Source: Gemmatimonadaceae bacterium
GTDB taxonomy: Bacteria; Gemmatimonadota; Gemmatimonadetes; Gemmatimonadales; Gemmatimonadaceae
NCBI GenBank assembly: GCA_035606695.1
Contig: DATNEW010000019.1
Span: forward strand, 62,001 to 126,000
Length of the DNA stretch: 64,000 nucleotides
Direction of reading: 5' to 3'
The notes under the pieces are model-generated. The model worked only from the letters and a program-made list of their open reading frames with translations, had not been told where the DNA came from and searched no databases. Below are positions 1 through 64,000 of this stretch, in pieces (position 1 is the stretch's first letter; every line of letters starts with the position of its first letter). Made by a program: the position numbers and the translations under genes.

Positions 1-1
1 C

Positions 2-445
2 CTGTACAATCTCGACGATCTGCAGGCCGTGGTCTCGGCCAATCTCCAGCGGCGGCGCGGCGAGCTCCCGACCGCCGAAGAGCTCATCGCGGGGGAGGTC
101 GGGAAATACTGGGACTGGCTCGCCGGTCTCTCGGCGGTGCCGGTGTTGCGCGCCATGCGCGACCGCATGGAGGAGTTGCGCCGCCGCGAGCTCGCGGACG
201 CGCTGCGCAAGCTCGACTCGCTGCCGCCCGAACAACGCGCGGTCGTCGAAGAACTTTCCAGAACGTTAATGAACAAATTCTTACACGAACCCAGTGTGCG
301 GCTGCGTGCGGCGGCGGCGAACGGGCGCGGATTGGGCGTCGTCGACACCGTGCGCTACCTGTTCGGCCTCGAGCAGACGCCGCCGGCCGCGCCCGACTCC
401 GCGCCCGACTCCGCGTCCAGCGGACAGCGGAGCGCCGCCTCGTGA
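2..445 (+). CDS. hemA: Glutamyl-tRNA reductase, C-terminal part (gene runs off the left edge)
   Basis: The enzyme reduces glutamyl-tRNA to glutamate-1-semialdehyde, the first committed step of tetrapyrrole synthesis. Only about the last 147 residues are visible. Reading from base 2 gives YNLDDLQAVV followed by a helical stretch rich in Arg, Glu and Leu, then LMNKFLHEPSVRLR, which are the linker and the C-terminal dimerisation helix typical of HemA. The GTG at 29 is an internal codon, not a start, because the family motif continues upstream of it. The last 30 residues are a low-complexity Pro/Ala/Ser tail. The stop overlaps the next start (GTGA), so the following epimerase is probably co-transcribed. 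Confidence 0.93.
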   Translation: MYNLDDLQAVVSANLQRRRGELPTAEELIAGEVGKYWDWLAGLSAVPVLRAMRDRMEELRRRELADALRKLDSLPPEQRAVVEELSRTLMNKFLHEPSVRLRAAAANGRGLGVVDTVRYLFGLEQTPPAAPDSAPDSASSGQRSAAS

Positions 446-1422
446 GCGGCCGGGTGCTCGTCACCGGCGGCGCCGGCTTCATCGGGTCGCACGTGTGCGA
501 CCGCTTTCTCGAGGCCGGCTGGGCGGTCGAGATCATCGACGACCTGTCGAGCGGCAAGCGCGAGAACGTCGATGCGCGGGCACGTCTCCACGTCGTCGAC
601 ATTCGATCGGAGACCGCGGCGGAGCTGATCGATCGCGGCCGCTTCGACGTACTCGTCCACCTCGCGGCGCAGATGGATGTGCGGCGCAGCGTGGCCGATC
701 CGCTGTTCGATGCCGGCGTCAACGTGCTGGGCACCGTGAATCTGCTCGAGGCCGTGCGCCGCTCGGGGCATCGCCCGCGGTTCATCTTCGCGTCGACGGG
801 CGGCGCGATCTACGGCGATCTCGCCACGCCGCCGAACAGCGAGACGACACAAAAAAATCCGGACTCGCCGTACGCCGCGTCGAAGCTCGCGGCCGAATAC
901 TATCTGGGCTACTACGGCCGGATTCATGGCCTCGACACGCTGAGTCTGCGGTTCGCGAACGTATATGGTCCGCGCCAGGATCCGCACGGCGAAGCCGGTG
1001 TCGTCGCGATCTTCTGCGGGCGCATGCTCGCCGACGAAGCACTGACCGTGTTCGGCGACGGCACCCAGACGCGCGACTACGTCTACGTCGGGGACGTCGC
1101 GGATGCGGTCGTTGCGGCCGCCAAAGCGTCGCTCCCCGAGGTCGGCGCTGTCGACGCGCGCGCGTTCAACATCGGCACTGGTGTCGCCACGTCGGTGCTG
1201 GATCTCGCCTCGGCGCTCTTCCGCGCGACGAACAAGGCACCGTCGATCGACTTCGCGCCGCGGCGTCCGGGCGAGCAGCAGGATTCGTCGCTGCACATCG
1301 ACAAGGCGAGAGAGACGCTCGGCTGGGAGCCGCGGATGTCGCTCGACCAGGGGTTGGCCGAGACGTTTACCTGGTTCGCGGCTCGTCAGTCAGGTGAGAA
1401 GACGCCGGCCGGAGCTTCCTGA
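442..1422 (+). CDS. NAD-dependent epimerase/dehydratase (UDP-glucose 4-epimerase-like)
   Basis: This is a 326-residue extended short-chain dehydrogenase that most resembles UDP-sugar 4-epimerases. The N-terminal Rossmann motif GGAGFIG is at residues 9-15, a Ser/Thr active-site stretch (AST) at about 117-119, and the catalytic pair Tyr144/Lys148 lies in YAASK. The NVYGPRQ segment is the usual sugar-nucleotide loop and DYVYVGDVADAV the usual C-terminal substrate-domain motif. It probably interconverts UDP-glucose/galactose or their N-acetyl forms for surface polysaccharide. The GTG start overlaps the hemA stop by 4 nt. The exact substrate cannot be read from sequence. Confidence 0.85.
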   Translation: MSGRVLVTGGAGFIGSHVCDRFLEAGWAVEIIDDLSSGKRENVDARARLHVVDIRSETAAELIDRGRFDVLVHLAAQMDVRRSVADPLFDAGVNVLGTVNLLEAVRRSGHRPRFIFASTGGAIYGDLATPPNSETTQKNPDSPYAASKLAAEYYLGYYGRIHGLDTLSLRFANVYGPRQDPHGEAGVVAIFCGRMLADEALTVFGDGTQTRDYVYVGDVADAVVAAAKASLPEVGAVDARAFNIGTGVATSVLDLASALFRATNKAPSIDFAPRRPGEQQDSSLHIDKARETLGWEPRMSLDQGLAETFTWFAARQSGEKTPAGAS

Positions 1423-1450
1423 CTCCGCTCAACTCTGAACTCCATCGAAC

Positions 1451-2215
1451 GTGAACGTCATTTCACAACTGTTTCCCCTGCTGCAGGCCACGCGCGGCGC
1501 CGTGCCTGCAAGTCCGATCGATCTCATTCTCGGCGCCACGACGGTGACGCAGGTCGTGCTTGCGATACTTGCGCTGCTGTCGCTGCTGAGCTGGGCGATC
1601 ATGTTCGGCGTATGGCGCAGTCTCGCCAAGGCGTCGGGCTCGGCGGAGAAATTCTGGCGCGACTTCGAGCGGACGCCGCGCATCGACGACGTCGGCGCGC
1701 TGGCCAAGCGATCGAAGCCAAGCGCGCTGCCGAAGTTGTTCATGCGCGCGATGCACTTCGTCGCCGATGCGCGCGTGGTGAATCAGCAGGCGCGCGAACG
1801 CGCGACGCCGACGACGGCGGAAATGCCTGTCGCACAGACGCTGAGCGGCTCGCAGGTCGAGACGTTGCACCTGCTGCTCGACAGCGAAGCATCGGATGAA
1901 CGCGATCGCATTGGGCGTTTTTTGCCATGGCTGGCAACGATCGGATCGGTGAGCCCACTCATCGGCTTGCTCGGCACGGTCCTCGGCGTCATCGACGCGT
2001 TCCTCGGGATCGCGTCGAAGGGGTCCGGAAATCTTAGTGCCGTTGCGCCGGGCGTCGGCGAGGCCCTGATTGCGACGGCGGCCGCGTTGAGCGTCGCGAT
2101 TCCCGCGACGTTCGGTTACAACATCTTTGCGAGCCGGTTGAACCGTTTCGACGGGCGAATGGAGAGCTTCAATACGGCGGTGATCGCGCTGCTCGTGCGC
2201 GAGGGGCGCATCTGA
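1451..2215 (+). CDS. tolQ: TolQ-type proton channel subunit (MotA/TolQ/ExbB family)
   Basis: Inner-membrane subunit that, with TolR, uses the proton gradient to drive the Tol-Pal machine during envelope constriction. At 254 residues it is of normal family length. Three membrane spans are visible: about 35-55, and two near the C-terminus beginning around WLATIGSVSPLIGLLGTVLG and VGEALIATAAALSVAIPATF; these carry the Gly/Thr-rich channel signature of the family. A GTG start at 1451 is used; no ATG fits. It heads tolQ-tolR-tolA/tonB-tolB-pal-cpoB, which is why TolQ is preferred over ExbB or MotA. Confidence 0.93.
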   Translation: MNVISQLFPLLQATRGAVPASPIDLILGATTVTQVVLAILALLSLLSWAIMFGVWRSLAKASGSAEKFWRDFERTPRIDDVGALAKRSKPSALPKLFMRAMHFVADARVVNQQARERATPTTAEMPVAQTLSGSQVETLHLLLDSEASDERDRIGRFLPWLATIGSVSPLIGLLGTVLGVIDAFLGIASKGSGNLSAVAPGVGEALIATAAALSVAIPATFGYNIFASRLNRFDGRMESFNTAVIALLVREGRI

Positions 2216-2216
2216 C

Positions 2217-2633
2217 ATGGCGCGCCGCGGCCGTCGTCACCGCTACGAGCTGAATGCGGATGTGAACGTCGTCAGCCTGATCGACGTGATGCTGCTCTTG
2301 CTCGTGATCTTCATGATCACCGCGCCGCTGATGCAGGGCGGCGTCGACATTCAGTTACCGGAAGCGCAGGCCAAGCCGCTCGAGTCGAAGGACGGGATGA
2401 ACATCACCGTCAACAAGGCCGGGCAGATCTCCGTGGACAACGAGTCGATGACGCTGCGCGATTTTCGCGTGCTCTTCAAGACGATCTCGAAGAACCGAAC
2501 GCGAAATGGCGTGTATCTCAGAGCAGACCAGGGCGTCCCCTATGGGACGGTGGTGCAGCTCATGGCGATCATGAATGCGAATGGTGTGACCAACGTCGGG
2601 CTCGTGACCGAGCCGGAGAACATTCCGAAGTGA
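2217..2633 (+). CDS. tolR: TolR-type biopolymer transport protein (ExbD/TolR family)
   Basis: Single-span partner of TolQ with a periplasmic domain. The 138-residue protein has a short basic cytoplasmic tail, a membrane helix at about 18-38 with the conserved proton-carrying aspartate at residue 23 (LIDVMLLLLVIFMIT), and a periplasmic domain ending in the typical VPYGTVVQLMAIMNANGVTNVGLV segment, in which the strand-turn before the last helix is recognisable. The ATG lies one base after the tolQ stop, so translation is probably coupled. Confidence 0.94.
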   Translation: MARRGRRHRYELNADVNVVSLIDVMLLLLVIFMITAPLMQGGVDIQLPEAQAKPLESKDGMNITVNKAGQISVDNESMTLRDFRVLFKTISKNRTRNGVYLRADQGVPYGTVVQLMAIMNANGVTNVGLVTEPENIPK

Positions 2634-3328
2634 GCGCGGTGGCGTCCCCGCGCCTTGCTTCGGGCTTCGCCGTGTCGGTTGTGCTGCACGGCGGGTTAGT
2701 GGCGGTGTTCCTGTTCGCGCACGTGTCGCGGCCGTCGGCGGGACCTCCGCCGTACATGGTGCAGTTGATCGCGGCGCCGGCCGGCGAGCGCGCCATCGGT
2801 GCGGTTCAGCCCGAGGCACCTCCGAAGCCCGCGCCAACGCCTTCGGTGGCGAAGCCGGAGCCGGTGAAACCCAAGCCGGCCGTCCCGAAGCCCAAGCCGG
2901 TTTCGAAGACGCCGCCGAAACGCGCGCCGGATCTCGGCCCAACGGCCAAGCCCACGCAGACGCCGGCGACGGCGGGAGGCGGAGCGACCGGCGGCAAAGG
3001 TTCGGACGTAGCCAACCTCGTCGCGCCGGGGATCGAGTTCGACTATCCCTGGTACATCGACAACATCGCGCGGCGCGTGATCATGCGCTTTGGGAATTTG
3101 AGCTCGAACCTGGTCGCGGAGGTCCGCTTCGTCATCAAGCGCGACGGATCGGTGGATCCCGAGTCGATTCGAATCGTGACCTCTTCGAGGAATTACTCGT
3201 TCGATCAACGGGCCCTTGGCGCCGTCGAGGCGGCGGCGAACGCGCATGAATTCGGCGCGCTGCCGCCGGGGTTTCGTGAAGACATTCTGCCGGTGACGTT
3301 CCGGTTCTCTCCTTCGAGCTATCGATGA
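2630..3328 (+). CDS. TolA/TonB-type energy transducer
   Basis: A periplasm-spanning protein that by position should play the TolA role, linking TolQR to TolB-Pal. The 232 residues comprise an N-terminal membrane anchor (about 11-28), a Pro/Lys-rich stretch with repeated KPxP units (about 60-105) that would span the periplasm, and a C-terminal domain of about 90 residues of the TonB/TolA C-terminal fold (VRFVIKRDGSVDPESIRIV, then SFDQRALGAVEAA). The fold matches TonB C-terminal families more than classical TolA. The GTG start overlaps the tolR stop by 4 nt. Confidence 0.85.
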   Translation: MSAVASPRLASGFAVSVVLHGGLVAVFLFAHVSRPSAGPPPYMVQLIAAPAGERAIGAVQPEAPPKPAPTPSVAKPEPVKPKPAVPKPKPVSKTPPKRAPDLGPTAKPTQTPATAGGGATGGKGSDVANLVAPGIEFDYPWYIDNIARRVIMRFGNLSSNLVAEVRFVIKRDGSVDPESIRIVTSSRNYSFDQRALGAVEAAANAHEFGALPPGFREDILPVTFRFSPSSYR

Positions 3329-4638
3329 TTCGTTACGGACGCGTGGCGGCCGGCGCCGCTGCCTTGATCATTTCGGTTTCACCGCGCCTCGTCGCGCAGG
3401 ATACGACGGGCGGCCGGGGCATCTTCATTGGCGCAACATACGATCCGCTGCACGACAAGCTTGCCGTCGCGGTCCTGCCCGTCGCGGGTGCGTTCGGCGA
3501 TTCGGTGCGCACGATCGTTCAACGCGATCTGGACTACAGCGACCGGTTCACGATCGTGCCGATCGACACCACCGATCCCGGCGCGTTGCGCGGCGCGAAC
3601 GGCCTCGGGCTCAATTATCCGCTGTTCAGCCGCATCGGAACCATCGCGGTGGTGCAGATCACGATGGTCGGCGGCGGCTTGCACGTCTCGCTGCACGACG
3701 TCTCGAAGGGCGCGGTGGTGAACGTCGGCGAGTTCCCGCTCGTTTCGTCGGGTTTGAGTCGCGACTGGCGCATGGGTGTGCACCGCGCCTCGGACGAGAT
3801 CGAACGGTGGATGGCCGGACAGCCGGGCATCGCGGCGACGCGCATTGCGTACATGCGCGGGTCGGCGATTCGCATCGTCGACAGCGACGGTGCGTCGGAG
3901 ATCACGGTGCCGACGGAGGAGAACGGCGCGAGCCCGGCGTGGAATCCGCAAGCGAACATGCTGGCGTATGCGACCTACGGTGCGTCGTCGAGAATCTACC
4001 TGATCGATCTCGCGACGGGGCGTTCGAGATCCCTCATCGGTCCCACCCGCAACGTGAGCTACATCACGCCCGAGTTCATGCCGGACGGCAACACGATCGT
4101 CTTTGGACGCGCCGGCGAGAACGGAACGGATCTCTATTCGATTCCGGTGAGCGGCGGCGATCCGCGGCGCATGACGGTGAGCCGCGGCTTCGAGAGCTCG
4201 AGCCCCGCGCCGAGTCCGGATGGGCGTCGCGTGGCGTACGTGAACAACGGCGGCGGCCATCCGGAGTTGTATATTACGGACGCTGACGGCACGAACAACG
4301 ACATCCTCACCAACTACGATTTCAGCACCAAGGCGTACCGCTCCGATCCGGACTGGTCGCCGGACGGCCGGTTGATCGCGTATCAGGAACTGATGAACGG
4401 CCGATTTCAGTTGCGCATCATCAAGACGACGGGGAGCACCCCGAAGCAGCTGACGAGCGACGGTGCGAACGAGCAGCCGGCGTGGGCGCCGGATTCGCGC
4501 CACCTGGTCTTCACGTCGGACCGGACCGGCGTGCGGCAGCTCTGGGTGCTCGACACCGAATCGCAGCGGTTGCGCCAGCTCACCAAGTCGCCCGGTTCGC
4601 GGTTGGCCGCCTGGTCGCCGCACCTCGCGTCGCCGTGA
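3325..4638 (+). CDS. tolB: Tol-Pal system beta-propeller protein TolB
   Basis: Periplasmic protein that contacts Pal and TolA. The 437 residues begin with a signal peptide likely cleaved near residue 24 (LVA|Q), then an alpha/beta N-terminal domain, and from about residue 170 a six-bladed propeller built of WD40-like/TolB repeats with the recurring pattern SPDGR(R/L)(V/I)AY and PxxW(A/S)PD. It is of the usual length. The start overlaps the preceding stop (ATGA). A 102-bp gap follows before pal. Confidence 0.94.
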   Translation: MIRYGRVAAGAAALIISVSPRLVAQDTTGGRGIFIGATYDPLHDKLAVAVLPVAGAFGDSVRTIVQRDLDYSDRFTIVPIDTTDPGALRGANGLGLNYPLFSRIGTIAVVQITMVGGGLHVSLHDVSKGAVVNVGEFPLVSSGLSRDWRMGVHRASDEIERWMAGQPGIAATRIAYMRGSAIRIVDSDGASEITVPTEENGASPAWNPQANMLAYATYGASSRIYLIDLATGRSRSLIGPTRNVSYITPEFMPDGNTIVFGRAGENGTDLYSIPVSGGDPRRMTVSRGFESSSPAPSPDGRRVAYVNNGGGHPELYITDADGTNNDILTNYDFSTKAYRSDPDWSPDGRLIAYQELMNGRFQLRIIKTTGSTPKQLTSDGANEQPAWAPDSRHLVFTSDRTGVRQLWVLDTESQRLRQLTKSPGSRLAAWSPHLASP

Positions 4639-4740
4639 CCCACCGCGGCGCCGTTATAAGCACCTTGGTATTCAAGAACCTTTAACTCTCTTTCTCATCT
4701 ATCGATTCGCTGTCTTATCTCGCCACACGGGAGACTGATC

Positions 4741-5361
4741 ATGATGCGCACGCACCGGATCGCGGGGCTGACGCTGGCACTGTTGTCCGTGACCATCCTC
4801 GACGCCTGTCACCACAAGGCCGCACCCGCGCCGACGCCAACCCAGGCCTCGATGTCGGGTCCGAACGCCGACAGCGCGCGCCTGGCTCAGGAAGACGCGG
4901 CACGCCGCGCCGCCGCTGATGCCGCGCGCCGCCGGGCCGACTCGATCGCCGCCGCCGAAGCCGCCGCACGCGACGCCGCGAATTCCGCGGGCAGCCTCCG
5001 CTCGGCGCTGACCGCGATGGTGCACTTCGATTACGATCAGTCCGACCTGCGGCCCGAGGATCGCGCGATTCTCGATGCCAAGGTGCCGATCCTGCAGGCC
5101 AACCCGGGCGTGATGATTCGCATCGCCGGCCACACCGACGAACGAGGATCGGACGAGTACAACCTGGCGCTGGGGCAGCGGCGCGCCGCCGCGGCCAAGC
5201 GATATCTCATCGATCACGGTGTCGCGGATTCGCGCATCGAAACCATCAGCTACGGAGAGGAGCGTCCCATCGCGCAGGGATCGGATGAGTCCGCATGGGC
5301 GCAGAATCGCCGCGCGGAATTCGAGATCACCTCGGGTGGCCAAACGCTGCGCAAGCCATGA
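4741..5361 (+). CDS. pal: Peptidoglycan-associated lipoprotein Pal
   Basis: Outer-membrane lipoprotein that binds peptidoglycan. The signal peptide ends in the lipobox LDAC, making Cys23 the lipidated residue. An Ala/Asp/Arg-rich helical linker (about 45-85) follows, then an OmpA-like peptidoglycan-binding domain with VHFDYDQSDLRPE, GHTDERGSDEYN and LGQRRA, the expected diaminopimelate-contact motifs. It is 206 residues, longer than many Pal proteins because of the linker. GGGAG precedes two adjacent ATG codons; the first is taken. The stop overlaps the next start. Confidence 0.95.
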   Translation: MMRTHRIAGLTLALLSVTILDACHHKAAPAPTPTQASMSGPNADSARLAQEDAARRAAADAARRRADSIAAAEAAARDAANSAGSLRSALTAMVHFDYDQSDLRPEDRAILDAKVPILQANPGVMIRIAGHTDERGSDEYNLALGQRRAAAAKRYLIDHGVADSRIETISYGEERPIAQGSDESAWAQNRRAEFEITSGGQTLRKP

Positions 5362-6182
5362 GGAAACTCACCTCGGTCGCGCCGGTTGCCCTGCTCGTGG
5401 CGGCCGGCTGCCTGGCCTCCAAGAGCGACATTCGGTTGTTGCAAGACGAGATGATCGCCACGCGCGCGCAGCTCGCGACCGGGGACACGCTGCATCTCCG
5501 CACGTCCACGTCGCAGCGGGCCGAGATCGCGAATCTGTCGCGGAAAATCGACATGATGATCGACTCGCTGCGATCCACCGCGGCGCGCCTTGCCTCGTTT
5601 CAGGCGACCGCGAGCGGCAACTTCGACGCGCTGAACCAGCAGATGGTGTCCGTGCAGACATTGCTCGGCCAGACGACGCGCAACCTGCAGGAGCAGCGCG
5701 CGCGTCTCGAGGCGCTGGCCGATCAGGCGGCGAACAGTTCGGCGCCGACGCCCGTGTCGCCGAGCTCCGGCGCGACCCTCGGCCGCGACTCGGCGATGAA
5801 CCGCGGACCCGGGCCCGCGACGCTCTATACGACCGCGAACCAGCAACTGGGCGAGGGGGCGTATGCGAGCGCCCGGCGCGGGTTCGAGCAGTTGGTTGCT
5901 TCGTATCCCGACGATCAGCTCGCGCCGCGCGCTATGTTGAAGATCGGCGAATCGTTCGTGGCCGACGGGAACAAGGCGGCGGCGGATTCGGTAAACCAGA
6001 TCATCTACACCCGGTATCCCAAGGCGCCCGAAGCGGCGACGGCGTTGTATCGGCATGGCAGGCAGCTGTGGGATGCGAACAAGAAGTCGGAAGCGCGGCC
6101 GTTCCTGAATCGAGTCATGCGTGATTTTCCGAATTCCGACGAGTACGAGCTGGCCAGAGAACTGCTGAAGAATCGAGGCTAA
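5358..6182 (+). CDS. Tol-Pal system protein CpoB/YbgF-like lipoprotein
   Basis: A 274-residue periplasmic coordinator of Tol-Pal. The start is set at the ATG that overlaps the pal stop (ATGA), because only this start gives a clean signal sequence; an upstream in-frame start would add a charged tail. The signal ends in VAAGC, so the protein may be lipid-anchored at Cys18, unlike the soluble E. coli protein. A coiled-coil region (about 25-130) precedes a Ser/Pro linker and C-terminal TPR repeats (about 155-274) with LYTTANQQLGEGAYASARRG. The family and position agree. Confidence 0.88.
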   Translation: MRKLTSVAPVALLVAAGCLASKSDIRLLQDEMIATRAQLATGDTLHLRTSTSQRAEIANLSRKIDMMIDSLRSTAARLASFQATASGNFDALNQQMVSVQTLLGQTTRNLQEQRARLEALADQAANSSAPTPVSPSSGATLGRDSAMNRGPGPATLYTTANQQLGEGAYASARRGFEQLVASYPDDQLAPRAMLKIGESFVADGNKAAADSVNQIIYTRYPKAPEAATALYRHGRQLWDANKKSEARPFLNRVMRDFPNSDEYELARELLKNRG

Positions 6183-6188
6183 CGCAGC

Positions 6189-7016
6189 GTGGGAATGGCG
6201 ATACCGCGGTCGAATGCCGGAGAGATGCCGTTCCTCGATCACCTCGAGGAACTGCGCTGGCGCATCATTTATTGCCTGGCGGCGCTGCTCGTGTGCATCG
6301 GCGTCGGCTTCTGGCTGTCGTATACGTTCGACGCGGTCGGGCTTCTCGCGCGCCCGGTGCTACCGCTCATTCCCGAGCACAAGCTCGTGTACACGCATCC
6401 GAGCGAAGGCTTCACCGTCATCATGAACGCGGGGATAACGATCGGCCTCGTGTTCGCGTCGCCGGTCATCATCTACCAGACGTGGGCCTTCCTGGCGCCG
6501 GCGCTGCACGCGCACGAGAAACGTGTCGGCCTGGTCGTGCTGTTCTCGGGCGTGTTGCTGTTCATCGCCGGCGCGGCGCTCGCGTATTTCGTCGTCGTGC
6601 CGCTGGCGTTGCCGTGGCTGTTCGGTTTCGCCGGGCCCTCGCTCGTGCCGCTCATCACGGCCGAGGATTATTTCGATTTCATATTCGCGATGGTGTTGAC
6701 GTTCGGGATCAGCTTCGAGCTGCCGATCGTCGTGCTGGCGTTGGCCGCGCTCAACATCGTGACGCCGCAATTTTTGACGAAGTATCGTCGCCACGCGATC
6801 GTGCTCATCGTGATCGCCGGGGCGTTCCTGACGCCGGGCGACATGGTGTGGACGACCATCGCGCTCTCCGTTCCGCTCTATGCGCTCTATGAATTGAGCG
6901 TGCTCGCCGCCACGGTGATCTATCGCCGCAAGCGGCGCCGTCTCGCGCTGGTCTCGAACGATCGCGACGATGACCACGATGACGATGACGTCGGCCGCCC
7001 GAGGGGTCTGACGTGA
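6189..7016 (+). CDS. tatC: Sec-independent protein translocase TatC
   Basis: Receptor subunit for twin-arginine signal peptides in the cytoplasmic membrane. The 275 residues carry the N-terminal signature FLDHLEELRWRI (residues 15-26) and six predicted membrane spans, with the conserved Pro/Glu loop in the second half (FGISFELPIVVLALA). The C-terminal tail is rich in Arg and then Asp/His. GTG at 6189 is taken; ATG at 6195 is an alternative. The partner tatA lies elsewhere, at 21197. It sits between cpoB and lptD in the envelope operon. Confidence 0.95.
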   Translation: MGMAIPRSNAGEMPFLDHLEELRWRIIYCLAALLVCIGVGFWLSYTFDAVGLLARPVLPLIPEHKLVYTHPSEGFTVIMNAGITIGLVFASPVIIYQTWAFLAPALHAHEKRVGLVVLFSGVLLFIAGAALAYFVVVPLALPWLFGFAGPSLVPLITAEDYFDFIFAMVLTFGISFELPIVVLALAALNIVTPQFLTKYRRHAIVLIVIAGAFLTPGDMVWTTIALSVPLYALYELSVLAATVIYRRKRRRLALVSNDRDDDHDDDDVGRPRGLT

Positions 7017-10000
7017 TCCTGAAGTGGCTGAGCGCCGCGCTGTTCACGGTGCTCGCGGTGCTCCCCGTCAGCACGAGTCAAGCGCAGATCATTCCCGGAC
7101 GGCCGCGAAATGCGACGGCCGTCCGGCAGCAGCCGCGCGACACGACTAAGGACTCGACGGCCAAACGCCCGGTGTTTCCGCCACCGGATTCGGTGACGCT
7201 GCGGCTGTTGCAGAAGAAGGGCTATACCACGACGCGGTACGCCGCCGACACGGCGTACTTCGATGCCGATCGCAAGTCGCTCGATCTGCTCGCGGCGCCG
7301 AAACGCCCCGCCGCCGTCGAGCGCGACTCCAATCGCGTCGTCAGCGACAGCGGCATCTACTACACGCAGGCGGATCGGCAGGTGATCACGGGCGGGCACT
7401 ACGTGCTCACGCCGCCGTCGAGCAGCGGCCAGTCGGAAGTGCGCGGCCACGGCTATGGGAAGTACAATCTGGCCGCGCGCTCGCTGCTCATCACGAACGC
7501 CAGTCTCCCCGTGAACAACGGCGAGATCTGGTACGTGAGCTTCGATCGCGCGCGCATCGATCTCGACACCACGGGCGCCAAGAATTCCGTCGCGTACATC
7601 GGCGGCGGCCGGATGACGAGCTGCGATGACTCGATTCCCGATTATCAGTTTCGGTATCACGAAGCCAAGCGCACGGGCGGCAACACCATGGTCGCGCGCC
7701 CGGCGATTCTCTACATCAAGGACATTCCGGTGATGTGGTTTCCGTTCATCTTCAGCGATGAACGGCCGGGGCGGCACAGCGGCATTCTCACGCCGCAGTT
7801 CGGCGTCGGCGACATCATTCGCAGCTCGTCCTCGTACCGCCGCAACGTCGAGCACATCGGCTACTACTGGGCGTTGAGTGATTACGCGGACATGTCCGCG
7901 TGGTTCGACTGGCGCACCGCCGCGGGCGGCGTGCCGGGCGATCCGGGGTGGGTGCGCTACAACGCCGACTGGGATTACAAATGGCTCGACCGATTTCTGG
8001 CCGGGCGCATCGGCCTTGGATACACGCGCCAGCGCGACGCCTCGACCAACCTCGCCGTCTCGTGGAATCACCAGGAAGACTTCGGCCGCAACAACCACCT
8101 GAACACGAACTTCAACTACGTCACCAGCACGACGCTGCAGCGGCAGAACACGTTCAATCCATATTCGGCGCTCGCGACCATCGCGTCGCAGGCGAACTAT
8201 CAATCGAAGATCGGCCCCGCCTCGCTGACGATCGGCGCGACGCGCAAACAATATCCGGGACGCACGCAGGTCGATCAGGGCATTCCGTCGGTCAGCCTCA
8301 CGACGTCGCCCGTGGCGATCGGCGACAAGTTCAGCTGGACGCCGAGCTTCAGCTTCTCGCGCAACGACGTGCTCGGCATGGATCAGCCGGGACTCGGCGC
8401 GTTCACGTACTTCACGCGCGACGTGACGATCAACGGCATCACGACGCCGCGCCTGGACAGCTCCAAGTTCAACGGCCGCAATTCCGCGAACGCGACGATG
8501 AGCTTCGATACGCCCGTGCAGATCTTCGGCTGGGACTTTCGAAACTCGTTTCGATTGAATCAGCAGCGGAACAACTTCCCGCAGCAGTTCACGATCTACG
8601 ACGTCGAGAGCGGAGCGGTCACCGATCAGCGTGTGTACGCCGCGACGTATCGCAGCGACTTCGACTGGGTGCCCGAGTTTCAATTGCCGTCGCTCGGCCA
8701 GAACCGCTTCAATCTGACGCCGAGCTTCAGCCTGCAGAACATCGATCCGGGGCCGCTGATGGTGGCGTCGGAGCGCACCGGCGGGAAGTATGTCTTTCAG
8801 GGCGGCAGTCTGCTCAAGTCCAAGCGCATCAGCCTGGGTGTGAGCGCCTCGCCGACGCTCTATGCGTTTCTGCCCGGCGTCGGCCCGTTCTCGCGCCTGC
8901 GCCACGCGATTCAACCGACGCTCAGCTACTCGTGGGCGCCGTCATCGAACGTGTCGGACGATTACCTCATCGCGACGGGCCGCACCCGGAAAGGCTACCT
9001 CGGCGACCTGAAGCAGAGCGCCGTGACGCTGGGGCTCAACCAGACGTTCGAAGCGAAGATTCGCCGGGACGACGAGGACAGCACGCAGGCCTCGAACGCA
9101 CCGAAGAACGTGAAGTTGTTGAGCATCAACTTCACGCCGATCTCGTACGACTTCGTTCGCCATCAGCACGCGGTCCAGGAAGGCAATCGCAGTCTGCTCA
9201 CCGGATTCACGAGCGACAACTGGGGCTATTCGTTGAGCTCCGATCTTCTGCCCGGCTTCGACTTCAACAGCAATTACTCGCTCTTTCAGGGCAGCACGTT
9301 GAGCGACACGGCGAAGTTCGGCCCGTATCTGACGAATGTCAGCGCCTCCTTCAACATCAGCCGCGACCAGAACCCGTTCGCGGTGTTCACCCGGCTGTTC
9401 GGCAAGGCCGTGCCCGCGCCGCAAAAAGCGCCGACGACGGGCACCGATCAGGTTCGGCCGCGGCCGGACGACGCCATGGCGCAGGCGCTGGCCGCGCAGC
9501 CCGTCGCGGGCAGCTCGCGCGGCGGCGACCGGTTCATCGTGCCGCCGTCGCAAGGCTGGCGCGCCTCGCTGACGTTCACGCGCTCGAGTCCACGGCCGCC
9601 GTCGGGCGGCGTCGGCAGTAACATCATCGACTTCGATCCGCGAGCGCGTTGCGCGGCAACCGTCGGCAACGATCCGTTCCTGCTCGACGCGTGTCTCAAC
9701 AACCTGCGCGCGCAGCCGACCACGGACGTGCCGGTGACGTCGGCGACGGCGGGTGGCGCGTTGTATCGCATTCCGCCGACCACGTCGCTCAACGCGAACA
9801 CCAGCTTCAATCTCACGCCGAAGTGGTCGGCGCAGTGGACGACCACGTACGATCTCGAGCGCCACGAGTTCGCCAGCCACATCGTCCAACTGCAGCGTGA
9901 GTTGCACGATTGGCGCGCGATCTTCGCCTTTACGCAGTCGCCGAACGGCAACTTCGCGTTCAACTTCACGATCGCGCTCAAGGCCGATCCGGACATCAAG

Positions 10001-10042
10001 TTCGACTACAACCGCGCCACCGTTCGCTCGACGGTGCCTTAG
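7013..10042 (+). CDS. lptD: Outer-membrane LPS-assembly protein LptD (Gemmatimonadota/Bacteroidota-type)
   Basis: A 1009-residue outer-membrane beta-barrel expected to insert lipopolysaccharide into the outer leaflet. After a signal peptide (ending near SQAQ) there is an OstA-like beta-jellyroll region (about 50-230; ADRQVITGGHYVLTPP, MTSCDDSIPDYQFRY), the conserved IKDIPVMWFPFIFSDE signature that marks the start of the LptD barrel, and then long alternating beta strands to a C-terminal end in charged/aromatic strands. The two-cysteine pairs of E. coli LptD are not obvious. The GTG start overlaps the tatC stop (GTGA). Confidence 0.88.
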   Translation: MILKWLSAALFTVLAVLPVSTSQAQIIPGRPRNATAVRQQPRDTTKDSTAKRPVFPPPDSVTLRLLQKKGYTTTRYAADTAYFDADRKSLDLLAAPKRPAAVERDSNRVVSDSGIYYTQADRQVITGGHYVLTPPSSSGQSEVRGHGYGKYNLAARSLLITNASLPVNNGEIWYVSFDRARIDLDTTGAKNSVAYIGGGRMTSCDDSIPDYQFRYHEAKRTGGNTMVARPAILYIKDIPVMWFPFIFSDERPGRHSGILTPQFGVGDIIRSSSSYRRNVEHIGYYWALSDYADMSAWFDWRTAAGGVPGDPGWVRYNADWDYKWLDRFLAGRIGLGYTRQRDASTNLAVSWNHQEDFGRNNHLNTNFNYVTSTTLQRQNTFNPYSALATIASQANYQSKIGPASLTIGATRKQYPGRTQVDQGIPSVSLTTSPVAIGDKFSWTPSFSFSRNDVLGMDQPGLGAFTYFTRDVTINGITTPRLDSSKFNGRNSANATMSFDTPVQIFGWDFRNSFRLNQQRNNFPQQFTIYDVESGAVTDQRVYAATYRSDFDWVPEFQLPSLGQNRFNLTPSFSLQNIDPGPLMVASERTGGKYVFQGGSLLKSKRISLGVSASPTLYAFLPGVGPFSRLRHAIQPTLSYSWAPSSNVSDDYLIATGRTRKGYLGDLKQSAVTLGLNQTFEAKIRRDDEDSTQASNAPKNVKLLSINFTPISYDFVRHQHAVQEGNRSLLTGFTSDNWGYSLSSDLLPGFDFNSNYSLFQGSTLSDTAKFGPYLTNVSASFNISRDQNPFAVFTRLFGKAVPAPQKAPTTGTDQVRPRPDDAMAQALAAQPVAGSSRGGDRFIVPPSQGWRASLTFTRSSPRPPSGGVGSNIIDFDPRARCAATVGNDPFLLDACLNNLRAQPTTDVPVTSATAGGALYRIPPTTSLNANTSFNLTPKWSAQWTTTYDLERHEFASHIVQLQRELHDWRAIFAFTQSPNGNFAFNFTIALKADPDIKFDYNRATVRSTVP

Positions 10043-10209
10043 GCACCTCGTGCGCACCGTCGCAGCAAGTGGGCAGGGGAGTGTCCTCGTGTCAGGACGG
10101 CCTGGCCCCGCGCGTTTTTTCAACCTGCGTATTCACAAACAGTTACGTCGAGCGGTCTGAGGGTGTGCCGAATGCATTCTGGCGTGCCGTAACCCACCCG
10201 GACTGCGCA

Positions 10210-11319
10210 ATGACACTGTCTCGTTCGATCTTCTCGGTGATCTCGCTCGCGGTGATTCTTCCACTCGTCGCGTGCGATGAGCTCACGGGTCCCGACGTCG
10301 ATCCCGACGCGCCCACCAATCTGACGTATCAGCTGATTCCGAGCGGCGATCCCACGACGCCACTCGGCGTGCTGCTCACCTGGGAAGTCCCGACCAGCGG
10401 CCGCGCCAATTCGTTCAATGTGTACGGGCGTTTGGGCGGAGGGGATTGGCAGCTTCGTGCAACGACGACGTCGCCGTCGTTCCACGATGCCGGCCTGCCC
10501 GAGGCGCAATACTACGTCGCCACGCGCGACGACAACGGCGACGAGCTGGCGCATTCGGAGACGATCTCGATCGATCTCCAGTCGCGACTCCCAGCACCGC
10601 AGGGATTGACGTCGATCTCGCTCAACGGCGCGGTGCAACTCGCGTGGAGCAGCAACGCGGTCGATGCCTCGCGCGCGACGTTCGATCACTATCGCGTGTA
10701 CTCGACGCCATACGACGGCACGCGCGGCGTGTGCACGGCCAACTGGGTGCTCGAAGGTTCGACCGTGTCCGACGGGTTCCTCGCCGGCAATCTCGCGAAC
10801 GGCGTCTCGGAATGCTTCGTCGTCAGCGCCATCACACACGACGGGCACGAGAGTCAGTGGAGCGATGCGCATCTCGACACGCCGCGCTTCGACGCCCGCA
10901 ATGTCGTCGTGTACGCGCATTCGGCGCGCGCGGACAGTGCCGGCTTCCTGTTCCTGGATGAGACCACGAAGCGAGTCGGTACGGTGAGCTCGGCCGCACG
11001 CACCGATCTCGATTTCACCGTCGAGCGTCAGGCGGACGGTTCGCTGTGGTTCGCACCGGGCCGTAGCGCGGTCACAATGATGCTGTACTCGACGACCCCG
11101 GTCACCGACCTCACGTCGATCGACCGTGCACCTTCGGCGGGGTTCGCGCCCACCGGCATCCAGGCGCTGCCTGGATACGCGTACGTGTTTCGCACGCAAA
11201 AGACCGACGGCGTACACTTTGCCGCGGTGCGCGTGGCCTATGTGGCGGCGGATCACGTGGTGTTCGACTGGTCGTATCAGAGTGCCGTCGGAAACGCGGA
11301 GCTGAATCGGGCGCCGTGA
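10210..11319 (+). CDS. Lipoprotein with fibronectin type III-like domains, function unknown
   Basis: A 369-residue predicted lipoprotein. ATG 10210 is chosen because it gives a clean signal peptide ending in LVAC (Cys22); the frame is open further upstream but that part is not protein-like. Two fibronectin type III-like repeats follow (about 30-115 and 120-220), each with a Trp in the LLTWE or LAWSS strand and a Tyr-rich strand (FNVYGR, YRVYSTPYDG). The C-terminal third is a beta-rich segment without a recognisable domain. It stands alone between lptD and the hut operon. Such lipoproteins are common in surface or secreted inventories; the role here is unknown. Confidence 0.75.
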   Translation: MTLSRSIFSVISLAVILPLVACDELTGPDVDPDAPTNLTYQLIPSGDPTTPLGVLLTWEVPTSGRANSFNVYGRLGGGDWQLRATTTSPSFHDAGLPEAQYYVATRDDNGDELAHSETISIDLQSRLPAPQGLTSISLNGAVQLAWSSNAVDASRATFDHYRVYSTPYDGTRGVCTANWVLEGSTVSDGFLAGNLANGVSECFVVSAITHDGHESQWSDAHLDTPRFDARNVVVYAHSARADSAGFLFLDETTKRVGTVSSAARTDLDFTVERQADGSLWFAPGRSAVTMMLYSTTPVTDLTSIDRAPSAGFAPTGIQALPGYAYVFRTQKTDGVHFAAVRVAYVAADHVVFDWSYQSAVGNAELNRAP

Positions 11320-11350
11320 GTCGAACCATGTTGGATGGTTTGTGAGCGTT

Positions 11351-11559
11351 GTCATCCCGAGCGGAGGCGCGTAGCGCCGGAGTCGAGGGACCCCGGTCTC
11401 AGCGGAGCGCTGCGTACAGCTTCTCCGCCGGGACGGGGGTCCCTCGACTCGCTTCGCTCGCTCGGGATGACAACTGGTCGCTTCGCTCGCTCGGGATGAC
11501 AACTGGTCGCTTCGCTCGCTCGGGATGACAACTGGTCGCCCAGGGTCGCTCGGGATGAC
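11351..11559. repeat. Intergenic palindromic repeat, copy A, with tandem 29-bp right-arm units
   Basis: The left arm begins GTCATCCCGAGCGGAGGCGC and runs into AGTCGAGGGACCCC. The right arm is its inverted counterpart, GGGGGTCCCTCGACTCGC to CTCGGGATGAC, with a core around CTCAGCGGAGCGCTG between. The end of the right arm is then repeated in tandem: a 29-bp unit starting CTCGGGATGACAACTGGTCG occurs at 11461-11489 and 11490-11518, with a third diverged unit from 11519. The last unit ends about 20 bp before the hutH start. Confidence 0.9.
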
Positions 11560-11568
11560 TCGCATGGA

Positions 11569-11574
11569 TATCTT
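11569..11574 (+). promoter_or_regulatory. Possible -10 box (TATCTT) just before hutH
   Basis: TATCTT ends 5 nt before the hutH ATG. No good -35 is seen at the right distance and no Shine-Dalgarno sequence precedes the start. It would fit a leaderless transcript like those inferred at hrcA and hldE, but a six-base match alone is weak. Confidence 0.25.
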
Positions 11575-11579
11575 GCTGC

Positions 11580-13094
11580 ATGCCTCCCGAAGTCGTCATC
11601 GACGGCAACTCTCTCACGATCGAGCAGGTCGCCGCCGTCGCGCGCGACCGTGCACGCGTCTCGTTGGCGCCGCAGTCACGACAGCGCGCGCGACTGACGC
11701 GCGGCATCGTCGAGCTGCTCGTCAGCAAACGCGCTGTCGCGTATGGCGTGACGACCGGCTTCGGCAAGTTGTCCGAAGTCGCCATCCCGCCGGAGCGGTT
11801 GGCCGAGCTGCAAGTGAATCTCGTGCGCAGTCACGCGGCGGGCGTCGGCGATCTGCTTCCCGAGCGCGAAGTGCGCGCGATGATGCTTCTCCGCGCGAAC
11901 GTCATTTCCAAGGGCTACTCGGGCGCGCGCATCGAGCTCGCGGAGCTGTTGCTCGAGATGCTCAACGCGGGGCTGCACCCGCCGATTCCCGAGCAGGGCA
12001 GCGTCGGTGCGAGCGGCGATCTCGCGCCGCTCGCGCATCTCGCGCTGTCCGTGATCGGGGAAGGAACGCTCCATCGCGGCGATGAATGCGGGCCCGCCGC
12101 CGACATGCTGCGCGCGGTGAATCTGGAGCCGATGACGCTGGCGACGAAGGAAGGACTGACGCTCATCAACGGCACGCAGGCGCATACGGCGATTGCGTCG
12201 CTGGCGCTCGTCGATGCGCACCGGCTCTGGCGCACCGCGCACATTGCCGGCGCCATGTCGCTCGAAGCGCTGCTCGGCACCCCGGTCGCGTTCGACCCGC
12301 GCATCCACGACGTGCGCGGACAGCTCGGCCAGGCGGCGTCGGCGGCGTATCTGCGCGAGCTGTTGGCGGACAGCGAGATTCGCGAATCGCATCGCGAGAA
12401 CGATCCACGCGTGCAGGATGCGTACGCGCTCCGCTGCATGCCGCAGGTGCACGGCCCGGTGCTCGACGCGTTGGATTTCGCCGCATCGGTCATTGGGCGC
12501 GAGCTGAATGCGGCCACCGACAATCCGCTCGTGTTCGAGAGCGGCGATCTGTTGAGCGGCGGCAATTTCCACGGGCAGTCGGTGGCGATGGCGCTCGACT
12601 TCATGGCGATCGCGCTCACGAACCTCGCGACGATCGCCGAGCGGCGGATCGATCGGCTGGTGCATCCGGATTTGAATCAAGGGCTGCCGCCATTCCTGAC
12701 GCGCGACGCCGGCGTCAACTCCGGGTTCATGATGGCGCAGGTGACCGCGGCGTCGCTGGCGAGCGAGTGCAAGGTGCTGTCGCATCCGGCGAGCGTGGAC
12801 ACCATTCCGACGGACGGCAGCAAGGAAGATGTGGTGCCGATGGCGATGGCGGCCGCGTGGAAGCTCAGGCGCATCGTCAAGAACGTACGGTACGTGCTGG
12901 CGATCGAGTTGATGTGCGGCGCGCAGGGAATCGATTATCGGGCGCCGCTCAAGCCGGGGCGCGGCGTGGCACGCGCGCACGCGGCCGTGCGCGCCGCGGT
13001 GCCGCCGCTCGACCGCGACCGCGTGCTGGCGCCGGACATCGAGCGTCTCGCCGAACTGATTCAGGGCGATGCGCTGTTTCCAAATATTGAATGA
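11580..13094 (+). CDS. hutH: Histidine ammonia-lyase
   Basis: Converts histidine to trans-urocanate and ammonia, first step of histidine degradation. The 504 residues match family length. The self-forming MIO prosthetic group comes from Ala144-Ser145-Gly146 in [15 protein letters not shown]. The N-terminal [10 protein letters not shown] carries the catalytic Tyr loop, and GGNFHGQ and [10 protein letters not shown] are the other active-site stretches. There is no obvious ribosome-binding site; a -10-like box sits 5 nt upstream. hutU follows after a short gap and the pathway continues with hutI. Confidence 0.97.
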
Positions 13095-13110
13095 GCATTC
13101 GCGAATCAAC

Positions 13111-14799
13111 ATGTCCGTATTGACCCGACCCGACCCGACGACCGACCACGCGCCCCGCACGGTTCGCGCGCCGCGCGGCTCGGCGCTCTCCTGCAAAGGC
13201 TGGCAGCAGGAGGCCGCGCTGCGCATGCTGATGAACAACCTCGATCCCGAGGTGGCCGAGCGGCCGCAGGATCTCGTGGTGTATGGCGGAACGGGAAAGG
13301 CGGCGCGCAACTGGGAGGCGTTCGACGCCATCGTCGCGGCGCTGCGCAAGCTCGAGCACGACGAGACGCTGCTCATTCAAAGCGGCAAGCCGGTCGGCGT
13401 GTTTCGCACCCACGCCTGGTCGCCGCGCGTGCTCATCGCCAACAGCAACCTCGTGGGTCGCTGGGCGAACTGGGACTACTTTAGAGAACTCGAACGAGCC
13501 GGCCTGATCATGTACGGCCAGATGACCGCGGGCTCGTGGATCTACATCGGCTCGCAGGGAATCGTGCAGGGCACGTACGAGACGTTTGGCGCCGTGGCCG
13601 ACACGCACTTCAACGGCACGCTCGCCGGCCGCTTCGTGCTCACCGCCGGCCTGGGCGGCATGGGCGGCGCGCAGCCGCTGGCCGCGACGATGAACGACGC
13701 CGCGATCCTGGGGATCGAAGTCGACGAGGCGCGCATCGACAAGCGCATCGAGACCGGCTACTGCGATCGCAAGACGTCGAATCTCGACGAAGCGCTTGGG
13801 TGGATTCGCGAGGCGACCGACGCGAAGCGCCGGCTGTCGGTGGGGCTCGCCGGCAATGCGGCGGAGATCCTGCCGGAGCTGGTACGTCGCGGCGTCACGC
13901 CGGATGTTCTGACCGACCAGACGAGCGCGCACGATACGTTGAATGGATATGTGCCGGCCGGCATGTCGCTCGACGACGCGGCGGCGCTCCGGCGCGGCGA
14001 TCCCAACGAGTACGTTCGCCGCGCGAATGCCTCGATCGTCGAGCACGTGAAGGCGATGCTCGCCATGCAGGCGCGCGGCGCGATCGCGTTCGACTACGGC
14101 AACAACATTCGCACGGTGGCGCTCGACAACGGCGTGGCGAACGCCTTCAACATTCCGGGCTTCGTGCCCGAGTACGTGCGGCCGCTGTTTTGCGCGGGGA
14201 AGGGTCCGTTTCGGTGGGTGGCATTGTCCGGGGACAAGAAAGATCTCGATCGCACCGACGAGCTCGTGCTCGAGCTCTTCCCGCACGACGCGCACTTGCG
14301 GCGCTGGATCGAGATGGCGCGCGAACGCATTCACTTTCAGGGATTGCCGGCGCGCATCTGCTGGCTGGGGCAGGGCGAGCGCGCGAAGTTCGGCGTCGCG
14401 TTGAATGATTTAGTAGCAAAAGGAGAATTAAGCGCACCGATCGTCATCGGCCGCGATCATCTGGACACCGGCAGCGTTGCCTCGCCGTTCCGCGAAACCG
14501 AAGCGATGAAGGATGGCAGCGATGCGATCGCCGACTGGCCGATTCTCAACGCGCTCCTGAACACGGCGAGCGGTGCCTCGTGGGTCTCGTTCCATCACGG
14601 CGGCGGCGTGGGCATCGGGAACTCGCTCCACGCGGGCCAGGTCATCGTCGCCGACGGCACGCCCGAAATGCGCGTGCGTCTCGAGCGCGTGCTCACGAAT
14701 GACCCGGGCATCGGCGTCGCGCGGCATGCGGAGGCGGGCTACGACATCGCCATTCGGACGGCGGAAGAGCAGGGGATTCAGCTGCCGATGAGGGGATGA
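13111..14799 (+). CDS. hutU: Urocanate hydratase
   Basis: Second enzyme of histidine degradation, making 4-imidazolone-5-propionate from urocanate with tightly bound NAD+. ATG 13111 is chosen, giving 562 residues and the normal N-terminus ([20 protein letters not shown]); a start at 13069 would overlap hutH and add a non-conserved stretch. Family marks include [14 protein letters not shown], the NAD-binding [15 protein letters not shown] and [19 protein letters not shown] near the C-terminus. It lies 16 bp after hutH. Confidence 0.97.
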
Positions 14800-14806
14800 C
14801 GGCTCA

Positions 14807-14925
14807 GTCATCCCGAGCGAGCGGAGCCGGGTGCCCTCTGGGCGCATGAGGGACCCCCTTCATTGCGGAGGGCTCCGCCGTCGGGACGGGGATCCTTCGA
14901 CTCGCTGGCGCTCGCTCAGGATGAC
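14807..14925. repeat. Intergenic palindromic repeat, copy B
   Basis: It begins GTCATCCCGAGCGAGCGGAG just after the hutU stop and ends CTCGCTCAGGATGAC about 10 bp before the radical SAM start. The two ends are inverted copies (GTCATCC(C/T)GAGCG against CGCTCAGGATGAC), with GAGGGACCCCC and GGGGATCCTTCGACTCG as the inner matching arms and the core TGCGGAGGGCTCCGCCG. No tandem arm expansion is seen here. Confidence 0.88.
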
Positions 14926-14936
14926 GGCCTCATAAT

Positions 14937-15908
14937 ATGCTCTCCAACGCCTTTCGCCCCTGGCACGTTCCGCTCTTCGTCGGCAAGTACGCGTGGCTGA
15001 AGGCGCGCCGCATGCCCATGCTCGTCAGCTTCGAGGTCACGCAGCGCTGCAACGCACGCTGCGGCTTTTGCGACTACTGGAAGACTGACGCGTCGGCAAA
15101 GACGCAGGAGCTCGAGAGCTTCGCCGAGGCGGCGCGATTCTTCAACCCGATGATCGTGACGTTCACCGGCGGTGAGCCGACGCTCCGCCGCGACCTCGAG
15201 GACCTGGTCGGCGCGGTCTCGCGCGCGATCCCACTCACGTACATCACCCTGCTCACGCACGGCGCGATGCTGACGGCCGATCGCGCACGCGCGCTGCAGG
15301 CGGCCGGCGTCCACCAGCTCAGCATCTCGCTCGACTATCTCGACGAGCGGCACGACCGCGCGCGCGGCATTCCCGGCCTCGTGAACCGCATCTTCGCGGC
15401 GGTGTCCGACATGCGCGACGCCGGTGTCGACAACGTGCGGTTCAACACGGTGATCAAGAACGACAACGTCGATCAGATCATGCCGATCATCCGCCGGGCC
15501 GCGGCGCTCGGCTACGGCGTGAACCTCAGCGTCTACACCGACTCGAAGAACGGGAACCGCGACCACCTGATCGCCGGCGCGCAGCTGCGCGACGTCGAGC
15601 GAGTCATCGCCGACGTGCTCGCGTTCAAGCGCAAGACGCGGCACGCCGTCTCCAACTCCGAGCATTACCTGGAGCAGATCCCGCGCTACCTGCGCGGCGA
15701 GCTTCGCGCCCCGTGCCGGTCGGGCATGCGCACCGTCCACATCGACCCGCTCGGCAACGTGAAACGCTGTCCCGATTTTCCGACGGACTTTCACTGGCGC
15801 GACTTCAAACGCTACAAGCCGATCGACTGCAACGCGTGCTTCTACGCCTGTCGTGGCGAGGCCGAAGCGCCGCTGCGCTTGTCGCGCGCGAAGGACATGC
15901 TGGCATGA
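14937..15908 (+). CDS. Radical SAM protein with C-terminal auxiliary-cluster cysteines, inside the hut operon
   Basis: A 323-residue radical SAM enzyme. The SAM/4Fe-4S motif CxxxCxxC is at Cys38, Cys42 and Cys45 (CNARCGFC), followed by the GGEPTLR SAM-binding segment. Near the C-terminus Cys260, Cys278, Cys298, Cys301 and Cys305 form a SPASM/twitch-like pattern expected to hold an extra iron-sulfur cluster, as in peptide- or small-molecule-modifying members. The substrate is unknown. It lies between hutU and hutI and its stop overlaps the hutI start (ATGA), so the two are probably translated together. No precursor peptide gene is visible nearby. Confidence 0.85.
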   Translation: MLSNAFRPWHVPLFVGKYAWLKARRMPMLVSFEVTQRCNARCGFCDYWKTDASAKTQELESFAEAARFFNPMIVTFTGGEPTLRRDLEDLVGAVSRAIPLTYITLLTHGAMLTADRARALQAAGVHQLSISLDYLDERHDRARGIPGLVNRIFAAVSDMRDAGVDNVRFNTVIKNDNVDQIMPIIRRAAALGYGVNLSVYTDSKNGNRDHLIAGAQLRDVERVIADVLAFKRKTRHAVSNSEHYLEQIPRYLRGELRAPCRSGMRTVHIDPLGNVKRCPDFPTDFHWRDFKRYKPIDCNACFYACRGEAEAPLRLSRAKDMLA

Positions 15909-17188
15909 GCGACACCGCGCCCGCGACGCTGTTCGTCAACGCGTCGCAAGTGGTGACGTGCGCCGGACCGGCCCGCGCGCGGCGCGGCGCGGAAATGAAC
16001 GACGCGGTCGTGCAGACCGGCGTCGCCGTCGCGGTGACCGGCGACCGTATTACCGCGGTCGAACCGCTCCAGAGTTTGCGTTCGCGGTTTCCCCGCGCGA
16101 ATGAATACGACTGCCGCCAGGGCGTCATCACGCCCGGCCTCGTCGACTCACACACGCACGGCATCTTCGGCCGCGCGCGATACGACGAACAGGAGCTGCG
16201 CGCGGCCGGGCTCGACTACATGGAGATCGCGCGGCGCGGCGGCGGCATTCATTCGTCGGTGCGCGATCTGCGCACGCGCAGCGAAGACGCGCTGTTCGAG
16301 CTCGCGCTGCCGCGACTGCGGCGTTTGGCGTCCTTCGGCACCACGACGGTGGAAGTGAAGTCGGGCTACGGCTTGAGCCTCGACGACGAGCTCAAGACGC
16401 TGCGAGTGATCGCACGTCTCGCCGCGGCGCTGCCCATGCGCGTCGTCCCGACGTTCCTCGGCGCACATGAAATCCCGCTCGAACATCGCGAGTCGAGCGC
16501 CAAACGCGCCGCGTACGTCGATCTGCTCGTGCACGAGATGATTCCCGCCGTCGCCGCGCAGCGTCTGGCGCGCTTCGCCGACGTGTTTTGCGAGACCGGC
16601 GTTTACACCGTCGATGAGAGCCGTGTCATTCTTCGTGCGGCGCGGGATGCGGGTCTCTTGCTCAAGCTGCACGCGGACGAGCTCACGTCGTCCGGCGGCG
16701 CGGAGCTCGCCGCTTCGCTCAACGCGACGTCGGCCGATCACCTGGCGGCGGTTTCGGACGGCGGCATCGCCGCGCTCGCGGGGTCGAACACGGTGGCCAC
16801 GCTGCTTCCGGGCACCATGCTTTTCCTGGGCAAGACGAAGCACGCGCCCGCACGGCGATTCATCGACGCCGGCGTGCCGGTCGGCCTCGCGACTGACTTC
16901 AATCCGGGTACGTCGCCGACCCCAAGCCTGCCGCTCGTCCTTACGCTTGGGGTAAGCCAGCTGCACTTGAGCGCCGCGGAAGCGGTCGTCGCCGCCACCG
17001 TAAACGGTGCGGCGGCCCTCGCCCTGGCGGAGGAGGTCGGACAGCTCGCGCCCGGCTTTCGGGCCGACCTCGCGGTGTTCGACATTCGGGACGTTCGCGA
17101 GTTGCCGTACTGGTACGGGGACAACCGCTGCACGGCCACGTTCGTGGGGGGCAAACCTTGTCACTCTAGTGACTTAGAGGTAACTTAA
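15905..17188 (+). CDS. hutI: Imidazolonepropionase
   Basis: Third enzyme of histidine degradation: hydrolyses imidazolonepropionate to N-formimino-glutamate. The 427-residue amidohydrolase uses the ATG that overlaps the preceding stop; the frame is open further upstream but only inside the radical SAM gene. Metal-binding DSHTHGIFG, the GGGIHSSVRD stretch, the KSGYGLSLDDELK helix, HADELTSSGG and ATDFNPGTSP are all typical. No gene for the next step (hutG, hutF or ftcD) lies in the window. The promoter of the next gene overlaps its last codons. Confidence 0.97.
   Translation: MSDTAPATLFVNASQVVTCAGPARARRGAEMNDAVVQTGVAVAVTGDRITAVEPLQSLRSRFPRANEYDCRQGVITPGLVDSHTHGIFGRARYDEQELRAAGLDYMEIARRGGGIHSSVRDLRTRSEDALFELALPRLRRLASFGTTTVEVKSGYGLSLDDELKTLRVIARLAAALPMRVVPTFLGAHEIPLEHRESSAKRAAYVDLLVHEMIPAVAAQRLARFADVFCETGVYTVDESRVILRAARDAGLLLKLHADELTSSGGAELAASLNATSADHLAAVSDGGIAALAGSNTVATLLPGTMLFLGKTKHAPARRFIDAGVPVGLATDFNPGTSPTPSLPLVLTLGVSQLHLSAAEAVVAATVNGAAALALAEEVGQLAPGFRADLAVFDIRDVRELPYWYGDNRCTATFVGGKPCHSSDLEVT
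17158..17186 (+). promoter_or_regulatory. Sigma-70-type promoter for the TPR/polyprenyl synthase/tatA gene group
   Basis: TTGTCA at 17158-17163 and TAACTT at 17181-17186 are separated by 17 bp. Both lie inside the 3' end of hutI. The start would be near 17193, leaving a leader of about 60 nt before the ATG at 17252. Confidence 0.6.
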
Positions 17189-17251
17189 GCCTCCACTTTC
17201 CTCGGTCTTCCGCGGCCGTTTTTGGGCCGTGCGGAGCCCCTGCAGGCGCTG

Positions 17252-19894
17252 ATGTCCAAAGTCGCACAGCTGAAAAAGCAGGCTGCCGAGTTCGAGCAAA
17301 AGAAGCAGATCGACAAGGCGCTGGCGCTTTACGTCAAGCTGCTCGATTCATTCGATGAGTATGCCGACGAGCTCGACGTGGCGCTGTTCAACCGCGTCGG
17401 CGATCTCATGCTGCGCCAGGGAAACGTGGCCGACGCGGTCGACTACTACGAGAAAGCGGTCGACCGTTATGCCGACACCGGCTTTTTCAACAACGCCATC
17501 GCCCTGTGTAACAAGATCCTCCGCCAGTCCCCGGGTCGCGCGAGCGTCTACTACAAGCTCGGCAAGATCAGCGCGCAAAAAGGCTTCAAGGGCGAGGCGA
17601 AGGTCAACTTCCTCGAGTACGCCGACCGCATGCAGAAGGCCGGCAAAACGGACGAAGCGTTCCGCGCGCTGAAGGAGTTCGCGGACCTCTCGCCGGACCA
17701 GGAAGAGATTCGCCTCATGCTCGCCGACCAGCTCACGAAGGCGGAGCGGAAGGACGAAGCGATCGACCAGCTGCAAATTCTCCATGCACGCTACCAGTCC
17801 GAGGGGCGGGGCGACGACGCTGCCTCGACGGCCGATCGCATTCGCGCGCTCGATCCCACCGTGGAGATCAAATCCGACGGCGGGAGCCGGCGCGCGACCA
17901 AGTCGCAGGATCTGATTTTCCTGGACCTGGACGATGCGCCCCGCGCGCGGACGAGTGGCGCGATCCCCGTGCAGTCGGAGCCGGCGCCGCCGCCACGAGC
18001 GCCAACGCCGGCGCGATCGGCGCCGCCGGTCGCGCCGATGACTCCGCCCGCTCCGATCACGCCGGTCGCCGCACAGCCGTCGCTCGACGAACCGTCGCTC
18101 GTCGACGAGCCGATGGAAGCGCCGATCACGCGCGCCGACATCGCGATTCAAGGCACGCCCGCGCACCCGATGGACGCGCCGCTCAGCGGCATCACGCGAA
18201 TTGGTGACGAGGAACGCGCGAACGCGCTCGCGATCGACAAGACGCCGTCGGAATCGCTGCTCGGACTCGAGCAAACGTACCTGGCCGACGCGGACCTCAT
18301 TCGCAGCACGCCGACGTCGTCGCTGCTCGATTTCGAGCCGACGTCGCTGGGCGCCGAAGAGCCGCCGCCCCTCCATCGCTCGTCGGCGCCGACGCACGCC
18401 TCACGCGACGAAGCGCCGATCGAGCGGATCGACGAGACCGGCGAGGAGTCGATCGGCGGCGAACTGCAATTCATCGTTCCTGACGTCGACGACGAACCGA
18501 CGCGCGAAACGCCATCGATCGAGTTCGACGTGTCCGCGCTTACCACGCCGGCCACCTCGCTGCCGCCCGCGCCGCCGCTGCCGACGCCGGCCCACGCCGC
18601 GCTCGATGGTCTGCCGCTGATGGATGTCGACGTGCCGACCGTTCCGACGCCGCCGGCCGCCTCGACGCCGCGCGCCACGACGTCGCTCGAAGAGATCACG
18701 CTCTCCGACGATCTGGGCCTGATCGACGACGAGGCGGATGAATCGGCCGCCGAGCCGCTCGAAGAGCTGGTCGATCTGAATACCGAAAGCCTCACGATCG
18801 ACGACGAGCCGATGCCGACGCCGTCGGTGGCCCGCCGCTCGACGATGGTCGCGATGCACTCGGTCGAGATTTTGCACGCCAGCGTCGAGGGCGAGCCGGA
18901 GAATTGGTCGCTGCGCCGCGAGCTTGCCGAGGCGATGCTCGAGGCGGGCGACCGCGACGGCGGTATTAAAGAACTCGAAACGGCGATGTCCGGTGCGGAG
19001 CGCGGCGGCGACCTGGAGTTGGCGATGTCGCTCGCCGAAGAGCTCGCGCGGCTCGAGCCGGCCGCGGTACGCCATCACCAGAAGCGCGTCGAATACGCGT
19101 TCCGGAAGAACGACCGCCCGCGACTGATCGAAGCCTATCTCTCGCTCGGCGGCTCGCTGGTGGACGCGGAGCAGGGCGACAAGGCGCGGACCGTGTATCA
19201 ACGGGTGCTCGATCTGGCGCCTGACGAGCTCCGCGCGCGCGCCGCGCTCGATGCGCTGCAGGGCCCGGAGCCCGAGCCGGAGCCACAACCGCGCGCGGCA
19301 GGTCCTGGTGCCCGCCGCCCATCCGTCGGCGTCCAGGCGCCGCAGGAACCCGCGCCCGCCGCGTCGAACAGCTTCGTCAACCTGGGCGATTGGCTGCGCG
19401 ACGACGAGCAGCCGAAGGATACGCGGATGGTCGTCGCCGAGCAGGAGCCGACGGGAGACGAGGACGCCGACTTCCAGGACATGCTGCGGAAGTTCAAGCA
19501 GGGTGTCGCCGAGAACGTCGACGCCGAGGATTACCAGAGTCACTACGATCTGGCGATCGCCTTCAAGGAGATGGGCCTGCTCGATGAAGCGATCGCGGAA
19601 TTTCAGAAGGCGCTGGGCAGTCCTACCAACAGGCTGCCCACGTACGAAGCGTTGGGGCAGTGCTTTCTGGAAAAGGGGCAGCCGCGGCTGGCGTCGTCGA
19701 TCCTGTCCCGCGGGTTGAACGAGAAGGCGAGCGAAGACCAACTGGTCGGCGTGTTGTATCTTCTGGGGCGTGCGGCGGAGGAGCAGGGGAATGCCGCCGA
19801 AGCGCTGACGTACTATCAACGGGTATTCGTGCTGGACATTCAATTCAGGGACATCGCCGAGCGCATGAACGAAGTCGAACGGGCGGCGCGATGA
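17252..19894 (+). CDS. Large TPR protein with a disordered acidic/proline-rich middle
   Basis: An 880-residue protein of unknown function with no signal peptide. TPR-type helical repeats occupy about 1-190 (KQIDKALALYVKLLDSF, ADAVDYYEKAVDRY, NAIALCNKILRQSP). About residues 215-530 are a low-complexity Ala/Pro/Asp/Glu linker with short recurring acidic motifs (LDEPSLVDEP, LIDDEADES). Further TPRs fill about 530-690 and 755-880 (DLAIAFKEMGLLDEAIAEFQKAL). A TTG at 17222 is an alternative start but ATG 17252 is preferred. It overlaps the next start by 4 nt and has a similar layout to the protein at 23819. A scaffold or assembly role is plausible, but no specific partner is indicated. Confidence 0.8.
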   Translation: MSKVAQLKKQAAEFEQKKQIDKALALYVKLLDSFDEYADELDVALFNRVGDLMLRQGNVADAVDYYEKAVDRYADTGFFNNAIALCNKILRQSPGRASVYYKLGKISAQKGFKGEAKVNFLEYADRMQKAGKTDEAFRALKEFADLSPDQEEIRLMLADQLTKAERKDEAIDQLQILHARYQSEGRGDDAASTADRIRALDPTVEIKSDGGSRRATKSQDLIFLDLDDAPRARTSGAIPVQSEPAPPPRAPTPARSAPPVAPMTPPAPITPVAAQPSLDEPSLVDEPMEAPITRADIAIQGTPAHPMDAPLSGITRIGDEERANALAIDKTPSESLLGLEQTYLADADLIRSTPTSSLLDFEPTSLGAEEPPPLHRSSAPTHASRDEAPIERIDETGEESIGGELQFIVPDVDDEPTRETPSIEFDVSALTTPATSLPPAPPLPTPAHAALDGLPLMDVDVPTVPTPPAASTPRATTSLEEITLSDDLGLIDDEADESAAEPLEELVDLNTESLTIDDEPMPTPSVARRSTMVAMHSVEILHASVEGEPENWSLRRELAEAMLEAGDRDGGIKELETAMSGAERGGDLELAMSLAEELARLEPAAVRHHQKRVEYAFRKNDRPRLIEAYLSLGGSLVDAEQGDKARTVYQRVLDLAPDELRARAALDALQGPEPEPEPQPRAAGPGARRPSVGVQAPQEPAPAASNSFVNLGDWLRDDEQPKDTRMVVAEQEPTGDEDADFQDMLRKFKQGVAENVDAEDYQSHYDLAIAFKEMGLLDEAIAEFQKALGSPTNRLPTYEALGQCFLEKGQPRLASSILSRGLNEKASEDQLVGVLYLLGRAAEEQGNAAEALTYYQRVFVLDIQFRDIAERMNEVERAAR

Positions 19895-20907
19895 GCGGCC
19901 TGGTACCCCCCGTCGTTCGCGTGCGCACGCCGGCCACGAGCGCGCTGCGCGACATCCAGGCGCCGGTGCGCGCCGGGTTGGAGGACGTCGTCGTCGAGAT
20001 GCATCACATCGTGACGCACGAGCTGCCGCTGATCCAGGACGTGGCGGGCCACCTGCTGCAGATGCGCGGCAAGATGTTTCGCCCGACGCTGGCGTTGCTC
20101 GCCTCGCAGGCAACGGGCACGCCGGAGCCGCGGGTGAAGACGCTCGCCGCGGTGGTGGAGCTCATGCACCTCGCGACGCTGGTGCACGACGACTCGGTCG
20201 ATCATTCGGTGCTGCGCCGCGGGCTGCCGACGATCAACGCGCTGTTCAGCCATCAGGTCTCCGTGATCATGGGAGACTTCTTATATTCAAGAGCGCTAAC
20301 AGCGCTCGTCGGCATGGCCGATCTGGCGATCATCAAGATCGTCACGGACGTCGCCAACGAGCTGACGATCGGCGAAATGCGCCAGCTCGGCGCCGTGGAC
20401 GCGCTCGAGTTCACCGAGGCGCAGTACTACGATCTGATTCGCGCCAAGACGGCGTCGCTGATCGCGTGCGCCTGCGAGAGCGGCGCGTTGTGCGGCGCCG
20501 CCGAGTTCCGCGAGCCGTTGGCGCGCTACGGCGATCGTCTCGGCATGGCGTTCCAGATCGCCGACGACATTCTGGACTACACCGAGGATCAGTCGGTGAC
20601 GGGAAAGCCGAGCGGCCTCGATCTCCGCGAGCACAAAGTCACGCTGCCGCTGATCGCGGCGCTCCCGCGCGTCTCGGCGGCTGGTCGCAAGCGCATCGAG
20701 GCGCTGTTCGCGACGGAGAATCCGGACGACGGCGTGCTGGCCGATGTGGTCGCCATCGTCCACGAGGCCGGTGGTATCGAGTACGCGCGCCAGCGGGGTG
20801 AAGCGCTGGCGCATGACGCGGAGCAGGCATTGCGCGTCCTTCCTGAAAGCCCTGTCCGGTCTTCGCTGACGGACGCGATTGCGTACGTCATGGAGCGACG
20901 GTCTTAA
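19891..20907 (+). CDS. Trans-polyprenyl diphosphate synthase
   Basis: Makes long-chain prenyl diphosphates from isopentenyl diphosphate, probably the side chain of the respiratory quinone. ATG 19891 overlapping the TPR gene stop gives 338 residues, the normal size. The first aspartate-rich motif is DDSVD (LVHDDSVDHS) and the second DDILD (QIADDILDYTED); GKMFRPTLALLAS is the usual N-terminal substrate-binding stretch. The product chain length cannot be called with certainty from sequence. Confidence 0.92.
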   Translation: MSGLVPPVVRVRTPATSALRDIQAPVRAGLEDVVVEMHHIVTHELPLIQDVAGHLLQMRGKMFRPTLALLASQATGTPEPRVKTLAAVVELMHLATLVHDDSVDHSVLRRGLPTINALFSHQVSVIMGDFLYSRALTALVGMADLAIIKIVTDVANELTIGEMRQLGAVDALEFTEAQYYDLIRAKTASLIACACESGALCGAAEFREPLARYGDRLGMAFQIADDILDYTEDQSVTGKPSGLDLREHKVTLPLIAALPRVSAAGRKRIEALFATENPDDGVLADVVAIVHEAGGIEYARQRGEALAHDAEQALRVLPESPVRSSLTDAIAYVMERRS

Positions 20908-21188
20908 TGGCACCTCGTGGATCATCCAAACATCGCCCGGTGTTTCATGCGATAGTGCTGGGCATCGGATTCATCGCGGGCGGCGTATTACAGCAAGTGG
21001 CTCGGCTCGCGTTTCCGGCCGGCGCCGCGAAACAATTTCTGACCGCGGGCGTGAATCCAACGTTCGGTCCGCTGGACATTGACTTAGTTTTGATCAAGTT
21101 CACGTTGGGGCCGGTGGCGCTCGACGTGTCCCTTTTGAGCATCGTCGGCGTGCTCATCGCGTACCTCATCGCTCGGTCGCTCTTCTAG
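20907..21188 (+). CDS. Small membrane protein, DUF4321-like
   Basis: A 93-residue protein with two hydrophobic spans (about 13-33 and 72-92) separated by a loop with [20 protein letters not shown]. The layout, and the pattern of a GLNPxxxxxLDLxxxxxTxG loop before the second span, resembles the DUF4321 family of uncharacterised small membrane proteins. The ATG overlaps the preceding TAA by one base, and tatA follows after 8 bp, so it is operonic with both. Function unknown. Confidence 0.72.
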
Positions 21189-21196
21189 GAGACGGT

Positions 21197-21478
21197 ATGA
21201 ATTTCGGCAACATTGGTTTCATGGAGCTGATGGTCATTTTGGTCATCGTGCTCGTGCTGTTCGGCGCCAAGCGTGTGCCGGAAATCGGGGCCTCGATCGG
21301 AAAGGGCATTCGCGAGTTCAAGAAGAACATCAACGACGCGGACCGCGAGATTCGCGAGCCAATCCGCGAGTCCATGCGCGATACGCGGAGCACCGATCGC
21401 TTGTCGGCGGGTGATCCCGACTTTGCGCGCCGTCAGGACGAGGAAGCCGTGCGTCCGGAGCCGAAGCGGTTGATCTAG
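21197..21478 (+). CDS. tatA: Twin-arginine translocase subunit TatA/TatE
   Basis: Pore-forming subunit of the Tat export system. The 93 residues have a short periplasmic N-terminus, one membrane span ([15 protein letters not shown]), the [10 protein letters not shown] hinge, an amphipathic helix ([12 protein letters not shown]) and a charged tail. TatA rather than TatB is favoured by the FGAKR/PEIG hinge and small size. TAGGAGACGGT before the ATG is a good ribosome-binding site. A rho-independent terminator follows 30 bp after the stop. The partner tatC is at 6189. Confidence 0.92.
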
Positions 21479-21507
21479 TCAGCTTGGTGACGCTCGCACG
21501 CGCTACG

Positions 21508-21537
21508 GGGCAGCCCATCGGGGCTGCCCTTTTTTTT
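21508..21537 (+). terminator. Rho-independent terminator after tatA
   Basis: A perfect 9-bp stem, GGGCAGCCC (21508-21516) with GGGCTGCCC (21521-21529), loop ATCG, followed by eight T residues. It closes the 17252-21478 gene group. Confidence 0.93.
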
Positions 21538-21590
21538 GCGCGCGCTTGACGCGTGGACGCAGCGGGCGCTCCAGGCCATCCTGAGCGCGT

Positions 21591-21694
21591 GTCATTCCGA
21601 GCGCAGCGAGGAATCCGGCGTCCGGGCGGATTGGCCGGCCACGCGACCGGGACGTTAGATCCCTCGCTTTCGCTACGCTCCGGCTCGGGATGAC
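21591..21694. repeat. Intergenic palindromic repeat, copy C (diverged)
   Basis: It runs from GTCATTCCGAGCGCAGCGAG to CCGGCTCGGGATGAC, with inner arms GAGGAATC and AGATCCCTCGC. The ends pair with each other like the other copies, but the core is unlike theirs. It lies between two facing terminators in the 311-bp gap 21479-21789, which otherwise holds no gene. Confidence 0.75.
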
Positions 21695-21735
21695 GAGGGT
21701 GCGGTGTAGTCGCGCGGAAGCCTCTCGACCGAATG

Positions 21736-21770
21736 CAAAAAGGGCGACCCACTCGACGAGGGTCGCCCTT
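21736..21770 (-). terminator. Rho-independent terminator of the ppiD-like gene
   Basis: On the minus strand a 10-bp perfect stem (AGGGCGACCC at 21741-21750 with GGGTCGCCCT at 21760-21769) is followed by five T residues. It lies about 20 bp beyond the ppiD stop. Confidence 0.88.
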
Positions 21771-21789
21771 TCTGGCTTGGTACGAGCCG

Positions 21790-23622
21790 CTACGCCTGCT
21801 GCCTGCGCAACGCCGCGTTGATACTCTTCCGCTTGTCGTCGATCTTCGCGGACTTGCGCAGATCCTGCAGGAACATCTGCACGCTCTGTTCGCGCAGTTG
21901 CTGCAGGCGCGCCTGCTTCTGCGTGTCCTTCTGCGCCGCCCACGCCGCACTGTCGGCGAGCACGCGCTTGTCCACGCGCTCCACGAAGACGCCGTTGTTG
22001 GTCTTGACCGGCTGGCTCACCGCGCCGGCCGGCAGCGCAAACGCCGCACCGATCGCCTCGTTGAACTGGCCGATGCCCGGCACCATCGAGGCGCGCGTGA
22101 ACATCGCCGTCTGCTCGACCTTCTTGCTCGCTTGCTGTGCCGCCGCCTCGAGCGTGCTGCTCGCCGCGCTCGCCGCAAGCTTCTGCGCGTCGGGCATGAG
22201 CTTGTCGATCGCGCGATCGGCCGCCACCTTCGCCTTGACCTGTTCCTTCACGGCGTCGAAGGTCGGCTCACCACCACCCTGGATGGAGTCGAGCCGGGCG
22301 AGGTAGTAGCCGTTTTCGTCATCGAACAAGTCGCTCGTCTCGCCGGCGTGCGCGCCACCAAACGCCCACGCGCTCACACTCGGAATCTGCCGGCCTTCGG
22401 ACATGGCCGGCTCGTTCTCGAACGCCTGCACCTTGAAGATCTGCAAATGCAGCATCTTCGCCGCGCTGTCGAGCTTCGCGCCCTGCTCGCTCTGCGCCGC
22501 TCGGCGCGACAGGGAATCGGCGTCTCGGTCGACGCGCGCCGTCTCCGAATCGCTCGGCTGAATCGGAATCAGAATGTGGCGAAGCGACAACGTGTCGCCC
22601 TTCTTCGAGTCCACGCGAATGAGGTGGAATCCGAAGGGCGTCAGCACCGGCTGCGACACTTCGCCAACCGGTAACGCATACGCGGCCTTCTCGAACTCGG
22701 GTACGAAGCGACCCTTGCCGCCCTTGCCGAGATCGCCGCCATTGCGGCCCGACGCGCTGTCCGATGATTCGCGCTTGGCGACGTCCTCGAACTTCGCTCC
22801 CTTCACAATTTCCTCACGCACCGACTCGGCGCGCGCCTTCGCGGCCGCCGTATCGGCCGCCGTGAGCGCGCGCGGAATCATCACGACCGACAGGTTCGCG
22901 TGAGCCGGGCCCTGAAACTGGTCCTTGTGCTTGTCGAAGTACGCGCGCGCGTCGTCGTCCGAGACCGATTTCGCGGCGTTCGGATCGGGGACCGGCGTGA
23001 ACGCGACGAAGCTCACCTGCGCGCTGTCGTGCTGGTCGCGCCAGGCGCGCCACAGCTCGGCGTTCGTGACGTAGACGCCCGACGACACCTGGTCGAACAG
23101 CTTCTCGCGCGGAATCTCGGAGCGATAGTACGACTCGAGCTGCAAGAGCAACCCGCTCTGACGCGCCTGTGGGCTGGCGAGCAGTCGGCCGTATTTGCTC
23201 GGATCGAACTTGCCGTCCGTCTGGAGCGACGGCTCGTTGGTGATCCAGGGCGGCGGTGCATAGCGCGCAAATTCGCGCACTTCATCGTCCGTGACGACGA
23301 TGCCTCGACGACGGTATTCGTCGTTCAGCAGGACCTCGGACACCATTTGATCGAAAACACTGTTCTCGATCCGGCGGTTGTCGTCCTGCGACAGCGAGCG
23401 GCCCTGCGCCTGCTGCTGCTCGGACTGAATCTGGTTCTGTACGCGCGCCATGTAGTCGCGGTACATGATCTCTTTGCCGTTCACGACCGCGACGGCCGTG
23501 GTGGTCGTCACCGGGGTCCGGCCCATCAGGCCCGACGTCTCGTAGAGAAGGAAGCCGCCGACGAAGAACAGGGCAACGATCACCCAGACGTACTTCGCCA
23601 GGCTCCGCATCTGTTGCAGCAT
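21790..23622 (-). CDS. PpiD/SurA-type peptidyl-prolyl isomerase chaperone
   Basis: A membrane-anchored periplasmic folding factor of 610 residues. An N-terminal anchor (about 10-29, VWVIVALFFVGGFLLYETS) is followed by a SurA-like chaperone region (VVNGKEIMYRDYMARVQNQI, then QMVSEVLLNDEYRRRGI), a parvulin domain at about 240-345 (GGDLGKGGKGRFVPEFEKA, FGFHLIRVD, SLRHILIP) and a C-terminal helical part that may hold a second, degenerate rotamase repeat. Layout is that of PpiD. It has its own promoter and terminator and is transcribed away from the TPR gene at 23819. Confidence 0.87.
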   Translation of the reverse strand: MLQQMRSLAKYVWVIVALFFVGGFLLYETSGLMGRTPVTTTTAVAVVNGKEIMYRDYMARVQNQIQSEQQQAQGRSLSQDDNRRIENSVFDQMVSEVLLNDEYRRRGIVVTDDEVREFARYAPPPWITNEPSLQTDGKFDPSKYGRLLASPQARQSGLLLQLESYYRSEIPREKLFDQVSSGVYVTNAELWRAWRDQHDSAQVSFVAFTPVPDPNAAKSVSDDDARAYFDKHKDQFQGPAHANLSVVMIPRALTAADTAAAKARAESVREEIVKGAKFEDVAKRESSDSASGRNGGDLGKGGKGRFVPEFEKAAYALPVGEVSQPVLTPFGFHLIRVDSKKGDTLSLRHILIPIQPSDSETARVDRDADSLSRRAAQSEQGAKLDSAAKMLHLQIFKVQAFENEPAMSEGRQIPSVSAWAFGGAHAGETSDLFDDENGYYLARLDSIQGGGEPTFDAVKEQVKAKVAADRAIDKLMPDAQKLAASAASSTLEAAAQQASKKVEQTAMFTRASMVPGIGQFNEAIGAAFALPAGAVSQPVKTNNGVFVERVDKRVLADSAAWAAQKDTQKQARLQQLREQSVQMFLQDLRKSAKIDDKRKSINAALRRQQA

Positions 23623-23679
23623 GGGGAACGATTCCGCAGCGCAAAAGGGGAGGAAAAACTCGAACGCGATAAGCTCGTA

Positions 23680-23709
23680 AAGTTAGAACGCGACACGACC
23701 TAAAATCAA
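23680..23709 (-). promoter_or_regulatory. Promoter of the ppiD-like gene
   Basis: On the minus strand TTGATT (23709-23704) and TAACTT (23685-23680) are 18 bp apart. Transcription would start near 23673, about 50 nt before the ATG at 23622. It is back to back with the promoter at 23729. Confidence 0.6.
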
Positions 23710-23728
23710 GTGATGGTGTGACTTCTGA

Positions 23729-23758
23729 TTGACGCGCCTCGTCGGGTCTGTGTATTAT
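23729..23758 (+). promoter_or_regulatory. Promoter of the second large TPR gene
   Basis: TTGACG at 23729-23734 and TATTAT at 23753-23758, spacer 18 bp. Transcription would start near 23765, leaving about 54 nt of leader before ATG 23819. Confidence 0.7.
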
Positions 23759-23818
23759 CCGCATTCGTCCGGCACCGGGCTTCGGCCCTCACGCCGCTTG
23801 TCCGAATCGAGGGCTTCA

Positions 23819-25978
23819 ATGGCCGCAAGTTCCGCCCGTATCGACGAACTTCGCAAAAAATTCGACGAGAATCCGCGGCGTTACTTCGCCCCACTGGCCA
23901 ACGAGTATCGCAAGGCCGGTGACCTCGAGCAGGCGATCTTCATCTGCCAGGAGTACCTCCCCCAGCAGCCCGGCCACATGAGCGGGCACATCGTGTATGG
24001 GCAGGCGCTCTACGAGCTCAATCGCCTCGACGAAGCGCGTACCGTGTTCGAGACGGCACTGTCGCTCGACCCCGAAAACCTCATCGCCCTCCGCCACCTC
24101 GGCGACATCGCCCGGCAGGCCGGCGACGCGAACACCGCACGCATCTGGTACCAGCGCGTGCTCGAAGCGGATCCGCGCAATGAAGAGATCGCGCAGATCA
24201 TGATGTCGCTCCTCGCGTCCGAGACGCCGCCGCCGTTCGTGCCGACGCCGTCGAGGCAAGCACCGGCCGTCGATCACACAGCGCCGACACCGCTGAGCAA
24301 CTCGGCAATCGCGGCACCTGCGGCGACTGCTGCCGGACTCGAAGTGGAGAAGGCAACCGACACCAGCCTCGAGCCGGCGAACGCTTCGCAGGTCGAGCCG
24401 CCACCGCTGCCACCGCTGCCGTCGACACCGGCTGCGCCGCCGCCTCTGCCGCCGACCATCGAGCAAAGCTCCCGCTCGCAGCACGCGCCCAAGGAAGAGG
24501 ACCTGCTCGACCTCGACAGCTTCGACCTCGGTGGTGTGCCTCTGAGCTCGTTGCGCGCATCGAAGCCGGTTGCGCGAGTCGACGAAGCCGACGAACCAGG
24601 CCAAATCGACCAAATCGACCAGCCGGCGGCCGAGCCGGCCGAGACGTTTGATTTCCCCGAGGCGAATGTCACGGCGGACGTAACCGAGGTCCAGGAACAG
24701 CCGCCCGCACCGCCCGCGCTCGACGAGCCGTTCGAGATCGATCCGTTCGCGATTGCGGCAAAGCCAGGAATGGCGGAAATGGCGGCAGCGGCTGCCGAGT
24801 CGAAGCTCGATCTCGAGCCGCAAACGGCGCCCGAGATCGAGTTGGCGTCGGATCTCAACATCGGGTTACCGGACGACGGCTTGCCGCCCACGACGACCGC
24901 GAGCGACACAGACGCGCTCGACGGACTCGAGACATTCGAGCCGGGCGTGATCGCATCCTCGGCCGACGTCGAGCCGCAGCCGATCGAGATGGAGCCGTTC
25001 TACGAAACGCCGCCGATCACCGAGCGCGCGCCGGCCGAACCCCCGGCTGAACCGCCGGCCGATCGGCCCGAGGAGTCGTTCGCCGAGTCGTTTGCCGAAT
25101 CGTTCGCCCACGCGCCGGCCGAACCGTCTGTCGTGGACGACGATGCGCACGTCGACGTCTCCGCCGAGCAGCCCGCGTTCGTCACGGAGACGATGGCGGA
25201 GCTCTATCTCCAACAGGGCCACCTCGACTCGGCGCTCGACATTTACCGCAAGCTCGTCGAGATGCGCCCGGACGACACCGACCTGCAGACCAAGCTCGAC
25301 GCCGTCGAGCAGCGTGTGTTCGGCACGTCGCCGGTCGAGGAAGCGGCGCCGCAACCGGAAGGGGAAACGGAACCTGAGCCCATGTTCGAGATCGAGCCGG
25401 TCGCCACCGCTCATACATACGGCGGTCCGACCATTCGCGATTTCCTGCTCGGTCTCGTGACCCGAAACGCCGCCGCGCCCGAGGTTGCTGAATCCGTCGC
25501 CGACGAGCCGCGGTCGTACGCGCCCGCGCCGACTTTCGAGTTCTCTGATGAGCCCGCGGCGGAGGATTCGCCCGAGCCCGTCGCGCCAAGACGCCCGACT
25601 CCGTCGAGCGTGCAGACCGTCAGTGATTCACTCGACGTGTTCTTCGGCGGCGCCGACGCAGCGGCTCCCGATGCCGCGGCCGCGAATACCCTCGCCGAAG
25701 CATTCGCACCCGAAGGCCCCGGCACGGAACCGCTGCAGGGCATGCCCGCGCATCGCGCATCGAACGAGCTCTCGCTCGATCACGTGTTCAAGGGCGGCGG
25801 CGCGCCACCGGCCGAGAGTGGTGGAACCGGTGATGGGTTTTCATTCGATCAATTCTTTTCGGCCGAAGAGGGAGAATCGTCGCCTGGCGGAACGGATACG
25901 CCTCCAGGCGGCGCCGCTGAAGCGACCGACGACATCGCGCAATTCAACGCGTGGCTCAACGGCCTGAAAAAAACGTGA
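23819..25978 (+). CDS. Large TPR protein with a disordered middle (second of two)
   Basis: A 719-residue protein without signal peptide. TPR-like repeats fill about 15-140 (YRKAGDLEQAIFICQEYL, LYELNRLDEARTVFETAL). About 150-470 is a Pro/Ala/Glu-rich linker with repeated ESFAESFAESF and EPPAEPPAD units, then one or two more TPRs (about 475-515, LYLQQGHLDSALDIYRKLV) and another disordered acidic tail with SFDQFFS near the end. ATG 23819 is chosen over an open frame from 23729 because the promoter lies in between. Function unknown; its TPR-linker-TPR plan parallels the protein at 17252. Confidence 0.8.
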   Translation: MAASSARIDELRKKFDENPRRYFAPLANEYRKAGDLEQAIFICQEYLPQQPGHMSGHIVYGQALYELNRLDEARTVFETALSLDPENLIALRHLGDIARQAGDANTARIWYQRVLEADPRNEEIAQIMMSLLASETPPPFVPTPSRQAPAVDHTAPTPLSNSAIAAPAATAAGLEVEKATDTSLEPANASQVEPPPLPPLPSTPAAPPPLPPTIEQSSRSQHAPKEEDLLDLDSFDLGGVPLSSLRASKPVARVDEADEPGQIDQIDQPAAEPAETFDFPEANVTADVTEVQEQPPAPPALDEPFEIDPFAIAAKPGMAEMAAAAAESKLDLEPQTAPEIELASDLNIGLPDDGLPPTTTASDTDALDGLETFEPGVIASSADVEPQPIEMEPFYETPPITERAPAEPPAEPPADRPEESFAESFAESFAHAPAEPSVVDDDAHVDVSAEQPAFVTETMAELYLQQGHLDSALDIYRKLVEMRPDDTDLQTKLDAVEQRVFGTSPVEEAAPQPEGETEPEPMFEIEPVATAHTYGGPTIRDFLLGLVTRNAAAPEVAESVADEPRSYAPAPTFEFSDEPAAEDSPEPVAPRRPTPSSVQTVSDSLDVFFGGADAAAPDAAAANTLAEAFAPEGPGTEPLQGMPAHRASNELSLDHVFKGGGAPPAESGGTGDGFSFDQFFSAEEGESSPGGTDTPPGGAAEATDDIAQFNAWLNGLKKT

Positions 25979-25996
25979 AGACAACGTGAGAACAAC

Positions 25997-26437
25997 GTGA
26001 AGATCGCCGTTCTCAACGGGCCGAATCTGAACCTGCTCGGAACACGCGAGCCGTCGCTCTACGGACGCGAGTCGCTCGCCGACATCGAGAAGTCGTTGCG
26101 CGGCGTCGCGAAAGAGCTTGGCGCCGACCTCGAGTTCGCCCAGCATAATGGCGAGGGCGACATGATCGACACGATCCATTCGTGGCGCGGCAAGGTCGAC
26201 GGCATCGTCGTCAACGCGGGCGCGTACACCCACTCGAGCCTCGCCATTCGCGACGCGCTCTCGGCCATCGCGGTGCCGTTCGTCGAAGTGCACATCACGA
26301 ATGTCTACGCGCGCGAGGCCGAACGCCGGCACTCGATGCTGGCGTCGGCCGCGGTTGGGACGGTGGTGGGACTGGGCACCTACGGTTACGAGCTCGCGCT
26401 GCGCGGGCTGGCTCGTACGCTGTCCGCTCGTGCCTGA
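25997..26437 (+). CDS. aroQ: 3-Dehydroquinate dehydratase, type II
   Basis: Third step of the shikimate pathway (dehydroquinate to dehydroshikimate). The 146-residue single-domain enzyme has the catalytic Tyr22 (EPSLYGRE), the NGPNLNLLGTRE start, the AGAYTHSSLAIRDAL loop and His99 (VEVHITN). The unusual Tyr-Gly-Arg loop fits type II enzymes. Its stop overlaps the following GTG start. Confidence 0.96.
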   Translation: MKIAVLNGPNLNLLGTREPSLYGRESLADIEKSLRGVAKELGADLEFAQHNGEGDMIDTIHSWRGKVDGIVVNAGAYTHSSLAIRDALSAIAVPFVEVHITNVYAREAERRHSMLASAAVGTVVGLGTYGYELALRGLARTLSARA

Positions 26438-27527
26438 AGCGCGCACGCGCCGCCTGTCGGCGCTCGCCGACGGGCTGACGGCCGCGCATGTCGACGGGTT
26501 GCTCGTCACGAGCCTCGCGAACATTCGCTATCTCACCGGATTCTCCGGCTCGAGCGCGCTGTTGTTCGTCACGCCGCGCGACGTCGTGCTCATCACGGAT
26601 TTCAGATACCAGACGCAGATCGCCGAGGAAGTTGGCGGTCTCGCGCGGATCAGCATCGAGGCGCAAAGCCTGTGGACGGGGCTGTGGCGCGAGCTGTCGC
26701 AGCTGTCGCAGCAGTGGAACCTCGAGGTGGCCGGCTTCGAGTCGAGCCACTTGTTGCATCGCGATTTTCAACGGTTGCTCGAGGCCGGGGCGCGATGGCA
26801 GTGGCGGCCGACAGTCGATCTCGTCGAGACGTTGCGCGAACGAAAGGATGCCGGCGAGCTGGCGTTGATCGAAGCGGCGAATGGCATCGCGACTCGCGCG
26901 CTCGAACGAACGATGCCGCAGGTGAAAGCGGGCATGTCGGAGCTCGAGGTCGCGGGCGCGCTCGAGAAGGCGTTGCGCGACGAAGGCAGCGAAGGATTTC
27001 CATTTCCATCCATCGTCGCCTCCGGTCCACGCTCGGCGCTTCCGCATGCGCGGTCGTCCGCACGCGCGCTCGAGCGAGGCGATTTTCTGCTGTTGGATTT
27101 CGGCGCGGAGACCAAGGGCTACTGTGCCGACGTGACGCGGACGTTCGTGGTGGGCAAGGCCGACGACGAGCAGCGCGAGGTGTATGACGTCGTGCGCACC
27201 GCGAACGAAGCGGCCGCGCACCGGGTTCACGCCGGGATGACCGGCCGGGATGCCGATGCCATCGCGCGCGACTACATTGAGCAGCGCGGCTATGGCGATC
27301 TGTTCGGCCACAGCCTGGGACATGGACTGGGATTGGAAGTGCACGAAGCGCCGCGGCTGGCACGGACGGCCGAAGGCGCGTTGGCCGAAGGCGCAGTGGT
27401 GACAATCGAGCCGGGGATCTATCGGCCCGGCTGGGGCGGTGTTCGCATCGAGGACGACGTGTTCCTCGGCCCCGGCGGCCCGACGATCCTCACGAGATTC
27501 ACGCGCGAGCTCATCGAGCTCGGGTGA
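26430..27527 (+). CDS. M24-family Xaa-Pro aminopeptidase/dipeptidase
   Basis: A 365-residue metallopeptidase that removes N-terminal residues next to proline. GTG 26430, overlapping the aroQ stop by 8 nt, gives the normal N-terminus (RRLSALADGL). An N-terminal creatinase-like domain (about 1-125) precedes the pita-bread catalytic domain; the metal ligands are visible in LLLDFGAETKGYCADVTRTF (two Asp), HSLGHGLGLEVHE (His) and VTIEPGIY (Glu) plus a final Glu near GVRIEDD. Specificity (PepP or PepQ type) is not certain. Confidence 0.92.
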   Translation: MPEARTRRLSALADGLTAAHVDGLLVTSLANIRYLTGFSGSSALLFVTPRDVVLITDFRYQTQIAEEVGGLARISIEAQSLWTGLWRELSQLSQQWNLEVAGFESSHLLHRDFQRLLEAGARWQWRPTVDLVETLRERKDAGELALIEAANGIATRALERTMPQVKAGMSELEVAGALEKALRDEGSEGFPFPSIVASGPRSALPHARSSARALERGDFLLLDFGAETKGYCADVTRTFVVGKADDEQREVYDVVRTANEAAAHRVHAGMTGRDADAIARDYIEQRGYGDLFGHSLGHGLGLEVHEAPRLARTAEGALAEGAVVTIEPGIYRPGWGGVRIEDDVFLGPGGPTILTRFTRELIELG

Positions 27528-27573
27528 CGGGTGCGCTGGCATCGCGTCGTTCGGCGCGACTCATTCGAGGCCT

Positions 27574-28077
27574 ATGATCGACTTACGCTACGTGAAGAAG
27601 CTGATCGAGATGATCGACGAATCGACCGTCGACTCGATCGAGATTACGTCGGACAAGGGGATGAAGATTCGCATCTCCAAGAGTCCGAATCAGCGCGGCG
27701 CGGTGCAGGTCGCCGCACCGATCCCGATGCCGGCCATGCTGCCGGCGGCGCCGCGCCTGTCGCCCGCCCAGGGCCTCGCCGCCGTCAGCGAGAGCGACGT
27801 GCCCGCGACGTCCGGTGAAGCGGCGAAGAGCGCGGGACTCGACGTCAAATCGCCGATGGTCGGCACGTTCTACAAGTCGCCCGAGCCTGGCGCGAAGGCA
27901 TACGTCTCCGTGGGCGATCGCGTGGCGAAGGGGCAGATCGTCTGCATCATCGAGGCGATGAAGATCATGAACGAGATCGAGTCGGAGTACGCCGGCGTGG
28001 TGAAGGAAGTGCTCGCGCAAGACGCGCAGCCGGTGGAATACGGCCAGGTGCTGTTCAAGATCGATCCGCATGGCTAA
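27574..28077 (+). CDS. accB: Biotin carboxyl carrier protein of acetyl-CoA carboxylase
   Basis: Carries biotin between the carboxylase and transferase sites of acetyl-CoA carboxylase (fatty-acid synthesis). ATG 27574 gives 167 residues and the typical start MIDLRYVKKLIEMI. An Ala/Pro-rich linker (about 50-80) precedes the biotinyl domain with EAMKIMNEIE; Lys130 is the biotin site. Its end overlaps pilT by 8 nt, and the expected partner accC follows pilT. Confidence 0.96.
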   Translation: MIDLRYVKKLIEMIDESTVDSIEITSDKGMKIRISKSPNQRGAVQVAAPIPMPAMLPAAPRLSPAQGLAAVSESDVPATSGEAAKSAGLDVKSPMVGTFYKSPEPGAKAYVSVGDRVAKGQIVCIIEAMKIMNEIESEYAGVVKEVLAQDAQPVEYGQVLFKIDPHG

Positions 28078-29251
28078 TCCGGCGCCCACCGCCGGCGATT
28101 CGGGCGCCGCGCCACCAGGCACCGCGCCGGCCGGCGGCATCAACTTCAAGATGGTGCTGCAGGAGATGATCCGCCGCAACGGATCCGACTTGCACCTCAA
28201 AGTCGGGCGTCCGCCGACGATTCGCGTGGACGGTGAGCTCGAGCCGCTCGAGCAGCCGCCGCTGCGTCCGGAAGATCTGAAGGGACTGGCAGAGCAGCTG
28301 ATGACGCCGCGGCAGGTGAAACAGTTCGCGGACGAAAAGGAGTGCGATTTCGCGATCGGCGTGCCGGGCATTGGCCGCTTCCGCGTGAACGTCTATCAGC
28401 AGCGAGGATCGCTCTGCTATGCCATGCGTGCCATTCCGTATCAGGCGCGCACGCTGGCCGAGCTGAATCTCCCCACGGTGCTCGAGGAGATCGCGATGAA
28501 GCCGCGCGGCCTCGTGCTGGTCACGGGGGTCACGGGCTCCGGCAAGTCGACGGCGCTGGCGGCGATGATCCAGCACATCAACGAGAATCGCCGCGCGAAC
28601 GTGATCACGATCGAGGATCCGATCGAGTTCCTGCACCGCGACATCAACTGCCACATCAACCAGCGCGAAGTCGGCACGGATACCGCCAACTTCGGCCAGG
28701 CGCTCCGGCGCGTGCTGCGTCAGGATCCGGACGTCATCCTCATCGGCGAAATTCGAGATCTCGAAACGCTGGATACGGCGCTCAAGGCGGCCGACACGGG
28801 CCACCTCGTGTTCTCGACGCTCCACACCATGGACGCCACGCAGACGATCAACCGCGTGCTGTCGTTCTATCCGCCGCACCAACAGGCCGAGGTGCGATTC
28901 TCGCTGGCGAGCGCGCTACAGGCGGTCGTCTCGCTGCGCCTGGTGCCGCGTGCCGACAAGCACGGGCGCATTCCGGCGGCGGAAGTGCTGATCAACACGG
29001 CGGCGGTCCGCGACAACATTCGCGACATGGAAAAGATGCTGAACATTCCGGATCTCATCAAAGAGGGCGCGGTGCAATACGGAATGCAGAGCTTCGATCA
29101 GTCGCTCATGCAACACTACTCGCGCGGCATCGTCTCGTACGAGAGCGCCGTCTTCTACGCCACGAGCCCCGCGGAGTTCGCGCTGCGCGTTCAGGGCGTG
29201 GCCGGCACGAGCGACAGCTCGTGGGCGGGATTCGAGGATCCGAACGGGTGA
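28070..29251 (+). CDS. pilT: Type IV pilus retraction ATPase PilT
   Basis: Hexameric ATPase that powers pilus retraction (twitching, DNA uptake). The 393 residues start with about 25 residues of Ala/Pro-rich extension and then match the family: the N-terminal PAS-like domain (SDLHLKVGRPPTIRVDG), Walker A GVTGSGKST at 153-161, the Asp box ITIEDPIEFLH, Walker B LIGEIRDLET and the His box LVFSTLHTMDA. The C-terminal 25 residues are variable. It overlaps accB and precedes accC, splitting the usual accB-accC pair. Confidence 0.93.
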   Translation: MANPAPTAGDSGAAPPGTAPAGGINFKMVLQEMIRRNGSDLHLKVGRPPTIRVDGELEPLEQPPLRPEDLKGLAEQLMTPRQVKQFADEKECDFAIGVPGIGRFRVNVYQQRGSLCYAMRAIPYQARTLAELNLPTVLEEIAMKPRGLVLVTGVTGSGKSTALAAMIQHINENRRANVITIEDPIEFLHRDINCHINQREVGTDTANFGQALRRVLRQDPDVILIGEIRDLETLDTALKAADTGHLVFSTLHTMDATQTINRVLSFYPPHQQAEVRFSLASALQAVVSLRLVPRADKHGRIPAAEVLINTAAVRDNIRDMEKMLNIPDLIKEGAVQYGMQSFDQSLMQHYSRGIVSYESAVFYATSPAEFALRVQGVAGTSDSSWAGFEDPNG

Positions 29252-29279
29252 GGACACATCGTACAAATCAGGGTTCTGT

Positions 29280-29393
29280 GTCATCCCGAGCGAGCGGAGC
29301 GAGTCGAGGGACCCCCGGCCCGACGGCGGAGCAGCGCACCGCTGAGACGGGGGTCCCTCGACTTCGGCGCTACGCGCCTTCGCTCGGGATGAC
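29280..29393. repeat. Intergenic palindromic repeat, copy D
   Basis: Runs from GTCATCCCGAGCGAGCGGAG to CTTCGCTCGGGATGAC with inner arms GTCGAGGGACCCCC and GGGGGTCCCTCGACT, and a core with GGCGGAGCAGCGCACCGCTGAGA. The core is the reverse complement of copy A's core, so this copy lies in the opposite orientation. It ends 11 bp before accC. Confidence 0.9.
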
Positions 29394-29404
29394 CACGACA
29401 TATC

Positions 29405-30760
29405 ATGTTTAATAAAGTTCTAATAGCCAATCGCGGAGAGATCGCGTTGCGCGTCATTCGCGCATGCCGCGAGCTGGGCGTGCAGACGGTGGCGGTCTAC
29501 TCCGAGGCCGATCGCGAATCGCTGCACGTGCGGTTCGCGGACGACGACGTGTGCATCGGTCCCGCCCCGGCGCGCGAATCGTACCTCAACATTCCGCGGC
29601 TGATCGCCGCGGCCGAGATCACCGGCGCGGATGCCATTCATCCCGGCTATGGATTTCTGGCCGAGAATGCCGAGTTCGCGGACATCTGCGCGGCGTCGAA
29701 GATCACGTTCATCGGACCGACGGCGGATCAGATCCGGGTGATGGGCGACAAGGCCGCCGCGCGCAAGGCGATGATGGCCGTCGGCGTGCCCGTCGTGCCT
29801 GGCACGCCGGGCGGCGTCGAGGACGTCGACGAAGCATTGGAGTTTGCGAAAAAGATCGGGTTTCCCGTCATCATCAAGGCGGCGGCGGGCGGCGGCGGCA
29901 AGGGCATGCGCGTCGCCAAGGATCCCGACGACTTCGCGCGGGCGTTTCAGCTCGCGCGGTCGGAAGCGCTCAGCGCGTTCGGCAACGGCGATGTCTACGT
30001 CGAGAAATACCTGGCGCGCCCTCGGCACATCGAGTTCCAGATCATGGGCGACAAGTATGGCACCGTGATCCATCTCGGTGAACGCGACTGCTCGGTGCAG
30101 CGCCGCCACCAGAAGCTGATCGAGGAAAGCCCCAGTCCCGCGATGACGCCCGATCTGCGCGCGCGCATGGGCCGCGACGCGGTCGCCGGCGCGAAGGCGA
30201 TCGACTACGTCGGCGCCGGCACGATCGAGATGCTGCTCGATGAAGACGGCTCGTACTTCTTCATGGAGATGAACACGCGCATCCAGGTCGAGCATCCCGT
30301 CACCGAGATGCTCACCGGCGTCGATCTCGTGAAGGAGCAGATTCGCGTCGCTGCCGGCGAAAAGCTGAGCATCACCGAGCTGCCGCCGCTCCGCGGCCAC
30401 GTCATCGAAGTGCGCGTCAACGCCGAAGATCCCGCGAGAAACTTTCAACCGTCGCCGGGAAAGATTCTGGCGTTTCATCCGCCGGGCGGTCCCGGCGTGC
30501 GCCTCGATACGCACGTGTACGACGGTTACACCGTCCCGCCGTTCTACGACTCGCTGCTCGCCAAGCTGATCTGCCAGGGACGCGACCGTGCGGAAGCGAT
30601 CGCGCGCATGCACGTGGCGCTCGATGGGTTTATCATCGAAGGTGTGACGACGACCATTCCGTTTCTCGCTCGTGTGATGCAGAACCCGCGCTTCATGGCG
30701 GGCGACGTGGACACGAAGTTCCTGGAGCGCGAGACGGAGCTGATGAAGGAACCCGTGTAA
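29405..30760 (+). CDS. accC: Acetyl-CoA carboxylase biotin carboxylase subunit
   Basis: ATP-grasp enzyme that carboxylates biotin on AccB. The 451 residues match the family. [20 protein letters not shown] is the N-terminal fold, the Gly-rich ATP loop is [11 protein letters not shown], the metal site includes [15 protein letters not shown], and [16 protein letters not shown] is the usual bicarbonate/biotin segment. There is no clear Shine-Dalgarno; the palindromic repeat ends just upstream. comB follows directly. Confidence 0.97.
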
Positions 30761-31507
30761 GTGCGCGTCGACGTGTTCTTCGGCGGACAGACCGTGGCGC
30801 CGGCCGACGTCACCGGACGCGTCGTCGTCGTGATCGACGTGTTGCGCGCGTCGACCTCGATTGCCGCCGCGCTGACGAACGGCGCGCGCGCGGTCATCCC
30901 CTTCGAGACGTCGGAAGAAGCGGTCACGCGCGCGAAGGCGTTCGAGCGCCGCGACGTCAAGCTCGCCGGCGAACGCAAGATGCTCGCGATCCCCGGCTTC
31001 GACTTGGGCAACTCGCCGCTCGAGTTCACGCGCGAGGCCGTGGAAGGGAAGACGGTGCTGATGACGACCACCAACGGCACGCCCGCCATCGTGAACACGG
31101 CTGGCGCGCGCGACGTCGTCATCGGCTCCTACGTCAACTACACCGTGGTGCTGACCATGCTGCGTGCCGCGTTGCGCGGCGGCACGGACATCACCGTGGT
31201 GTGCGCGGGCCGCGAGCGCCAGTTCGCGCTCGAGGACGCGGGCTGCGCCGGCCGCTACGTCTACAACGTGTCGAAGCGGCTCACCAACGTGGAGCTCAAC
31301 GATGCGGCGCAGGCCTGCGCGCTCATCGATCGCAAATACGGCGAGCACGTGGACAAGCTCTTCGAGGCGTCCGAGCATGGACAAGCGTTGCAGAAGGCCG
31401 GCTTTGCGGACGACCTGGTGGCGTGCGCGACGGTCGATTCGTACCCGGTCATTCCGGTGTATCAGGATCGGCAGATCACGAAGGTCGGGCCCGAACGAGA
31501 ACGCTAG
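30761..31507 (+). CDS. ComB-family 2-phosphosulfolactate phosphatase-like protein
   Basis: A 248-residue protein of the ComB family, Mg-dependent phosphatases first known from coenzyme M synthesis (2-phosphosulfolactate to sulfolactate). VVIDVLRASTSIAAAL carries the conserved acidic residue and Arg, and TTNGTPAIVNTAGA and CAGRERQFALEDAGCAG are typical of the family. The GTG start abuts the accC stop. Other coenzyme M genes are absent here, so the true substrate in this bacterium is unknown. Confidence 0.83.
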   Translation: MRVDVFFGGQTVAPADVTGRVVVVIDVLRASTSIAAALTNGARAVIPFETSEEAVTRAKAFERRDVKLAGERKMLAIPGFDLGNSPLEFTREAVEGKTVLMTTTNGTPAIVNTAGARDVVIGSYVNYTVVLTMLRAALRGGTDITVVCAGRERQFALEDAGCAGRYVYNVSKRLTNVELNDAAQACALIDRKYGEHVDKLFEASEHGQALQKAGFADDLVACATVDSYPVIPVYQDRQITKVGPERER

Positions 31508-31591
31508 TCCGCCCATCACAAAACTGATTTGATGCTCGCCGCGCGTTGAAAAAAACGTTCGCGACGCTGGCGCGTCATCCGTTGAGCGCCG

Positions 31592-34114
31592 GTGTCTGAC
31601 ACGATTTCGACCGAACGGCCCAGGATCCCGAACCACATGACGTCGATTCAACTTCCCAACGCAAAGGATCAGCGCATCGCGGCCCTCAAGCGCGAGATCC
31701 TTGGCAGCGGGCTGCTGCTGTTCGCGGTTTTTCTCGCGGGCGCGTTCGGTGTGCTCGCGCTCGCGGAGCTTCACTCGGGCGTGAGTGTCGAGGCGAGCGT
31801 CGGAGTCGTTGGAACCTGGTTGGCGCAACCGCTCGTGACGTTCTTCGGATGGCCCGCGGCGGTGCTGGTTCCGCTCGCGCCCGCGGTGCGCGCGCTTCGG
31901 TTGTTCGGCCGCCTCGAATCCGAAACCGATCGCTCGTGGATGATCTTCTTCGCGGGAATGGCCACGGTCCTGCCGATCGCCGTGGCACTCGCGACCCCCG
32001 CGCCGACGCCCGGACTGCCGAGTCTCGCGGCGGGTCTGTGGGGTGAGTTGATCGCCGGCTGGTGGACCAGCTGGTTCGGAATTTTTGGCGCCTGGGTGGT
32101 CGTGGCGCTTGCGACCTCGGTGCTGATGGCGGCGACGCTGGCGTGGAATCCCGTGCGCGCATTGATCGGACATCGGAAGGCGGCGGCCGTCGTCGCAGGC
32201 GTGCCCGAGCTCGCGGACGAAGATGCGGACGCGGCGCCGAAGAAGCGGCGGAAGCGCGAACCGAAGGCGGACGACGGGGCGGCCGCTGCCTCAGCCGGCG
32301 ACACGTTGGCGATGATGCTCGAGCCGTCGCCCGAGGAAATGCCCGCCATCGATCCGTCGCTCATGTCAGGCATGTCACACATGGCCGACGGCGCGGTCGC
32401 GATGCTCGACGATCCGGCCACCGAATCACGCGGCGTCGATCGAAAGCGGAAGAGAAAGTTGAGCAAGGCCGAGGCGAGCGCGGAGCACGATGCGGAGATC
32501 AAAGCGGCGATCGATGCGACCGAGCACTTCGATCTGTCGGGCGACGCGCTGCCGTCGCCCGAGCTCCTGAGCGAAGTGCCGCCCAAGAACAAGGACGCAT
32601 CGAACCGCGAGCTCGACGCGATGGGCGTCAAGCTCATGGATGCGCTGCGGACGTTCCGCGTGGATGGAGAGCTCGTCGGCCGCACGACGGGGCCGGTAGT
32701 GTCGCAGTTCGAGGTCGAGCCGGCGCCGGGGGTGAAGGTGCGGCAGTTCGCCAACCTGTCGAACGATCTGGCGCTCGCCATGCGCGCCGCGTCGATTCGC
32801 ATCGTGGCGCCGATCCCGGGGCGGGGCGCGGTGGGTGTAGAAGTTCCTAATCCAATTTCTGAAATAGTAGCATTTCGTGAATTAATCGAAGCGCGCGACT
32901 TCGCCGGCGCCCGCGCGGCGCTGCCCATCGCGCTCGGCAAAGACCTCGAGGGGAAGCCCGTCGTCGCCGACCTGGCGAAGATGCCGCACCTGCTCATTGC
33001 CGGCGCCACGGGCTCCGGCAAGTCGGTGTGCGTCAACACCATCATCACGAGCCTCGTCTACCGCCACACGCCGCGCACGCTGCGCTTGCTGATGGTCGAC
33101 CCGAAGATGGTCGAGCTCTCGGTGTACAACACGCTGCCGCACCTGCGCCACAAGGTGATCACCGACAACCGCGACGCGGCGTCGGTGCTCAAGTGGGCCG
33201 TGATGGAAATGCAGGAGCGCTACGAGTTGCTCGCCGCGAACGGCTGCCGGAACATTCAGGAATTCAACAAGCGCGTGCAGGCCCATGCCGACGGGGAAGG
33301 CACGGCGCTCAAGATGCCGAAGCGCGCCGACGTCGCGTTCGAGGACACGACGTACAAGGGCAGCATTTTGCCGTACATCGTCGTCATCATCGACGAGATG
33401 GCGGACCTCATGATGACGGTGCAGGGCGAAGTCGAGACGCCGATCGCGATGCTCGCGCAGAAGGCGCGTGCGATCGGGATTCATCTCATTCTCGCGACGC
33501 AGCGGCCGAGCGTGAACGTCATCACGGGCTTGATCAAGGCGAACTTCCCGAGTCGCATTGCGTTCCGCGTGGCGTCGCAAGTCGACAGCCGCACGATCAT
33601 CGACGGCGCGGGCGCGGAAATGCTGCTTGGCAACGGCGACATGTTGTTCATTCCACCGGGCAAGTCCGAACCGTCGCGGTTGCAGGGCGCGTATCTCTCG
33701 AGCGAAGACACCGAGCACCTGATGGCGTGGTATCAGGGCGTGCGCGATGCCAAGCGGGCGGCGCTCGCCGCGCAGGGCCTCGTGCTCGAGGAGCCGCTCG
33801 AGGTCGAGCCGGACATTCTCGACCAGGTGCGCGCGAAGGAAGCGCTCGAGGCAGGCAGTGCCGATGGCGAGGGCGCGGCCGACGCGAGCGATCGCGACAA
33901 GCTGTTCCGCGAAGCGGCTGAAGTCGTCGTGCAGAACCAGCAGGGGTCGACGTCGCTGCTGCAGCGGCGCCTCAAGGTCGGCTATGGGCGCGCGGCGCGC
34001 ATCATCGATCAGCTGCATGCGGCGGGCGTGCTCGGGCCGCCGGACGGTCCCAAGCCGCGCGACGTGCTCGTCGGGCTTGATGAGGTGGATCGCATCTGTG
34101 GGCTGCGTGCGTAA
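31592..34114 (+). CDS. ftsK: DNA translocase FtsK/SpoIIIE
   Basis: Hexameric motor that clears and resolves chromosomes at division. The 840 residues have four membrane spans (about 30-190), an acidic/Arg-rich linker, then the alpha/beta motor with Walker A GATGSGKS (471-478), Walker B IIDEMADLMM and LATQRPSVNVITGLIK, and the C-terminal gamma winged helix (SLLQRRLKVGYGRAARIID) that binds KOPS-like sites. GTG 31592 is used; an ATG at 31637 is possible. It is an 840-residue, short-linker type. Confidence 0.93.
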   Translation: MSDTISTERPRIPNHMTSIQLPNAKDQRIAALKREILGSGLLLFAVFLAGAFGVLALAELHSGVSVEASVGVVGTWLAQPLVTFFGWPAAVLVPLAPAVRALRLFGRLESETDRSWMIFFAGMATVLPIAVALATPAPTPGLPSLAAGLWGELIAGWWTSWFGIFGAWVVVALATSVLMAATLAWNPVRALIGHRKAAAVVAGVPELADEDADAAPKKRRKREPKADDGAAAASAGDTLAMMLEPSPEEMPAIDPSLMSGMSHMADGAVAMLDDPATESRGVDRKRKRKLSKAEASAEHDAEIKAAIDATEHFDLSGDALPSPELLSEVPPKNKDASNRELDAMGVKLMDALRTFRVDGELVGRTTGPVVSQFEVEPAPGVKVRQFANLSNDLALAMRAASIRIVAPIPGRGAVGVEVPNPISEIVAFRELIEARDFAGARAALPIALGKDLEGKPVVADLAKMPHLLIAGATGSGKSVCVNTIITSLVYRHTPRTLRLLMVDPKMVELSVYNTLPHLRHKVITDNRDAASVLKWAVMEMQERYELLAANGCRNIQEFNKRVQAHADGEGTALKMPKRADVAFEDTTYKGSILPYIVVIIDEMADLMMTVQGEVETPIAMLAQKARAIGIHLILATQRPSVNVITGLIKANFPSRIAFRVASQVDSRTIIDGAGAEMLLGNGDMLFIPPGKSEPSRLQGAYLSSEDTEHLMAWYQGVRDAKRAALAAQGLVLEEPLEVEPDILDQVRAKEALEAGSADGEGAADASDRDKLFREAAEVVVQNQQGSTSLLQRRLKVGYGRAARIIDQLHAAGVLGPPDGPKPRDVLVGLDEVDRICGLRA

Positions 34115-34892
34115 CGTGGGTTACGCGGGTAACGTCCGTACGCTGCGTGAATCGCTTGCGGTTACCGGCGCGTTGATCGCGTCGCTCGCGTTCGGCGGTG
34201 CGACGCATTTGCTGCGCGCGCAGAATACGCCGGTGAACGCGAGCGCCCTTCGTGCCGGGCAGTTCGTCTACGACAACACGCTCGAGCGCGACGTCAGCAC
34301 CACCCACATCGGCACGCGCGCCGTCTCGGTGGCCCTCGGCACGTATGCGGGGAGTTCAGTGTGGGTGCTCGCCGAAACGCGCACGCTGGACGCGGGCGGC
34401 GTCTCGACGGACTCGCTGTTCACCGACACGACGACGCTGCGCCCGTTGCATTGGAGCTCGGTCATCGGCGCCGCGCGATTGCTGGTCGAGTTTCGCGGTG
34501 ACAGCGCGTATGGCGGTACGAGTGGGCCTCCGGGTCGCCATTCGCTCGTGACGGGAATTCCGCGCGGTACGATCGTCAGTGCGGCGCAGCTGGAGACGAT
34601 CCTGCGACTCGTTCCGCTTCAGCCGGCGTGGGAGGATTCCGCCAGTACGCTCTTCGTGACGCTCGGCTCGACGATGGTGTTGCCGACGCGGATGGCGGTG
34701 ATTGGCGAGGATCGCGTGCGCGTGCCGGCGGGCCAGTTCGATTGCTGGGTGGTGTCCGTGCGTGCGGCCGACGCGACGCGCGGGCTGTACTGGGTCACCA
34801 AGCGCGACCCGATCGTGGTGCGGAGCGCGCTCGACGTGCCGGCGATGGGCGGGGCGCAGTTCGTGTCGGCGCTGAGTCGGATTGGGCGCTGA
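34107..34892 (+). CDS. Secreted protein of unknown function (DUF3108-like)
   Basis: About 260 residues with a hydrophobic signal segment ending near LLRAQ. Start is uncertain: GTG at 34098, 34107 or 34116; 34107 overlaps the ftsK stop. After the signal, beta-rich sequence runs on, with LRAGQFVYDNTLERD, RTLDAGGVSTDSL and a late Phe-Asp-Cys stretch (VPAGQFDCWVVSV) that is reminiscent of DUF3108 periplasmic proteins. It occupies the place where lolA often follows ftsK, but I see no LolA signature. Confidence 0.65.
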   Translation: MRNVGYAGNVRTLRESLAVTGALIASLAFGGATHLLRAQNTPVNASALRAGQFVYDNTLERDVSTTHIGTRAVSVALGTYAGSSVWVLAETRTLDAGGVSTDSLFTDTTTLRPLHWSSVIGAARLLVEFRGDSAYGGTSGPPGRHSLVTGIPRGTIVSAAQLETILRLVPLQPAWEDSASTLFVTLGSTMVLPTRMAVIGEDRVRVPAGQFDCWVVSVRAADATRGLYWVTKRDPIVVRSALDVPAMGGAQFVSALSRIGR

Positions 34893-35168
34893 ACGGCGGA
34901 AAACCAACAGGGCGCACGCGGACTGACGCTGGCACTTCGCGGGCTCACGCGGACAACACCAGGAACTACGACACGACCACACCACAACACCAAAAAATCA
35001 GAGCAGTGGAGCGTCGTGGGGCTGCAAGAGTGCGTCTCTCTTGCGGCTTTTTTTTTCTGCACTGGTTGTGCTGCGACTTCCGCCGTTACGCCGTTTCTGG
35101 TGTCGTCCGCGTGAGCCCGTGCCGTGTCCGCGTTCGTCCGCGTGCGCCCTGGTTGTTTCCGCCGTGCC
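34893..35168. repeat. Large imperfect palindrome between ftsK-linked gene and yraN
   Basis: The left arm (about 34893-34990, starting ACGGCGGAAAACCAACAGGG) matches the reverse complement of the right arm (about 35064-35168) with many shared blocks, such as AGGGCGCACGCGGAC, GGGCTCACGCGGAC and ACACCAG. A terminator sits at the apex. The rest of this 353-bp gap (34893-35245) holds no gene I can support. Confidence 0.78.
35021..35056 (+). terminator. Rho-independent terminator at the palindrome apex
   Basis: GCTGCAAGAG (35021-35030) pairs with CTCTTGCGGC (35038-35047) with a single G-T wobble, loop TGCGTCT, followed by nine T residues. It would end transcription from ftsK and the secreted-protein gene. 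Confidence 0.88.
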
Positions 35169-35245
35169 CACCGACGCGCAATGATTTGGTTCGCGGTGCG
35201 CTGCTTCGGTGATGCGTTCGACGATCGCCACGCGAGATTCGCCCC

Positions 35246-35620
35246 ATGTCAGCGGCCAGGCAGCAATTCGGAGAGCTGGGCGAGCGGATCGCGGAGCGGT
35301 GGCTTCGGCGTCAGGGCTGGCGCGTGGTACAGCGCCGGTTCCGGAACGGCCACCGCGACATCGATCTCGTGGTCGAACGGGAAGGGACGGTGGCGTTCGT
35401 CGAGGTGAAGGCGCGCAAGGGCAACTCGTTCGGGGATCCGGTCGAGGCCGTCAACTGGACCAAGCAGCGTGAATTGGTCCGGTCGGCGTCGGTCTGGATC
35501 GACCGCCACGGGCGCCCGAGCGAGGTCTACCGCTTCGACGTGGTCGGGGTGCTGGTCGAAGGCGAACGCGTGCGTATTCGACACGTCCCGAACGCATTTT
35601 CACTTCCAATTTCGGCTTGA
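35246..35620 (+). CDS. YraN-family (UPF0102) endonuclease-like protein
   Basis: A 124-residue member of the YraN/UPF0102 family, small proteins with an endonuclease-like (PD-(D/E)XK) core. The active-site signature is visible: GERIAERWLRRQGW, then RNGHRDIDLVV (Asp) and VAFVEVKARKG (Glu-x-Lys). The stop codon overlaps the -35 box of the recA promoter. Its nuclease role is inferred from fold, not shown. Confidence 0.92.
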   Translation: MSAARQQFGELGERIAERWLRRQGWRVVQRRFRNGHRDIDLVVEREGTVAFVEVKARKGNSFGDPVEAVNWTKQRELVRSASVWIDRHGRPSEVYRFDVVGVLVEGERVRIRHVPNAFSLPISA

Positions 35621-35645
35621 ATAAGAGACGGGGGTTTCGTATTTT
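35617..35645 (+). promoter_or_regulatory. Promoter of recA
   Basis: TTGAAT at 35617-35622 (overlapping the yraN stop) and TATTTT at 35640-35645, spacer 17 bp. It predicts a leader of about 80 nt before ATG 35732. No E. coli-type (CTGTN8ACAG) or GAACN4GTTC LexA box is seen around it. Confidence 0.6.
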
Positions 35646-35731
35646 ATTCGGGTATCGAAGCGACCGCTTTCCCGGTACGATTACGCTGCACGGCCAGAGC
35701 GGACTACAACTAACCGAGAGGATGTGAGATA

Positions 35732-36778
35732 ATGGCTGTGTCGACCTTGCAGGACGACAAGAAAAAGGCGTTGAACCTCGCCATCGCGCAGATCGAAAAG
35801 AGCTGCGGCAAAGGTTCGATCATGCGTCTGGGCGCGGACAACAAGGTGCGCGTCGAGGCAATTTCGACCGGAGCGATCAATCTCGACGCGGCGATCGGCG
35901 TGGGAGGAATCCCGCGGGGTCGCATCACCGAGATCTACGGGCCGGAATCGAGCGGCAAGACGACGCTGTGCTTGCACGTCGTCGCGAACGCTCAACGGAA
36001 CGGTGGGGTTGCGGCGTACATCGACGCGGAGCATGCGCTCGATACGGAGTATGCAAGAAAGCTGGGTGTCGACGTTGAAGCGATGTTGATCTCCCAGCCG
36101 GACACCGGCGAGCAGGCGCTCGAGATCTGCGAGATCCTGGTGCGTTCGGGAGCGGTGGATGTCGTCGTCATCGACTCGGTCGCGGCTCTGGTGCCGAAGG
36201 CCGAAATCGAAGGCGACATGGGTGATTCGCACGTCGGGTTGCAGGCGCGCCTCATGAGTCAGGCGCTGCGCAAGCTGACGGGCTCCATCGCCCGGTCGAA
36301 GACGTCGGTCGTGTTCATCAATCAGTTGCGTGAGAAGATCGGCGTCATGTTCGGCAATCCCGAAACGACGACCGGTGGCAAGGCCTTGAAGTTTTACGCG
36401 TCGGTGCGGCTCGACATTCGCCGCATCGGCCCGGTGAAGGACAAGGAGGACGTGGTGGGTTCGCACGTCCGCGTGAAGGTGGTGAAGAACAAGGTGGCCG
36501 CGCCGTTCAAGCAGGCCGAGTTCGACATCATGTACGCGGAGGGGATCAGCCACGCGAGTCTGGTGTTGGACATCGCGTCGGAGGCGGGGATCATCGACAA
36601 GTCCGGCGCGTGGTACAGCTACAACGGTCAGAAGATTGGACAGGGCCGGGAGAACGCGAAGTTGTATCTCAAGGATACGCCGGCGCTCATGTCCGAAGTC
36701 GAAGAGAAGGTGAAGGCGCTCCTGGGCGTCGGACCGCGCGAGGTGATTGGCGGCGACATCGAGGCGATCGACGAGTAA
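35732..36778 (+). CDS. recA: Recombinase RecA
   Basis: Strand-exchange and SOS-activating ATPase. The 348 residues are typical. Walker A is GPESSGKT (70-77), Walker [19 protein letters not shown], loop L1 [20 protein letters not shown] and loop L2 [16 protein letters not shown] with [24 protein letters not shown] upstream gives a good ribosome-binding site. It has its own promoter. recX follows after about 300 bp. Confidence 0.98.
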
Positions 36779-36956
36779 GGCAGGAACGGCACGAACGCGG
36801 TCGAGCGATCGAACAGCGATACACCGGCAGAGAAATGGGCCGGGGAGAAGTAGGCTTGCGACGTTGGGACCCGGAAACTCCCTACGGAACAAGTCTGCGG
36901 CTCCCCGGTCTTTCTTTTGGCATCGCTTTCGTTACAGAGGCGGAGTGAGGTCAGGC

Positions 36957-37061
36957 CGGCGCTCTGCGCCGATGGTTTGGCCGCGACGACCGCCTCGCGA
37001 TGGTGCGACCGCGCCACAGGCGCGGTGGCGGAGCCGGGCTTCGCCCGGTGGTTACACCATC
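36957..37061 (+). other. Structured region between recA and recX (three-way-junction-like fold)
   Basis: The 306-bp gap 36779-37084 has no supported gene, but contains perfect short hairpins. CGGCGC-TCT-GCGCCG is at 36957-36971. Then a larger fold at 36999-37061: outer stem GATGGTG (36999-37005) with CACCATC (37055-37061), enclosing ACCGCGCC-ACA-GGCGCGGT (37008-37026) and CCGGGC-TTC-GCCCGG (37034-37048). No T-tract follows, so it is not a simple terminator. It could be a structured RNA element of the recA-recX message or a repeat. Confidence 0.5.
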
Positions 37062-37084
37062 GACCCGCAACGCCGGCAACACCG

Positions 37085-37594
37085 ATGACAAAACCTTCCC
37101 GCTCGACATACGATCGTGCGCTCGACATGCTCGAAGCCCGCGCCCGCGGCGTTGCCGAGCTAAGGCGTCTGCTCATTCGAAAAGGTGAGCCGGCGGCGGA
37201 CGTCGACGCCGCGATCGAACGATTGCGCGCATCGGGACTGCTCGACGACGCCAACTTCGCGCGACAGCTCACGCGTTCCAAAGCGCTCGGCGCCGGACTC
37301 TCGCGGCGGCGTATTCAGCAGGAGCTCGCGAAGCGCGGTGTCGCGCGCGACGTCTCCGACGAGGCGGTCGCGCAGGTATTCGAGGACGAGGCCATCGATG
37401 AGGATGCGTCGATTGAAAAGGTCGCGCGCAAGAAGTTGCGCATGCTCACGAAGGTGGACGAGGCGACGCGGCGGCGGCGGCTGTACGCATTTCTTGCTCG
37501 ACGCGGCTATGACAGCGACGACATTCAGCGGGTGCTTGCGCGGCTGACAGACGAGACGGCCGCGGTTGAACACGAGCACCACGACACGATCTGA
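37085..37594 (+). CDS. recX: RecX regulatory protein
   Basis: Inhibits RecA filament growth. ATG 37085 gives 169 residues with three-helix repeats typical of RecX: ALDMLEARARGVAELRRLL, then LLDDANFARQLTRSKALGAG and RIQQELAKRGVARD. The frame is open upstream, but that part is structured, non-coding-like sequence. Its stop lies inside an inverted repeat (37589-37608). It lies next to recA as in most genomes. Confidence 0.92.
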   Translation: MTKPSRSTYDRALDMLEARARGVAELRRLLIRKGEPAADVDAAIERLRASGLLDDANFARQLTRSKALGAGLSRRRIQQELAKRGVARDVSDEAVAQVFEDEAIDEDASIEKVARKKLRMLTKVDEATRRRRLYAFLARRGYDSDDIQRVLARLTDETAAVEHEHHDTI

Positions 37595-37678
37595 CAGAAT
37601 CTGACAAGGACAGTCGCTTCGCGCGCGAGAATCAGATGGCTTCGCGGAGCAAACAGATCTTGTCAGATTTTGTCAGAT
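37589..37678. repeat. 20-nt inverted repeat between recX and alaS
   Basis: Left arm ATCTGACAGAATCTGACAAG (37589-37608) and right arm CTTGTCAGATTTTGTCAGAT (37659-37678) are reverse complements but for one base (a G-T pair), separated by 50 nt. Each arm is itself a doublet of TCTGACA. There is no T-tract after the right arm. The left arm includes the recX stop codon. Confidence 0.8.
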
Positions 37679-37737
37679 CTTCTCGTTCTGCACCGTTGGC
37701 GCCCCCGCCCGGGGCGGAATAACTCGCCCGCTGGGGC

Positions 37738-37743
37738 TATATT
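37738..37743 (+). promoter_or_regulatory. Possible -10 box (TATATT) just before alaS
   Basis: TATATT ends 5 nt before ATG 37749. There is no Shine-Dalgarno sequence and no clear -35 at 16-18 bp. It would fit a leaderless alaS mRNA, but the evidence is one hexamer. Confidence 0.3.
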
Positions 37744-37748
37744 CGAGT

Positions 37749-40463
37749 ATGCTCGCCTCCGAGATCCGCTCGCGCTTTCTCAACTACTTCGAACGCAACG
37801 GACACGTCATCCGTCCGAGCTCGTCGCTCGTGCCGGGAGACGATCCGACGCTGCTGTTCACGAACGCCGGCATGGTCCAGTTCAAGAAGGTCTTCCTGGG
37901 CATGGAAGACCCGCCCGAGGGAAAGCGCCGAGCGACAACCTCGCAGAAATGTGTGCGCGCGGGCGGCAAGCACAACGATCTCGAGCAGGTCGGCCACACC
38001 GCCCGGCACTGCACCTTCTTCGAGATGCTCGGCAACTTCTCCTTCGGCGACTACTTCAAGCGCGACGCGATCACGTTCGCGTGGCAGTTCGTCACCGAGG
38101 AACTGAAGCTCGACAAGTCGCTGCTGCGCGTCAGCGTCCACCATTCGGACGATGAAGCGCGCGCCCTGTGGCGCGAAATTGCCGGGCTGCCCGATTCGCG
38201 CATCTACAGCCTTGGCGACAAGGACAATTTCTGGCAGATGGCCGACACCGGACCGTGCGGCCCGTGCTCGGAGATCTTCGTCGACATGGCCAAGGTCGTG
38301 AAGGATTGGCGCTTTCCGGATGATGCGACCGGCGAGTGGACCGATCTGAACGCCCAGGAGTTTTCGCTCGAGGCGTTCATCGAAGGGTCGGACAAGGATC
38401 GGTTCGTCGAGTTCTGGAATCTCGTGTTCATGCAATTCGACAAGCAGCCGGACGGCACGCTGGTTCCGCTGCCGAGGCCGTCGGTCGACACGGGCGCGGG
38501 TCTGGAGCGCATGTCTGCCATCACGCAGGGGAGCATGTCGGTGTATCACACCGACCTCTTCGCGCCGATGCTCGACGCTGTCGCGAAGACCGTCGGAACG
38601 CCGTACGCGCAGGCGGTCGAGCCGGCGTCGTATCGCGTGCTCGCCGATCACGCGCGGTCGGTCGCGTTCCTGCTCGCCGACGGTGTCTTTCCGTCGAACG
38701 AGGGACGCGGGTACGTCCTGCGACGCATCCTCCGCCGCGCCGTGCGCCATGCGTGGCTGCTCGGCCGCAAGGAACCGACGCTGGTCGAGGTCGTGAAAAC
38801 GGTGATCGACGCGATGGGCGATGCGTATCCCGAGCTGCGCCAACGCGCGCAGCACATCGTCAACACGACGCGAATCGAAGAGCAGAGCTTCCTCGATACG
38901 ATCGAAGGCGGTCTCACGCGATTCGAGCAGCTCGCGCCGCTGCTGACGGCGGACGGGGGCAGCGAGATTCGCGGCACCATCGACGGCGAGGACGCGTTCC
39001 GGCTCTACGACACGTACGGTTTTCCGATCGACCTCACCGAGTTGATGGCCCGTGAGCGTGGTTACGTCGTCGACGTGCCGGGCTTCGAGGCGGCGCTCGA
39101 CGCACAGCGCAAACGCTCGCAGGAGGACCGGCGGTCGCGGCGCATCGGCGTGGTCGCGGACGATCTCGCCGATCTCGCGGGGTGGGAGACGCCGGCGCCG
39201 GACGCGGCGCCGCACGCCTCGTTCGTCGGCTACGACGTGGTGGACATCGAGACGCAAGTCACCGCGATCAAGCATTTGACCGATGGGCGTGTCGCCGTGC
39301 TGCTGCGCGAGTCGCCGTTCTATGCGGAATCGGGCGGCCAGATCTCGGACAAGGGCGAGATCATTGGTCAGGGATGGCGCGTCGAAGTCGACGACGTACG
39401 CAAGATCGACGGACGTCCGGCCGCGATCGGCACGATGACGGGCACGTTTCAGTTCGGCCATGCGTCGGCGCGCGTCCCGTCGCTGCGCCGGCGCGATACC
39501 GAGCGCAATCACACGGCGACGCACCTGCTGCACGCCGCGCTGCGCCAGGTGCTGGGCGAAGCCGTGCACCAGGCGGGCTCGCTCGTCGCGCCCGATCGCC
39601 TGCGATTCGACTTTACTCATCACGGTCCTGTCAACCCCGAACGGCTGGTCGAGATCGAGGGGATCGTCAATCGCGAGATCTGGCGGGCCGCGCCGGTCAC
39701 CTACCGCGAGATGGCGTTCAACGACGCGCGCGCGCTCGGCGCCATGGCGCTGTTCGGCGAGAAGTATGGCGACGTCGTGCGTGTCGTGACGATTCCCGAA
39801 TTCTCGATGGAGCTTTGCGGCGGCACGCACGTCCGCAACACGGCGGAGATCGGGATCTTCAAGATCGTCGCGGAGACGGGCGTGGCGGCGGGTGTGCGGC
39901 GCATCGAAGCGGTGACGGCCGGCGGCGCGTACCAGCTTCTGCGCGGGGAAGAGCAGCGGCTGCATCGTCTCGCCGAACTGCTCAAGACGCCGCTCGACGG
40001 CGTGGAGAAGCGCGTGGCCGGGTTGCTCGAGGAGCGGCGCGCGCTCGAGCGGCGGCTCGACGAGGCGATGCGCGGCGGCGGCGACCAGCTTCAGAGTGTG
40101 CTCAAGAGCGCGACGGCGATCGGCGGCAACGGCACGCAGCTCGTTACGAGCGTCGTGCGCGCCGGCGACGTTAAAGAACTTCAATCACTCGGCGACGCGG
40201 TGCGTGAGAAATTGGGATCGGGCGTCGGCGTGCTCGCCGCCAGCTTCGAGGACGGAAAGAACACGCTGCTCGTCGTCGTGACCGACGATCTGCGCGACCG
40301 CGGCGTGCGCGCCGATGCGCTGATCAAGGACATCGCGGCGGCCGCCGGCGGACGTGGCGGCGGGAAGCCGCACATGGCGCAAGCCGGCATTCCCGACGCG
40401 TCGCGCTTCGACGACGCGTTCGCGCGCGCGCCGGATCTGGTGCGGAGCGCATTGGGCGCGTGA
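37749..40463 (+). CDS. alaS: Alanyl-tRNA synthetase
   Basis: Charges tRNA-Ala. The 904 residues run through the class II aminoacylation core (FTNAGMVQFKKVFLG, RATTSQKCVRAGGKHNDLEQ, HCTFFEMLGNFSFGDYFK), the editing domain with HTATH at 588-592 and CGGTH at 690-694 (zinc/editing ligands), and a C-terminal oligomerisation domain rich in GG (AAAGGRGGGKPHMAQAG). It is of normal length. Its stop overlaps the next GTG. Confidence 0.98.
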   Translation: MLASEIRSRFLNYFERNGHVIRPSSSLVPGDDPTLLFTNAGMVQFKKVFLGMEDPPEGKRRATTSQKCVRAGGKHNDLEQVGHTARHCTFFEMLGNFSFGDYFKRDAITFAWQFVTEELKLDKSLLRVSVHHSDDEARALWREIAGLPDSRIYSLGDKDNFWQMADTGPCGPCSEIFVDMAKVVKDWRFPDDATGEWTDLNAQEFSLEAFIEGSDKDRFVEFWNLVFMQFDKQPDGTLVPLPRPSVDTGAGLERMSAITQGSMSVYHTDLFAPMLDAVAKTVGTPYAQAVEPASYRVLADHARSVAFLLADGVFPSNEGRGYVLRRILRRAVRHAWLLGRKEPTLVEVVKTVIDAMGDAYPELRQRAQHIVNTTRIEEQSFLDTIEGGLTRFEQLAPLLTADGGSEIRGTIDGEDAFRLYDTYGFPIDLTELMARERGYVVDVPGFEAALDAQRKRSQEDRRSRRIGVVADDLADLAGWETPAPDAAPHASFVGYDVVDIETQVTAIKHLTDGRVAVLLRESPFYAESGGQISDKGEIIGQGWRVEVDDVRKIDGRPAAIGTMTGTFQFGHASARVPSLRRRDTERNHTATHLLHAALRQVLGEAVHQAGSLVAPDRLRFDFTHHGPVNPERLVEIEGIVNREIWRAAPVTYREMAFNDARALGAMALFGEKYGDVVRVVTIPEFSMELCGGTHVRNTAEIGIFKIVAETGVAAGVRRIEAVTAGGAYQLLRGEEQRLHRLAELLKTPLDGVEKRVAGLLEERRALERRLDEAMRGGGDQLQSVLKSATAIGGNGTQLVTSVVRAGDVKELQSLGDAVREKLGSGVGVLAASFEDGKNTLLVVVTDDLRDRGVRADALIKDIAAAAGGRGGGKPHMAQAGIPDASRFDDAFARAPDLVRSALGA

Positions 40464-40774
40464 CCGTTTCCGCCTGGCTGCGCGAGCGAACACCGGCGCC
40501 GCCCGAGCGGCTGTCGGCTTCGATCGAAGCCGCGCTTGGCGCACGGCTTTCGGCGCCGCGTGCCGAGGTGACGGATGCATGCATCGACGCGGCCGAGGCG
40601 TTGCTGCGCGATTTGCTCGCGCGGCCGTCGATGGGACGTGACTCGGCGCTCGATCTGCTGACCGTGGATGCGCTCGTCACCTATGCGTTCGAGGCCGCGG
40701 CGGACGATCCAGCGACACTGGATGCGCGCGCGCGAGATGCGGCGCGCCGCCTGGCTGCCGTCACGAACGGATGA
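40460..40774 (+). CDS. Small protein of unknown function
   Basis: A 104-residue, Ala/Arg-rich, mainly helical protein with no membrane span, signal peptide or motif I recognise. GTG 40460 overlaps the alaS stop (GTGA) and the stop overlaps the next gene's ATG, so it sits tightly in the alaS to asparaginase gene group. The third-base GC pattern and close packing support coding. Confidence 0.6.
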   Translation: MTVSAWLRERTPAPPERLSASIEAALGARLSAPRAEVTDACIDAAEALLRDLLARPSMGRDSALDLLTVDALVTYAFEAAADDPATLDARARDAARRLAAVTNG

Positions 40775-41523
40775 TCGACATCCACACGCACCTCTTACCG
40801 GGCGTCGATGACGGTTCGCCGTCGATCGCCGCCTCGGTGCCGGTGCTCCAGCGCTTCGGCGCCGAGGGCGTGGAGCTGGTCGTGTGCACGCCGCATCTCG
40901 ATGCGTCGCGCGCGCACGCGGCGCCGCACGATCGATTCAGAGAGATTCTCTCCGATCTTGCGGCGGCGGCGCCCGCCGTGCCGCGATTGGCGATGGGCTG
41001 GGAGATCATGCTCGACGTGCCTGGCGCCGACCTTCGCGATCCGAGGCTCGGACTCGACGGTTCGACGGCGCGCCTCGTGGAGTTCGCGCGCGGCGGCATC
41101 CCGCCGAACGCCGCGGACGAGCTCGAGCGATTGCGCGATGCGGGCGTCGTTCCGGTCGTGGCGCACCCGGAGCGGTATTGGGGCTGCACGCGCGCGCACG
41201 TCGCCGCGTGGCGAAGCGCCGGCGCCCGCATTCAGATGGACGTCACGGCCATCCTCGGCTCGCGGCGCATGAGCAAATTGAGCGAGGAGTTGCTGGCGGA
41301 CGGTCTCGTCGACTGCTTCGCGAGCGATACCCACGTGGACCATCGGAGTCTCGCCGCGGCCAGGCAGTGGCTCGACGAAGTGGCGCCGGCTGAGGCGGCC
41401 GCGCTGCTCACGCGCGACAACGCGCACCGTCTTCTCGCGAATGACGACCCGCTTCCCGTGCCGTCCATCGAGTGCCGCAAGGGCGTCATGGAACGGCTTC
41501 GCGAGCTGGTCTTCGGGCACTAA
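40771..41523 (+). CDS. CpsB/CapC-type tyrosine phosphatase (PHP fold)
   Basis: A 250-residue PHP-domain phosphatase of the CpsB/YwqE family, which dephosphorylates tyrosine-autokinases in capsule or exopolysaccharide systems. Metal ligands are visible in DIHTHLLPGVDDG (residues 3-15), CTPHLD, then GWEIML (Glu), PVVAHPERY and FASDTHVDHR. No tyrosine kinase gene lies nearby, so its partner is not shown. It begins in the last bases of the preceding gene. Confidence 0.87.
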   Translation: MIDIHTHLLPGVDDGSPSIAASVPVLQRFGAEGVELVVCTPHLDASRAHAAPHDRFREILSDLAAAAPAVPRLAMGWEIMLDVPGADLRDPRLGLDGSTARLVEFARGGIPPNAADELERLRDAGVVPVVAHPERYWGCTRAHVAAWRSAGARIQMDVTAILGSRRMSKLSEELLADGLVDCFASDTHVDHRSLAAARQWLDEVAPAEAAALLTRDNAHRLLANDDPLPVPSIECRKGVMERLRELVFGH

Positions 41524-41524
41524 T

Positions 41525-41530
41525 TATAGA
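41525..41530 (+). promoter_or_regulatory. Possible -10 box (TATAGA) just before gmhA
   Basis: TATAGA ends 6 nt before ATG 41537, in an AT-rich patch that stands out from its surroundings. No -35 or ribosome-binding site is visible. A leaderless start is possible but not established. Confidence 0.3.
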
Positions 41531-41536
41531 ACTGAT

Positions 41537-42109
41537 ATGTCAGATATTCAATTACACTTCAATCAAGGTCTGCGCGAGCTCGCCGCATTGGCGACCCGCG
41601 CCGCCGAAGAGCTCGGCCCCGACCTCGAGCGCGCGCTCGGCATGGTGCGCGACACGGTGGAGCGGGGCGGCACGCTCTTCTTCTGCGGCAACGGCGGCAG
41701 CGCGGCCGACGCCCAGCACATGGCGACCGAATATGTCGTACGCTATCAGCGCAATCGCCGCGCATATCCGGCGGTGGCGCTGACGACCGATACTTCGCTG
41801 CTCACCGCGGCGGGCAACGATCTCGGCTTCGACCACATTTTTTCGCGGCAGGTCGAGGCGCTCGCCCGGACGGGTGATCTGCTGATCATCCACTCGACGA
41901 GTGGCAACTCGCCCAACGTGCTGCGCGCGGCCGAGGCGGCGCGGGCGCGAGGCGTCGGGGTTTTATCGTTCAGCGCGAGAGACGGCGGCGCATTGCGCGC
42001 GCTGAGCGATCACAGCGTCATCATTCCGACCGATCGCACCGACCGCGCGCAGGAACTGCATCTGTGCATCGAGCATCTCATCTGCGACTACGTGGAGCGC
42101 AGTCTATGA
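41537..42109 (+). CDS. gmhA: Phosphoheptose isomerase (SIS domain)
   Basis: Converts sedoheptulose-7-phosphate to D-glycero-D-manno-heptose-7-phosphate, first step of ADP-heptose synthesis for the LPS core. ATG 41537 gives 190 residues. The SIS signature is FFCGNGGSAADAQHMATE, with HSTSGNSPNVL as the second phosphate-binding loop and ELHLCIEHLICDYVE at the end. The next step could be done by the heptose kinase at 50875. The stop overlaps the next ATG. Confidence 0.92.
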   Translation: MSDIQLHFNQGLRELAALATRAAEELGPDLERALGMVRDTVERGGTLFFCGNGGSAADAQHMATEYVVRYQRNRRAYPAVALTTDTSLLTAAGNDLGFDHIFSRQVEALARTGDLLIIHSTSGNSPNVLRAAEAARARGVGVLSFSARDGGALRALSDHSVIIPTDRTDRAQELHLCIEHLICDYVERSL

Positions 42110-42864
42110 TCGGATTGAAGGGAAAGCGCGCCTTGATCACCGGTGGCTCGCGCGGCATCGGCGCGGCGGCGGCGCAACTGTTCGCGGAATACGGCGCGCA
42201 CGTCGCGATCGGCTATCGCAGCCGCGCGCAGGATGCGGATCGACTTGTCGCCTCACTGCGGAAGGACCATGGCGTGACGGCGTTCGCGCACGCGTCGGAC
42301 ATCTCGACGATGCACGGGGCCGAAGAGCTCGTCGAGAGATCGGCGGCGGCGCTGGGCGGCCTGGACTTCTTCGTCGGCAGCGCCGGCATCTGGCCGTGCG
42401 ATGACGTGGCGTTGACCGACATGACGGACGTGCAGTGGCGCCGCACGATGGCCGAAAACGTCGATTCGGTCTTCTATACGACACGCGCCGCCATTCGTCG
42501 AATGCAGGATAATGGTCGGATCGTGCTGGTATCGAGCACCGCCGGCCAGCGCGGCGAAGCCTTTCACGCCGACTACGCCGCGTCGAAGGGGGCGATGATC
42601 TCGTTCGTGAAATCACTCGCGCCCGAGCTGGGCAAGCGCGGCATCACGGTGAACAGCGTCGCGCCCGGATGGGTAGACACCGAGATGTGCGAGCAGCCGT
42701 TCTCGAACGGCGGACGCGATCGCATTGCGGCGGGCATTCCGATTGGACGCATCGCCGCGCCGCGCGACATCGCCGGACCGATCGTATTCCTGTGCTCCGA
42801 TCTCGCGCGCCACATGACCGGCGAGATCGTCAATGTGAACGGCGGCAGCGTGCTCTGCGGATGA
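42106..42864 (+). CDS. SDR-family oxidoreductase (FabG-like)
   Basis: A 252-residue short-chain dehydrogenase. ATG 42106 overlaps the gmhA stop. The Rossmann motif GGSRGIG is near residues 11-17, the Asn-containing strand is replaced by VGSAGIWP, the catalytic Ser lies in LVSSTAGQRG and the YxxxK in YAASKGAM. Closest in outline to 3-oxoacyl-ACP reductases, but the substrate cannot be told from sequence and the gene lies among sugar and amino-acid enzymes. Confidence 0.85.
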   Translation: MIGLKGKRALITGGSRGIGAAAAQLFAEYGAHVAIGYRSRAQDADRLVASLRKDHGVTAFAHASDISTMHGAEELVERSAAALGGLDFFVGSAGIWPCDDVALTDMTDVQWRRTMAENVDSVFYTTRAAIRRMQDNGRIVLVSSTAGQRGEAFHADYAASKGAMISFVKSLAPELGKRGITVNSVAPGWVDTEMCEQPFSNGGRDRIAAGIPIGRIAAPRDIAGPIVFLCSDLARHMTGEIVNVNGGSVLCG

Positions 42865-43832
42865 TCGTTCTTCTTTTTACCGGCGGCACGATCTCCATGC
42901 GTCACGACGCCGGCGTGGGGGGCGCGGTGCCCGCGCTGCGCGGCCCCGATCTCGTGGCGCTCGTTCCTGGTTTGGCCGACATCGCCGACCTCGAGGTCGA
43001 CGACTGGGGCGCGTTTCCCGGACCGCACATGACGGTCGAGCGCATGTGGGCGTTGAGGCAGCGCATCGCGGAGCAGCTCGCGCGACCTGGCGTGGATGGT
43101 GTCGTCGTCACGCACGGCACCGACACGCTCGAGGAATCGGCCTATCTCGTCGCGCGATCGGTCGAGAGCGAAAAGCCCGTTGTGTTCACGGGCGCCATGC
43201 GTACGTCGAGCGATCTCGGGTGGGACGGTCCCGCCAACCTCGGCGCTGCCGTGCGGGTGGCGGCCGACGAGTATTCGCGCGGCGTGGGCGTCGTCGTCGT
43301 GATGTCGGATCGCATCTACGCGGCGATCGACGTCACGAAGGTGCACACGCACATGCTCGACGCGTTCGACAGCCCGGGACTTGGACCGTTGGGCGTCATC
43401 GACGACGGTTCGGTGATCTTTCGCCGTGCGCTGCCCGCGCCGGTTCCCGTATTGACGCCGGCCGCGCCGGCGACGCCCGTGGACGTCGTTTATGCATTCG
43501 CCGGCGCCGACTCGCGTCTGCTCGATGCATCGCGCGACGCGGGGAAGGGAGTCGTCATCGCGGCGATGGGTCGCGGAAACGTTCCCCCCGCGATGGTCGA
43601 CGGCATCGACCGGTGGGTGGCGGAGGACAAGCCGGTCGTCGTCACGTCTCGCGCCTTGCGGGGACGGGTCGGCTGCACCTACGGCTATCCTGGCGGCGGC
43701 CGGCGTTTGGCCGAACGCGGCGCCATCTTCGCCGGCTCGCGGCGGCCGCAACAGGCGCGCATCGACGTGATGCTCGCGCTGGGCGCCGGGCTCAGCGTTT
43801 CACAGATTCGTGAATTATTAGAGAAGTATTAA
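42861..43832 (+). CDS. L-asparaginase, classical (type I/II) family
   Basis: A 323-residue enzyme hydrolysing asparagine to aspartate and ammonia. ATG 42861 overlaps the preceding stop. The first catalytic Thr is in TGGTIS (residues 7-12) and the second in VVVTHGTDTLEESA; VFTGAMRTSSDLGWDG is another conserved stretch. No signal peptide is seen, so it should be cytoplasmic. A second, unrelated asparaginase lies at 55821. The last bases overlap the end of a convergent gene. Confidence 0.88.
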   Translation: MIVLLFTGGTISMRHDAGVGGAVPALRGPDLVALVPGLADIADLEVDDWGAFPGPHMTVERMWALRQRIAEQLARPGVDGVVVTHGTDTLEESAYLVARSVESEKPVVFTGAMRTSSDLGWDGPANLGAAVRVAADEYSRGVGVVVVMSDRIYAAIDVTKVHTHMLDAFDSPGLGPLGVIDDGSVIFRRALPAPVPVLTPAAPATPVDVVYAFAGADSRLLDASRDAGKGVVIAAMGRGNVPPAMVDGIDRWVAEDKPVVVTSRALRGRVGCTYGYPGGGRRLAERGAIFAGSRRPQQARIDVMLALGAGLSVSQIRELLEKY

Positions 43833-44251
43833 TTGACGTTCGAGGCCGTCTCGGCGCCGACGGGCTGCCAGACCTCGAAGCAGCGCCAGTCGTACTCGCG
43901 GGCGGCGCGGATCTGGTCGGGAAAGCCGAAGCAATCCGTCCAGCCTTCCTGCTCGGCACGCCAGCGGCAGTCCCACGCGAACTCGAACACGCGGGTGCCG
44001 GTCGAAGTGTGCACCTGCACGGTGCCGACGAAGTCGGAGCAGCCTGAGCGTCCGTGCACCGCGATGCGTTCCACGGGCAGATGGGGCTCGACTTCGAGCA
44101 TGTGCGCGATGAGTCGGCGAACCTTCACCGGCGGAGCAAATCCGTCAATCCGGATGAGCTCGGCATCGCCCGTGACGCAGTAACTCAGCACCGCCTTCTT
44201 GAACTTCTCGGCGGCCTGGGATGCTTCCAGAAGTTGCTCCAGCTCGGTCAA
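43829..44251 (-). CDS. Protein of unknown function, 140 aa
   Basis: A 140-residue soluble protein I do not recognise. It starts with TTG at 44251, eight bases after AGGAG, a good ribosome-binding site that decides this start. The middle holds a beta-rich stretch (VQVHTSTGTRVFEFAWDCRW) and a Trp/Cys-rich end (GWTDCFGFPD, YDWRCFEVWQPV). Its stop overlaps that of the convergent asparaginase gene by 3 nt, so both strands end there without a visible terminator. Confidence 0.65.
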   Translation of the reverse strand: MTELEQLLEASQAAEKFKKAVLSYCVTGDAELIRIDGFAPPVKVRRLIAHMLEVEPHLPVERIAVHGRSGCSDFVGTVQVHTSTGTRVFEFAWDCRWRAEQEGWTDCFGFPDQIRAAREYDWRCFEVWQPVGAETASNVN

Positions 44252-44310
44252 ATAAGCTCCTGATATTTACAGGTCTATGACGCACGAGCGCCGCTTTCGC
44301 AATATCGCTA

Positions 44311-44340
44311 TTGGAACATCCAAGTTGTAGTGGCTAGCCA
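44311..44340. promoter_or_regulatory. Paired small palindromes in the divergent region before the CCA-adding gene
   Basis: TTGGAACATCCAA (44311-44323) and TGGCTAGCCA (44331-44340) are two perfect short palindromes 7 bp apart between the divergent genes. They could be an operator, but no regulator is suggested by the sequence. Confidence 0.25.
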
Positions 44341-44404
44341 TCTTTGGTGCGCTAGATTGATGTCCCGCACGCATCAGATCGCTCAACCGAATTCATCCGC
44401 CAAC

Positions 44405-45721
44405 ATGCCTCGCTTGTCGCCACCGCCGGCTGTGCTCGAGATCGCCGAGCGATTGGAGAATGCTGGTTTCGAGGCGTGGTGCGTCGGCGGCGCAATTCGC
44501 GATGCGCTCCTCGGCCATCCCGATCTCGATTGGGATCTCGCGACGTCGGCGACACCCGATCAGGTGCGTCAGCTCTTCGGTCACAAGCGCACGATTCCGG
44601 TCGGCATTGCCTTCGGCACGGTGGGTGTGCTCGACCGCGCCAACACGATGCACGAGGTAACGACGTTTCGCCGCGACGTGCGCACCGACGGCCGTCATGC
44701 CGAGGTGGAATTCGGTGTCTCGCTCGAGGACGACCTCGCGCGCCGCGATTTCACGATCAACGCCATCGCGTATTCACCCAAGCGCGACGAGCTGCGCGAT
44801 CCGTTCGGCGGCCGCGCCGATCTTGCCCGGCGACTCGTGCGTGCCGTCGGCGATCCGGACGCGCGCATGCGCGAGGATCGCCTGCGAGCGTTGCGCGCGA
44901 TTCGCTTCGCGGCGCGCTTCGACTTCGCGCTGGACCCGGCGACGCTCGTCGCGATCGAAGCGAGCGCGCCGCATCTCGGACGCCTGTCCGCCGAACGCGT
45001 GAAGCAGGAGCTCGACAAGACGATGGAGCAGGTGCGCCGCCCGAGCACGGCGTTGCTGCACTGGCGCGAAACCGGGGCCTTTCGCACACTCGTGCCTCAG
45101 TTGGCTGACGTCTCCGAACAAACGCTGCGAATCGCGGACTACGCGGCGATGCCCGGCGTTCCGCGACGGCCCGCGAGGCGCGCGATCCGATTCGCGGCGC
45201 TCCTGTCAGAGCTCTCCGGCCGCGAGGCCGCGAAGGTGATGACCAACCTTCGCAGCTCGAAGCACGAAATCCACGCCGTCGAAGCGCTTGTCGATCGGTG
45301 GCGAAGCTTTGGCGGCGATCTGCGCGATCTGCTCAGCCGCGCCGCACCGCCGAGCGACGCCGAGGTGCGACGGTCGGTGGCGCGAGTCGGACGCCTGCAC
45401 CTTGGCGCGTTTATGAGGCTCGCGTCGGCGGCATGGTGTGCGGAAGGCGGTGGCGCGCCGGGTCAGGCGGCCGTCGGGTCGTTGTACCGGCGGATGTTGC
45501 GCGCCGCATTCGATCAGCCCGTCGACATTGGATCACTGGCGATCGACGGCGATGATTTGCGCGGTGTGGGCATCCAGCCGGGCCCGGCCCTCGGTAAGAT
45601 TCTCCAGGCGCTGCTCGACGTCGTCATCGACGATCCGGCGCGGAACACGGCGGACTGGCTGTTGCAAGAAGCGAAGCGGCTGCACGAGCAAGCCGGCAGC
45701 GGCGATCGCCGCGCGCCGTAA
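44405..45721 (+). CDS. CCA-adding enzyme / polynucleotide adenylyltransferase family
   Basis: Class II nucleotidyltransferase that adds or repairs the CCA end of tRNAs, or adds poly(A). Starting at 44405 gives 438 residues; upstream in-frame starts at 44360 (ATG) and 44330 (GTG) are possible and none has a clear ribosome-binding site. The core is visible: GGAIRDALLG, the metal-binding pair in LDWDLAT, RRDFTINAIAY and the ERVKQELDK helix. A C-terminal HD-like region is not obvious. Both tRNAs in this window lack an encoded CCA, which fits a CCA-adding role. Confidence 0.88.
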   Translation: MPRLSPPPAVLEIAERLENAGFEAWCVGGAIRDALLGHPDLDWDLATSATPDQVRQLFGHKRTIPVGIAFGTVGVLDRANTMHEVTTFRRDVRTDGRHAEVEFGVSLEDDLARRDFTINAIAYSPKRDELRDPFGGRADLARRLVRAVGDPDARMREDRLRALRAIRFAARFDFALDPATLVAIEASAPHLGRLSAERVKQELDKTMEQVRRPSTALLHWRETGAFRTLVPQLADVSEQTLRIADYAAMPGVPRRPARRAIRFAALLSELSGREAAKVMTNLRSSKHEIHAVEALVDRWRSFGGDLRDLLSRAAPPSDAEVRRSVARVGRLHLGAFMRLASAAWCAEGGGAPGQAAVGSLYRRMLRAAFDQPVDIGSLAIDGDDLRGVGIQPGPALGKILQALLDVVIDDPARNTADWLLQEAKRLHEQAGSGDRRAP

Positions 45722-46266
45722 TGTCACACGGGAGCGACATGTTCTTTCGCGGGCGACAACCCGAGGCCTCGATCTGGCGGCGATTTCGCGTGAACGCCGA
45801 CGGATTCACCTTTCGCCATGAAGAGGATTTATACACGGCGCAAGTCGTCGCCAACGCGGAACGAGTCGTGGACCTGTTCTACACACTGACCGAGCACTTG
45901 CCGCCGGCTGTGGACGTGGTGATCGACGACTTGCGCAGCGGTCGCTCGTGGAAGGGCGAGGCCGTCGCACTGCCGGACGTGCGGGAAGGAATTGCACGAT
46001 TGAAGATTCTGCTCGCCCGCTACGGCGGCGCCGAGTTGTCGGTGTACACGCCGGACGATCAGCTGACGCTCGATCCCTATCTCGAGCTCTTCATCTACGC
46101 CCGCACCGATCGCTGGCTGTATCTGCTCGAGGGCAAAGGATTGGAGGAGCAGGCGAAGGTCGTGCGCAAGAGCTGGAAGACCAACCGCCAGCATTTCCCG
46201 GCGGCGCCCGATCTCGTGAACGCCGTCACCGCGGCGGCCGAACGGTTGGGATTGCAACCGGCGTGA
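45721..46266 (+). CDS. Protein of unknown function, 181 aa
   Basis: A 181-residue soluble protein with no motif I recognise. The ATG shares a base with the preceding TAA, so it is operonic with the CCA-adding gene and, through a 4-nt overlap, the ZIP gene after it. The first half is mixed alpha/beta (FRVNADGFTFRHEEDLYTAQ), followed by a Tyr/Asp-rich part (LSVYTPDDQLTLDPYLELF) and a C-terminal helix. No signal peptide is seen. Confidence 0.65.
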   Translation: MSHGSDMFFRGRQPEASIWRRFRVNADGFTFRHEEDLYTAQVVANAERVVDLFYTLTEHLPPAVDVVIDDLRSGRSWKGEAVALPDVREGIARLKILLARYGGAELSVYTPDDQLTLDPYLELFIYARTDRWLYLLEGKGLEEQAKVVRKSWKTNRQHFPAAPDLVNAVTAAAERLGLQPA

Positions 46267-46985
46267 CGCGATCGAGCGGAGCGCTACTGTACGGCGTGGC
46301 GGCCGCTGGGGCGAACATCGTGGGAGCGATCGCGGTCACGTCGCGCGCCACGTGGAGTCTGCGCGCGCTCGACGCGATGTTGTCGTTCGCCGGCGGCTTT
46401 TTGATCTCGGTCTCGCTCGTCGATCTCTTTCCGGATTCGATTCGCGTCGCGGGAGCGATCGCGCCGGTCATCGTGCTCGCGGCGTACGTGCTGGTGCATT
46501 TGACGCAGCATACGATCGGCCGGCATTTCCACTTTGGTGAAGAGACGCATCACGTCTCGGAATTGGTGAGCGTGTCGGCGCTCGTTGGATTGTTGATGCA
46601 CACGTTTGTCGACGGCGTCGCGGTCGCGAGCGGATTGATGGTCAGCAACGGACTGGGCGCATTGGTGTTCGTCGCCGTGCTGCTGCACAAGTTTCCCGAA
46701 GGGCTCGCGATCTCGAGCCTTTTCATGGCGGCGGGTGCGGGACGTCGCAAGGCGCTGATCGCGGCCGCGATGCTCGGGCTGTCGACGATCGCGGGCGTGC
46801 TGATCACGAATCAATTGTCGTTCTTGCAGCGGTACGGGCTCGCGATCTCGGCCGGCGTCACCCTGTACGTTGGCGCGTCGAACCTGGTGCCGGAGTTTCA
46901 GGATCGGCCTGGCCTTCGCATTCCGTTGAGCTTCGTGGCGGGGTGCGGCCTCTATTTCGCCGCGCGGAGCTTCGCGGCGGTCTAG
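46263..46985 (+). CDS. ZIP-family divalent metal transporter
   Basis: Membrane transporter for zinc or related metals. GTG 46263, overlapping the preceding stop, gives 240 residues with seven to eight membrane spans. The metal-path motifs are in the fourth and fifth transmembrane helices: HTFVDGVAV and LLHKFPEGLAI. A short His-rich cytoplasmic loop (HLTQHTIGRHFHF, ETHHV) is typical. Which metal it carries cannot be told. Confidence 0.9.
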   Translation: MTRSSGALLYGVAAAGANIVGAIAVTSRATWSLRALDAMLSFAGGFLISVSLVDLFPDSIRVAGAIAPVIVLAAYVLVHLTQHTIGRHFHFGEETHHVSELVSVSALVGLLMHTFVDGVAVASGLMVSNGLGALVFVAVLLHKFPEGLAISSLFMAAGAGRRKALIAAAMLGLSTIAGVLITNQLSFLQRYGLAISAGVTLYVGASNLVPEFQDRPGLRIPLSFVAGCGLYFAARSFAAV

Positions 46986-47004
46986 TTGTAGAGCAAGCGT
47001 GCAT

Positions 47005-47206
47005 TGTCACCGCGAGCGAAGACGCGCCGCGCCTGGCATGAGTCTCATCCCGAGCGGAGGCGCGAAGCGCCTGGCAATGAGTGTCATCCCGAGCGGAGGC
47101 GCGAAGCGCCGCAGTCGAGGGACCCCCGTCCCGGCGGAGTAGGCATACGCGGCGCTCCGCTGAGAAAGGGGTCTTTCGCGACGCTGCGCTATGCTCAGGA
47201 TGACAA
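47005..47206. repeat. Intergenic palindromic repeat, copy E, with left-arm units repeated
   Basis: The left arm unit (TCATCCCGAGCGGAGGCGCG, AAGCGCC) occurs at 47045 and again from 47082, with a degraded third near 47007, spaced by GGCATGAGT/GGCAATGAGT. The core (CCCGGCGGAGTAGGCATACG, then CTCCGCTGAGA) and right arm ending GCTCAGGATGACA follow. It ends 25 bp before rarA. Confidence 0.85.
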
Positions 47207-47219
47207 CGACGTTTCTCGC

Positions 47220-47225
47220 TAGCTT
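47220..47225 (+). promoter_or_regulatory. Possible -10 box (TAGCTT) just before rarA
   Basis: TAGCTT, the same hexamer as the hrcA -10 box, ends 6 nt before ATG 47232. An ATGACA at the end of the palindromic repeat is 14 bp upstream, too close for a standard -35. There is no Shine-Dalgarno. Confidence 0.3.
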
Positions 47226-47231
47226 TTCTTC

Positions 47232-48586
47232 ATGGCCGAGAGACGCAAGCGCGTAGACGAAGAGTTCGGGGGACCGCACGGCACCGGTTCGTTGTTCGAG
47301 CCGACGATGCCCCAGCCGCTCGCGGCACGCATGCGGCCGCGCGCGCTCGACGAAATCGTCGGCCAGCGGCATCTCCTGGCGCCGGGCAAACCGTTGCGCG
47401 ACGCGATCGAGAAGGGAACGGTCGGCTCGATGATTTTCTGGGGCCCGCCGGGTACCGGCAAGACGACGATCGCGCGGGTCATCGCACAGTATACCGATCG
47501 CGAGTTCGTGCCGTTTTCGGCGGTGACGGAAGGTGTGCCGCGCGTGCGCGAGATCGTCGCTGAAGCGGAAGGACGGCGGCGTCTCGGGCGCGGCACCATT
47601 CTCTTTGCCGACGAGATTCATCGCTTCAACAAGGCGCAGCAGGACGCGTTTCTGCCGCACGTCGAAGCGGGGACGATCACGTTGATCGGCGCGACGACGG
47701 ACAATCCCTCGTTCGAGATCAACGGCGCATTGCTGTCGCGGGTGCGCGTGTTCGTATTGCAGCCGCTGACGGCCGACGACGTTCGCGCGCTCATCAACCG
47801 CGCGCTCGGCGACAGCGAGCGTGGGTTGGGCGACTGGAACCTCGAGGTCGACACCGACGCGCTCGAACTACTCTCGACCGAAGCGGACGGCGACGCGCGG
47901 CGCGCGCTGACGATTCTCGAAGCGGCGGCGGAGCACGTCGGACGCAACGGGCGCGTCACCGTCGAAGTGGCGCGCGACGCACTGCAGCTTCGCTTCGCGC
48001 GCTACGACAAGGGCGGCGAAGAGACGTACAACATGCTCAGCGCGTTTCATAAAAGCCTCCACAGGCCGCGCTGTACTGGATGGCGCGGATGATCGAGGGC
48101 GGCGCGGACCCGATGATCATGTTTCGCCGCGCGTTGGCGATGGCCGCGGAGGACATCGGCCTTGCCGATCCCGAGGCGCTCAAGCTCGCCGTGGCGGCGC
48201 GTGAGGCGTATCACATGCTCGGACCGCCGGAGGGATTTCTGCCGCTGGCCGAGATGATCGTGTATCTGGCGACGGCGCCCAAGTCGAACAGCGCGAAGAC
48301 GGCTTTACACGCGGCGCTCGACGCGGCGCAGAAATTCCCGGCCGAGGCGGTGCCGCTGCACATCCGGAACGCGCCGACGAAGCTGATGAAGGAACTGGGC
48401 TATCATGAGGGGTATCAGTACGCGCACGACGTGCCCGAGGCATACATCCCGCAAGAGTATTTGCCCGCGCGGCTCCAGGGTTCGCGCTTTTACGAGCCGG
48501 GCACGTTCGGGTTCGAGAAGGAGATCGCGAAGCGGCTGGCGTGGTGGGAAGAGTTGAAGCGAAAAGCGAGCGGGCAAACGGAGTGA
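47232..48586 (+). pseudogene. rarA: Recombination factor protein RarA (MgsA), frameshifted
   Basis: AAA+ ATPase acting at stalled replication forks. The reading frame is split: 47232-48092 encodes the first 286 residues with Walker A GPPGTGKTT, Walker B FADEIHRFN and sensor regions, then runs out of frame after SAFHKSL. The rest continues in a second frame to 48586 (ARMIEGGADPMIMFRRAL, AAEDIGLADPEALKL). In RarA proteins HKSL is followed by RGSDP before AALYW; those codons are missing. A 13-nt deletion near 48058 explains both the loss and the frameshift. It is either a recent mutation or a sequencing error; a start at 48080 is unlikely to be functional. Confidence 0.85.
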
Positions 48587-48647
48587 ATGCACGGCTGGTG
48601 GCAGCTACGAGACGGTACTGGGGAACTCTGGGAGGGAGGAGGAGGCA

Positions 48648-49124
48648 ATGAGAAAAATTGCGTTGTTCGTGGCAGGCTCGGCGTTGGCGCTCGTCGGCGG
48701 CTGTTCGGCGCTCGGCCGCGCGGCATTTCAGAATCCGATCGTCAATTTGCACAGCGTGGCGGTGCGCGGTCTGGGACTCACCGGCGGTTCCCTGGACGTG
48801 CAGCTCTCGGTGTATAATCCCAACGGCTTCCGGCTCGATGCCACGCATTTGAACTACCGCGTGAATCTCGCGGGCGACAGCGTGACCGTCGCGAACGGAG
48901 CGCTCGATACGCGCGCGACGGTGCAGAGCAAGGATTCGACGATCGTCACGATTCCGGTGAACTTCACGTACGCGGGCATCGGCGCGGCGGGACGCGCGCT
49001 GTTGAACACGGGCGCGGTGAATTATCACGTGCTCGGCGACGTGACGGTCGGGTCGGGGCTGGGTAACTTCACGGTGCCGTATTCGACGACGGGTCGTTTT
49101 ACCGCGACCGGCGTGGCGCGGTAA
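48648..49124 (+). CDS. LEA type 2-like (WHy domain) lipoprotein
   Basis: A 158-residue lipoprotein. The signal peptide ends in LVGGC (Cys19) and GGGAGGAGGAGGC gives a strong ribosome-binding site. The body resembles LEA type 2/WHy domains: YNPNGFRLDATHLNYRVNL with a Asn-Pro-Asn turn, and VTIPVNFTYAGI. These domains are linked to stress tolerance in plants and bacteria. Its function here is unknown. It stands alone between rarA and hflX. Confidence 0.82.
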   Translation: MRKIALFVAGSALALVGGCSALGRAAFQNPIVNLHSVAVRGLGLTGGSLDVQLSVYNPNGFRLDATHLNYRVNLAGDSVTVANGALDTRATVQSKDSTIVTIPVNFTYAGIGAAGRALLNTGAVNYHVLGDVTVGSGLGNFTVPYSTTGRFTATGVAR

Positions 49125-49128
49125 TCGG

Positions 49129-49152
49129 TCGCGACGCTCGTTCGGAATGACA
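49129..49152. repeat. Remnant of the palindromic repeat's right end, before hflX
   Basis: CGACGCTCGTTCGGAATGACA resembles the right arm end of copy C's type (CGGAATGAC). Nothing matching the left arm is left, so it looks like a relic. Confidence 0.4.
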
Positions 49153-49180
49153 CCATGAGGATTCTCACATAAGCCGCGAT

Positions 49181-50461
49181 TTGATAGCTGTCACGCCGCC
49201 GGTCGAGAAGGCGTTGCTGGTCGGCGCGCCGCTCAAACGTCCGGGCGCGCGCCGCGCCGTCGGCGAACATCTGCGCGAGCTCGAGGAGCTGGCCGACACC
49301 GCGGGCGCCGTCGTCGTCGGCGAGTTGACGCAGCAGATCGACCGCCCCGATCCGCGCACCTATCTCGGCTCGGGCAAGCTCGACGAGCTCCGCGAGCGTG
49401 TGAACGAACTGCAGGCGACGCTCGTCATCTTCGACGACGAGTTGAGCCCCAGCCAGGGCAAGAACATCGAAGATGCGCTCGGCAAGCGCGTGATGGATCG
49501 CGCCGAGCTGATTCTGGACATCTTCGCGACGCGGGCGCGGACCGCGGAGGCGAAGATGCAAGTGGAGCTCGCGCAGCTCGAGTACATGCTGCCGCGCCTC
49601 ACGCGCATGTGGACCCACCTCGAGAAATTCCGCGGTGGCATCGGCATGCGCGGACCCGGTGAAACCCAGCTCGAGACGGACCGCCGCCTGATCAACCATC
49701 GCATCAAGATTCTGCGCGAGCGGCTCGCCGACGTGCAGCGCGGCCGCGCGATTCAACGCCAGTCGCGGCAGAACGAATTCAAGGCCTCGCTCGTCGGGTA
49801 CACCAACGCGGGCAAGTCGTCGATTCTCCGCGCGCTCTCCGGACAGGACGTGTTCGTCGAGGACCGGCTGTTCGCGACACTCGATCCATTGACGCGCGAC
49901 GTCGATCTCGGCGATCGCGCCCACGTGCTGGTCACGGACACGGTCGGCTTCATTCGGAAGCTGCCGCACGATCTCGTCGCGTCGTTCCGAGCGACGCTCG
50001 AGGAAACGCGCGAAGCCGACTTGCTGCTGCACGTCATCGACGCGAGCTCGGCGACGTGGGAGGAGCAGCGCGTGGTCGTCGATCAGGTGCTCGACGAGCT
50101 CGAGGTGAACAGCACGCAAAAACTACTCGTGTTCAACAAGATCGATCTGCTGCAGCATGACGATCTTTTGGCGCTGCAGGAGCGGATCGGCACACTCGTG
50201 CCGAAGTCGGTGTTCGTGTCGACGGTGACGGAGGGCGGGCTCGATCCCCTGCGTCGCGCACTCGCGACGTCGATCCGCGCGCGGCGCCCGCTAACGACCA
50301 TTCGCATGTCGCCGGCGGACGGAAAGATGTTGGCCGAGATTCACCGGGACGGCGAAGTCCTGGATCAGCGGATGGACGGCGATCGGCTGCTGGTCGAGGC
50401 GCGGGTCGACGACGCGTTGGCTGGCCGCCTGCGTCGAGCCGGGGCCGAGGTGTCATCCTGA
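49181..50461 (+). CDS. hflX: GTPase HflX
   Basis: Ribosome-associated GTPase that can split stalled 70S ribosomes. The 426 residues have an N-terminal HflX domain (LGSGKLDEL, VIFDDELSPSQGKNIE), a coiled linker (RRLTRMWTHLEKF, GPGETQLETDRR), and the G domain: G1 GYTNAGKSS, G3 DTVGFIRKLP, G4 NKID. Start: TTG 49181 is the only in-frame canonical start before an upstream stop at 49148. The TGA stop codon lies inside the palindromic repeat, which supplies the last residues. Confidence 0.93.
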   Translation: MIAVTPPVEKALLVGAPLKRPGARRAVGEHLRELEELADTAGAVVVGELTQQIDRPDPRTYLGSGKLDELRERVNELQATLVIFDDELSPSQGKNIEDALGKRVMDRAELILDIFATRARTAEAKMQVELAQLEYMLPRLTRMWTHLEKFRGGIGMRGPGETQLETDRRLINHRIKILRERLADVQRGRAIQRQSRQNEFKASLVGYTNAGKSSILRALSGQDVFVEDRLFATLDPLTRDVDLGDRAHVLVTDTVGFIRKLPHDLVASFRATLEETREADLLLHVIDASSATWEEQRVVVDQVLDELEVNSTQKLLVFNKIDLLQHDDLLALQERIGTLVPKSVFVSTVTEGGLDPLRRALATSIRARRPLTTIRMSPADGKMLAEIHRDGEVLDQRMDGDRLLVEARVDDALAGRLRRAGAEVSS

Positions 50462-50650
50462 GCGAAGGCGCGTAGCGCTCCGCCTCTTGTCATTGTCATC
50501 CCGAGCGAAGGCGCGTAGCGCTCCGCCTCTTGTCATTGTCATCCCGAGCGAAGGCGCGTAGCGCCGAAGTCGAGGGACCCCCGTCCCGACGGAGGAGCAC
50601 TAGAACGCGCTCCGCTGAGACAGGGGTCCTTCGCTTCGCTCAGGATGACA
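50452..50650. repeat. Intergenic palindromic repeat, copy F, with 43-bp left-arm tandem units
   Basis: The left arm unit (GTCATCC(C/T)GAGCGAAGGCGC to GCCTCTTGTCATT) is 43 bp and occurs at 50452, 50495 and 50538, the third running on into GTCGAGGGACCCCC. The core GACGGAGGAGCACTAGAACG and CTCCGCTGAGA follow, and the right arm ends GCTCAGGATGACA at about 50650. It lies in the 413-bp gap 50462-50874 with the two tRNA genes. Confidence 0.9.
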
Positions 50651-50660
50651 CAAGTGCAAA

Positions 50661-50734
50661 TGGGAACGCACGGACTCGAACCGTGGACCTCTGCTGTGTG
50701 AAAGCAGCGCTCTAACCAGCTGAGCTACGCTCCC
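50661..50734 (-). tRNA. tRNA-Val (anticodon CAC)
   Basis: Folds as a 74-nt tRNA on the minus strand: acceptor GGGAGCG/CGTTCCC (one G-U), D-arm with AGCTCAGCTGGTTAGAGC, anticodon stem CTGCT/AGCAG around loop TTCACAC, and T-arm GGTTCGAGTCC. The anticodon is CAC (valine). CCA is not encoded; the discriminator is A. Confidence 0.95.
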
Positions 50735-50753
50735 GAGGTCTGAAAATCTAACG

Positions 50754-50827
50754 TGGTCCCGGCAGGACTTGAACCTGCGATCGTCGAATTATGAGTTCGC
50801 TGCTTTAACCAACTAAGCTACGGGACC
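50754..50827 (-). tRNA. tRNA with CAT anticodon (elongator Met or lysidine-type Ile2)
   Basis: A 74-nt tRNA on the minus strand: acceptor GGTCCCG/CGGGACC, D-arm AGCTTAGTTGGTTAAAGC, anticodon loop CTCATAA and T-arm GGTTCAAGTCC. The anticodon is CAT and it is not the initiator, which would have a C1-A72 mismatch. The loop and T-arm fit tRNA-Ile2 (CAT read as AUA after lysidine modification) about as well as elongator Met. CCA is not encoded. Confidence 0.88.
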
Positions 50828-50874
50828 GAACCGGCAGCAAACGGCGAACGGCGTGAAGTGTAGCGCACGACCAT

Positions 50875-51867
50875 TCAGCTCGCCATGAACGCGTCGTACG
50901 CGTCGAGCACCTCTTCGGGCGACACCGTCGCGGCGCCGAGCTTTCCGACTTCCACCCCGGCCGCGAAGTTCGCGATGATCGCCGCTTCCGTCGCCGAGCC
51001 GCCGGCGGCGAGCATGAGCGCCAGATACGCCGTCACCGTATCGCCGGCGCCGACCACGTCATACACCTCGCGCGCGACGGTCGGCACATTCTTGATCTGA
51101 CCACCCGCCGAAATGAGCGCCATGCCGCGCTCGCCCAGGGTGAGCAGCAGGTGCTCGACGCCCAACCGACTGAACGTCGCCGGCAGGGCCTCGGGATGTT
51201 CCAGATCAACGTCGGCGCCGAGTGCGGCTTCGAGCTCGCGGCGGTTGGGCTTGAAGATGGTCGCGCCGCGATAGAGAAAAAAATTTCGGTACTTGGGATC
51301 GACGACGATCGGAATGCGTTTTTCTCGCGCAGCCTGCATCGACGCCTCGATGACGCGTGGCACGAGCACGCCCTTGTTGTAGTCCTCGAGCACCAGCGCA
51401 TCGGACGACGCCACAGCTCGTCGAACCGCGTCGAGCAGCCGCTCGACCTCGTCGCCATCGAGATCCGTGTCCTCCTCCTCGTCCACGCGCACCACCTGCT
51501 GCGACCGCGCGACGATGCGCGTTTTCGTGGTGGTCGGTCGATCCACCGTGACGAGCGACGACGTGCTCGCGGCAACCTCCCCGAGCATGGTGCAGAGTTG
51601 CCTGCCGCCGGCGTCGTCGCCGATCGCGGCGACGAGGTCGCACTCGGAACCGACCGCCCGAACGTTCTGCGCCACGTTGCCGGCGCCGCCCAGCGCGTAT
51701 CGGCGGTCGCGGACGCGGACCACCGGCACCGGCGCTTCGGGCGAGATCCGCTCGACGTCGCCACGGAGGTACACGTCGAGCATCACGTCGCCGACGACGG
51801 CGACCCGGCGTTCCGCGGCCGCGGTCAGAAGCGCGGTGAGCCGGTCGCGGGAGAGGGAACGGGGCAT
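50875..51867 (-). CDS. D-glycero-beta-D-manno-heptose-7-phosphate kinase (HldE kinase-domain type)
   Basis: PfkB-family sugar kinase making heptose-1,7-bisphosphate for LPS. 330 residues when started at the ATG 51867, the start set by the promoter upstream; an earlier GTG-type start at 51924 would overlap mlaE. Marks: GDVMLDVYLRGDVERISPE near the N-terminus, GGAGNVAQNV, EDYNKGVL, and the anion-hole/base motif DVVGAGDT. It lacks the nucleotidyltransferase domain of E. coli HldE, so that step must be encoded elsewhere. gmhA is at 41537. Confidence 0.9.
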   Translation of the reverse strand: MPRSLSRDRLTALLTAAAERRVAVVGDVMLDVYLRGDVERISPEAPVPVVRVRDRRYALGGAGNVAQNVRAVGSECDLVAAIGDDAGGRQLCTMLGEVAASTSSLVTVDRPTTTKTRIVARSQQVVRVDEEEDTDLDGDEVERLLDAVRRAVASSDALVLEDYNKGVLVPRVIEASMQAAREKRIPIVVDPKYRNFFLYRGATIFKPNRRELEAALGADVDLEHPEALPATFSRLGVEHLLLTLGERGMALISAGGQIKNVPTVAREVYDVVGAGDTVTAYLALMLAAGGSATEAAIIANFAAGVEVGKLGAATVSPEEVLDAYDAFMAS

Positions 51868-51875
51868 GGCGGCAC

Positions 51876-51903
51876 AACCTAGCGGCCCGCGATCCGAGGT
51901 CAA
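51876..51903 (-). promoter_or_regulatory. Promoter of the heptose kinase gene, close to its start codon
   Basis: On the minus strand TTGACC (51903-51898) and TAGGTT (51881-51876) are 16 bp apart. The -10 box ends 8 nt before the ATG at 51867, so transcription should begin at or within a base or two of the start codon. There is no Shine-Dalgarno. Confidence 0.6.
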
Positions 51904-51907
51904 CCGA

Positions 51908-52801
51908 ATGGTTGTCTCCGGCACAGGGCTTGCCCCCTACGGACTCGACCGTCGCTCGACCCCCGACCGAACCACCCCCACCCCTTTGCCCGCATTCCTC
52001 ACACGGCTGAATGACGCCGCGAAGTCGAAAGTCCTGACCCTTCAGGAGTACTTCGTCCTCGCCGGCAAGTCCCTGCGCTTCATCTTCGCGCGCCCGTTCT
52101 ACGGGCAGGACACCATTCAGCAGATGGACGAGATCGGCGTCAAGTCGCTGGGCATCGTCCTGCTGACGGGCCTCTTCACCGGCATGGTGTTGGCCCTTCA
52201 GTCCTCTGTACAGCTCAAGACATTCGGCGCGACGATGTACATCGGCAATCTCGTCTCCGCGTCGATGATCCGCGAGCTGGGTCCCGTGTTGGCCGGCCTC
52301 ATGGTCGCCGGGCGCGTCGGCTCGGGCATCGCCGCGCAACTCGGCTCCATGCGGGTGACCGAGCAGATCGACGCGCTCAACACGCTTGGCACCGATCCGA
52401 TCAAGAAGCTCGTCACGCCGCGCGTGCTGGCGGCGCTCATCATGCTGCCCGTGCTCACGATCATCAACGACTTCGTCGGCATCATCGGCGGCAACATCAT
52501 CGCTTCGTTCGTGATCGGGTTGCCGACCACTCAGTACTGGCGCACGGTGTGGGATCAGATCGCGAACGACGGCTTCACGCTCCGCTACATCCCCAACGAT
52601 TTCGTGCAGGGCTTGTCCAAGCCGTTCGTCTTCGGCGGGCTGATCGCCATCACCGCATGCTACTTCGGGCTCGGCACCACCGGCGGTACGGAAGGCGTTG
52701 GCCACAGCACCACACGCACGGTCGTGACGACGAGCATTCTCATTCTCATCGTCGACTATTTCATCACGCAGATCCTGCTGTCGGTGCTGTCGTATGGCTG
52801 A
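51908..52801 (+). CDS. mlaE: MlaE-type phospholipid transport permease
   Basis: Membrane subunit of the Mla ABC system, which moves phospholipids between the two membranes. ATG 51908 gives 297 residues with five to six membrane spans and the conserved segments GLFTGMVLALQSSVQLKTFG, RELGPVLAGLMVAGRVGSGI and AQLGSMRVTEQIDALNTLG. An open frame upstream runs into the divergent kinase gene. It is followed by mlaF (overlap ATGGCTGA) and mlaD. Confidence 0.93.
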   Translation: MVVSGTGLAPYGLDRRSTPDRTTPTPLPAFLTRLNDAAKSKVLTLQEYFVLAGKSLRFIFARPFYGQDTIQQMDEIGVKSLGIVLLTGLFTGMVLALQSSVQLKTFGATMYIGNLVSASMIRELGPVLAGLMVAGRVGSGIAAQLGSMRVTEQIDALNTLGTDPIKKLVTPRVLAALIMLPVLTIINDFVGIIGGNIIASFVIGLPTTQYWRTVWDQIANDGFTLRYIPNDFVQGLSKPFVFGGLIAITACYFGLGTTGGTEGVGHSTTRTVVTTSILILIVDYFITQILLSVLSYG

Positions 52802-53708
52802 GCGGCGCGACTCGGACCGGCGTCAGTCCGGCGATCGGCCCTCCGCGGTTCGGAAGGCAATTCGCACCGAGCTCGAGACTGACGAGCGTGAGGAGCGGGA
52901 AGAACGCGAGGAGCGCGAGGAGCGCAACGACCCTACAGGGGCGAATGACCGCGCCGCGAAGTCACAGAAGTCAGATCGCGCGATTGTCGAACTGGATCAC
53001 GTCTCGCTCGCCTTCGACGTTCCGGTGCTCGAGGACGTCTCGCTCGCCGCGTGCGAGGGTGACACGATTTGCATCGTCGGCGAATCGGGCACGGGTAAAT
53101 CGACCGCGCTCAAGTTGATTCTCCGCCTGCTCGTCCCCGATAAGGGCCGAGTGCTCATCGACGGCGACGATATCACGCCACTCACGTTCGAGGAAGCCCT
53201 CGAGCGACGCCAAAAGATGGGCATGGTGTTTCAGGGCGCGGCGCTCTTCGACTCGATGTCGGTGTTCGAGAACGTCGCCTACCCGTTGCGCGAGCACACA
53301 AAATTGAGCGACGATGAGATCGAGGCGCGCGTGCGCGAGAAGCTCGAGTTCGTCGATCTCGACGCCGATCGCGTCATGGAGCAATTCCCGTCCGAGTTAT
53401 CAGGGGGAATGCGCAAACGCGTCGGCATCGCGCGCGGGATGGCGAACAATCCCGAAATCATGTTGTACGACGAGCCGACGTCCGGCCTGGACCCGCTGAC
53501 CACCGGCACGATCACCCGCCTCATCCTGAAGTTACAGCGCGAGCTGGGCGTCACGAGCATCGTCGTCTCGCACGATATCCGCTCCGTATTCCGCATGGCG
53601 AGCAAGGTCGCGCTGTTGCATGACCGGCACATTACGTTCTTCGGAACGCCGGAGGAGATGACGGCGAGCGAGGATCGATACATTCAAGACTTCCTGGGCG
53701 GATCCTAG
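52794..53708 (+). CDS. mlaF: MlaF-type ABC transporter ATP-binding protein
   Basis: ATPase of the Mla system. The 304-residue protein has a normal ABC domain from about residue 60: Walker A GESGTGKST, signature LSGGMRKR, Walker B IMLYDEPTSGLD and the switch His in VVSHD. The first 60 residues are an unusual, highly charged extension made of five 9-bp direct repeats at 52881-52925 encoding (D/E)ER/EER units (DEREEREEREEREER). Such an extension is not part of the family. ATG overlaps the mlaE stop. Confidence 0.93.
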   Translation: MAERRDSDRRQSGDRPSAVRKAIRTELETDEREEREEREEREERNDPTGANDRAAKSQKSDRAIVELDHVSLAFDVPVLEDVSLAACEGDTICIVGESGTGKSTALKLILRLLVPDKGRVLIDGDDITPLTFEEALERRQKMGMVFQGAALFDSMSVFENVAYPLREHTKLSDDEIEARVREKLEFVDLDADRVMEQFPSELSGGMRKRVGIARGMANNPEIMLYDEPTSGLDPLTTGTITRLILKLQRELGVTSIVVSHDIRSVFRMASKVALLHDRHITFFGTPEEMTASEDRYIQDFLGGS

Positions 53709-53718
53709 GCATGAACTA

Positions 53719-53764
53719 TTCATCGCTCCTCCCTTCGGCGCTTCGCACCTCCGGTCGGAATGCC
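53719..53764. repeat. 46-bp direct repeat, copy 1, upstream of mlaD
   Basis: TTCATCGCTCCTCCCTTCGG to CGGTCGGAATGCC matches 54792-54834 except for a few bases and a small gap. The matching segments include CTTCGCACCTCCG and TCGGAAT. It looks like a diverged arm of the palindromic repeat family (copy C variant). Confidence 0.65.
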
Positions 53765-53778
53765 CGGGGGAAGATCTC

Positions 53779-54765
53779 GTGAAACGCTCCTCGTTCATCA
53801 CGTGGGATCAGCTCAAGGTGGGCGCCGTCATTCTCGTCGCCCTCGCTGTGCTCACGGTCGCGATCTACAAGCTCGGGCAAGCCGCGAATCTGTTCGCGAA
53901 GCGGTACGAGCTCGTTGCGTATTTGCCGAACGCCAACGGATTGCGTACCGGCGGCACGGTCTTCGTCGCCGGACAGTTCGCCGGCACGATCAAGTCGATC
54001 ACGTTCCTGCCCGTCGACAACGACACGACGCGCAACCTGAAAGTGACGATGGCCATCGACCAGGCGCTCGAGCCGCAGGTGCGCGCCGATTCGAAGGCCA
54101 AGGTGCGGACCCTCGGCTTGCTCGGCGACAAGGTCATCGACATCTCCACGGGCACGCCGCGCTACAGTGCGCTCAAGCCCGGCGATACGATTCCGGTCGC
54201 GCCGTCGCTCGACTACGAAGCGGTGCTCACGCAGGCGGCCGGCGCCGTCAGCGACATGGTCGACCTCACGCACGATCTGCGGGAGATCACGGGCGGCATC
54301 GTGCAAGGAAAGGGAACGATCGGCCAGCTCATGACCAATCGCGCGCTGTACGACCAGTTCCTGGGCACGATGGGCCGGGCGAACAGCATGCTGAACCGAT
54401 TCGAGAATCCGAACGGCACGTTCGCGAAGCTGCTCGACGATCCGACGCTCTACAACCGCTTCGTGTCGGTGATCACGTCGGCCGACTCGCTCGTGATTGC
54501 GCTCAATGACAAGAACGGAACGGTGGGCCATCTGCTGCGCGACGATTCGATTTATGTGCATCTCGTGAACATGGCGCGCGCCGGCGACTCGTTGTCGAAG
54601 ATGATCGCCGATCCCAATGGCAACATCGGGAAGCTGCTCACCGATCAGACGTTGTACGACCGCGTCAACAAGCTGACGACGGACGTGCAGGCGATCCTGG
54701 ACGACGTGCGGAAAAATCCGCAGAAGTACATGCGCGGCGCGATCTGCGTGTTGTGCCGGAAATGA
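53779..54765 (+). CDS. mlaD: MlaD-type MCE-domain lipid-binding protein
   Basis: Periplasmic lipid-carrying subunit anchored in the inner membrane. 328 residues: one N-terminal span (about 11-29), the MCE domain (about 35-115; YLPNANGLRTGGTVFVAGQF, KVRTLGLLGDKVIDIS) and a long C-terminal helical tail with repeated GTIGQLMTNRALYDQF, GHLLRDDS and GKLLTDQTLYDRV units, typical of the family. GTG 53779 follows GGGGGAAG. It is flanked by two direct repeats. Confidence 0.93.
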   Translation: MKRSSFITWDQLKVGAVILVALAVLTVAIYKLGQAANLFAKRYELVAYLPNANGLRTGGTVFVAGQFAGTIKSITFLPVDNDTTRNLKVTMAIDQALEPQVRADSKAKVRTLGLLGDKVIDISTGTPRYSALKPGDTIPVAPSLDYEAVLTQAAGAVSDMVDLTHDLREITGGIVQGKGTIGQLMTNRALYDQFLGTMGRANSMLNRFENPNGTFAKLLDDPTLYNRFVSVITSADSLVIALNDKNGTVGHLLRDDSIYVHLVNMARAGDSLSKMIADPNGNIGKLLTDQTLYDRVNKLTTDVQAILDDVRKNPQKYMRGAICVLCRK

Positions 54766-54791
54766 GTAATGTGTAGAGGGTGAGTCCCTCG

Positions 54792-54834
54792 TTCATCGTT
54801 CCTCGGCTCGGCTTCGCACCTCCGTTCGGAATTC
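54792..54834. repeat. 43-bp direct repeat, copy 2, before the EamA gene
   Basis: TTCATCGTTCCTCGGCTCGG to CCGTTCGGAATTCC, the second copy of 53719-53764. It runs up to the region that encodes the first membrane span of the EamA protein. Confidence 0.65.
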
Positions 54835-54900
54835 CGCATCCGACGCTTCGTCCTCGTTCTCGCGCTCGCCGGCATCTCGTTCGGCGGGCCACTGGTTCGG

Positions 54901-55758
54901 TTGTCACACGCGCATCCGCTCGCCATCGCGATCTGGCGAATCGGATTCTCGCTCGTCATCATCGCCATCGCGCTCTCCGCCACCGGATCCTGGCGGCAGT
55001 GGCGCCGGCTCGACACCAGGAGCCTGGCGATCGCACTCGGCGCGGGGACGATGCTCGCCGTGCATTTCTGGTCGTGGAATGCGTCCGTGAGCATGACGAC
55101 GGTCGCGGCGTCGGTCGTGCTGGTGAACATGCAACCGGTGATCGTCGCGATTCTCTCGGTCACGCTGCTCCGCGAACCACCGACGCGCATGCAGTGGACG
55201 GGCATCGCTATCGGGATGATCGGCGCGGCGGTCGTCGCGTCACCCGCATTCGGATCGTCGCTCGCGCCAGCTGATCGTCGCGCGCTTGTCGGCGACGTCC
55301 TCGCGCTCGTCGGCGCGGTGAGCGGTGCATGCTACTTCGTCGCGGGCCGGCGGCTGCGCGCGACGCTCGACCTCTGGCCCTACGTCGGTCTGGTGTACGG
55401 TGCCGCGTTCGTGATGTTGATCGTGTTCGCGCTCGTCGCGCGGGCGCCGGTCATCTCGCAGCCGCCGCGCGAGCTGTCCATTTTCGCCGCGCTCGCGATC
55501 GGCCCAATGCTGCTTGGCCATACGGGATTCAACTGGGCGCTCAAGTTCATGCCCGCCTATGTCGTGAATCTCACACTGCTCGGTGAACCGGTGGGTGCAA
55601 CCATCCTCGCCGCGATCTTGCCGGGCATTCGCGAGCTCCCCGGCATGGCGACGCTCATCGGCGGCGCATTGATCTTCGCGGGCATCTTCACCGCGGCGCG
55701 CGCGACGCCCGTGACCGCTTCGCTGGGGGCTACCCAACAGCGGCAACTGTCCGATTAG
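54901..55758 (+). CDS. EamA/DMT-family transporter (N-terminus uncertain)
   Basis: A drug/metabolite-type exporter with about ten membrane spans; 285 residues from TTG 54901. The start is doubtful: the frame stays open and protein-like upstream from 54838 (RRFVLVLALAGISFGGPLVR), which would be the first span, but there is no ATG, GTG or TTG before it, only an ATC (54838) and CTG (54892). The EamA repeats are visible (HPLAIAIWRIGF; ALVGAVSGACYFV; LLGEPVGATILA). The real start may have been lost or be non-standard. Confidence 0.72.
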   Translation: MSHAHPLAIAIWRIGFSLVIIAIALSATGSWRQWRRLDTRSLAIALGAGTMLAVHFWSWNASVSMTTVAASVVLVNMQPVIVAILSVTLLREPPTRMQWTGIAIGMIGAAVVASPAFGSSLAPADRRALVGDVLALVGAVSGACYFVAGRRLRATLDLWPYVGLVYGAAFVMLIVFALVARAPVISQPPRELSIFAALAIGPMLLGHTGFNWALKFMPAYVVNLTLLGEPVGATILAAILPGIRELPGMATLIGGALIFAGIFTAARATPVTASLGATQQRQLSD

Positions 55759-55820
55759 TTTACGAAAGTCGTCACTGCCGTCGACGACTTCCTCGTGCAG
55801 CGCGGGACAGGCACCACCAC

Positions 55821-56810
55821 ATGAGAAGCCTTGAAGTCGACGTTGTCGCCACACGCGGCTCACAGATCGAGTCGCGGCATCGCGTTCATGCCGCGGTCGT
55901 CGGCGACGGGGACCGCCTCATCGCCTCGGCGCACGACACGTCAATCGTGAGCTCGTGGCGCTCATGCGCCAAGCCGTTTCAAATCATGCCGCTCATCGAG
56001 GCCGGCGGTTTCGACGAGCTTCGTTGGGGCGACGACCAACTCGCGCTCGCCTGCGCGTCGCACGGCGGTGAACCTGAGCACGTGGCCCTCGCGCAAGAGA
56101 TGCTGAACGACATCGGTCTCGAAGAAGGCGATCTCGCCTGCGGGCCGCACGACCCGCTTTCCTCGCGCGGCATCAAGTTGCTGCGCGAATCCGGCGCGCG
56201 CCTCACGCGCCTGCACAACAACTGCTCCGGGAAGCACGCCGCAATGTTGGCGCGCGCGCAAACCGCGGGCTGGCATACCTATGGTTACGAGCGCCGCGAT
56301 CATCCGGTGCAGCGCTGCTGTCTTCAGGCGGTTGCCGCGTGGTCCGGCTTGCCCGAGTCCGACGTCGGTCAAGCCGTCGACGGCTGCGGTGTCGTCGCCT
56401 TCGCGCTCCCACTCGAGCACATGGCGCGCGCTTGGTCGCGTCTGGCGCGCGCGGTGCGCGCCCAGGAAGAGGTTCCGACGCGCGTGGTGCACGCCATCAG
56501 CACGCGTCCGTTCCTCATCGGCGGCACGGATCGATTCGACACGGTGCTGATCGAGGAGAGTGAGGGCCGAGTGGTGGCGAAGATCGGCGCTGAGGGAGTG
56601 CATTCGGTGGCCGTGCCCGATCTGGGGATCGGCTTCGCCGTGAAAGTCGACGACGGCGCGCAACGGGCGCAGTTTCCCGCGGTGTTGCGCATCCTGCAGC
56701 TCTTCGACGTTCTGCCGAACACCCTGCCGCCGCGGCTCGAGGAGTTTCTCCGCCGGCCGCTGCGCAACACGCGCGGCGAAGTCGTCGGCGAAGTGCGCCT
56801 CGCCTCGTGA
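55821..56810 (+). CDS. L-asparaginase, second (Asparaginase II) family
   Basis: A 329-residue enzyme of the other asparaginase family (Pfam Asparaginase_II, as in Rhizobium etli AnsA), unrelated in sequence to the one at 42861. The active-site region is SSWRSCAKPFQIMPL, with the Ser-Cys-Ala-Lys motif, and LHNNCSGKHAAMLA holds the conserved Cys-Ser-Gly-Lys that binds metal in this family. EAGGFDELRWGDDQLAL and CASHGGEPEHV are also typical. No signal peptide. Confidence 0.85.
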   Translation: MRSLEVDVVATRGSQIESRHRVHAAVVGDGDRLIASAHDTSIVSSWRSCAKPFQIMPLIEAGGFDELRWGDDQLALACASHGGEPEHVALAQEMLNDIGLEEGDLACGPHDPLSSRGIKLLRESGARLTRLHNNCSGKHAAMLARAQTAGWHTYGYERRDHPVQRCCLQAVAAWSGLPESDVGQAVDGCGVVAFALPLEHMARAWSRLARAVRAQEEVPTRVVHAISTRPFLIGGTDRFDTVLIEESEGRVVAKIGAEGVHSVAVPDLGIGFAVKVDDGAQRAQFPAVLRILQLFDVLPNTLPPRLEEFLRRPLRNTRGEVVGEVRLAS

Positions 56811-56853
56811 GCCACACCCTCTGAGCTCTTTCGATCCGCCGCGCCGGGATACG

Positions 56854-57489
56854 ATGACGCGGAATTCTTCGCCGGGTGAAACGTTGCGCGTGTTCGACGA
56901 CGCGACTCGCGCGCTCGTTCGACTATCGGCCATCGTCACGGCGGGACCCGATGATCAGATTCGCGATGCCCTTGCTCGTGCCGCCGGCGTGGTTCCGCGC
57001 GTGCACGTCGAAGAGCTGCTCTTGCAAACGTATTTGTTCGCCGGTTTTCCGCGCGCGCTCAACGCCATGCGGGAATGGCGGAAATGGAATCCTGAGCCCG
57101 AGACGTCTGCCGGCGAGTCGATCGATGCCGATGCATGGCAACGCGACGGTGAAGCGACCTGTCACGCCGTGTACGGCGCGATGTACGACCGGCTGCGCCA
57201 GAACATTCGACACCTGCATCCACGGCTGGATGAGTGGATGATCACCGAAGGCTACGGCAAAGTATTGTCGCGCCCCGGGCTCGACTTACCGCGGCGCGAG
57301 CTCTGCATCGTGGCGGCGTGCGCCGCCGCGCATCAGGACCGGCAGCTGCATTCACATTTGCACGGCGCCCTCAACGTCGGCGTGCAGCCAGAAATCATCG
57401 ACGACGCCATCGTGGCACTCGCCGACCTTTTGGGATCCGAGCACGCCCGCGCAGTGCAACTGTTGTGGGCGCGCGTCCGAGGCAAATGA
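56854..57489 (+). CDS. Carboxymuconolactone decarboxylase-family protein
   Basis: A 211-residue helical protein of the CMD/AhpD-like family. LLLQTYLFAGFPRALNA and ELCIVAACAAAHQDRQLHSHLHGALNVG match the family's helices, but the redox pair here is CxxxxC rather than the CxxC of AhpD, so a peroxidase-reducing role is doubtful. It begins after a short gap and ends 4 bp before obg. The substrate is unknown. Confidence 0.78.
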   Translation: MTRNSSPGETLRVFDDATRALVRLSAIVTAGPDDQIRDALARAAGVVPRVHVEELLLQTYLFAGFPRALNAMREWRKWNPEPETSAGESIDADAWQRDGEATCHAVYGAMYDRLRQNIRHLHPRLDEWMITEGYGKVLSRPGLDLPRRELCIVAACAAAHQDRQLHSHLHGALNVGVQPEIIDDAIVALADLLGSEHARAVQLLWARVRGK

Positions 57490-57493
57490 GCGC

Positions 57494-58513
57494 ATGTTCA
57501 TCGATCGTGTAGTGGTCAACGTCAAGGCGGGCGACGGGGGCTCGGGCATCGTCTCGTTTCGCCGCGAGAAGTTCGTGCCCATGGGTGGCCCGGACGGCGG
57601 CGAGGGTGGCCGCGGCGGCGACGTCATCGTCGTCGGCGACAGCAATTTGTCGACGCTGCTCGACTACACGTACCGCGACACGTGGACGGCGCCCGCCGGC
57701 GACCATGGATCGGGCAACAACAAGACGGGCCGCTCGGGCATCGACGTGGTGCTGCCGGTGCCGATCGGAACGATCATTAGAGATCTCCAAACATCCGAAT
57801 TGATTGGAGAGGTGCTCGACGACGGCCAGCGCATCGTGGTCGCGAAGGGTGGCCGCGGCGGAAAGGGCAATTCGTTCTTCGTCACGGCGACGCATCAGTC
57901 GCCGCGCGAATACCAGCCCGGCGAAGACGGCGAAACGCGCACGCTCGAGATGGAGCTCAAGCTCATCGCCGACGTCGGTCTCGTCGGACAGCCGAACGCC
58001 GGCAAGTCGACGCTCCTCTCGGTGATCTCCGCCGCGCGGCCGAAGATCGGCGACTACCCGTTCACCACGCTCAGCCCCAACCTTGGCGTCGTCCAGCTTT
58101 CGGACAATCGCACGTTCGTCGTCGCCGACATTCCGGGCATCATCGAAGGCGCGCACGAAGGGCGCGGACTGGGGCTGCAATTCCTGCGGCACATCGAACG
58201 CACACGATTGCTGGCGTTTCTCATCCCCGTGGACGCCATGGATTGGCAGGTCGAATACGATCAGCTGCGTCGAGAGATCGAGTCGTACTCCGAGGAGCTC
58301 GCGCAGAAGCCGCACTGCGTGGTCTTCACGAAGATGGACCTCCTGGGCGACGATGAACCACCCCCGATCGAAGCGCCCGACGCGTTCGGCATCTACGCCA
58401 TCAGCGCCGCGGGCCGGACCGGACTCGAGCCGCTGCTCGCCGCGTGGTGGTCACGCCTTCTCGACATGAAGAAAGCCAGTGTCCGTCGCGACGATCCCGC
58501 GCCACTCCCCTGA
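57494..58513 (+). CDS. obg: GTPase Obg (CgtA)
   Basis: Ribosome-assembly GTPase. The 339 residues have the glycine-rich Obg fold at the N-terminus (KAGDGGSGIVSFRREKFVP, GPDGGEGGRGGDVIV) followed by the G domain: G1 GQPNAGKST, switch FTTLSPNLG, G3 DIPGIIEGAHEGRGLGLQFL, and TKMD in place of NKxD. There is no C-terminal OCT domain. The start uses ATG 57494. Its 3' end overlaps dprA by 35 bp. Confidence 0.95.
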   Translation: MFIDRVVVNVKAGDGGSGIVSFRREKFVPMGGPDGGEGGRGGDVIVVGDSNLSTLLDYTYRDTWTAPAGDHGSGNNKTGRSGIDVVLPVPIGTIIRDLQTSELIGEVLDDGQRIVVAKGGRGGKGNSFFVTATHQSPREYQPGEDGETRTLEMELKLIADVGLVGQPNAGKSTLLSVISAARPKIGDYPFTTLSPNLGVVQLSDNRTFVVADIPGIIEGAHEGRGLGLQFLRHIERTRLLAFLIPVDAMDWQVEYDQLRREIESYSEELAQKPHCVVFTKMDLLGDDEPPPIEAPDAFGIYAISAAGRTGLEPLLAAWWSRLLDMKKASVRRDDPAPLP

Positions 58514-59327
58514 GTATCCCGAACGTCTGCGCGAGCTCGAAGACGCTCCGCAGCTGGTCTGGGCGATCGGCGATCTCGCGACACTGCGCGATCCGGTCGT
58601 CGCGGTCGTCGGGACGCGCCGGGCCACGAGCTACGGCCTGCGCGTCACACACGATCTGGTAGCGGCGCTCGTGCGCGGTGGTGCATGCGTCGTGAGCGGG
58701 ATGGCTCTGGGCATCGACGGCGCGGCTCACCGCGCCGCGCTCGAAGCCGGCGGCCGCACCGTTGCCGTCCTTGGTAACGGCGTCGACGTGGCATATCCGC
58801 GCGCGCACCGCGGACTGTATCAGGAAATCGCGGAGCGAGGACTGCTCCTCTCGGAGATGCCGCCGGGCGCGCCGTCGATGAAGCACCATTTCGTGAAACG
58901 GAATCGGTTGATCGCCGCGCTCGCGCGCCTGACGATCGTGGTCGAAGCGCCGTTCAAGAGCGGCGCGCTCAAGACCGCGGACTTTGCCGAGGCGCTGGGC
59001 CGCACGGTTGCGGTGGTGCCGGGACCGATCGATTCACCACAGAGCGCAGGGTCGAATCATTACCTGCGCGAAGGCGCGCAGGTCATTGCATCGATCGATG
59101 ACGCGCTCACGCTCGCGGGGTTGTCGCCACAAAAGCGGGGCACGATCGACGTCGACAGCGCGACCGAACGTCAGGTGTGGGATGCACTCGCGGCCGGCGC
59201 CGCATCATTGGACGAGCTGTGTGCACGCTCGGCGCTGCCGGTGGCGGAGTGTCTGAGCGCGATCACGGGGCTGGAGCTGCGCGGAGTCGTCGAGTGTGCG
59301 TTGACGGGTGAGATTCGCCGCCGGTAG
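58479..59327 (+). CDS. dprA: DNA-processing protein DprA
   Basis: Binds single-stranded DNA and loads RecA in natural transformation. 282 residues with the Rossmann core (VVAVVGTRRATSYGLRVTHD, CVVSGMALGIDGAAHRAAL, TVAVLGNGVD, LLSEMPPGAPSMKHHF, LIAALARLTIVVEAPFKSG) and a C-terminal winged-helix domain (DELCARSALPVAECLSAI). The N-terminal SAM-like domain of longer DprA is absent. GTG 58479 lies inside obg. With pilT and recA it suggests competence. Confidence 0.93.
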   Translation: MSVATIPRHSPEYPERLRELEDAPQLVWAIGDLATLRDPVVAVVGTRRATSYGLRVTHDLVAALVRGGACVVSGMALGIDGAAHRAALEAGGRTVAVLGNGVDVAYPRAHRGLYQEIAERGLLLSEMPPGAPSMKHHFVKRNRLIAALARLTIVVEAPFKSGALKTADFAEALGRTVAVVPGPIDSPQSAGSNHYLREGAQVIASIDDALTLAGLSPQKRGTIDVDSATERQVWDALAAGAASLDELCARSALPVAECLSAITGLELRGVVECALTGEIRRR

Positions 59328-59338
59328 AGGGGCGGGCG

Positions 59339-60487
59339 GTGTCGGCGCCCCGCCATATTAGAAAGGTGCCCCCTCGACACGCCTACGTTCACGTACCGTT
59401 TTGCGCCCGCCGCTGTTCGTACTGCGACTTCGCGATTGCGGTCCGCCGCAACGTGCCCGTCGACGAGTATCTGACCGCGCTGAAGGCGGAGCTCGATCTC
59501 CGCTACCACGATGCGGGGCCGTGGATCGTGGACTCCCTCTACTTCGGCGGCGGCACTCCCTCTCGTCTGGGCGGCGCTGGTGTCGCGCGCATGCTCGAGC
59601 TGCTCCGCGGCCGCATCGATCTCGCACCGGCCGCCGAGGTGACGCTCGAGGCGAATCCGGACGATATCGATCGCGAGACGGTCGCGCTGTGGCGCGGCGC
59701 CGGCATCAACCGGCTCAGCATCGGCTCACAGTCGTTCGACGACAGCGCCTTGTCGTGGATGCACCGCACCCACGACGCGGCCGCGATCGATCGCGCGGTG
59801 GACGCCGCGCGCGCGGCCGGCATCGATGACCTCTCGCTCGACTTGATCTTTGCGCTCCCCGAACGCACGGAACGTTCGTGGGAGCGCGACATCGAACATG
59901 CGCTCGCGCTCGAGCCGTCGCACCTGTCCCTCTATGGCCTCACCATCGAATCGCATACGCCGCTCGGGCGCTGGCATAGCCGCGGCGACGTCGTGGAATC
60001 TCCCGAAGAACGATATGAATCCGAATTCCTGTTCGCGCATGACGCGCTCGCCGCGGCGGGATTCGAGCATTATGAAGTCTCTAATTTCGGTCTGCCCGGC
60101 CGTCACGCGCGACACAACGCCGCGTATTGGACTGGCAGCCCGTATGCGGGCCTCGGACCGTCGGCGCATGAATTCGACGGCGGCAGGCGTCGCTGGAACA
60201 CGCGCGCGTACGCGGATTGGGTGCACCGTCTGAACGACCGCCAGGACCCGCTCGAGGAATCGGAGCAGCTCACCGAGGCCAATCGCGTGGCGGAGTCGGT
60301 GTATCTTGGCCTAAGGACCACGTCCGGCCTGAACGTTTCGGGCCCGGAACTCGCGCACGTGAGGCCGTGGATCGACGCGGGATGGGCGCGCATCGTGGAT
60401 GGCGAGCGCATCGTGCTCACACCCCTGGGTTGGCTTCGTCTCGACAGCCTCGCTGCCGACTTGACACACGTCCGAAGTCGTTACTAG
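59339..60487 (+). CDS. hemW: HemW-type radical SAM protein (coproporphyrinogen oxidase-like)
   Basis: A 382-residue radical SAM protein; the CxxxCxxC cluster is Cys22, Cys26, Cys29 (CARRCSYCDF). SLYFGGGTPSRL, NPDDID and LSIGSQSFDDSALSWMHRTH match HemN/HemW. HemW lacks the upstream coproporphyrinogen-binding part and acts in heme delivery, and the short N-terminus favours that over HemN. GTG 59339 is used. Its end overlaps the -35 box of the hrcA promoter. Confidence 0.9.
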   Translation: MSAPRHIRKVPPRHAYVHVPFCARRCSYCDFAIAVRRNVPVDEYLTALKAELDLRYHDAGPWIVDSLYFGGGTPSRLGGAGVARMLELLRGRIDLAPAAEVTLEANPDDIDRETVALWRGAGINRLSIGSQSFDDSALSWMHRTHDAAAIDRAVDAARAAGIDDLSLDLIFALPERTERSWERDIEHALALEPSHLSLYGLTIESHTPLGRWHSRGDVVESPEERYESEFLFAHDALAAAGFEHYEVSNFGLPGRHARHNAAYWTGSPYAGLGPSAHEFDGGRRRWNTRAYADWVHRLNDRQDPLEESEQLTEANRVAESVYLGLRTTSGLNVSGPELAHVRPWIDAGWARIVDGERIVLTPLGWLRLDSLAADLTHVRSRY

Positions 60488-60490
60488 CTT
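60461..60490 (+). promoter_or_regulatory. Promoter of hrcA, close to its start codon
   Basis: TTGACA (60461-60466) and TAGCTT (60485-60490), spacer 18 bp. The -10 box overlaps the hemW stop and ends 7 nt before the hrcA ATG 60498, which predicts transcription starting at or next to the start codon. No CIRCE element (TTAGCACTC-N9-GAGTGCTAA) is found here. Confidence 0.7.
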
Positions 60491-60497
60491 TGAAGTT

Positions 60498-61550
60498 ATG
60501 GAATCCGAGGAGCTCAGCCGACGAGAGCGCCGCGTACTTGAAGCGGTAATACGCAGCTACGTCGAAACCGCCGAGCCCGCCGGGTCGCGGACGTTGTCGC
60601 GGCGCTTCGGGCTCGGGGTGTCGCCCGCGACCATCCGCAACACGATGAGTGATCTGGAAGAGAAAGGATTCCTCTTCCATCCCCATACCTCCGCCGGGCG
60701 CGTTCCCACGAACAAGGCGTATCGCGCCTATGTCGACTCGCTTCTGGGCCTTCCGCCGATTCGCCCGTCCGAAACAGATCGAATCACAGAGCAGCTTACC
60801 GGCGGCAACGGCGGCTCGCCCATCGAAATCATTCTGCGCCGCGCCGCGCAAACACTCGGCGTGCTCACGCACGAACTTGGCGTCGCGCTTGGACCACGGC
60901 TCGATCGTTCCGTCCTTCGCCGCCTGGAGCTCGTGCGCGTGAGCACCGAGCGATTGCTCATGGTGCTGTCGCTCGAGGGCGGCGTGGTGCGCACCGTGTT
61001 CGTCGAAGTCTCGGGCGAGATCGCCGACAGTGCGCTCAGCGCCGTCACCGCGGTGCTCAACGAGCGCCTGGCCGGCCTCACGCTCGGCGAGATTCGCTCG
61101 TCGCTCGGCTCGCGTCTGCGCGACGCCGGTGGCGACGCAAGCTCGGCGGAGCTGCTCAACATCTTCGTTCAGGAAGGCGGACAGTTGTTCGACGCGGCAA
61201 TGCCACTGGCCGAACCGCAACACGTCGTGCTCGGCGCCGCCTCCGTGCTCGCCGAGCAGCCGGAGTTCGCCGGAGCCGATCGCATGCGCCGTCTGCTCGC
61301 GTTGACTGAGACCCCGCAGGAACTTGGCGAAGCGATTCGCAAGCGCGGCCAGGCGCCCGGCATCTCGATCACCATCGGCGCCGAGCACGACGATCCGCGC
61401 CTCGAGGACTTCACGGTCGTCACGGCCGAGTATCATGTGGGTTCGCTCGCCGGCGTGATTGGCGTGATCGGGCCGACGCGTATGCCCTACGAAAAAGTCA
61501 TCGCACTCGTGAGTCATACCTCGCGATTGCTCAGCGATCTGCTGGAGTAA
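60498..61550 (+). CDS. hrcA: Heat-inducible transcription repressor HrcA
   Basis: Repressor of class I heat-shock genes that usually binds CIRCE. 350 residues: an N-terminal winged helix (RRERRVLEAVIRSYVETAEP, VSPATIRNTMSDLEEKGF, HPHTSAGRVPTNKAYR) and a C-terminal GAF-like region (VGSLAGVIGVIGPTRMPYEK) that senses free GroEL. It has its own close promoter and no visible CIRCE, so its autoregulation may differ from the usual scheme. dnaJ follows after 6 bp. Confidence 0.94.
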   Translation: MESEELSRRERRVLEAVIRSYVETAEPAGSRTLSRRFGLGVSPATIRNTMSDLEEKGFLFHPHTSAGRVPTNKAYRAYVDSLLGLPPIRPSETDRITEQLTGGNGGSPIEIILRRAAQTLGVLTHELGVALGPRLDRSVLRRLELVRVSTERLLMVLSLEGGVVRTVFVEVSGEIADSALSAVTAVLNERLAGLTLGEIRSSLGSRLRDAGGDASSAELLNIFVQEGGQLFDAAMPLAEPQHVVLGAASVLAEQPEFAGADRMRRLLALTETPQELGEAIRKRGQAPGISITIGAEHDDPRLEDFTVVTAEYHVGSLAGVIGVIGPTRMPYEKVIALVSHTSRLLSDLLE

Positions 61551-61556
61551 GGACGC

Positions 61557-62702
61557 ATGGCCGACTATTACGCGGTACTCGAGGTCGAGCGCGGCGCGTC
61601 CGACGACGACGTCAAGAAGGCCTATCGCAGGCTCGCGATGAAGTACCATCCGGACCGGAACAACGGCGCGAAGGAAGCCGAAGAGCGGTTCAAGGAAATC
61701 ACCGAGGCGTACGACGTGCTGCGCGATCCACAGAAGCGCGCCGCGTACGATCGTTACGGAGAGGCGGGATTGCGCGGCGGCGGCGCGGGTGGGTTCCACC
61801 ACGTGGATCTCTCCGAAGCGCTCGGCATTTTCATGCGCGACTTCGGCGGCTTCGGTGGCCTGGACGACCTGTTCGGCCGGCAGGCCGGTGGCGGCGGCGG
61901 GAACGGTCCGCGCTCCGGCCCGGACGTCAAAGTCACGATTCCATTGACGCTCGCCGAAGTGGCGACCGGCGCCGATAAGAAAATCGTCATTAAACTTCTC
62001 GATCCCTGCGACAAGTGCGAGGGAACGGGCGCCGAGCCGGGATCCAAGTCCGAGGTTTGTCGCACGTGCGCCGGCCACGGCGAAGTACGCCGAGCGCAAC
62101 GCTCGTTCTTCGGGCAGTTCGTAACCGTGGCGCCGTGTCCAACGTGCCGTGGCGAAGGGCGCATCGTGCAGACGCCGTGCAAGAAGTGTCGCGGCGAGGG
62201 ACGCATGCGCGTCGACCGCGAGGTCACGGTGCAGATTCCGGCGGGCGTCGCGACGGGCCAGTACATGACGCTGCGCGGCGTGGGCAACGCGGGCACGCGC
62301 GGCGGTCCGCGCGGCGACATTCACGTGTTGTTCGAGGTGGCGGACGATCCGCGCTTCGAGCGCGACGGCGAGGATCTCTATACCGAGATGCTCGTGACGT
62401 ACCCGCAGCTGGTGCTGGGCGCGGAGCTCAGCGCGCCCACCGTCGCGGGACACACGATGCTTACCGTACCCGCCGGCACGCAAAGCGGTCACGTGTTCCA
62501 CTTGCGCGGGCGCGGATTGCCGCGAGTGAACGCGAACGGCACCGGCGACCTGCACGTTCGCGTGCAGCTCTGGACGCCCGATCGCATCACGGACGAAGAA
62601 AAACACCTTCTCGCGCGACTCAACGAACTGCAGCCCGGCGTGCCGGTCGACGGCCGCGGCAAGGGCTTCTGGGCGAAGATGAAAGAAGCCCTCGGCGCGT
62701 GA
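61557..62702 (+). CDS. dnaJ: Chaperone DnaJ
   Basis: Hsp40 co-chaperone of DnaK. 381 residues: J-domain with HPD at 31-33 (MKYHPDRNN), a Gly/Phe-rich linker (about 75-115), four zinc-binding CxxCxGxG repeats ([32 protein letters not shown]) and the C-terminal substrate-binding domains ([19 protein letters not shown]). The last residues overlap prmA. dnaK and grpE are not in the window. Confidence 0.97.
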
Positions 62703-63532
62703 CCGGCGATGCCGGGTGGGTAACCGTTCGCGTTGCTCCCGGCGCGCGTCGCGACGATGTGATGGCGGCGTTGTTCCATGCGGGCGCGCAAGGCATTCAA
62801 GAGCTGGGTGACGCGCTCATCACGCACGTACCCGACCAGGAAACGGCCAACGGCCTCGCTTGCGCCGCGCTCGCGGTGAGCGACGACGTCCGCGTCGACA
62901 CCGAGCCGCTGCCCGACGTGGATTGGTCCGAGCAGTGGAAGAAGAGCATTCGCGCGCAGGAGCTCGGCGCGCTCACAGTGGTGCCGCCGTGGCTTGCCGA
63001 CGGGCGCGACTTGGCGCGCACCATCGTGATCGAACCCGCGATGGCGTTCGGGACCGGCGAGCACGCCACGACGCGCGGCGTCATTCGCCTGATGCAAAAG
63101 CTCATACGCGGCGGCGAGCACGTCGCCGATCTCGGAGCGGGCAGCGCGGTGCTGGCGATCGCCGCGGTCAAACTTGGTGCGGCGCACGCGGCCGCGATCG
63201 AGATCGATCCGGACGCGATCGGCAATGCGGAAGAAAATGTGGAGCGCAACGGCGTGCGCGATCGCGTGCGCGTGATCGAGGGCAATGCCGCGACATTGCT
63301 TCCACTCGTCGCGCCGGTGGATCTCGTGCTCGCGAACATCATCTCGTCGGTGCTCACCGAGCTCCTGCCGGTGATCTCGCTGGCGCTCCGTGATGACGGT
63401 CACGCCATTCTGAGCGGCATTCTCCTGGCGGAACGTGAGGAGATGCAGCGCGTGCTCGGGGACGGCGGTTGGCGCATCGTCGACGAGGATTCCGAGGACG
63501 CCTGGTGGAGCGCGATGATCGCGCGCCGGTAG
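62699..63532 (+). CDS. prmA: Ribosomal protein L11 methyltransferase PrmA
   Basis: Methylates lysines and the N-terminus of L11 with SAM. GTG 62699, overlapping the dnaJ stop, gives 277 residues; the frame is open upstream only within dna[27 protein letters not shown] and the SAM-binding [20 protein letters not shown] are diagnostic, with the catalytic NIISSVL motif later. rsmE starts inside its end. Confidence 0.93.
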
Positions 63533-64000
63533 CGACCTTCTACGCGGACGGCGCGCTCGACGAAGGCACGACCGTCGAGCTGCCGGACAGCGTCGCGCAT
63601 CACGCGCGCGTCAAGCGATTGCAGCCAGGTGATCCCGTTCGCCTCACGAACGGCGCCGGCACGCTCGCCGACGCCACGCTCGATACGATCGCGAAATCGA
63701 GCTGCATAGCGACGATCGCGCGAACGGAGGCAGTGTCCCCGCCGCGCTCCATCCATCTCCGCGTCCCCATCGCCGATCGCGAGCGCATGTTGTGGCTGGC
63801 CGAGAAGACGACGGAGCTTGGGCTTTCGAGCTGGCAGGCCGTGCGGTGGACTCGATCGATGAGCGTGTCTCCACGCGGCGAGGGCGATGCGTTTCGCGCC
63901 AAGTTGCGCGCTCGCATGATCTCGGCGCTCGAGCAGTCGGGCGGGGCATGGCTGCCGAAACTGCTCGACGACACCGAGCCCAATGCGATCGATCTGCCGT
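63505..64000 (+). CDS. rsmE: 16S rRNA (uracil1498-N3)-methyltransferase RsmE, N-terminal part (runs off the right edge)
   Basis: SPOUT-type methyltransferase of 16S rRNA. The frame starts at GTG 63505, overlapping prmA by 28 nt, because the next codons ([16 protein letters not shown]) are the usual N-terminus and no later start keeps them. About 165 residues are visible, with HHARVKRLQPGDPVRLTNG (PUA-like part), then VPIADRERMLWLAEKTTELG and RMISALEQSGGAWLP, the start of the SPOUT domain. The frame is open to the last base. Confidence 0.88.
   Translation, partial: MERDDRAPVATFYADGALDEGTTVELPDSVAHHARVKRLQPGDPVRLTNGAGTLADATLDTIAKSSCIATIARTEAVSPPRSIHLRVPIADRERMLWLAEKTTELGLSSWQAVRWTRSMSVSPRGEGDAFRAKLRARMISALEQSGGAWLPKLLDDTEPNAIDLP

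Follow-up and report, generated by a model that had tools for sequence, protein, structure and literature searches.

The radical SAM gene (rSAM) that lies within a histidine-degradation (hut) operon of this Gemmatimonadaceae bacterium belongs to an arrangement that is real and well conserved, but the obvious interpretation of that arrangement, in terms of hut function, is probably wrong. The gene stays in place and under selection where the hut genes have left, so its product is probably not serving histidine breakdown. The reading favoured here, with moderate confidence, is that rSAM encodes an enzyme of an uncharacterised radical SAM subfamily with a role in envelope lipids that is independent of histidine degradation. 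The suggestion comes from genomic context, in that the constant neighbours of the gene point to the lipids of the outer membrane.

In the window, meaning the whole stretch of 64,000 nucleotides that was analysed, the genes run in the order hutH-hutU-rSAM-hutI, every one of them on the plus strand (Table 1), and the stop codon of rSAM (TGA, 15906-15908) overlaps the start codon of hutI (ATG, 15905-15907) in the sequence ATGA, just as the initial annotation had described. This 4-base overlap exceeds chance and recurs: at 46 of 103 rSAM-hutI junctions, the stop of rSAM is overlapped in the same manner by a start codon in frame. The gap between hutU and rSAM is 137 nt in the window (14800-14936), against a median of 7 nt among 105 distinct copies. 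Taken alone, such tight junctions favour co-transcription and would be in keeping with a function in hut. At two loci with long stretches between rSAM and hutI (L089 and L101), none of the ORFs listed was informative. Interspersed repeats with a TCATCCCGAGCG-like core were seen in the window at 11350-11540, 29302-29333, 47043-47185 and 50451-50640, and the hutU-rSAM gap resembles these repeats by eye but is absent from the listing of the repeat search, which gave no clue to the function of rSAM in the window.

Table 1. Features of the window that bear on the rSAM gene and its surroundings.
Feature	Position	Strand	Basis or remark
ExbB/TolQ, ExbD/TolR, TonB/TolA-like, PD40 (TolB-like), OmpA/Pal, TPR (YbgF-like), TatC	1451..7016	+	Pfam
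LptD-family outer-membrane protein	7013..10042	+	immediately upstream of rSAM where hut left the block
hutH, histidine ammonia-lyase	11580..13094	+	TIGR01225 above cut-off
hutU, urocanase	about 13111..14799 (ORF opens at 13069)	+	TIGR01228 above cut-off
rSAM gene, twitch/SPASM-like C-terminus, 323 aa	14937..15908	+	ORF, Pfam, alignment, model
CxxxCxxC motif (C38, C42, C45)	15048..15071	+	invariant in 40/40 rows
Five C-terminal cysteines (C260, C278, C298, C301, C305)	15714..15851	+	invariant in 40/40 rows
hutI, imidazolonepropionase	15905..17188	+	TIGR01224 above cut-off
TPR protein, constant downstream partner	17222..19894	+	
Polyprenyl synthetase, constant downstream partner	19891..20907	+	start inferred from ATGA overlap with the TPR gene

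The product of rSAM matches the Pfam Radical_SAM domain (PF04055) with 84.4 bits (1.3e-23; cut-off 29.5) and carries the CxxxCxxC motif, so that both features by which the radical SAM superfamily is recognised are present. In this superfamily, the motif binds the [4Fe-4S] cluster that cleaves SAM. The five C-terminal cysteines stand at exactly the positions first reported for them, with the spacing C-x12-G-x4-C ... C-x2-C-x3-C, and all eight cysteines are invariant in an alignment of 40 sequences (A1) that includes two deltaproteobacterial rows at 38% identity, the five C-terminal ones also being invariant in a second alignment (A2) of 14 rows, six of which are outside homologues. The initial annotation had proposed that these residues hold an auxiliary iron-sulfur cluster; their invariance is in keeping with this, and judging from the sequence they are likely to be its ligands. 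SPASM domains follow the pattern C-x9-15-G-x4-C, then C-x2-C-x5-C-x3-C, then a final C, and hold two auxiliary clusters. The first half of this pattern fits rSAM (C260-x12-G-x4-C278), but the second half is reduced to C298-x2-C301-x3-C305 with no further cysteine; since the five cysteines are fewer than in the full SPASM pattern, there is probably one auxiliary cluster. The cysteine spacing of the tail is more suggestive of a shortened, twitch-like domain than of a full SPASM one. The C-terminal domain of SkfB is termed twitch in PMC8326336, and the five invariant cysteines of rSAM go together with an SkfB-like fold in the predicted model, which shows no cluster.

The predicted structure, a confident model (mean pLDDT 90.9, pTM 0.89), has one short helix, followed by the radical SAM barrel and then the tail that holds the five cysteines. 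An amphipathic, membrane-binding N-terminal helix was sought in this model and none was seen, the most hydrophobic helix (residues 10-23) having a low moment. The copy in the window sits on an end branch of 0.57, compared with a median of 0.12, which places it among the two longest in the family, and its eight cysteines are intact.

The gene was found in 91 of the 99 sampled Gemmatimonadaceae genomes, a count of strong matches only, with a broader tally of 95 taking in distant paralogues. It lies in a block of genes (1451-23622 in the window) that is common to three families of the order and in which the catabolic hut genes stand among envelope genes. The upstream part comprises genes for ExbB/TolQ, ExbD/TolR, TonB-like, PD40, OmpA/Pal, TPR, TatC and LptD proteins, the Tol-Pal names within 1451..7016 being given from gene order. 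Between LptD and hutH is an ORF that resembles a lipoprotein and has no Pfam match, and the downstream part runs through hutH, hutU, rSAM and hutI to genes for TPR, polyprenyl synthetase, DUF4321, TatA and PpiD-like proteins. Within this block, hut is the least faithful neighbour of rSAM. The lptD gene was found upstream in 76 of 76 distinct copies and the TPR gene downstream in 93 of 93, with polyprenyl synthase nearby in 73/73, DUF4321 in 69/69, PpiD in 57/57, TatC in 59/62 and TatA in 67/68, compared with 105/120 for hutU, 103/119 for hutI and 86/98 for hutH; where flanks were short, a copy entered the count only if matched, which inflates the fractions and leaves the zero misses unaffected. 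Because the whole block is syntenic, adjacency to hut is a poor test of function, and for the same reason, together with the wide distribution of Lpt, Tol and Tat genes, the proximity of LptD also counts for little by itself.

The sister families show the block without rSAM. In all 10 loci read from two of them (f2 and f3, five each), hutU and hutI lie in the same block without rSAM, and the gaps between the hutU and hutI matches are at most about 300 nt; the loci were picked for strong hutU matches, with f2 genomes that gave weaker ones left out. In the five f3 loci (L212-L216), hutU-hutI stood in the block with no hutH detected beside them (5/5). Among 201 genomes of the order and 298 of the phylum, copies of rSAM with at least 58% identity occurred only in the Gemmatimonadaceae, and in the rest of the phylum only relatives of 25-35% identity reached E 1e-25. 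The simplest history is that rSAM was inserted between hutU and hutI in the Gemmatimonadaceae stem, the alternative being that it was lost in the sister families rather than gained here.

On a tree of 124 distinct rSAM copies, made by a quick method and with long branches noted, the association with hut switches at least six times, rSAM keeping its place in the block throughout, and the direction of these changes rests on the sister families, as the tree count alone gives none. In genus g21, hutH still adjoins rSAM. Fourteen distinct copies have no hut neighbour at all, and 13 of these begin -1 to 45 nt downstream of lptD, the remaining one (L124) 1220 nt downstream. The dN/dS values among hut-free copies were 0.025-0.098 (six hand-picked pairs), alongside 0.024-0.068 for hut-linked copies (five pairs) and 0.052 and 0.083 for copies with hutH only (two pairs), all by a simple method at dS of 0.37-1.54. 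The low values in hut-free copies indicate that rSAM is maintained by purifying selection without hut neighbours.

Outside the phylum, homologues of about 40% identity were found, and members of the close subfamily are few in the other sampled phylum (Desulfobacterota, judging by the Desulfoferrobacter genome that contains L111), occurring in 6 of 198 genomes by one protein query and in 7 of 395 by profile, with both tallies including G429, whose C-terminus is of a different type. In all seven outside loci that were read, a gene concerned with the synthesis or export of outer-membrane lipids lies beside rSAM or within one ORF of it. One locus has the order pyrG-rSAM-kdsA-kdsC-lptC-lptA-lptB-rpoN (L110), and another has LPG_synthase_TM, OEP, MlaC and rSAM, followed on the opposite strand by CDP-alcohol phosphatidyltransferase and YhdP (L111). 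In L175, L177 and L243, rSAM is directly divergent from HpnA-HpnH, as it is in L176 with one coiled-coil ORF between; an HpnN-like transporter and an outer-membrane efflux protein follow downstream of rSAM in L175 and L243, and in L178 rSAM stands between an HpnN-like transporter, which immediately precedes it, and LPG_synthase_TM. These HpnN-like proteins score 342-571, under the family cut-off of 752. Genes of other kinds are also present, namely threonine synthase and carbonic anhydrase downstream of rSAM in L176 (with homologues of both in L177), SAM decarboxylase, deoxyhypusine-synthase-type and arginase-type (polyamine-type) genes upstream in L178, and superoxide dismutase near rSAM in L175. 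Similar neighbour matches were lacking from a control set of 20 loci that hold other radical SAM relatives, in a comparison that is partly circular, as the queries were taken from the seven outside loci, and in which the controls came mostly from another phylum, their neighbours were not annotated and several loci were short. The matches that did arise were to HpnH at 25-28% identity in 4/20, always on a radical SAM gene, and to lptB at 27-30% identity in 5/20, as expected for any ABC ATPase.

Under the favoured reading of an envelope-lipid role, a pre-existing hut operon, itself lying within a block for outer-membrane biogenesis, would have received rSAM, or become the place where it was fixed, in the Gemmatimonadaceae stem. 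The C38/C42/C45 cluster of the enzyme would be the source of a 5'-deoxyadenosyl radical, the C-terminal cysteines would presumably hold an auxiliary Fe-S cluster, and the target would most likely be an outer-membrane lipid or glycolipid, or the precursor of one, that is handled by the adjoining transport machinery, which would be LptD here and Lpt, Mla/YhdP or HpnN-like elsewhere. A wider form of the proposal is tentative and rather doubtful: that a subfamily nearly universal in the Gemmatimonadaceae and patchy in another phylum modifies outer-membrane-bound lipids or glycolipids by radical chemistry, beside whichever transporter is present (LptD, LptABC, Mla/YhdP or HpnN-like). Hopanoid modification was considered for the genome of the window and rejected, as squalene-hopene cyclase was found in 3 of 59 family genomes, the window's own not being among them. 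Hopanoids are thus not the substrate across the Gemmatimonadaceae, which makes one substrate for the whole subfamily doubtful.

The chief alternative is that rSAM is a housekeeping enzyme, unrelated to both hut and the envelope and held in place by synteny only. Where synteny is this general, location carries little functional information, and the hut genes themselves sit in the block without any known envelope role. Such an enzyme would nevertheless make a coincidence of the envelope-lipid contexts in another phylum (7/7 loci), and the short distance to lptD once hut is gone, seen in 13 of 14 copies, speaks against it as well; we judge this alternative unlikely. A related thought in the initial annotation, that rSAM is simply a passenger, agrees with the position of the gene but less well with its conservation in 91 of 99 family genomes beside the constant neighbours LptD, TPR and polyprenyl synthase.

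The other possibilities raised at the outset were that a Hut protein is modified by rSAM, or that the enzyme works on an imidazole intermediate, in which case the operon would reflect function, and the spacing of the genes described above has its counterpart in their distribution. In 76 of the 99 family genomes rSAM adjoins hut genes: it lies within 3 kb of hutU in 74, and two more (G074 and G093), in which a contig edge is reached and hutI still adjoins rSAM, complete the 76. Hut genes also stood beside rSAM in 74 of 79 loci retrieved by peptide patterns, the collection of 84,980 species having been scanned by exact patterns only, with one other phylum sampled. The arrangement is accordingly not peculiar to one genome, nor do homologues lie mostly away from hut, two outcomes that had been named as reasons to abandon the idea. 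Co-occurrence in the family is almost complete, with urocanase somewhere in 90 of 91 rSAM-bearing genomes and not detected in an 88%-complete assembly (G047), but it is looser outside the family: hutU was absent from 4 of the 6 outside genomes with the close subfamily (G360, G398, G434 and G467) and present elsewhere in the other two (G361 and G550), the completeness of the six not being given.

The genomes in which the linkage is broken tell against a hut role. In 15 genomes rSAM lies away from hutU and hutI, and 14 of these carry hutU elsewhere; in those 14 of the 99 (G003, G021, G027, G030, G031, G036, G055, G059, G068, G076, G086, G088, G090 and G097) rSAM has been kept in the block. All 14 were viewed as loci, with G036 equated to L056 by its matching contig end, and three of the contigs (those of G027, G036 and G097) end shortly beyond rSAM, which hides the hutI side. 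The separate hut sets of G031 and G003 (L138 and L139) have a hutU of 61% identity and a hutI of 47% and 39% identity, with no rSAM adjoining, which suggests that the hut set was swapped for a different one in these genomes. Conversely, one genome with an estimated completeness of 100% (G011) has hutH-hutU-hutI intact and no close rSAM. Other cases of seeming absence involve contig ends: in G085 hutU was found without rSAM, but the contig with the block ends before the site, and G217, where rSAM alone seems to be absent, likewise ends at a contig edge. In six of the 99 genomes neither rSAM nor hutU was found; the contig ends at or before the site in three of them (G012, G083 and G072), in a fourth (G007) all that was seen of the polyprenyl synthase gene is a fragment where a contig begins, and the last two (G008 and G057) yielded no polyprenyl synthase gene. 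Two further observations concern assemblies. G014 has two extra rSAM copies on small contigs (L131 and L132), with a hutH-rSAM layout like that of genus g21, and is possibly a mixed bin; L034 and L069, which show the family gene order under Vicinamibacterales and Kuenenia record titles, are probably misassigned contigs.

A component of the hut pathway should keep its linkage when hut moves and should be lacking where hut is lacking, and rSAM does neither. Selection on rSAM persists after hut has left, G011 and all 10 sister-family loci read have hut but no rSAM, and hut is less faithfully linked to rSAM than lptD, TPR and polyprenyl synthase are. On these grounds, and in view of the outside genomes that have no hutU, neither modification of a Hut protein nor action on an imidazole intermediate is supported. 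To our knowledge, the established steps of histidine degradation require no radical SAM enzyme, and a role in that pathway is now considered quite improbable.

Comparison with known radical SAM systems placed rSAM in no named family. No NCBIfam equivalog fitted; the best score, 92.1 bits over residues 21-275, was to the PTO1314 family radical SAM protein (TIGR03961), whose cut-off is 306, so rSAM is not a member, and MoaA (TIGR02666) gave 88.8 bits against a cut-off of 284.05. HpnH, the adenosyl-hopene transferase (TIGR03470), is similar in length and distantly similar in sequence (58.8 bits), but rSAM falls far under the cut-off of 225.05, and the true HpnH is a separate gene in the four outside loci where rSAM lies near HpnA-HpnH. 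The nearest solved fold to the model is BlsE (Z 23.1, rmsd 3.1, 271 residues), tied with SkfB (Z 22.3, rmsd 3.3, 270 residues), followed by SuiB (Z 20.7), DesII (20.5) and MoaA (19.9); in all five, the barrel and the C-terminal part align over 260-275 residues at 16-21% identity. The substrates of this group are sugars, peptides and GTP, and, as they vary so widely, the fold gives a class of chemistry and not the substrate of rSAM. That rSAM is a RiPP, peptide or protein maturase, with a short unannotated peptide, LptD or another block protein as its target, is very improbable: the nearest folds include SkfB and SuiB, and PMC8326336 describes SPASM or twitch tails as frequent in peptide-modifying radical SAM enzymes, but in the predicted model a single short helix precedes the first strand, which starts at residue 29, and this would leave no room for an N-terminal RRE domain, and the constant neighbours are long proteins together with the small DUF4321 and TatA, in a count that leaves out short ORFs.

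Literature searches on radical SAM enzymes with lptD in Gemmatimonads found no paper, and those that combined radical SAM with hut, hopanoid, LPS, gene order or SPASM/twitch found nothing on this gene, judged by titles and the openings of abstracts. For the biology of the family, these results weaken the tempting lead of a radical step in histidine catabolism, and they illustrate that in a syntenic region strict adjacency, even a start/stop overlap, can last across a whole family and yet carry no clear functional meaning. What emerges in its place is an unnamed radical SAM subfamily that is found repeatedly beside the machinery of outer-membrane lipid export. If the link to lipids is true, a phylum common in soil would have a core modification of its envelope that has so far gone undescribed.
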